Virus record (IMG/VR): IMGVR_UViG_3300010299_004680
Coordinates: 1 to 22,370 of that record
DNA: 22,370 bases
Reading direction: 5' to 3' (one strand)
Origin: a virus
Shown here piece after piece: positions 1-22,370 of this stretch (its first letter is position 1; every line of letters starts with the position of its first letter). Position numbers and translations under genes: made by a program. The notes under the pieces were generated by a model. The model was not told the origin of the DNA and made no database searches. It was given only the letters and a program-made list of their open reading frames with translations.

Positions 1-2
1 AA

Positions 3-269
3 AATAACACAACTGGCGAAGAATTAAATTTGGAAGACACAACAATTGCCAGCACAGAATGGATTTCAATTTATAATGTGCCTAAAGAAAGAAGAGTAAT
101 TAAAGAAACAAGTTCAACACAAGCAAATTATTATGATAAACTTGTTATCGGTAGTGATTTTATTAGCCTTGCACCTGGAAGCAATAGCATTACATACACT
201 GTTGTTTCTGGCAGTCCAAGTCCGACAGCGCCAGTTGTTTCTTTAAGCTGGCGAGGAGCGTATATGTAA
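3..269 (+). CDS. Distal tail (Dit-like) protein, C-terminal part; 5' end outside window
   Basis: The reading frame is open to the left edge, so the start lies outside the window; the TTG at 30 is not a convincing start. The visible 88 residues end in a beta-rich segment with a 'PGSNSITYTV' motif and the close 'VSLSWRGAYM'. This is the pattern of the C-terminal domain of siphovirus distal tail proteins (SPP1 gp19.1/Dit-like), which form the hexameric hub joining the tail tube to the baseplate or tip. The stop overlaps the start of the next gene in a TAATG junction, as expected for the Dit-then-hub gene order. The family call rests on a short fragment plus gene order, so a different minor tail protein remains possible. 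Confidence 0.62.
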   Translation, partial: NNTTGEELNLEDTTIASTEWISIYNVPKERRVIKETSSTQANYYDKLVIGSDFISLAPGSNSITYTVVSGSPSPTAPVVSLSWRGAYM

Positions 270-2341
270 TGTGGAAACTGGAGGTTTTAGATTGGGACGG
301 AGTCAGACTGGGCGAAATCACAAACGCCAAAAACATCACGCTCAATTTCGGGCTATCAAAAAATAGTAACCTTGCATTTGAAACTCCTCTTGAGAGTGAT
401 ATTGGGCAAGTTATAGCAAATGAACAATATTTGTTAATCTCAGCTTATCAGAAAAATAAAAGCACAGGAAATTTTGATTTAAGGTTTATTGGACCTGTTA
501 TCAATAAAGAAGAAATCGGAAATAATTCTTTGCCAACAATTGGGATAACTGCAGTCGGCGCCTATTGGAGATTATCAAAAAGAATTGTTAATAATGATAA
601 GAACGAAGGCAGAGAGGAGCGCGGCGCACCAATTTCACCACAACCGCTCAGAAGAATTATTGCCTGCGACACTGGCAACAATCGTTTGGTATATTTTAAT
701 GAAAGGACAGGTAATTGGATTGAAAATAAAGGTGGCACAGCATCGGGCACGGGAGATAATCAGTTTAACGCTCCAAGAGGTGTTGCAGTTAATCCAGAAA
801 ATCAAAATTATTATGTTCTTGACTCAGGCAATCAGCGCGTCCAACAATATGATGCTGATGATAACTTTGTTAGGCGCTTTGGCTCTGGTACAATTGGCGC
901 AACAGCCAGAGGAATTGCTATTGATGCAGATGGTAATGTTTGGGTTGGAGACAGAGCAAACAAAAGACTGTTAAAATATAGTGCAACGGGAACACTTTTA
1001 ACAACAGTTACAGGCACAACAGATTATCGGCTGGAGTCAATTTATGATGTTGTTTCTTATGATGATAGAGTTATTGCCGTTGATATTGACACAACTTACG
1101 ACCACGGCTGCCAAGCTTTTGATTTATCTGGAACATTTTTAGAAAAAGCTGAAAATGATAGCGACAGAATATATAGAAGCTGTGCGCCATCATCAATTCT
1201 TAACACAACAGAAGATGATGTTTTTGGTAATCGCTGGCTGATGTATTTCTCCAATGATGCCTTATTAACATTTGTTGCAGAGTTTGTGCCGTATGATGCG
1301 ATTGATACTCCTGCAATTTTAGACGGCGCATTTGGTTATGACCCTCACCACTGTGCAACAATACCAATTGCCGAAAATCTTGACACAGCTTACATAGCAT
1401 TTTCCAATTCTGGCGGCACCGGAATATTCAGTGGAATTTATTCTTATGAGTTTAATGTTCCTCCTGTGCCATATGATAATGGTAATATTCCTCAGTTTAT
1501 CAAGCCTGTCAGACAATTTGGTGGTGATGTTGGAACAGGAAATGGTGAAACAAAAGATTTGGAATATTTTGATATTTGGGAAGAGCCTGGAAAAAGTGGC
1601 GTTGATGCAGTCAGTGAAATTATAGAAAACACAAACACGCTGGCTGGCAATTCTTGGATTGTGCCAGCAGACCCACAAGGAACCAGCTCGGATATTGTAA
1701 TTGATTACAACACATTTGGCGGTTTCAAAAAAATAAATGAAGCAATTGATGATTTGTCTGGCAATCTTGAATGGAAAATTATACCAGTTTTAGAAAATGC
1801 AGGCGACCAAGATACTCTTGTTTTAGGCGAGTGGTATGGAAATGAAATCATCGGCAGCAATAAAAGTTCAACTGTTAATTTTGAATATGGCACAGCAAGA
1901 TTAAATGTTAAACAATATGCAATCAGAGAAAACTTGGAAGGCTTTGCAAATAGAATTTCTTATCCGACAGCTGGGTATGTGCCGTATAATGTTTCCAAAG
2001 ATGATGAAAGTTCTGTGGCTGATATTGGCGCATTTGAAGATATTTTAACGGGAAGCGTTCTTCTGCCAGAAATTAGGCAATCACTAGCTAGCTCGGCTTT
2101 GCAATTAAGAGGAGCGCCAAGAATTATGGTAGAGATTACTCCTTTCCGCTCAGATGCTCAAAACTGGACCGTTCCAATTCCATTAATTGATTATGAGCCT
2201 GGCGATATTGTTGGGGTGCTCATTTATGATAATAATTTGGAAAGAATAAATGGAGAAGTCAGGATTTATGATATTGAAATCAATGTTGATAATTCTGGAA
2301 AAGAAGAAGCTACACTTAAGCTTTATGTGGAGGAAGCATAA
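269..2341 (+). CDS. Tail hub / tail-associated protein with inserted NHL-type beta-propeller
   Basis: This 690-residue protein follows Dit with a one-base overlap and has a GAGGA ribosome site before the ATG. Residues 1-116 and about 440-690 resemble the tail hub family typified by Rhodococcus phage ReqiPepy6 gp37 (N-terminal 'MWKLEVLDWDGVRLGEI', later 'AVSEIIENTNTLAGNSW'). Between them, residues about 125-400 carry repeated NHL-like blades: 'GVAVNPENQNYYVLDSGNQR', 'GIAIDADGNVWVGDRANKR', and further degenerate ones. NHL propellers bind proteins, RNA or carbohydrate in other systems. The inferred role is the tail-tip hub contacting the cell, with the propeller as an exposed adhesin or receptor-binding domain. 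The hub assignment is family recognition; the ligand is unknown. Confidence 0.72.
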   Translation: MWKLEVLDWDGVRLGEITNAKNITLNFGLSKNSNLAFETPLESDIGQVIANEQYLLISAYQKNKSTGNFDLRFIGPVINKEEIGNNSLPTIGITAVGAYWRLSKRIVNNDKNEGREERGAPISPQPLRRIIACDTGNNRLVYFNERTGNWIENKGGTASGTGDNQFNAPRGVAVNPENQNYYVLDSGNQRVQQYDADDNFVRRFGSGTIGATARGIAIDADGNVWVGDRANKRLLKYSATGTLLTTVTGTTDYRLESIYDVVSYDDRVIAVDIDTTYDHGCQAFDLSGTFLEKAENDSDRIYRSCAPSSILNTTEDDVFGNRWLMYFSNDALLTFVAEFVPYDAIDTPAILDGAFGYDPHHCATIPIAENLDTAYIAFSNSGGTGIFSGIYSYEFNVPPVPYDNGNIPQFIKPVRQFGGDVGTGNGETKDLEYFDIWEEPGKSGVDAVSEIIENTNTLAGNSWIVPADPQGTSSDIVIDYNTFGGFKKINEAIDDLSGNLEWKIIPVLENAGDQDTLVLGEWYGNEIIGSNKSSTVNFEYGTARLNVKQYAIRENLEGFANRISYPTAGYVPYNVSKDDESSVADIGAFEDILTGSVLLPEIRQSLASSALQLRGAPRIMVEITPFRSDAQNWTVPIPLIDYEPGDIVGVLIYDNNLERINGEVRIYDIEINVDNSGKEEATLKLYVEEA

Positions 2342-2970
2342 TGTCAGTTTTTAATTCTTTATCATCTGGCATTTTAGATAGATTTTGGAAGCCTGGGTCA
2401 TCAGCATCAAATGCTGTTGCAAATCAGGCAGCAAATAGAAACATTACCAATTCTCAGGTTAAACAGTCATCACAAAATCAATTGAATATGCCATCGGGAG
2501 CAATTATGGCTTTTGCTGGGACATATGCTCCAGATGGATTTTTGCTATGTGATGGCAGAACATACTCAGCGATTGAATACCCAAATCTTTTTGATGTTTT
2601 GCAATACAATTTTGGAGGCTCTGGAAATAGCTTTAATGTGCCTGATTTAAGGGGAAGGGTTATTGTTGCCCCAGATAAAAATCAAAGAAATCAAGCAGCA
2701 AACAGAATAACAATAGATGACAATTGGTTTGGCGCAGATGGCGGAGATGAAGAACACACATTAACAACAGATGAAATGCCATCTCACAGGCACGCAGTTT
2801 CGGCAAATCAAGCAACAAACACAACGGCGACAGGTGGACAAAATAGATTAACAACACTGCAAGACGGGACAAATGGTAATGATGATGCTTGGACATCATA
2901 TCAAGGCGGCGGAGATGCTCACAACAATCTGCAGCCATATCTTGTTTTGAATTACATTATTCGTTATTAA
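2341..2970 (+). CDS. Phage tail collar-domain protein (tail tip/fibre)
   Basis: A 209-residue protein starting in a TAATG overlap with the hub gene and preceded by GGAGG. Residues about 50-108 hold a tail collar domain: 'MPSGAIMAFAGTYAPDGFLLCDGR', the 'YPNLFDVLQYNFGG' segment and 'FNVPDLRGRVIV' are the usual landmarks. The C-terminal part contains 'HTLTTDEMPSHRHAV', also typical of collar/microcystin-dependent-type proteins, and ends in 'QPYLVLNYIIRY'. Collar domains sit in tail fibres and tip proteins that reach the host surface. It is the last gene of the tail operon here; the next gene has its own promoter. The N-terminal 50 residues are low-complexity (Ser/Asn/Ala) and probably form an attachment stalk. 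Confidence 0.85.
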   Translation: MSVFNSLSSGILDRFWKPGSSASNAVANQAANRNITNSQVKQSSQNQLNMPSGAIMAFAGTYAPDGFLLCDGRTYSAIEYPNLFDVLQYNFGGSGNSFNVPDLRGRVIVAPDKNQRNQAANRITIDDNWFGADGGDEEHTLTTDEMPSHRHAVSANQATNTTATGGQNRLTTLQDGTNGNDDAWTSYQGGGDAHNNLQPYLVLNYIIRY

Positions 2971-3000
2971 ATCTGGCGCCGATAATTCTTGCCAATGCAA

Positions 3001-3012
3001 TATAATGAAAAT
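3001..3012 (+). promoter_or_regulatory. -10 box giving a leaderless start at 3013
   Basis: A perfect TATAAT lies at 3001-3006 and is followed by six bases and then ATG at 3013. With transcription starting 6-7 bases after a -10 box, the mRNA would begin at the start codon. No clear -35 box is seen at the usual distance. Confidence 0.6.
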
Positions 3013-3330
3013 ATGCAGCAAGAAAAAAACGGTAATCATAAAAAAGGCAAGTTTGAATTATGGCGAGATAGGACGTTTTCTGTTATCGTGCCGTTCTTCT
3101 TTGGATATATTCTTCTTACCCAGGCACACAATAACACAATCAGAATTATTTTAATTGTAATGCTCCTTGGATTTGCAAGCGGAGAGGTTGCTCTTTTCTC
3201 CCGTCATATGCTCAGAGTTCTTGGAAGAATTTTAGGAAATGGCAATAATACCGAAAATGACAATTTAAGCAAAGACCGCAAAATAGAAAAAAATAATGAT
3301 AATGAAAAAGATGGAAAGCAAAGAAAATAA
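3013..3330 (+). CDS. Putative holin (two membrane segments)
   Basis: A 105-residue protein. I chose ATG 3013 rather than TTG 2989 or ATG 2995 because a perfect TATAAT ends six bases before it, and the upstream starts would lie within or ahead of the promoter. Residues about 20-37 ('FSVIVPFFFGYILLTQA') and 43-63 ('IRIILIVMLLGFASGEVALF') are hydrophobic, separated by a short polar turn, and the C-terminus is strongly charged and Asn/Lys-rich. Two helices with a charged tail just ahead of two cell-wall hydrolase genes is the usual holin layout. No specific holin family was recognised; the role is inferred from topology and place. Confidence 0.55.
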   Translation: MQQEKNGNHKKGKFELWRDRTFSVIVPFFFGYILLTQAHNNTIRIILIVMLLGFASGEVALFSRHMLRVLGRILGNGNNTENDNLSKDRKIEKNNDNEKDGKQRK

Positions 3331-3475
3331 TTTAGATATTTTAATTCCTAGTCAAGTCAAAGAGCCTTTATTTTGGAAAGGCTATTTGTTTGGAGCAGTG
3401 ATTGCATTATTCTTTGCAACGCCAATATCAACAACAGCGTTTCTTGTTTTTCAAAATATTGTTCAAAATCTTTAA
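3311..3475 (+). CDS. Small single-pass membrane protein, possible second holin or antiholin
   Basis: A 54-residue reading frame starting at ATG 3311 and overlapping the end of the preceding gene by 20 bases in a different frame. It begins 'MESKENNLDILIPSQVKEP', then has one strong hydrophobic stretch (residues about 21-48, including 'YLFGAVIALFFATPISTTAF') and a short polar end. No good Shine-Dalgarno site is visible, so translation may be coupled to the upstream gene. Overlapping small membrane genes beside endolysins often encode holin/antiholin or two-component holins. Function is inferred only from position and hydrophobicity. Confidence 0.5.
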   Translation: MESKENNLDILIPSQVKEPLFWKGYLFGAVIALFFATPISTTAFLVFQNIVQNL

Positions 3476-3508
3476 CAAGTTTCTCGGCGCAATCCAAACA
3501 AAAAAGCC

Positions 3509-3520
3509 TATCATAAGAAT
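3509..3520 (+). promoter_or_regulatory. -10 box giving a leaderless start at 3521
   Basis: TATCAT at 3509-3514 is followed by six bases and the ATG at 3521, the same geometry as at 3001. There is no Shine-Dalgarno sequence before this start. Confidence 0.5.
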
Positions 3521-4033
3521 ATGAAGCCGAAGAGACCATCACAAAAAGCTCCAAGACAAGAATGGTTAAAGTTTTGGCGAGAGCTAAAAGCCTGGTGCCA
3601 GCAAGAGCTGCAAAAAACAGATAAAGCAATTCTCCGAGATGATATGCTAGCCGACCAAGCGAAAGCACATATTCAAAGATTGAAAGAAAAACTACAAGCT
3701 CAGCAAATCAATTGGAACGGAAAATACAAAGTTCCTTATTATAAAAATGAAATCAGAACAGCACAAAATCTTGGACTTTATATCACTGCAACAAAAGGCA
3801 ATCCTGGGGTGCATAGCCCAACAAGCTATCATTACCAAGCTCCTAATTATGCAGTTGATATGGGACACAGTTCAGTTCAAGTAATGATTAACGCGCAAAA
3901 CGCTTTGCTGAATAAATTTGGAGCGGCTCATTTCAAAGAGCTTTTTGGACCAGATGCTTGGTATGTAAAGAACGGAGTAAAGTATGGGGGAGCTTTTCCA
4001 GCTCACGGCGACCACATACATTTTGCAAAATGA
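3521..4033 (+). CDS. Peptidase M15-like endolysin
   Basis: A 170-residue protein. The C-terminal half (about 80-170) has the landmarks of M15-type zinc peptidases that cut peptidoglycan peptides: 'HSPTSYHYQAPNYAVDMG' supplies a His and the Ala-Val-Asp zinc-site motif, and 'HGDHIHFAK' at the end supplies the final His. The first ~60 residues are basic and helical, with several Trp ('EWLKFWRELKAW'), and are not part of the peptidase fold. The last bases overlap the next gene (ATGA), which encodes a lysozyme, so two wall-degrading enzymes with different bonds as targets are co-expressed. The exact peptide bond cut cannot be read from sequence. Confidence 0.7.
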   Translation: MKPKRPSQKAPRQEWLKFWRELKAWCQQELQKTDKAILRDDMLADQAKAHIQRLKEKLQAQQINWNGKYKVPYYKNEIRTAQNLGLYITATKGNPGVHSPTSYHYQAPNYAVDMGHSSVQVMINAQNALLNKFGAAHFKELFGPDAWYVKNGVKYGGAFPAHGDHIHFAK

Positions 4034-4674
4034 ATTATAAAGAATTGACAACAAGAGGAAAAATAAAGTTCTGGCAACGGAAATATGAAAAGCGTGTGAA
4101 GCGTTTGGAGGGCAATCGCATTTACCGTAAATGGCTGATTGCTGTGATTAAAAAAGCCAATAAAAGAATAGCAAAAATCAAAACAGAATTATCTTTGATT
4201 TCAGATAAAGGTGTTGAGTTTGTTGCATATTGGGAAGGATTTTTTGACCGCCCATATAATGACCCAGTTGGACACTGCACCATAGGATATGGTCATTTAA
4301 TTCACAGAGGCAATTGCACAGCGGCAGACAGTCAGCAGGTGTGGATTGATGGTCAGAAAAAGATTGGTGTTTTGACAAAAGAAGAAGGAAAAAGATTGCT
4401 GAAAAAAGATTTAACATACTTTGCCCTTGGAGTTAAAGAAAAAACAGTTATTTGGAATAAGCTCAAGACACACGAGCGAGATGCCTTGGTTTCATTTGCA
4501 TATAATGTTGGGCTTGGCGCATACTCACAATCAACCCTTTTGAAAAAATTAAATGCAGGTGATAAGCCTGGCGCAGCCAATGAATTCTTACGCTGGGTTT
4601 ATGCCGATGGCATAAAATTGCCTGGACTTGAGAGAAGGCGCAAAGCTGAACGAGAGATGTTCCTCGGAGTTTAG
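4030..4674 (+). CDS. GH24 (T4-type) lysozyme endolysin
   Basis: A 214-residue protein starting at ATG 4030 in an ATGA overlap with the peptidase gene. The catalytic triad of T4-type lysozymes is visible: Glu69 in 'YWEGF', Asp78 in 'YNDPVG' and Thr84 in 'CTIGYGH', with the family's 9- and 6-residue spacing. Later landmarks are 'ERDALVSFAYNVG' and 'GLERRRKAEREMF'. It would hydrolyse the MurNAc-GlcNAc bond. No signal peptide is seen, so export should depend on the holins upstream. The first ~55 residues are an extra, very basic helix-rich extension ('KFWQRKYEKRVKRLEG') resembling in composition that of the neighbouring peptidase; it may bind wall or membrane. Confidence 0.88.
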   Translation: MNYKELTTRGKIKFWQRKYEKRVKRLEGNRIYRKWLIAVIKKANKRIAKIKTELSLISDKGVEFVAYWEGFFDRPYNDPVGHCTIGYGHLIHRGNCTAADSQQVWIDGQKKIGVLTKEEGKRLLKKDLTYFALGVKEKTVIWNKLKTHERDALVSFAYNVGLGAYSQSTLLKKLNAGDKPGAANEFLRWVYADGIKLPGLERRRKAEREMFLGV

Positions 4675-4808
4675 TAAAACGCGTTATAAGCGCCCTAGGC
4701 GCTCTGGAAGCTTTCAGATGATAAAAGACACGCAAAGAGCACCGAAAGCGCCTTAGAACGCAGCACAGCGCTCGGAATTGATGTTTTAGCGAGTAAAAAA
4801 AGACAAAA
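4675..4808. other. Non-coding stretch with GC-rich inverted repeats
   Basis: No coding frame is visible. A perfect inverted repeat AGCGCC-CTA-GGCGCT lies at 4689-4703, and a related sequence AAGCGCCTTAGAACGC occurs near 4754. Similar motifs recur after the gene ending at 12292. The function is unknown; a decayed terminator or a structured RNA are both possible. Confidence 0.4.
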
Positions 4809-4837
4809 AAATAGGCGCTGTGTAAAAGCGCCTATTT
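4809..4837 (-). terminator. Strong rho-independent terminator at a convergent gene junction
   Basis: An 11-base perfect stem (AAATAGGCGCT / AGCGCCTATTT) surrounds a 7-base loop. On the minus strand it is followed by two runs of seven T, so it should end the minus-strand transcript of the accessory block. On the plus strand the tail is weaker, but it may also stop lysis transcripts. Confidence 0.85.
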
Positions 4838-4857
4838 GATGTTAAATATACAAATGC

Positions 4858-5400
4858 CTATTTTATGTCAAAAATGGTCATTTGGTAATAATTGGGTTTT
4901 TGCTCTTGTGCAATCAGCTCATCAAGGTATTTATCACGCGGAGCAAATGGCTGATGTTTTAGCCTTTCTTGGTAAGCCCAGAGAGCAGCAGCCTTTTCTG
5001 TTTTGAAAGATTTCATCTTTCTTTTTTCTCCTGGCACATTTACAGAACCTCTCCAAGAGTTTTTGTCCTTGCTCACTCCCCGAAACTGTGATGTTCCTTT
5101 TTTATTCGGAGAAGTGATGTTCTGGGCATTTTGACCCTGAGTTAAAATCCTAAGATTTTCTCTGGTATTTTCTGTTTTGTTGCCGTTAATGTGGTCGGCA
5201 ACAAGATTATCTCCAAAATGCAGCCCTAAAATAAATCTGTGGAGATACTCAGTTGCTGGCTTTCCGTTGTGCATTGTGTCCCTGCAAACATAGCCAGTTT
5301 TATGTAATCTCCAAGTTCCCCTTTCCTTGACTTTCTCAAAATCGTTTTCACTCACAAGAGCATAGGAATTTGAATTGGATAATTTTAGTTTTTTATGCAT
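4858..5400 (-). CDS. HNH homing endonuclease with AP2 DNA-binding domain
   Basis: A 180-residue protein. Residues about 65-100 match the HNH_3 type ('VADHINGNKTENTRENLRIL'), with the catalytic His in 'ADHINGN' and the downstream Asn-rich helix. Residues about 106-150 match an AP2-type domain ('FRGVSKDKNSWRGSV', then 'KAAALWAYQE'). HNH+AP2 proteins are free-standing homing endonucleases common in phages; they nick or cut DNA and spread themselves. The start has an AAGGAG site nine bases ahead and overlaps the stop of the upstream gene by eight bases (ATGCATAA). A 12-base hairpin lies shortly before its ribosome site. It is last in its operon, next to a strong terminator, consistent with late insertion. 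Confidence 0.9.
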   Translation of the reverse strand: MHKKLKLSNSNSYALVSENDFEKVKERGTWRLHKTGYVCRDTMHNGKPATEYLHRFILGLHFGDNLVADHINGNKTENTRENLRILTQGQNAQNITSPNKKGTSQFRGVSKDKNSWRGSVNVPGEKRKMKSFKTEKAAALWAYQERLKHQPFAPRDKYLDELIAQEQKPNYYQMTIFDIK

Positions 5401-6079
5401 TGTTTTTTTCTCCTTTTCTCAAGAAATCACCAGAGCCGAGGCTTTTACCCCTCGGCTCTGGATTATGAACACTACATTTAGGATATAGAGATGAAAACAG
5501 AGGAGCAAAATCCTCATTAACAGTTTTTAATTCCCATCTTATATCATTTATATTATAGCGTTCTTTTTCACATTGTGCCAGAATTTCCGTTAATAATTGT
5601 TTTTGTGTTTTATTCCAATCATCTTGACCACACTCCTGGCAAGTGTTGTCAGCTAGCAAACGAGTATGCAGGTTTTCGGCGTGTTCAACAACTGTGTGTG
5701 CAGCAAGAGGAAATCCTTTTGCCTTAAGCTCAGTCATTAGCAATTCGGTTACTGCAAAATAGGAAGCGACAGAGCCAGCCCAATCATCAAGCCCTCCTTC
5801 CCAGGCATCAATCCCGACTTTTTCCCAACCATCATCTTCGGCTTGCCAAAGCATTTTTTCAGTTAGCAATTCTTGGCTTTGATAATTATTTTCAGAATGG
5901 CTATCGTCCCAAAAAATATCATTGTCCAAGAAAAAGTCAAGAAGCCATTTTGCAGACATCTCAACCAATTCCTGCGTGGAGCTTTGAACGGTGTTAGCTT
6001 CCAGTTCGGCGTCCCATTGCTGTTGCTCATAAACAGCCAGCTCACGCTCAAACCTATCATCTGGAAAATCGTTATGCAT
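5393..6079 (-). CDS. Hypothetical acidic phage protein, 228 residues
   Basis: The start at 6079 is set by a GGAGGT site six bases upstream; a longer frame to 6154 would overlap the preceding gene much more. The protein is acidic and mainly helical, rich in Trp, Asp and Glu ('FFLDNDIFWDDSHSENNY', 'WEGGLDDWAGSV'). It has one CxxC pair ('CQECGQ', about residue 146) but no second pair, so a zinc ribbon is not supported. No family was recognised. The gene overlaps both neighbours by eight bases through the same junction, ATGCATAA, which implies coupled translation. The last codons contain a large hairpin (5430-5461). Confidence 0.75.
   Translation of the reverse strand: MHNDFPDDRFERELAVYEQQQWDAELEANTVQSSTQELVEMSAKWLLDFFLDNDIFWDDSHSENNYQSQELLTEKMLWQAEDDGWEKVGIDAWEGGLDDWAGSVASYFAVTELLMTELKAKGFPLAAHTVVEHAENLHTRLLADNTCQECGQDDWNKTQKQLLTEILAQCEKERYNINDIRWELKTVNEDFAPLFSSLYPKCSVHNPEPRGKSLGSGDFLRKGEKNNA
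5430..5461 (-). promoter_or_regulatory. 12-base perfect hairpin before the homing endonuclease gene
   Basis: CCAGAGCCGAGG and CCTCGGCTCTGG form a perfect 12-base stem with an 8-base loop, far more GC-rich than its surroundings. In the minus-strand mRNA it sits in the last codons of the 228-residue gene and ends about 16 bases before the AAGGAG of the HNH gene. No T-run follows directly, so it is not a typical terminator; control of translation or mRNA ends is more likely. Confidence 0.6.
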
Positions 6080-6308
6080 TTTGCACCTCCATTTCCAGAG
6101 CAAGATAATCACCGAATACCTGGACTGAATATCCATCGGCTTGAAATGTTGCAATCAGTTGCAACAGCTCTTCCGAGGAAATGCAATCAGTATTCATTTT
6201 GATTGCCGCTCTTGTAGAATTTGCATTTTTTACCTCAAGAGCAGAAGAAAAAATGTTTGTGTTGTTTGTAATGAGATTATTCAGTTTTTGTAAATGTAAT
6301 GTGTTCAT
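6072..6308 (-). CDS. Hypothetical small protein with MNT-QKLN start cassette
   Basis: A 78-residue protein starting at 6308, six bases after TAATAT. Its first residues 'MNTLHLQKLN' match the 'MNTTPQKLN' beginnings of the genes at 16483 and 16765, and the DNA upstream is also alike, although the bodies are unrelated. The C-terminal part ('SSEELLQLIATFQADGYSVQ', then 'VFGDYLALEMEVQ') suggests a small alpha/beta fold. It heads the operon 6308 to 4858 and ends in an ATGCATAA overlap with the next gene. The function is unknown. Confidence 0.65.
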   Translation of the reverse strand: MNTLHLQKLNNLITNNTNIFSSALEVKNANSTRAAIKMNTDCISSEELLQLIATFQADGYSVQVFGDYLALEMEVQNA

Positions 6309-6320
6309 AATTGGATATTA
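6309..6320 (-). promoter_or_regulatory. Leaderless promoter of the 6308-4858 operon
   Basis: On the minus strand TAATAT (6320-6315), preceded by TG one base away (extended -10), is followed by CCAATT and ATG. The CCAATTATGAACAC block is identical to that at 16483 and 16765. Confidence 0.6.
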
Positions 6321-6329
6321 TCATAGTAA

Positions 6330-6348
6330 AAAACGCGCACGCAGTTTT
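6330..6348 (-). terminator. Possible short terminator hairpin between minus-strand genes
   Basis: On the minus strand GAAAAC, a GCGTGCGC core and GTTTTTTAC form a small hairpin with a T-run. The same element, nearly base for base, precedes the starts at 16483 and 16765. It may end the upstream transcript just before the next promoter. Confidence 0.4.
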
Positions 6349-6363
6349 CACGCAAAAGTTTTT

Positions 6364-6621
6364 TTACTGATTGTCCTCCTTTTCTGTGTTCAAAATATCT
6401 TCTTCTTGATAAGCAAGAAGTTTTTCAATATCGCCCTTAAAGCGATTGATGCTGGTAAGAACCCACTCCAGCCTTTCTCGGGACTCACCCATAGAATTGG
6501 CGGCAGCAATACCGTCAATCTTTTGCTGGATTTGTTCTTTCCTATCTTCCCAATCAAAACGGATAAACTGGATTGGGTCAGTTGTTTTATTGTATTCAGT
6601 TTTTTTATGTGGTGTGTTCAT
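6364..6621 (-). CDS. Hypothetical small helical protein
   Basis: An 85-residue protein beginning 'MNTPHKKTEYN', a diverged form of the start cassette shared with 6308, 16483 and 16765. The rest looks like two long amphipathic helices ('WEDRKEQIQQKIDGIAAA' and 'RLEWVLTSINRFKGDIEKLL') with an acidic tail, which could form a coiled coil. A TATAAT/TAATAT box lies 7-9 bases upstream. No family was recognised. Confidence 0.6.
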   Translation of the reverse strand: MNTPHKKTEYNKTTDPIQFIRFDWEDRKEQIQQKIDGIAAANSMGESRERLEWVLTSINRFKGDIEKLLAYQEEDILNTEKEDNQ

Positions 6622-6636
6622 ATTTTGGATATTATA
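6622..6636 (-). promoter_or_regulatory. -10 box giving a near-leaderless start at 6621
   Basis: TATAATAT on the minus strand can be read as TATAAT nine bases, or TAATAT seven bases, before the ATG at 6621. The following CCAAAATATGAACAC is a diverged copy of the shared start cassette. Confidence 0.55.
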
Positions 6637-6666
6637 TGGTGTTTTTTACTTTTGTGCAGATTTCGC

Positions 6667-7089
6667 TTAAAAGTTTTGCCAAACATTTAGATTAACAAAA
6701 ATTCCATTTGTTGATGTGTCAGCCCAAGACAATTTTTGCCAGCAAGAAAAGTAATAAATTTGAAAACTATCATCTGAATTACTTGGCAAAATTTGTTCTT
6801 GATGATTGCAAATTGGCAAGTTTGCCCTACCAGCATCATAAACAGGAGAAACAGAAAAACTCCAAGTTGTATTTGCCCGAGCATAAACTGCAAACTGCTG
6901 GACAAGTGTTTGTTCCTGAATGATAGGCTCACCAACTTGAACAAGATGTGTTTCAATTGCTGGCAATATAGTCAGTGTTAGTTGCTGAGTTGCTGAGTCG
7001 GTTGCAGATTTTGCCGTTGATGCATTTACAGCAAATAAACAAAGTGTAAATAAAATGCTGATGATTATTATTTGAATTTTTTTAATCAA
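6667..7089 (-). CDS. Secreted or surface protein with signal peptide
   Basis: I place the start at TTG 7089, because GAGGT lies six bases before it and the product then begins with a clean signal peptide: a basic end (MIKKIQ), a hydrophobic core ('IIIISILFTLCLFAV') and a likely cleavage after 'VNA'. An ATG at 7128 in the same frame would overlap the upstream gene by 47 bases and is less likely. The mature part (about 115 residues) is beta-rich ('QLTLTILPAIETHLVQVGE', 'WSFSVSPVYD') with two Cys that could pair. There is no anchor or membrane segment after the signal peptide. The family is unknown. A phage-made exported protein could alter the host surface, for example in superinfection exclusion; this is inference. 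Confidence 0.65.
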   Translation of the reverse strand: MIKKIQIIIISILFTLCLFAVNASTAKSATDSATQQLTLTILPAIETHLVQVGEPIIQEQTLVQQFAVYARANTTWSFSVSPVYDAGRANLPICNHQEQILPSNSDDSFQIYYFSCWQKLSWADTSTNGIFVNLNVWQNF

Positions 7090-7348
7090 GATAATACCTC
7101 GGCTTTTGTAGCTGGTAATATTTTTCATCAGTCAAATCAATTTTTTTATAAATTTTTTCAAACTGAACATTTGATGGAAAAGGAATAATTTCAATCAATT
7201 CATCTTCCTCCCAAACTTTCAAATATGTTTCTTGGGGGTGAGTGAAAAGTTGGAAAAATAAACTTGTTCTTTTTCCGTATTGTTCAAATACAAAAACTCC
7301 ATCGGGGTTGTAATCATTATCAAATTTTGAGTAAAATATATCTTTCAT
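7082..7348 (-). CDS. Hypothetical small protein, 88 residues
   Basis: The start at 7348 (MKDIFYSKFD) is chosen because TATAAT lies seven bases before it; a frame extension to 7369 would run into the promoter. The protein is rich in aromatic and acidic residues ('VFVFEQYGKRTSLFFQLF', 'YLKVWEEDELIEIIPFP') and looks like a compact alpha/beta protein without membrane segments. It overlaps the secreted protein's TTG start by eight bases (TTGATTAA), so the two are probably co-translated. No family was recognised. Confidence 0.65.
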   Translation of the reverse strand: MKDIFYSKFDNDYNPDGVFVFEQYGKRTSLFFQLFTHPQETYLKVWEEDELIEIIPFPSNVQFEKIYKKIDLTDEKYYQLQKPRYYLD

Positions 7349-7361
7349 ATATCCCATTATA
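7349..7361 (-). promoter_or_regulatory. -10 box giving a leaderless start at 7348
   Basis: On the minus strand a perfect TATAAT (7361-7356) is followed by seven bases and ATG at 7348. No Shine-Dalgarno site is present. Confidence 0.6.
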
Positions 7362-7503
7362 GCTGGCAATTTGGAGAAATCTTGTTTTTAGCTTAAATTT
7401 TTTTGAATTGCCTGTTATGCGAAATTCCAGCAGGATTTAGGATTTTTTTTTACAATAGAGGGTGCAGAGGGCGGGGATTGGGATATTAGGTTTAAGCTAT
7501 GAA

Positions 7504-7610
7504 GAGAAGAAGAGTTAAAGAGAAGAAGAGTTAAAGAGAAGAAGAGTTAAAGAGAAGAAGAGTTAAAGAGAAGAAGAGTTAAAGAGAAGAAGAGTTAAAG
7601 AGAAGAAGAG
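7504..7610. repeat. Tandem array, 16-base unit, 6.7 copies
   Basis: Six perfect copies of GAGAAGAAGAGTTAAA run from 7504 to 7599, followed by 11 bases of a seventh copy. One strand is nearly all purine. The unit is not a multiple of three and no long frame crosses the array, so it is non-coding. Perfect copies suggest recent amplification or strong constraint. Confidence 0.95.
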
Positions 7611-7612
7611 AA

Positions 7613-7624
7613 CGCGCGCGCGCG
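7613..7624. repeat. (CG)6 alternating run
   Basis: Twelve bases of alternating C and G directly follow the tandem array in an otherwise AT-rich region. Such runs can adopt left-handed DNA. Confidence 0.9.
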
Positions 7625-7724
7625 TATGTATTTATAAACTGTTCCCACCTATCTCCCGATATAATCCGCAAAGACAGTCAGCAAGCGGAAACGCAAAACG
7701 ACATCACAAGAAAAACAATTGGAT

Positions 7725-8240
7725 TTATTGTATTTCATTTATTGTTTTGATAATTTCAAAATCGGTATCTGATATTTCTATTTTTTTGGTTTTGCAGCGT
7801 CCAGTGTAATACATATGCTGAGCGATAAAGCGGACAGCAAAAGTCCAGCGGACTGGCAAATCACCATCATTTGGAGGAAAGCCTATCATAGCCTCAAACT
7901 CAGGCATTTGCTGAATGTCATCACACCAATCTGTGTCAGCAAAAAGTCCAATACCAATAATGTCCTGATGATTTTCAGATTGCAGTTCAGCCACTCTTTC
8001 AATGATTTGCTTAAATGCCTGATTTCTTAAATTCATTAACACAATATTGCCATCAACACTTTCTGGATTGATTTCTTCTTGGCAATTTTTATTAAGGATA
8101 AAAAAGATTTCAAAAATTTCACAATCTGTATTTCTCCAATCTCTTTCATCAATTCCAGAAACAAACAGTGGAAATTTCTTTTTTAACCTCATTATAATTT
8201 CATCAAGTAACAAATCTCTTTCATTTTCAGGGCTGAGCAT
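7725..8240 (-). CDS. Hypothetical protein, 171 residues
   Basis: The protein is acidic and probably globular. It opens with a charged helix ('PENERDLLLDEIIMRLKKK') and later has 'GIGLFADTDWCDD' and 'VRWTFAVRFIAQHMYY'. No signal peptide, membrane segment or known motif was recognised. An AGGA eight bases before the ATG may serve as ribosome site; a TAGGAT six bases before it could instead be a weak -10 box. It is divergent from the gene at 8322, so the 81 bases between them hold two promoters. Confidence 0.65.
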   Translation of the reverse strand: MLSPENERDLLLDEIIMRLKKKFPLFVSGIDERDWRNTDCEIFEIFFILNKNCQEEINPESVDGNIVLMNLRNQAFKQIIERVAELQSENHQDIIGIGLFADTDWCDDIQQMPEFEAMIGFPPNDGDLPVRWTFAVRFIAQHMYYTGRCKTKKIEISDTDFEIIKTINEIQ

Positions 8241-8283
8241 ACAACAATCCTAATTCTTAGGGAATTATTTACAGTGGAAATTA

Positions 8284-8321
8284 TTGCAAAAATTCAAAAA
8301 ATCCTATATGATGAAAAGTAA
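8284..8321 (+). promoter_or_regulatory. Sigma-70-type promoter before 8322
   Basis: TTGCAA (8284-8289), a 17-base spacer and TATGAT (8307-8312) make a good housekeeping-type promoter. The ATG is nine bases after the -10 box, so the leader would be only two or three bases. Confidence 0.65.
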
Positions 8322-8984
8322 ATGACCCAAAATCCATATAATAAAAGTTTGCCACAGGGTTGGGTTGAGGCAAAATATGAAACGGCAACTCACTATCTTA
8401 TTGGTTATTTAATGGAGCCTGGCTGTGAGTTTGAAAAACGCTGGAGCAGTTTTATTGGCAAATGGGAAAATGCAAAAGGCTTGGAGATGAGAATAAAACA
8501 ACAAGAGATTAGGCACGAGCATCAAGGCTTTGGTAATGTTAAAATGCGGGAGGCAGTTCAAAGAGCTTTGAAGCAATCAAAAACACGAGCCTATGGCACA
8601 ATTGATATTCTGAGATTGGATAAAATATTAGTTGCAGAAAAATTATCACCAATGATAGCCCTTGACCCAAAAGGCTTTATTGCAAAAACTCCGGGCAGCA
8701 AAAAAGAAGCCAAATACCGCAAGCACGGTGTTCCTGATGATATTGCTGATGAGTTTGAGGCGCTGAGATATATCAAAGGACACGGACCCCCAATCAGTCA
8801 GACAGCGAGCACAAAAGCACGAGGAAACAGAGACCCAAGAATTAAGGCGCAAAGATGCGTGAGCGAGTGGGTCCGCTGGATTGAAGTTCAAGCTTTGGAT
8901 AATTTGATTGCCAATTTACACGATGACAACAAAGCTGGAGATGTTGTTGTGGACAGAGAAGAGTTTTTGAAAATTTTAAGGTAA
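8322..8984 (+). CDS. Hypothetical protein, 220 residues
   Basis: First gene of the plus-strand middle region, with its own promoter. The protein is basic and appears soluble, with mixed helices ('LEMRIKQQEIRHEHQGFG', 'VSEWVRWIEVQALDNLIANL') and a Gly/Thr/Lys/Arg-rich linker near residue 160 ('HGPPISQTASTKARGNRD'). There are no membrane segments or catalytic motifs that I recognise. A nucleic-acid-binding role would fit the charge, but nothing specific shows it. Confidence 0.7.
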   Translation: MTQNPYNKSLPQGWVEAKYETATHYLIGYLMEPGCEFEKRWSSFIGKWENAKGLEMRIKQQEIRHEHQGFGNVKMREAVQRALKQSKTRAYGTIDILRLDKILVAEKLSPMIALDPKGFIAKTPGSKKEAKYRKHGVPDDIADEFEALRYIKGHGPPISQTASTKARGNRDPRIKAQRCVSEWVRWIEVQALDNLIANLHDDNKAGDVVVDREEFLKILR

Positions 8985-9025
8985 TATCATTATGATAAAA
9001 ACACAACAAGAATAATTTTTTGCTA

Positions 9026-9037
9026 TACAATGGAAAT
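9026..9037 (+). promoter_or_regulatory. -10 box giving a leaderless start at 9038
   Basis: TACAAT at 9026-9031 is followed by GGAAAT and ATG. The same GGAAATATGAAAA block follows the -10 box at 9360. Confidence 0.55.
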
Positions 9038-9328
9038 ATGAAAAATATATTTAACAAAATCAAAACAATTTTCCGCTACAAAAAACCCAGCATTTTAGTC
9101 AGTCCCACAAAAAAAGTTAATGTTCAGTCATCAGCAATTAGGGCTGTTGAATATGATGAGCAGACAAAAGACCTTTTTGTTGATTTCACAAAAGGAACAA
9201 AATACCGTTATTCAGAAGTCAAAGCAGAAGATTTTTATAATCTTGTTTCCAGCGAGTCCGTTGGTAAGGAATTTGTTGCCTCTATCCGCAATTCCTACGA
9301 ATTTGAAAAAATTGAGGAAAAGAAATAA
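9038..9328 (+). CDS. KTSC-domain protein
   Basis: A 96-residue protein. After a short basic N-terminus ('FNKIKTIFRYKKPS') comes a KTSC domain at about residues 28-90: 'VQSSAIRAVEYDEQTKDLFV', then 'FTKGTKYRYSEVKAEDF' and 'SVGKEFVASIRNSYEF'. KTSC is a small domain of unknown biochemical role, named for its Lys-Thr-Ser-Cys signature, found in many phage and bacterial proteins, sometimes linked to nucleic-acid-related genes. ATG 9038 is preferred to TTG 9020 because the -10 box overlaps the codons between them. It has its own leaderless promoter. Confidence 0.8.
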   Translation: MKNIFNKIKTIFRYKKPSILVSPTKKVNVQSSAIRAVEYDEQTKDLFVDFTKGTKYRYSEVKAEDFYNLVSSESVGKEFVASIRNSYEFEKIEEKK

Positions 9329-9337
9329 GCGAAAATT

Positions 9338-9371
9338 CTGCCACATTTTCAATTTTGCATATAATGGAAAT
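9338..9371 (+). promoter_or_regulatory. Promoter giving a leaderless start at 9372
   Basis: CTGCCA (9338-9343), a 16-base spacer and a perfect TATAAT (9360-9365) are followed by GGAAAT and ATG 9372. Confidence 0.6.
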
Positions 9372-9677
9372 ATGAAAACAATTCAAAACATACTTAACGC
9401 CGTTTGGCAAAAAATACAAAATGAACCAGTAATTATTAAGACAGCTTTGGCAACCGCAATTGCTGGAGGCTATCTTAATTTCCTGGCTCCAACGCAAATT
9501 ACTCTTTTGGAAAACCTTGCAGCATTAGCTGTTTTTGTTATCACAGCTTATTCATTAAGAAGCGATGTTGCACCAGTTCCGCCAGAGCTGAGAGGAAGCA
9601 TTATTCCTGGACATAAAGATAATGTTCCTAAGGAGTTTGTTATCAGTGATACCCCTTCTGGCGACCAAGAAAACTAA
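9372..9677 (+). CDS. Holin-like membrane protein
   Basis: A 101-residue protein with ATG 9372 fixed by the -10 box six bases before it; the longer frame from 9120 is an overlap artefact. It has 'EPVIIKTALATAIAGGYLNF' (first hydrophobic segment, about 18-38), 'LLENLAALAVFVITAYSL' (second, about 45-65) and then 'RSDVAPVPPE', a layout like the holin-type proteins of actinobacteriophages (EPxxI, two helices, R-x-x-V-x-P). It lies about 5 kb from the lysis genes and just before the metallophosphoesterase. It may be a true holin, or a membrane protein of another role. Confidence 0.5.
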   Translation: MKTIQNILNAVWQKIQNEPVIIKTALATAIAGGYLNFLAPTQITLLENLAALAVFVITAYSLRSDVAPVPPELRGSIIPGHKDNVPKEFVISDTPSGDQEN

Positions 9678-9694
9678 AAAAGGAAAAATATTAA

Positions 9695-10951
9695 ATGGAC
9701 ACTACAAAGAAAAATAAAATAATTGCAGCGCTTAAAAAGCACAACGGAAACGCAACAGCAGCAGCTAAAGAGTTAGATGTTCCTCCGAGGACAATGAGGC
9801 GCTGGGTTGCAGAAAATAATCTCCGTTTGCAAATTGATGATACCGATGCAGACAAAAGAAAAGTAACATCACAAAAACAAAAAGATGGCACGCTTTCACC
9901 AGATGCTTTACATTTAACTCCAGAAGAGTTGATGGAAGCCTATAATCTGGGTGATGATTATTTTCCTGTTAAGTTGGATATTTCAGAGCGAGATGCAGGA
10001 ACAGCCTCTGCTCCAAAAGTCAGCAGAGGCATTTCACTCACTGTTCAAAAAAAGCCAGAATTGCCAGAGCCAGCTTTTGAAGGCAGACCAATTACAATTA
10101 AGCCAAGAAAGCGCAGCAAGAAAAAGCAAAAAAAGACCACTGAGTTGGTGTTGGTCATTTCAGATTATCACGCACCCTATGTTGATTGGGATTTGCACAA
10201 CGCCGCGCTTAGGCTGATTGAAGAAAATGAGCCAAATAGAATTATTGTTAATGGAGATTTGGTAGATTTTCCAACAGTTGGCAGACACCGTCAAACAACG
10301 CAAAGATGTATGGCAACGGTGTCAGAGTGTATTGAAGTTGGCGGCAAGATTTTATCAGATTTAAGAGCAGCGGCAACCGAAGATTGCCAAATTGATTTTA
10401 TTCCTGGTAATCACGATGCGTGGCTTTCAAATTATATTCTTGATAAAGCAAAATCTATTTATGACCTTACAGCATACGGAGAAGAAACTCCTGTGTGGTC
10501 ATTTGAAAAGCTGTTTAGGCTAGAAGAAATGGGAATAAATATTGTTGGCGAGCCTGACACCTGGCCAAGTTCCCACATAGCGCTCACTCAGCATTTAATT
10601 GTTCATCACGGTGATGTGGCGCGCAAAGGTTCTGGAGCCTCACCTCTGGCAAGTATGAGCGGAAAAGATTTTGCAGAAATCCACGGTCATACCCACAGAC
10701 AAAGTATTGTTTCCAGATGCGTTCATTTTGCAGACGGTAGCACAAAGATTTATCAGGGCGGCGAGTGTGGGGCGATGTGTAAAATGGAAGATGGCGGATT
10801 TCCCACTTACACAAGACACCCAGACTGGCAAACTGGTTTCTGTTCTGTTGAGTTATTGCTAGATGATAAAGGCAATAAGACAGAACATTATTCTATTGAT
10901 TTGGCAACCTGGCAAAATTCTGTTTTAATGTGGCGCGGCAATGCTTGGTAG
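9695..10951 (+). CDS. Calcineurin-like metallophosphoesterase with N-terminal HTH
   Basis: A 418-residue protein. Residues 18-40 form a Fis-like helix-turn-helix ('ATAAAKELDVPPRTMRRW'). Residues about 60-148 are a linker ending in a very basic stretch ('KPRKRSKKKQKK'). Residues 150-400 hold all five metal-site motifs of calcineurin-type phosphoesterases: DYH (157-159), GDLVD (187-191), GNHD (238-241), HHGD (304-307) and GHTH (331-334). The enzyme should cleave phosphomono- or diesters using two metal ions, and HTH plus basic linker suggest that it acts on DNA. An AAGGA site lies about ten bases before the start, only 17 bases after the preceding stop. The substrate is unknown. Confidence 0.85.
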   Translation: MDTTKKNKIIAALKKHNGNATAAAKELDVPPRTMRRWVAENNLRLQIDDTDADKRKVTSQKQKDGTLSPDALHLTPEELMEAYNLGDDYFPVKLDISERDAGTASAPKVSRGISLTVQKKPELPEPAFEGRPITIKPRKRSKKKQKKTTELVLVISDYHAPYVDWDLHNAALRLIEENEPNRIIVNGDLVDFPTVGRHRQTTQRCMATVSECIEVGGKILSDLRAAATEDCQIDFIPGNHDAWLSNYILDKAKSIYDLTAYGEETPVWSFEKLFRLEEMGINIVGEPDTWPSSHIALTQHLIVHHGDVARKGSGASPLASMSGKDFAEIHGHTHRQSIVSRCVHFADGSTKIYQGGECGAMCKMEDGGFPTYTRHPDWQTGFCSVELLLDDKGNKTEHYSIDLATWQNSVLMWRGNAW

Positions 10952-10989
10952 ATTTATCGGAAATCATAGCAAATAATTATTTTTTACCT

Positions 10990-11011
10990 TACAATATGAT
11001 AAAAGATTGTA
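10990..11011 (+). promoter_or_regulatory. Promoter with very short leader before 11012
   Basis: TACAAT (10990-10995) and TATGAT (10995-11000) overlap. Using the second, transcription would begin around 11007, giving a leader of about five bases. There is no Shine-Dalgarno site before the ATG. Confidence 0.45.
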
Positions 11012-12292
11012 ATGAATAAGGATAATGAAAAAGCAATTGGAGTAATTGGACTTGGCTGGGTTGGATTAGTTACATCAGTTTGTTTTGCTGAGCTAGGATA
11101 TAATATAGTTGCTCACGATATTTTGCAAAACAAAATTAAAGATTTGAAGAACGGCAAAACAAATCTTTATGAACCTGATTTGCCAGAGTTGCTGAGTAAA
11201 AACAAAAACAAAATTACTTTTACAACATCTGTTCAGGAGGTAATGAATAAAACAGAAATCATTTTTATTTGTGTTGATACACCCCCTACACAATTTGGAG
11301 ATGCAGACCTTTCAAAAGTGTTTGCAGTGATTAGCAATTTGCAAGCAAGCACAGACCACATTTTGGTAATGAAAAGCACCGTGCCGCCAGGGACTGGCAA
11401 CAAAATTAAAAACTATAATGAAAATATAGTGTATGTTTCCTGTCCGGAATTTTTGAAAGAAGGCAGCGCAATCAAAGATTTTATGAGTCCGGACAGAGTT
11501 GTTATTGGAACAACAGAAGATGATAAAGATGCTGGACTTAAGGTTGCTGAGCTTTACAGTCAGCTTAACAGCCCAATAATTTTTACAGATTTGCCAAGCG
11601 CTGAGATGATAAAGATTGCATCAAATGCTTTTTTGGCAACAAAAATATCTTTTATAAATGAAATAGCAAATGTTTGTGAAAAAGTTGATGCAAATATTGA
11701 TGATGTTGCATTTGGAATGGGAAGTGATACAAGAATTGGAAATGAATTTCTCAAAGCTGGTATTGGATATGGAGGCTCTTGTTTTCCGAAGGACGTCAGC
11801 GCATTAAAAACAATGTCAGGAAATTTTGGATATTACTTTCAAACTCTTAATGCCACAATTGAAGTAAATGAAATGCAAAAGCGTTCTATCATCAACAGAT
11901 TAAAAAAACAGTTGGGTAATTTGCATAATAAACAAATAGGTTTGCTCGGAATGTCATTTAAGCCAAACACCGATGACATCAGAGAAGCACCAAGTGTTGT
12001 GATAGCAAACAGATTAAAAAGCGAAGGCGCAAAAATTGTTGCTTATGACCCAGTTGCATCAAATCGGATTAAAGATGTGATTGATGAAATTGAAATGACA
12101 GAAATGCCAGAAAATGTTTTTGCTCAATCAGATGCTGTTGTTTTGATTACAGAGTGGAGCGAGTTCAGAGAATTAAATTGGGAAAATCTTTTTGGCAAGA
12201 TGCTCACTCCTATCATTATTGATGGAAGGAATTGTTTAGATAAAGAACGATTGTTGCAGGCTGGATTTCTTTATCAAGGCATTGGACGATAA
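11012..12292 (+). CDS. ugd: UDP-glucose 6-dehydrogenase (nucleotide-sugar dehydrogenase)
   Basis: A 426-residue protein, full length for the family. It has an NAD-binding Rossmann start ('IGVIGLGWVGLVTS', residues 9-22), 'STVPPGTG' (122-129), 'PEFLKEGSAIKDFMSPDRVV' (145-164), the central helix with Lys201 and Asn205 ('EMIKIASNAFLATKISF'), the catalytic Cys257 in 'GGSCFPKD', and the C-terminal 'GMSFKPNTDDIREAPS'. It would oxidise UDP-glucose to UDP-glucuronate with two NAD+. A UDP-N-acetylhexosamine dehydrogenase is the main alternative, but the decarboxylase for UDP-glucuronate at 15469 supports the glucose form. It stands alone on its promoter; an inverted repeat follows the stop. Confidence 0.9.
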   Translation: MNKDNEKAIGVIGLGWVGLVTSVCFAELGYNIVAHDILQNKIKDLKNGKTNLYEPDLPELLSKNKNKITFTTSVQEVMNKTEIIFICVDTPPTQFGDADLSKVFAVISNLQASTDHILVMKSTVPPGTGNKIKNYNENIVYVSCPEFLKEGSAIKDFMSPDRVVIGTTEDDKDAGLKVAELYSQLNSPIIFTDLPSAEMIKIASNAFLATKISFINEIANVCEKVDANIDDVAFGMGSDTRIGNEFLKAGIGYGGSCFPKDVSALKTMSGNFGYYFQTLNATIEVNEMQKRSIINRLKKQLGNLHNKQIGLLGMSFKPNTDDIREAPSVVIANRLKSEGAKIVAYDPVASNRIKDVIDEIEMTEMPENVFAQSDAVVLITEWSEFRELNWENLFGKMLTPIIIDGRNCLDKERLLQAGFLYQGIGR

Positions 12293-12433
12293 ATCACCAG
12301 AAGCGCCCTAGAGCGCTTTGGATTGTTTTTACTAGCAAACACATATCAAACAGTTGGCAAGCACCCCTAAAAGCGGCTGAGCGCGCAGAAATGCTTTTTT
12401 GAAATGATAAAAAAGCCTGATTATCGGAAATTC
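12293..12433. other. Intergenic stretch with inverted repeat
   Basis: AAGCGC-CCTAGA-GCGCTT (12311-12327) is followed by a partial T-run and may end the ugd transcript. It resembles the inverted repeats at 4689 and near 4754. No coding frame is supported in the rest. Confidence 0.4.
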
Positions 12434-12469
12434 CTGCAAAATAATCAATGTTCCCATATAATGAGAAAA
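12434..12469 (+). promoter_or_regulatory. Promoter giving a leaderless start at 12470
   Basis: CTGCAA (12434-12439), a 17-base spacer and a perfect TATAAT (12457-12462) are followed by seven bases and ATG 12470. Confidence 0.65.
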
Positions 12470-13936
12470 ATGTCCAAATTAGATAAACAGCACCCAATGA
12501 TAAATGATTTTTGGGAAATCTTGGATAATTATAAAGATTTGCCCTTGCCTAAATATCCTATTTATATACCAAGTAAGGGTAGGGCTGAGACAAAAGCAAC
12601 GGCTGCAAATTTTGAAGAGAATAATATTCCTTATACTTTTTCAATAGAAAAAGAAGATGAAGAAAAATACAGAAAAGCTTTTCCCAATGCCGAGTTTATT
12701 ATTTTAGAAAAATCAAATCAAGGTAATCCATATTCAAGAAATACAATTAAAGAACACGCCCTTAAAAATGGACATAAATATCATTGGCATATTGATGATG
12801 ATATAAAAAAAATGGCATATTATTTAGATGGCAAAAATAATTATTTTGATAATTTTGCTCAATGCCTATCCATTATAGAAGCAGTTTGTGATAAATATGA
12901 AAATATTGGAGCAGCAAGTCCAAGAAGCAGCGCTTTTTCAAGAACAGAAAAAAGCATTATTGGATTTAACAAAAATATTTATTGTGTGATGTTGTTGAAA
13001 AATGATAATGATATTTGGTTCCGACCAGATGTTCTTGAAGATAAAGATATGAGTATGCAGATTTTGGCAAACGGAGAATGCACTGTTTTATTTAACCGAC
13101 TTTTAATGTTTAATCCAAGCACGGGCACAAATTCAGGCGGACACGGAGTTCATAGTGAAAGAGTAAAAAGCAGAGCAGAAAGAGCAAAACAATTGGCTAA
13201 AAATTGGCCGGGAGCTTTTGAATTAAGAGAAACAAAAGATGGACTGAGACCAAAGCCGTCAAGAATTTGGCAAACTTTCAAACAAAGACCAATAAAAAAA
13301 GGAGAAAACAATATGAATATACACGAAACATTAAAGGATTTATTGATTGATATAGATGATGTAAAACCTTTTTCAAAAAATCCCCGAAAGGGCAATGTTG
13401 ATAAAATTCAACAATCACTGCAAGCAAACGGGCAATATCGTCCAATTGTTGTTAATAAAAAAACAAATGAAATTCTGGCTGGTAATCATACCTGGCAGGC
13501 AGCAAAGATTTTAGGCTGGAAAAAGATTGCAGCCACATTTGTTGATGTCAGCAAAGAAGAAGCAAAGAAAATTGTTTTGATAGATAATAAATCCAGTGAT
13601 GATGCTGATTACTATAATGAAACTTTGAAAGAATTGCTGGAAGATTTGAAGAATGATTTAGATGGCACCGGCTATTCAGAAAGCGACCTAAACACACTGA
13701 TTGCCGATACTATGCCAAAAACAGATGCTTTTGAAGAATGGGAAAATATGCCCGATTTTGAGTCAGAAGATGTTTCTTCTGCCTATAAAACAACTGTTCA
13801 TTTTCCAACAGAAGAAGATGCTGATAATTTTTTTAAGCTCCTTGGAGTTGAGCGCAAAAAAGTTTTATGGTATCCTGATACAGACGGGCATAAGCCGACA
13901 GACGGCAAAAAAGAATATATCAAAGAAGAGGAATAA
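12470..13936 (+). CDS. TAGT-family glycosyltransferase fused to ParB-like domain
   Basis: A 488-residue protein. I use ATG 12470, seven bases after TATAAT, rather than ATG 12404. Residues about 28-280 resemble TET-associated glycosyltransferases: 'PIYIPSKGRAETKATAANFE' (30-49), 'YSRNTIKEHALKNGHKYHWH' (88-107), the metal-binding acids DDD (109-111) and the late acidic motif 'LEDKDMS' (189-195). Residues 282-488 form a ParB/sulfiredoxin-like domain ('GQYRPIVVNKKTNEILAGNH', then 'TWQAAKILGWKKI'), seen in phages beside DNA-modification enzymes. A strong AAAGGAG followed by an in-frame ATG at 13313 lies exactly at the domain border, so the ParB part may also be made alone. The inferred role is transfer of a sugar to modified bases in phage DNA. 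Confidence 0.75.
   Translation: MSKLDKQHPMINDFWEILDNYKDLPLPKYPIYIPSKGRAETKATAANFEENNIPYTFSIEKEDEEKYRKAFPNAEFIILEKSNQGNPYSRNTIKEHALKNGHKYHWHIDDDIKKMAYYLDGKNNYFDNFAQCLSIIEAVCDKYENIGAASPRSSAFSRTEKSIIGFNKNIYCVMLLKNDNDIWFRPDVLEDKDMSMQILANGECTVLFNRLLMFNPSTGTNSGGHGVHSERVKSRAERAKQLAKNWPGAFELRETKDGLRPKPSRIWQTFKQRPIKKGENNMNIHETLKDLLIDIDDVKPFSKNPRKGNVDKIQQSLQANGQYRPIVVNKKTNEILAGNHTWQAAKILGWKKIAATFVDVSKEEAKKIVLIDNKSSDDADYYNETLKELLEDLKNDLDGTGYSESDLNTLIADTMPKTDAFEEWENMPDFESEDVSSAYKTTVHFPTEEDADNFFKLLGVERKKVLWYPDTDGHKPTDGKKEYIKEEE
13300..13315 (+). promoter_or_regulatory. Internal ribosome site and in-frame start at ParB border
   Basis: An A-run with GGAG at 13301-13304, then AAAACAAT and ATG (13313-13315), sits in frame inside the fused gene at codon 282. 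It is as good as any ribosome site in this window, so a separate product of about 207 residues is plausible. Confidence 0.6.
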
Positions 13937-13937
13937 A

Positions 13938-14837
13938 ATGCAACCTCAATTTCCGATTTATATTCCCTCCAAAAGCAGAGCGAGCACAGCAACAACCCCG
14001 CGAGTTCTTGAGGATATGGGAGTTGATTATCGGATTGTTGTTGAGGAGCAACAGTATAAAGAATATTCTGAATATTTCAAAAAAAGTAGGTTGTTGGTAT
14101 TGGACCCAAAATATTATGCTGAGTATGATGCCTGTATGGAAATTGAAGAAGGCGAGTCAAAGGGTTCTGGACCCGCACGCAATTTTATCTGGGAGCACTC
14201 AATCAGTGAAGGGCACGATTGGCACTGGACTATGGACGATAACATATATGAATTTTTACGGCTGCACAAAAATCAAAAAATAGCTGTTGGAGATGGAACA
14301 ATTTTTGTGGCAATGGAAGATTTTTCATTAAGATATGAAAATGTTGCTATGGCTGGACCGCATTATCGGGGCTTTGCTGATGCAAGAAAAAAGATGCCAC
14401 CTTTTATAACTGGCACTCGGGTTTTTTCTTGTAATTTAATCCGCAATGATTTGCCTTTTAGATGGCGTGGCAGATATAACGAAGATGTGGATTTATCTTT
14501 AAGAATGCTCAAAGCTGGCTGGGCAACAATACAATTTTTTGCATTTCTCCAAGACAAGGCTAAAACTCAAACATTTGCTGGAGGAAATACAGAAGCTTTT
14601 TATGCAAAAGAAGGAACATATCTGAAATCAAAAATGTTGGTTGATTTACACCCTGATGTAACTGAGTTGGCGTGGAGATTTGGTAGAGTTCATCACCACG
14701 TGGATTACTCACAGTGGAGAGGAATGCCGCTGATTAAAAAGAAAGATTATCAATCATCAAAAAACAATCCTTATAAAATGAAACTTGTGAATAAAACAAG
14801 AAGCGGCAAGAAATCTGGTAAAAAATATCTTGATTGA
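13938..14837 (+). CDS. TAGT-family glycosyltransferase, second copy
   Basis: A 299-residue protein starting one base after the previous stop, with GAGGA just ahead. It follows the TET-associated glycosyltransferase pattern closely: 'FPIYIPSKSRASTATTPRVL' (5-24), 'YRIVVEEQQYKEY', 'RNFIWEHSISEGHDWHW' (81-97), the metal site MDDN (99-102), 'MEDFSLRYENVAMAGPHY' and 'RYNEDVDLSLRML' (179-191). These enzymes have a GT-A fold and are predicted, from phage genomics, to glycosylate hydroxymethylated bases. It shares the IYIPSK-RA start and acidic site with the preceding gene but is diverged, so the two may act in sequence or on different acceptors. The sugar is inferred to be a pentose from the flanking genes. 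The C-terminus is Lys/Ser-rich and basic, suiting DNA binding. Confidence 0.82.
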   Translation: MQPQFPIYIPSKSRASTATTPRVLEDMGVDYRIVVEEQQYKEYSEYFKKSRLLVLDPKYYAEYDACMEIEEGESKGSGPARNFIWEHSISEGHDWHWTMDDNIYEFLRLHKNQKIAVGDGTIFVAMEDFSLRYENVAMAGPHYRGFADARKKMPPFITGTRVFSCNLIRNDLPFRWRGRYNEDVDLSLRMLKAGWATIQFFAFLQDKAKTQTFAGGNTEAFYAKEGTYLKSKMLVDLHPDVTELAWRFGRVHHHVDYSQWRGMPLIKKKDYQSSKNNPYKMKLVNKTRSGKKSGKKYLD

Positions 14838-14864
14838 AAAAAGAGCTTTTATCCAAAAACGCTT

Positions 14865-14879
14865 TATACTTAATTAACA
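14865..14879 (+). promoter_or_regulatory. -10 box with very short leader before 14880
   Basis: TATACT (14865-14870) lies nine bases before ATG 14880, so a leader of only two or three bases is expected. No -35 box is clear. Confidence 0.45.
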
Positions 14880-15479
14880 ATGGCAAGAAAAAACAAACTC
14901 ACAGAAGAACGAAAAGAAAAAATTGTTTCTTTTATCCGTGCTGGCAATTATGCAACACAGGCAGCGCAGGCGGCGGGAGTCAGTGAAAGCACATTTTACA
15001 GATGGCTTGCCAGGGGAAAAGATGCCGCTATTGTGTGCGAAAGATGGGAAGAAGATGTGGAAAACTGGAATAATTTGAATGATATGCAAAAGCGCAAACA
15101 GCAAAACAAAAAGCCCAATCTTGACAATGCGCCAGATGCTGATGATATTCTTTATTGGGAGTTTTGGGAGGCAGTCAAAAAAAGCGAAGCTGAGGCAGAA
15201 GCCTCTGCTGTTTTGCATATTAAGAAAGCAGCAAACGATGGCACCTGGCAAGCAGCCGCTTGGTATTTAGAAAGAAAATACAAAGACAGATGGGGACGAC
15301 AGGATAAAATCTCCCACGAAGGCACCATAAATCACTCACTAGGACTTAACGCATCAGAAGAAGAGATTGCAAACACAAGAAAGCGATTAGAGCAGGCGAG
15401 ACAATTGCCAGAAGGAGGCGTGGAGATTACGCGGACTGAGTTAATAGAAGCGGAAATTATTGAAGACAATGAAGAGTGA
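14880..15479 (+). CDS. Terminase small subunit-like HTH protein
   Basis: A 199-residue protein. Residues about 18-45 form a helix-turn-helix ('NYATQAAQAAGVSESTFYRW'). A central helical region (about 95-140) has 'ASAVLHIKKAANDGTWQAAA' and 'WYLERKYKDRWGRQDK', which is typical of phage small terminases that bind packaging sites. The C-terminus is acidic. Unusually, it lies 2.7 kb ahead of the large terminase, next to the glycosyltransferases, and its end overlaps the sugar-nucleotide decarboxylase gene. A transcription regulator of similar fold is an alternative. Confidence 0.7.
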   Translation: MARKNKLTEERKEKIVSFIRAGNYATQAAQAAGVSESTFYRWLARGKDAAIVCERWEEDVENWNNLNDMQKRKQQNKKPNLDNAPDADDILYWEFWEAVKKSEAEAEASAVLHIKKAANDGTWQAAAWYLERKYKDRWGRQDKISHEGTINHSLGLNASEEEIANTRKRLEQARQLPEGGVEITRTELIEAEIIEDNEE

Positions 15480-16428
15480 TAATAAAACAGTCAGTGTTGT
15501 TTCTGGAGGCGCTGGTTTTCTTGGCTCTCACTTGTGCGAGGCGTTATTGGCAAAAGGACACCGTGTTATTGCCATAGATAATTTATCAACAGGCTCAAGC
15601 AAAAATTTGGCAAACATATTATTCACGGAGAAAGACTTTCAGTTTATTCACGGCGATATTACAAAGGCAATTTCAATCAAAGAAGAAGTCAATTTTATTT
15701 ACAATCTGGCATCTCCTGCAAGTCCTAAAGATTATCAAAAGCTGAGTGTTGAAACACTGAGAGCGGGAGCATACGGCACAGAAAATCTTTTACAGCTAGC
15801 AGAAGACAACAGCGCCAGCTTTTTACAGGCATCAACATCAGAAATATATGGAGACCCGCTTATTAGCCCACAAACAGAAAGCTATTGGGGAAATGTCAAT
15901 CCAGTAGGAGCGCGCTCAATGTATGATGAGGCAAAGCGATACGGAGAAGCACTGGTTATGGCGCATCACCGCCAATACAAGACAGATACAAAGATTGCCA
16001 GAATATTTAACACATACGGAACAAGAATGAAATCAGACGACGGCAGAGCAATCCCCACTTTTTTGGCTCAAGCATTACAAGATAAAGATATAACTGTTTT
16101 TGGCGACGGCACGCAAACGCGTTCTTTTTGTTATGTCGGTGATTGTATTGCTGGACTGATAGCTTTAATGGAAAGTTCATATCATAGCCCGATTAACATT
16201 GGCAATCCAACAGAACACTCACTGCAAGAAGTGGCTGAAAAGGTTATTGATGCAACAAACTCAAGTTCTCAAATTGTTTATCTTGATTTGCCAGAAGATG
16301 ACCCAAAGACACGCAAGCCAGATATTAGCAAAGCAAAAAAAATCTTAAACTGGGAGCCAAAGATAGATTTGGAAAGAGGGTTGAAGATTGTTCTGCATCA
16401 GTCAAATTATCAAGATTTGATTTACTGA
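15469..16428 (+). CDS. uxs: UDP-glucuronate decarboxylase (UDP-xylose synthase)
   Basis: A 319-residue extended short-chain dehydrogenase, the usual length for bacterial UDP-xylose synthases. It has the NAD site 'GGAGFLGS' (13-20), the family marker 'NLASPASPKDYQ' (79-90), 'TSEIYGDP' with the Glu typical of decarboxylases (123-130), 'ESYWGNVNPVGARSMYDEAK' with the Tyr152/Lys156 pair, 'IFNTYGTRM' and 'QTRSFCYVGD'. It converts UDP-glucuronate, the product of the dehydrogenase at 11012, to UDP-xylose. Most family members have 'GPR' in two places where this one has 'GAR' and 'GTR', a small divergence. ATG 15469 overlaps the preceding gene by 11 bases; TTG 15460 is an alternative start. Neither has a strong ribosome site, so coupling is likely. 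Confidence 0.9.
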   Translation: MKSDNKTVSVVSGGAGFLGSHLCEALLAKGHRVIAIDNLSTGSSKNLANILFTEKDFQFIHGDITKAISIKEEVNFIYNLASPASPKDYQKLSVETLRAGAYGTENLLQLAEDNSASFLQASTSEIYGDPLISPQTESYWGNVNPVGARSMYDEAKRYGEALVMAHHRQYKTDTKIARIFNTYGTRMKSDDGRAIPTFLAQALQDKDITVFGDGTQTRSFCYVGDCIAGLIALMESSYHSPINIGNPTEHSLQEVAEKVIDATNSSSQIVYLDLPEDDPKTRKPDISKAKKILNWEPKIDLERGLKIVLHQSNYQDLIY

Positions 16429-16442
16429 AATCTTTTAAGATG

Positions 16443-16466
16443 AAAAACAGCGTGCGCGTTTTTTTC
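16443..16466 (+). terminator. Possible terminator after the decarboxylase gene
   Basis: AAAAAC and GTTTTT enclose a small GC/GC stem, followed by T residues. It is weak by stem length but recurs before 16765 and, on the minus strand, before 6308, always just upstream of the same promoter. Confidence 0.4.
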
Positions 16467-16470
16467 CTGC

Positions 16471-16482
16471 TATTATCCAATT
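16471..16482 (+). promoter_or_regulatory. Extended -10 promoter giving a leaderless start at 16483
   Basis: TGC-TATTAT (16468-16476) is an extended -10 box; CCAATT and ATG 16483 follow, six bases later. Confidence 0.6.
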
Positions 16483-16725
16483 ATGAACACTACACCACAA
16501 AAACTAAATATTATTTCCAATGTATGCACACGCGTTATCCAGCTTTCAAATGACCACACCTGGACTTGGGAGCTAACTCCAAACAGCGCCGGTCCTGTTA
16601 CAACTGGCACACTCCACCTAAACGCTCACCGAGATGGTGATGAATACTGGTTTGAAGTTGGCTTGATGGAAGCCGAAGGAATTATGTCAGACTGGGAGGA
16701 TATGGACATTAAGTTCGCACGATGA
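16483..16725 (+). CDS. Hypothetical small protein with MNTTPQKLN start
   Basis: An 80-residue protein. Its first nine codons are identical to those of the next gene because of the 72-base repeat. The rest looks like a small beta-sandwich ('DHTWTWELTPNSAGPVTTG', 'GDEYWFEVGLMEAEGIMSDW') and is unlike the next gene. No family was recognised. The stop lies at the beginning of repeat copy 2. Confidence 0.65.
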   Translation: MNTTPQKLNIISNVCTRVIQLSNDHTWTWELTPNSAGPVTTGTLHLNAHRDGDEYWFEVGLMEAEGIMSDWEDMDIKFAR

Positions 16726-16792
16726 AAAACAGCGTGCGCGTTTTTTTCCTGCTATTATCCAATTATGAACACTACACCACAAAAACTAAATA
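16721..16792 (+). repeat. 72-base direct repeat, copy 2
   Basis: Perfect copy of 16439-16510, offset by 282 bases. Recombination between the copies would remove exactly one promoter plus the 80-residue gene. Confidence 0.97.
16753..16764 (+). promoter_or_regulatory. Extended -10 promoter giving a leaderless start at 16765
   Basis: Duplicate of the promoter at 16471: TGC-TATTAT, six bases, ATG 16765. Confidence 0.6.
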
Positions 16793-17133
16793 CCGAAAAA
16801 ATTACCGAAGCCAACCTGAGCAATCCAAGATTTGCTTATTCAGATTGGTATAATATGCCAGTTGCAATGTCAATTGAATATGCTGGCTATCAATACTATT
16901 ATCAACTGCCCAAAGATGATACTGAGCTGGAGACAATTAAGGTTTATGACCTTGATAAATACCCAGCTGGCATCAGCACAAACGGGGCTGAGCCTGTTGA
17001 TGTTATTACATACGGGCAAGACACCGTTGCAGAGCAACTCGGAGCATTTGAATATGCTGAACAGATTATTCTTGCATACATCAATGACCCGAGAAGCAGC
17101 GATTATTTACAAACACAAAAGGAGACAAACTAA
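16765..17133 (+). CDS. Hypothetical protein, 122 residues, MNTTPQKLN start
   Basis: It begins with the same nine residues as the preceding gene and then diverges fully. The body is acidic and aromatic-rich ('FAYSDWYNMPVAMSIEYAGY', 'QYYYQLPKDDTELETIKVYD'), probably a small globular protein. The stop is one base before the ATG of the LPD29 gene, so the two form an operon. No family was recognised. Confidence 0.65.
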   Translation: MNTTPQKLNTEKITEANLSNPRFAYSDWYNMPVAMSIEYAGYQYYYQLPKDDTELETIKVYDLDKYPAGISTNGAEPVDVITYGQDTVAEQLGAFEYAEQIILAYINDPRSSDYLQTQKETN

Positions 17134-17134
17134 A

Positions 17135-17716
17135 ATGATAATCACAACAACAACACTAAATGAAATCCTTTCAGCGAAAGCACAGAAAAAGCTGGAAGAA
17201 GTAATTGCAGAAGAGAATTGTGCAAGCCTTTCTCCGAAGCACACAGCAAAAATTATCCGTATTGTTCTCAAAGAAAACTGGCAGCTCCATAAGTTTTCTG
17301 TGAAGTCAGACAGATATGGCATTTGGGTCAACTGGACAGATGGACCAACAGAACAACAAGTTGCAGAAATTCTTGATGTTTTTGGCGGAAGGCTGTTTGA
17401 TGCAATGACAGACAGCACCGATTTCCAGTATATCCCATTTACTCAGTCAAACGGCGAAACAGTCAAAGTATGTTTCTATGGCTTTTCTCCCATTTATCGC
17501 AGGGACATTGGAGAATGGACTGAAAAGCGATTGAAGGCAAAAATCTCCAAGATTGTTGGAGAAGAGTTTCAATTGGCAAATGAATATGCATTTGATTTTA
17601 TTGATGGCGAGCTTTTGCCCTTTGCAAGCGACTGCAACACCACACGCGGATTTACTATTTATGCAAAGATGTTTGAACAAACAGATTTGTATTCTAGCAA
17701 ATCAAAATCAATTTAA
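17135..17716 (+). CDS. LPD29-domain protein
   Basis: A 193-residue protein starting at ATG 17135, ten bases after AAGGAG. Residues about 30-100 fit LPD29, one of the 'large polyvalent protein-associated domains': 'LSPKHTAKIIRIVLKENW', 'KFSVKSDRYGIWVNWTDGPT', 'VAEILDVFGGRLFDAMTD'. LPD domains occur in huge phage and plasmid polyproteins near DNA-processing domains, and also as small separate proteins like this one; their role is unknown. A strong terminator follows, closing the 16765-17716 operon. Confidence 0.72.
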   Translation: MIITTTTLNEILSAKAQKKLEEVIAEENCASLSPKHTAKIIRIVLKENWQLHKFSVKSDRYGIWVNWTDGPTEQQVAEILDVFGGRLFDAMTDSTDFQYIPFTQSNGETVKVCFYGFSPIYRRDIGEWTEKRLKAKISKIVGEEFQLANEYAFDFIDGELLPFASDCNTTRGFTIYAKMFEQTDLYSSKSKSI

Positions 17717-17740
17717 CACTAGTAATTACCTCCTAAAGAG

Positions 17741-17769
17741 AAGCCCGCTTAATCGCGGGCTTTTCTTTT
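17741..17769 (+). terminator. Rho-independent terminator
   Basis: AAGCCCGC (17741-17748), a 6-base loop, GCGGGCTT (17755-17762) and a T-rich tail form a textbook terminator at the end of the LPD29 operon. Confidence 0.92.
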
Positions 17770-17776
17770 GCTATCA

Positions 17777-17789
17777 TAATATAGGAATA
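17777..17789 (+). promoter_or_regulatory. -10 box giving a leaderless start at 17790
   Basis: TAATAT (17777-17782) lies seven bases before ATG 17790; CATAAT two bases further upstream is an alternative reading. An AGGA four bases before the ATG could help if a longer leader exists. Confidence 0.5.
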
Positions 17790-17990
17790 ATGGATAGATT
17801 TTACCAATCACAAACAGGAGATGCCAACTTTTTGACTTTGTTTTATTTTGAAGAGGTGTATGGCTCAGCACAAAAGAGCAAAGAAGAGGCTGTGGAAGAT
17901 TTATCAAAAGCTTGGAAAGCAACTGCAAATTATGTTTATGAAATATCTTTAAGGAAAGAAACAAAAGAGCCTGTTTATTGGTGCAATTAA
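17790..17990 (+). CDS. Hypothetical small protein, 66 residues
   Basis: A short acidic, aromatic-rich protein ('YQSQTGDANFLTLFYFEEVY') with one helix ('SKEEAVEDLSKAWKATANYV'). It sits between a strong terminator and a non-coding stretch, with its own leaderless promoter. ATG 17790 is chosen because the longer frame to 17553 overlaps the LPD29 gene and crosses the terminator. No family was recognised. Confidence 0.6.
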   Translation: MDRFYQSQTGDANFLTLFYFEEVYGSAQKSKEEAVEDLSKAWKATANYVYEISLRKETKEPVYWCN

Positions 17991-18145
17991 CAAAGCGTGT
18001 AAAATGCGTGCAATCAGCCAGCAAAAGGACACAATTCCAAGCGCTCAGAAGCTCCTGAGGCTATCAGCAGAGCAAAAGAAGCATATTCACATACATCAGC
18101 AAGGCAAACACGCCTGAGAGCTTTAGAAACGCGTTCTTGGAAATT
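17991..18145. other. Intergenic stretch with inverted repeats and a doubtful 37-codon frame
   Basis: A 37-residue frame (18004-18117, 'MRAISQQKDTIPSAQKLLRL'...) exists but has no promoter or ribosome site at its start. CTCAG and CTGAG arms near 18043-18058 and other AGCGC-rich pieces resemble the intergenic sequences at 4675 and 12293. Confidence 0.3.
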
Positions 18146-18182
18146 CTGGCAAATTATTGTTTTTGATAATATAATAAGAGCA
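18146..18182 (+). promoter_or_regulatory. Promoter giving a leaderless start at 18183
   Basis: CTGGCA (18146-18151), an 18-base spacer and a perfect TATAAT (18170-18175) are followed by seven bases and ATG 18183. Confidence 0.6.
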
Positions 18183-19691
18183 ATGTCATTTATTCCTGCA
18201 AGATTGCTATTCACAACAGAGGCTGAAAGAGAGCTTATCCAATCTGATGAATTGGCAAACGCTCTTTTTGTAGAAGAAGAAAAAGAAAAGGTTGGACAAT
18301 CGTTTCTTTATTTTCTTGAAAACTATGGCTCACATCTACCAGCAGATGGTGGTTCTCCAGAGCCATTACAAATGTGGGACTATCAGCCCAAGATGGCAGA
18401 AGTATTGGCAATTGGCAATGATACAATTTGCCTTAAAAGTAGGCGCATCGGCTTTACTTTAATTGTGTGCCATTATCTTGTTTGGATTGCAGGCTTATCT
18501 GATGAAAAACCTGGAGCGCGGTGCATAGCTATTTCAAAAAATCAAAGAGATGCGGACGAGCTTTTGGCCACTTGCCGCAGCATAGTTAATTGCCTACCCC
18601 CATATCTCAGACCAGCAATAGGCGCAGAAGCAAAGAGCGCGCAGGGACAATTAGGCAAAGAAACAACAAAACACTTTTCTTTTCCGCTCAGAGATGGCGC
18701 GTCTATTCGCTCACTGCCAGCAAGCAGCAGCGCAGCGCGCTCATATACAGCCACTGTTCTTTTTCTTGATGAGCTGGCATTTCATCAAAACGCAGATGAA
18801 GTATGGGTTTCAGCAAAGCCAACAACAGAAGGCGGCGGACAAGTGATTGTGGGAAGCACAGGCAATGGGCGCAGCGGAGACGGCAAACACTTTTGTTTCT
18901 TGTGGGAACAGGCAGAGCGTGAAAAGATTATGGAGCCTATTTTTATTTCTTGGCGAGACAGAGAAGATAGGACGCAAGAATGGTATGATGAAACAGCAAA
19001 AACAATGCCGACATTAGATAAGATGCAACAAGAATATCCAGATAATCCAGATGAAGCGTTTTCTGGTCAATCTGAAAACTTGGCGTTCTCAATTACATCA
19101 CTGGCAGAAGCAGAGAGAACAGGAAAAGAATTTGACAATCTTTTGACAGAAAACAATTTGCCAGAAGCAGCTGATGAAATAGAAATAGGGATTGACTGGG
19201 GATTAAATTCGGCAGCAGTGATTGTTTATCCTTTAGCGGGCTTTGGCTTTTATATCATAGATGAGCTGGTGTCCAATACAGATGATGCTGAAACATTTTC
19301 AAAAAATACATTGGCTTTGGCTTTTCAGTATGCACAAGAGCACAACACGAAAATTGGACGCGTGTTCTATGATGCCGCTGGTGCTCAGCAAATGAAATCT
19401 TTCCAACGCATATCACCGCCCGACATTAGAATTACAAAAGTGCCATTTAATAAATATAAAACAAGGACTGTTGAATTTATTAGGCTACTTTTGAAAAGAA
19501 CGAAAGCAAAAGAGCCGATTGGCACAATTGCAATTTCGGCAAGATGTGAAGAGACATTAAAGCAAATGAGAGACATTAAACAAATGGAAGATGGCAGATT
19601 GCACAAGGGCAATGACCACAGTGTTGATGCCTTGATTGCCGCTTTATCGCAGCGCGCTGTTGAGTGGGACAAAAATTATGGGGTTAATTAA
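18183..19691 (+). CDS. terL: Terminase large subunit
   Basis: A 502-residue packaging motor. The N-terminal ATPase has the modified Walker A 'KSRRIGFT' (85-92), Walker B 'VLFLDELAF' (192-200, Asp196 and catalytic Glu197) and the coupling motif 'GSTGNG' (224-229). The C-terminal RNase H-type nuclease has 'IGIDWG' (335-340, Asp338), 'FYDAAG' with Asp397, and 'NDHSVDAL' with Asp478 and Asp482. It pumps DNA into the prohead through the portal (next gene) and cuts the concatemer. It starts the head gene cluster and has its own leaderless promoter; the small subunit candidate lies 2.7 kb upstream. Confidence 0.95.
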   Translation: MSFIPARLLFTTEAERELIQSDELANALFVEEEKEKVGQSFLYFLENYGSHLPADGGSPEPLQMWDYQPKMAEVLAIGNDTICLKSRRIGFTLIVCHYLVWIAGLSDEKPGARCIAISKNQRDADELLATCRSIVNCLPPYLRPAIGAEAKSAQGQLGKETTKHFSFPLRDGASIRSLPASSSAARSYTATVLFLDELAFHQNADEVWVSAKPTTEGGGQVIVGSTGNGRSGDGKHFCFLWEQAEREKIMEPIFISWRDREDRTQEWYDETAKTMPTLDKMQQEYPDNPDEAFSGQSENLAFSITSLAEAERTGKEFDNLLTENNLPEAADEIEIGIDWGLNSAAVIVYPLAGFGFYIIDELVSNTDDAETFSKNTLALAFQYAQEHNTKIGRVFYDAAGAQQMKSFQRISPPDIRITKVPFNKYKTRTVEFIRLLLKRTKAKEPIGTIAISARCEETLKQMRDIKQMEDGRLHKGNDHSVDALIAALSQRAVEWDKNYGVN

Positions 19692-19711
19692 CCGCAATAT
19701 GAAGCAAAGAT

Positions 19712-19726
19712 TATACTTTTAAGAAT
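19712..19726 (+). promoter_or_regulatory. -10 box with very short leader before 19727
   Basis: TATACT (19712-19717) lies nine bases before ATG 19727. There is no Shine-Dalgarno sequence. Confidence 0.45.
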
Positions 19727-21226
19727 ATGGGTATTTTTACAGGATTGAACAATATGATGGGAAAAAATACATTTCCGCCCACAAAAGAAATTGCAGACCG
19801 TTGGGAGTGGATAGCATATTGGTCTGGATTGCGGGACAATAATGAAATCTATGTAAGGAATGAAGCAATCAAAAGAGGAATGGGCGGCAGAAATCGCCAA
19901 GCCTATATTGCTCAGCCCGTGCCGCGCGCTTTATCTCAAGCGAGCGCAAACCTACTTTTTGGAGAGCCGCCGACAATTAAAGCTGGCAACCCTGATGACC
20001 AAGAAAGACTTGATGCAATCATTGGAACAAATAAGCTCTTTGCACAATGCAGAGCGGCAGCAATTACAAGCAGTTCAGAAGGCGGTGTTTATCTTAAGGT
20101 CAGCATAGACCCCAGCACCCCACGCGGACAGAAGGTTCCGCTTATTCAGTTTATTGAAGAACGCAGAGTTATTCCAAACTTTCAAAACTTTTCCGAGCTG
20201 GTGTCAGCAACAGTTATTACAAACTGGCAAGAAAACAATAAAGTTTATAGACTGATGGAGAACCATATCCCCGGTTATATCTCATATGAGTTATATGCTG
20301 GAGGCAGCAATGAAATTGGATTAAAAATTCCTTTGGCAAATCACCCGAAAACAGCAGGTATTGAAGAAGAGATGGAAACTGGCGTGAGTGAATTGCTGGT
20401 GTCATATATCCCCAACAGCCTTAATACAAACAGCCCATTTGGAGTCAGTGATTACGCAAATGGAATTGATGATTTGTTTTTTGCTTTTAACGATGCGACC
20501 AGCATAGCACACAGAGCAACACAAAGCGGCGTGCCACTCACTGTGTTGCCTCGTGAATTGCTAGATGAAAACCAATCACTTAATCACGAAAAAACAATTG
20601 TTGCAGTGAATAAACTGGCAGATACTCTTGGAGAAGGCGATGTTTCAAAGATGATTGAAACAGTTCAGCACAACGCTCAGCAGGACAAGTTTATGAGTTA
20701 TGCAAAAGAAGTTCTTGATTTGTTGCTTATCTTTTCTGGGATTAGCCCGCAGAGTATTGGCAGAAGCGTAGATGGCGGAGCAACAAGCGGCACAGCGCTT
20801 AAATTAAAAATGTCATCAACACTATCAACTGCAGCAGGCAAAGCTGTATTTTATGAAGACAGTTTGGCTGAGATGCTCAGACTGGCAGCAATCTTGGATA
20901 CAGAAACATTTGGCGATGGCAACAACATTAAAGAAGCAGCTGATTGGACAGAAGCTGAAAGCGCTGTTTCTGTTAAGCTAGATGATGGATTGCCTGATGA
21001 TGAGATTGAGATGGCAAATATTATTCAGAGGCTGAAAGCATCTGGAGCAATTTCCCTGGAGCAGGCAGTCAGAAAAGCCAATCCGCATATGACAGATGAA
21101 CAAGTTGAAGCAGAGATTGATGCAATCAGAGCTGAAACACAAGCTGAAACAGCGGCAATCGGTGAAGCATTACCAACAACAAACATTGGTAATATTCTCA
21201 GCGACATCACCGCAGAAGAGCTTTAG
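19727..21226 (+). CDS. Portal protein
   Basis: A 499-residue protein directly after the large terminase. The start ('DRWEWIAYWSGLRDN'), 'YIAQPVPRALSQASANLLFG' (about 60-79), a long middle domain and 'GISPQSIGRSVDGGATSGTA' (about 340-360), followed by a long helix and an acidic, Ala/Glu-rich C-terminus, fit phage portals of the SPP1 gp6-like type. The portal forms the twelve-subunit ring through which DNA enters and leaves the capsid. Length and place agree with the family. Confidence 0.88.
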   Translation: MGIFTGLNNMMGKNTFPPTKEIADRWEWIAYWSGLRDNNEIYVRNEAIKRGMGGRNRQAYIAQPVPRALSQASANLLFGEPPTIKAGNPDDQERLDAIIGTNKLFAQCRAAAITSSSEGGVYLKVSIDPSTPRGQKVPLIQFIEERRVIPNFQNFSELVSATVITNWQENNKVYRLMENHIPGYISYELYAGGSNEIGLKIPLANHPKTAGIEEEMETGVSELLVSYIPNSLNTNSPFGVSDYANGIDDLFFAFNDATSIAHRATQSGVPLTVLPRELLDENQSLNHEKTIVAVNKLADTLGEGDVSKMIETVQHNAQQDKFMSYAKEVLDLLLIFSGISPQSIGRSVDGGATSGTALKLKMSSTLSTAAGKAVFYEDSLAEMLRLAAILDTETFGDGNNIKEAADWTEAESAVSVKLDDGLPDDEIEMANIIQRLKASGAISLEQAVRKANPHMTDEQVEAEIDAIRAETQAETAAIGEALPTTNIGNILSDITAEEL

Positions 21227-21370
21227 TGGAAAAATCTGCCGCATATTAGTTTGTATGATACATTATATAAGTAGGTTCAGTTATCCGTAAAATAACGATT
21301 GGTGAAAATGCTACCAACGGAGGTCGCGCTCCGAAAAAAACGAAGAAAACGCATTAAAATAGGAGAAACA
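21227..21370 (+). promoter_or_regulatory. Leader region of the scaffold gene
   Basis: A TATGAT at 21254-21259 could start a transcript with a leader of about 100 bases. The leader has a small hairpin CGGAG/CTCCG (21318-21333) and a clear AGGAG (21361-21365) five bases before the scaffold ATG. Unlike most units here, this gene thus appears to have a normal leader. Confidence 0.4.
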
Positions 21371-21964
21371 ATGTCAGAACAAGAAAATAATAATTCAGAA
21401 GAGACAGCCCCTGCCGAAAATACAGAAGCTGTTTCAAATGATAACGCAGCACAAGAAGACAGTTCAGCGCCAGTTGTGCCGGTGAGAGAATTGCAAAAAG
21501 AGCGCAGAGAGCGCCAAAATCTTGAAAAGAAGCTGGCTACCTTGCAGCAGCAGCAAGAAGAGGCAAGGCAAGCAGAGCTTACGGAAGTTGAAAGGCTCAA
21601 AGAAGAGCTGGAAAACACCAAGGCACAAGCAGCAGCAGCAGAGCAGGCGAGAGTTCTATCGGAGCAGCAATCTCTGGTAAGGGCAGCAGCAGGCTCAATG
21701 GCTTTTGCAGATGTGAATGATGCAATCACATTTGTTAATTTTGAAACATTTGAAGGACTTGAAGGCAGCGAGCTATCTCAGGCAATCTCGGACGAAGTGT
21801 CCAGAGTCAGTCAGGAGAAACCGTATTTGCTGGCAAAGACAGAAGAACAGCATAAACGCGGAGTTGGTATCGCAGCCGACAGAGAGGGCGCAAACGAGCC
21901 AGCGCCAGAAGGTGAAGAAGCGTTGGGCGGATTTGTCCATAATCTTCTTTTCGGCAAGCAATAA
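21371..21964 (+). CDS. Capsid scaffolding protein
   Basis: A 197-residue, very acidic protein between portal and major capsid genes. Residues 1-45 are disordered and rich in Glu/Asn/Ala; about 45-110 form a charged coiled coil ('LQKERRERQNLEKKLATLQQ', then further Gln/Glu/Ala heptads); the end contains 'GGFVHNLLFGKQ', a short hydrophobic-basic tail of the type that binds the capsid protein. Composition, coiled coil and position fit a scaffold protein. A strong ribosome site sets ATG 21371; the in-frame extension to 21299 is upstream leader. Confidence 0.85.
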   Translation: MSEQENNNSEETAPAENTEAVSNDNAAQEDSSAPVVPVRELQKERRERQNLEKKLATLQQQQEEARQAELTEVERLKEELENTKAQAAAAEQARVLSEQQSLVRAAAGSMAFADVNDAITFVNFETFEGLEGSELSQAISDEVSRVSQEKPYLLAKTEEQHKRGVGIAADREGANEPAPEGEEALGGFVHNLLFGKQ

Positions 21965-21988
21965 CACAAGGGGAATAATTGTTGGGAG

Positions 21989-22016
21989 AAAGGCGCTTTT
22001 ATAAGGCGCCTTTTTT
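21989..22016 (+). terminator. Rho-independent terminator between scaffold and capsid genes
   Basis: AAAGGCGC (21989-21996) and GCGCCTTT (22006-22013) form the stem and a T-run follows. It would end or reduce scaffold transcripts, so the capsid gene may be driven by its own promoter or by processed read-through. Confidence 0.88.
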
Positions 22017-22053
22017 CTTGTTCAAAAAAACACCGCAGATTAGAAAAAGAAGA

Positions 22054-22083
22054 TTACCCTAAAAAGTGCAGGGTAAAACCTGC
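22054..22083 (+). promoter_or_regulatory. Two overlapping, mutually exclusive hairpins before the capsid gene
   Basis: TTACCCT (22054-22060) can pair with AGGGTAA (22070-22076), while GCAGG (22068-22072) can pair with CCTGC (22079-22083). The arms overlap, so only one hairpin can form at a time. They sit just before the AAGGAG of the capsid gene. Confidence 0.5.
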
Positions 22084-22110
22084 TTAAATGAAACAAGGAG
22101 AAAATCAACA

Positions 22111-22370
22111 ATGGCAAACCAAATCCCCCTAAGTGGAGCAAGTGAAGCCGCTGGTGGCGCAATGTTGCCAACTCCCCTGGTAGAGTCCGTAGTGGAACAA
22201 ATCCAGAGGGAAAGTGGCACGCTTAACCTTGTTGATACCGCTACAACAAACAGCCGCAAGGAGGCTATCCCCGTTTATAAGGGACGCCCGACTGCCCAGT
22301 TTGTTGATGAGGGAGCAAATAAACCGGTTGATGGTGCTGAATTTACCACCCTCAATCTCAATGTCAAGAA
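22111..22370 (+). CDS. Major capsid protein (HK97 fold), N-terminal part; 3' end outside window
   Basis: The frame starts at ATG 22111, ten bases after AAGGAG, and is open to the right edge (86 full codons). The sequence 'AMLPTPLVESVVEQIQRESG' followed by 'RKEAIPVYKGRPTAQFVDEG' and 'KPVDGAEFTTLNLNVKK' matches the N-arm and P-loop region of HK97-type capsid proteins of actinobacteriophage style. No protease domain precedes it, and a separate scaffold gene lies upstream. Codons are visibly richer in C-ending forms (GCC, ACC, ATC, CTC) than in other genes here, as expected for a very highly expressed protein. Confidence 0.88.
   Translation, partial: MANQIPLSGASEAAGGAMLPTPLVESVVEQIQRESGTLNLVDTATTNSRKEAIPVYKGRPTAQFVDEGANKPVDGAEFTTLNLNVK

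Follow-up and report, generated by a model that had tools for sequence, protein, structure and literature searches.

A candidate phage DNA pentosylation system: UDP-xylose enzymes and ParB-linked TAGT glycosyltransferases in a terminase operon

We identified a phage gene cluster that combines a UDP-xylose route with two tandem TAGT glycosyltransferases, one of them fused to a ParB_N domain, inside a terminase operon. Our preferred interpretation, to which we give about an even chance, is that the cluster encodes a ParB-guided, packaging-coupled DNA pentosylation system whose acceptor group is not of TET/JBP origin. We infer that DNA is the target, that the sugar is xylose rather than arabinose, and that the modification protects against restriction or CRISPR.

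The analysed stretch (the window, 22,370 bp) is IMG/VR record IMGVR_UViG_3300010299_004680, a fragment of an incomplete virus genome. A second contig, G001, derives from the same virus (99.98% identity across its overlap with the window) and carries virus sequence ~7.3 kb beyond the window, which brings the sequence known for this virus to about 30 kb. An earlier note on this DNA, whose overall interpretation is partly supported here, had placed a UDP-glucose dehydrogenase, two TAGTs and a UDP-xylose synthase at 11012-16428. All four proteins were confirmed, with matches far above chance, but that inventory overlooked the ParB_N fusion and its tail, the small terminase (TerS) gene lying between the second TAGT and the UDP-xylose synthase, and the large terminase (TerL) and portal genes downstream. 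The ParB fusion and the place in a terminase operon change the picture of the locus, which is organized as follows:

11012..12292, + strand: UDP-glucose 6-dehydrogenase (UGDH), 426 aa (Pfam; PDB; PHROG 9148, 1e-103)
12404..13936, + strand: TAGT1 – ParB_N – ‘WxxMPxF’ tail fusion, 510 aa (PF20691, 1e-31; PF02195, 3.5e-9; PHROG 842 and 723; tail HMM)
about 12554-13141, + strand: TAGT domain of the fusion (PF20691, 1e-31)
about 13346-13588, + strand: ParB_N domain of the fusion, aa 315-395 (PF02195, 3.5e-9)
about 13730-13927, + strand: WxxMPxF tail of the fusion (TAGT-specific tail HMM)
13938..14837, + strand: TAGT2, 299 aa, glycosyltransferase with a predicted GT-A fold (PF20691, 7e-45; AlphaFold; PDB fold matches)
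14880..15479, + strand: terminase small subunit, between TAGT2 and UXS (PHROG 4102, 7e-35)
15469..16428, + strand: UDP-xylose synthase (UXS; UDP-glucuronate decarboxylase), 319 aa (PDB 4gll/2b69, 1.8e-91; Pfam Epimerase, 8e-51)
18183..19691, + strand: terminase large subunit (PHROG 2, 6e-26)
19727..21226, + strand: portal protein (PF05133, 1.8e-16; PHROG 533, 8e-64)

The UDP-xylose enzymes and the two TAGTs

All three UDPG_MGDP_dh domains were matched in the UGDH (Pfam, 3e-47, 1e-35 and 3e-35); among PDB entries, the protein is closest to UDP-glucose dehydrogenase 4a7p (1e-96). The nucleophile Cys257, previously reported as intact, indeed lies within GYGGSCFPKD. With its three domains and catalytic Cys present, the protein is predicted to be a UDP-glucose dehydrogenase. 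The UXS matches human UDP-glucuronate decarboxylase 1 (4gll, 2b69) over nearly its full length at 1.8e-91, and the next family scores 2.5e-35. Its Glu and YxxxK residues, also listed before, are conserved as STSE and YDEAK, and its closest solved relative is a UXS. The gene most likely starts at ATG 15469 rather than TTG 15460, and its 5' end overlaps the 3' end of the small terminase gene. The strong homology of both enzymes supports the proposed phage-encoded UDP-xylose route, in which UGDH would convert UDP-glucose to UDP-glucuronate and UXS would decarboxylate the latter to UDP-xylose.

A viral scan based on the UXS returned mostly generic short-chain dehydrogenases (~25% identity) and was uninformative; human-faecal ‘phage’ scaffolds with a 53% UXS were left out as they are labelled UNVERIFIED and are unannotated. 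An Aphanizomenon phage carries a UXS within an exopolysaccharide gene set that includes no annotated TAGT.

Consistent with PF20691 membership, TAGT1 and TAGT2 each contain the conserved start motif and acidic metal site and score 110.6 and 154 bits, respectively, against a curated cut-off of 27.5. An alignment identified a DDD/DDN metal site common to TAGT1, TAGT2, the TAGT of phage T6 and the TET-linked TAGTs, which bears out the description of two tandem TAGT-type proteins. The start of TAGT2 was corrected to ATG 13938. Its AlphaFold model (pLDDT 89.5) has GT-A matches in the PDB with Z up to 13.9 over 190-224 residues – pointing to a GT-A fold – and a PDB sequence search with the TAGT found no relative. 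The ParB part of the TAGT1 fusion also matches PHROG 498, a DNA methyltransferase N-terminus. A single-protein scan for close relatives of the fusion recovered only the same virus.

A recurrent ParB > TAGT > TerS > TerL cassette

We observed that the order ParB > TAGT > TerS > TerL is kept in unrelated phages, with ParB present in 73 and TerL in 58 of 82 loci. The TAGT start typically overlaps the ParB gene, tandem TAGTs are common, and TAGT1 and TAGT2 belong to recurrently paired lineages. The ParB_N – WxxMPxF module that is fused to TAGT1 in this virus is elsewhere encoded just upstream of TAGT2-like genes. As the TAGT1/ParB domain order is permuted between viruses, the two probably act as a unit. 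An HMM search also found the tail domain fused to the N-terminus of TAGTs in the T4-like phages Aeh1, 65 and POP12; the Aeh1 protein has already been listed as presumed DNA-modifying, base unknown (PMC8056088).

In other phages, the same slot holds a DNA-modifying enzyme. In prophage prophiT49-1, the gene immediately ahead of the terminase joins ParB_N to an N6_N4 DNA methyltransferase. Curtobacterium phage Elener has a methyltransferase gene in the same place, and the N-terminus of its product matches the ParB part of the TAGT1 fusion. Unlike the window, these genes carry a methyltransferase instead of the glycosyltransferase and have no WxxMPxF tail; a shared tail was ruled out by HMM, leaving ParB_N as the only common part. 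Terminase proximity was likewise rejected as a mark peculiar to ParB-linked TAGTs, since 18 of 33 TET-linked ones also lie near the large terminase.

Sugar-nucleotide genes vary between cassettes. UGDH and UXS of this virus flank the TAGTs, one on each side. In locus L191, UXS > ParB > TAGT > TAGT form one operon of overlapping genes; in L170, GalE-like and UDP-galactopyranose mutase (UGM) genes occupy the position of that UXS ahead of ParB > TAGT-TAGT. These two loci independently support a UDP-xylose route that serves the TAGTs, and so back the functional link that had been proposed from the window alone. A UGDH/UXS-like gene is nearby in 2 of 80 ParB-TAGT loci (set L046-L125) and in 7 of the 42 loci that make up the tandem set.

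We propose that TAGT1 and TAGT2 would transfer pentose, probably in succession, with a disaccharide as a possible product, while the ParB_N – WxxMPxF module would tether them to phage DNA, most likely the target, around the time of packaging. The acceptor group would come from an unrecognised enzyme or be a group on an ordinary base, with no TET/JBP oxygenase involved and, in small relatives, no thymidylate-synthase homologue either.

Target and acceptor

The case for DNA glycosylation draws on the enzyme identities, the conserved cassette order, the slot shared with ParB_N methyltransferases, the L191 and L170 operons, the Aeh1-type tails and the precedent of T6, whose PF20691 enzyme acts on DNA (PMC13216743, PMC13390438). 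The T6 TAGT, the beta-glucosyl-HMC alpha-glucosyltransferase, adds glucose (PMC13216743). It shares Pfam/PHROG family, GT-A fold and DDD/DDN site with the window TAGTs, but has only about 18-20% identity to them, lacks a ParB or tail domain and is encoded beside the gp42 dCMP hydroxymethylase. Pentose is found on cytosine in RB69, NP (5-ara-dC) and Thanatos, where the activated pentose is believed to come from phage genes (PMC6024577, PMC13390438, PMC12838424). These systems differ from the window in that the RB69 transferase candidate is GT-B rather than a TAGT, the acceptor of arabinosylated T4-like phages is made by a thymidylate-synthase homologue, and Thanatos obtains its UDP-sugar via a pyrophosphorylase rather than UGDH and UXS.

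The earlier note expected the acceptor-base enzyme to lie outside the window. In a proposal along these lines, the TAGTs would belong to a TET-type hypermodification system and take as substrate 5-hydroxymethylcytosine, produced by an oxygenase plus C5-methyltransferase or by a dCMP hydroxymethylase whose genes lie in sequence missing from the record. The family name, the precedent and the incomplete genome favor this proposal, as do large T4-like relatives with TAGT1/TAGT2 (L204, L182), in which a thymidylate-synthase homologue or dCMP deaminase is encoded close by. However, TET is adjacent in 30 of the 33 TET-linked TAGT loci and in none of the 42 ParB-linked ones (p = 7e-18), and TET-linked TAGTs form a separate 27-tip clade (support 0.999) that excludes both window TAGTs – overturning a grouping of TAGT1 with them that had been based on a 28% match to Nonlabens P12024L. 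TET-linked TAGTs such as that of P12024L resemble the window in having PF20691 and often lying near the large terminase, but are single, have TET adjacent and lack ParB; sugar-nucleotide genes were not found with them. Judged by tree and gene neighborhood, ‘TET-associated’ is a misleading label for the window TAGTs. We found no TET/JBP oxygenase in G001 (a partial genome) or the 42 ParB-linked loci, nothing above cut-off for Tet_JBP in cassette-bearing records of 25-150 kb, and no thymidylate-synthase-family base hydroxymethylase or hydroxylase in the partial genome on G001. Thymidylate-synthase homologues are rare (2/24 tandem records, 3/36 others), and C5-methyltransferases, considered as a regular partner, were rejected as they occur in only a minority of ParB-linked records. 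With long relatives' contigs mostly devoid of a known acceptor-base enzyme, the prediction that one lies elsewhere in the genome is weakened, and we regard the TET-type proposal as very improbable.

That same scarcity counts against DNA glycosylation in general and favors the main rival, which we consider possible though on the unlikely side: the TAGTs would be protein glycosyltransferases, found in a structural operon because they place sugars on capsid, portal or tail proteins, as in some mycobacteriophages. Virion glycosylation by phage-encoded glycosyltransferases is established (Freeman et al. 2023, cited in PMC12619734). The TAGT genes do lie within a packaging/head operon. A third glycosyltransferase-like gene of this virus (G001:16037-17059) sits among head genes, between capsid and tail genes, where relative G042 has GT4, GT2 and epimerase genes; both observations fit virion-protein glycosylation. 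The PDB folds nearest to the TAGT2 model include protein glycosyltransferases such as ppGalNAc-T, though the fold of a glycosyltransferase does not reveal its substrate. Against a virion-protein target stand the near-constant linkage to ParB_N, a domain otherwise shared with DNA methyltransferases, the similar tendency of TET-linked TAGTs – with a DNA-base oxygenase alongside – toward the large terminase, and the T4-like relatives in which the same TAGT lies outside structural operons.

It is also conceivable, but unlikely, that the TAGTs use host UDP-glucose and that the UDP-glucuronate or UDP-xylose goes instead to the third transferase or into remodelling of the host envelope. The low counts of UGDH/UXS-like genes near ParB-TAGT loci, the glucose added by the best-known TAGT, from T6, and the occurrence of UXS in phages in other settings agree with such a division. 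The flanking of the TAGTs by UGDH and UXS, the overlap of UXS, ParB and both TAGT genes in L191, and the presence of different dedicated sugar genes at the same place in other loci argue against it.

ParB-linked TAGTs as a class

Among 753 phage genomes with homologues of these glycosyltransferases, a 2026 paper counted 288 that carry solitary TAGTs, whose function it left open (PMC13216743). Many TAGTs can now be defined by their gene neighborhood, as part of a ParB-TAGT pair within the packaging operon; they are distinct from the TET-linked ones, often doubled and accompanied by sugar-supply genes that vary by phage. This definition predicts specific sugars, a pentose in the case of this virus. 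More broadly, and as a somewhat doubtful extension, ParB-linked TAGTs may form a large group of DNA-glycosylating enzymes that use no TET- or thymidylate-synthase-derived acceptor. They would act at ParB-chosen sites, either on an ordinary base (through an exocyclic amine, for instance) or on a base that an unrecognised enzyme has hydroxylated, leaving a packaging mark or protection. Interchangeable nucleotide-sugar genes would determine which sugar is added: xylose in this virus, possibly galactofuranose in others. Should DNA prove to be the target, either the acceptor chemistry or a base hydroxylase would be new and still to be discovered. ParB-TAGT loci, presumably prophages, are present in cultured Erwinia, Chryseobacterium, Rhodovulum and Xenophilus, which makes the question accessible to nucleoside mass spectrometry.

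UDP-xylose genes beside paired glycosyltransferases

The window record is a genome fragment of 22,370 bp; a second contig of the same virus (G001), 99.98% identical to it across 14.9 kb, adds ~7.3 kb past the window end. The relevant genes are ordered as follows:

11012-12292, + strand: UDP-glucose 6-dehydrogenase (UGDH)
12404-13936, + strand: TAGT1-ParB fusion (Pfam match)
13938-14837, + strand: TAGT2 (Pfam match)
14880-15479, + strand: small terminase
15469-16428, + strand: UDP-xylose synthase (UXS)
between UXS and large terminase, + strand: small ORFs, two with similar starts
18183-19691, + strand: large terminase
19727-21226, + strand: portal
after portal, + strand: scaffold-like ORF
after scaffold-like ORF, extending into G001, + strand: a capsid-like and a connector-like gene

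The earlier note had recognized UGDH, UXS and two tandem TAGTs (PF20691 glycosyltransferases), and these assignments hold – UGDH and UXS strongly match solved enzymes, with catalytic residues present, and each TAGT exceeds the Pfam cut-off several-fold. The TAGT2 model is a confident GT-A enzyme whose nearest solved folds are mostly UDP-sugar-dependent. Absent from that note was the extension of TAGT1, a 510 aa protein that runs on into ParB_N and then a tail.

The proposed grouping of the UDP-xylose route with the TAGTs is backed by related loci. Overlapping UXS, ParB, TAGT and TAGT genes form one operon in L191, where UXS is 50% identical to the window's. A window-like UXS/UGDH match lies within 5 kb in 7/42 ParB-type loci (TAGT linked to a ParB_N gene) versus 0/33 TET-type loci (TAGT linked to a TET/JBP oxygenase gene; p = 0.016), though the seven include near-identical pairs and represent about five independent cases. 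In L177 a UGDH-like gene sits between TAGTs; GalE-like, UDP-galactopyranose mutase (GLF 1.6e-76) and cytidylyltransferase genes precede ParB and a TAGT-TAGT fusion in L170/L171; and short-chain dehydrogenases of nucleotide-sugar type occur near a TAGT in L113, L116, L182, L202 and L204. Given these sugar-supply genes in other ParB-type loci, and the 0/33 count of window-like matches in TET-type loci, chance adjacency in the window is unlikely. We infer that the window enzymes make UDP-xylose, which the TAGTs then use; the pentose transferred may be xylose or arabinose, with no UDP-xylose 4-epimerase recognized in the known part of this incomplete virus genome. Separately, L170:3733-8777 is a candidate galactofuranose modification system.

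A metallophosphoesterase with an N-terminal HTH lies just upstream of UGDH (9695-10951), and metallophosphoesterase-like genes are present in record G003 and in Nonlabens phage P12024L too. A 72-bp element that may serve as a common promoter or regulator site has two identical direct copies (16439-16510, 16721-16792) and a third, inverted and ~80% identical (6278-6362, - strand). Small ORFs starting MNTTPQKLN or MNTLHLQKLN have their leader and start codon within this element, whose core, AAAACNGCGTGCGCGTTTTTT, occurs three times versus 0 expected.

A ParB-TAGT-terminase cassette

An IMG/VR scan with TAGT2-like proteins returned at least 579 related places; 80 were kept and, with two further loci, gave 82. 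A ParB-tail gene is present in 73/82, usually overlapped by the TAGT start. Large terminase lies within 5 kb in 58/82 (49 of the 61 with at least 3 kb of downstream sequence) and small terminase does so in 45/82, each falling into three sequence clusters. Bacterial genomes with related loci, presumably prophages, include Erwinia, Pantoea, Chryseobacterium, Xenophilus, Rhodovulum and Acidobacteriaceae. One prophage of Erwinia/Pantoea type, which additionally encodes Dam and a C5 DNA methylase, has MptE-like, GT9-like and methyltransferase genes directly ahead of ParB-TAGT (G019:C1:20792-22852). Vibrio phage henriette 12B8 has an unannotated TAGT-like stretch between annotated genes (HQ316582.1 21370-22173; L041:4001-4804).

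Tandem arrangement is common: in a set collected by a scan with TAGT1-like proteins, 33/42 ParB-type loci hold at least two TAGTs, and L180 has four in tandem downstream of its ParB gene (~7000-11500). In a tree, TAGT1 clusters with its partners. The window's domain order is TAGT1-ParB-tail versus ParB-tail-TAGT1 in L168, L173 and L174, and TAGT-TAGT fusions occur in L047, L169, L170 and L172. Such shuffling between loci suggests that TAGT, ParB and tail work together.

The TAGT1 tail (~65 residues, pattern WxxMPxF...W.P) is kept in an alignment of 35 relatives, though structure prediction gave a poor model. Its HMM matches TAGT N-termini in T4-like phages Aeh1, avDM6, POP12 and 65, in Vibrio phages 1.076.O and 1.124.O, and in PTm1 and Kuja; there was no match in T6, P12024L or the tested ParB-methyltransferases. 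Given this distribution, the tail looks like a TAGT-specific companion domain.

The link between ParB and TAGT appears new, a statement made with caution. Pyle et al. 2024 reportedly searched metaviromes for clusters with 5hmC-dependent glycosyltransferases; partitioning and virion assembly are reported to be among the topics they discussed. Pentose on phage cytosine is already known from RB69, NP and Thanatos (PMC6024577, PMC13390438, PMC12838424), which differ from the window in transferase candidates and UDP-pentose routes. Solitary TAGTs are an acknowledged open problem (PMC13216743), and PMC8056088, citing Iyer et al. 2013, already lists Aeh1's TAGT2 homologue among glucosyltransferases presumed to modify DNA, with the base given as unknown.

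Acceptor enzymes and the TAGT target

TET-linked TAGTs of the P12024L type form a clade (support 0.999) that contains neither window TAGT. TET lies near the TAGT in 30/33 TET-type but 0/42 ParB-type loci. Whole-record searches recovered Tet_JBP in every tested TET-type record and none above cut-off in ParB-type records; many records are fragments, so a single absence carries little weight, but set against each other on records of similar size the two classes contrast strongly. This weakens the earlier note's expectation of a known acceptor enzyme outside the window. Thymidylate-synthase homologues appeared in 2/24 tandem-TAGT records and 3/36 others. Among 12 cassette-bearing bacterial genomes, thymidylate synthase was found in eight, as a single copy in seven of those (counted genome-wide, prophage or not).

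DNA is the likeliest TAGT target, given the precedent of T6 within the family (PMC13216743, PMC13390438). Consistent with this reading, ParB_N and a DNA methyltransferase form one fusion gene immediately before terminase in prophage prophiT49-1 – a comparable gene occupies this position in phage Elener – and TET-linked TAGTs lie near terminase as well (18/33 loci). The counter-evidence favours glycosylation of virion proteins, at least as an additional activity: a recognized acceptor enzyme is missing from most long relatives, a third glycosyltransferase-like gene (Glyphos_transf 2.8e-5) lies among this virus's head genes, and at the corresponding position a relative (G042) encodes GT4, GT2 and an epimerase.

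This third gene, ~1.2 kb beyond the window end between connector and tail genes (G001:16037-17059; L026:5037-6059), encodes a 340 aa CDP-glycerol glycerophosphotransferase-like or GT-B-like product. At G001:17096-22126 is a virion-like protein of 1,676 aa that, by eye, seems to begin with RCC1-type repeats and to continue with many Ig-like ones.
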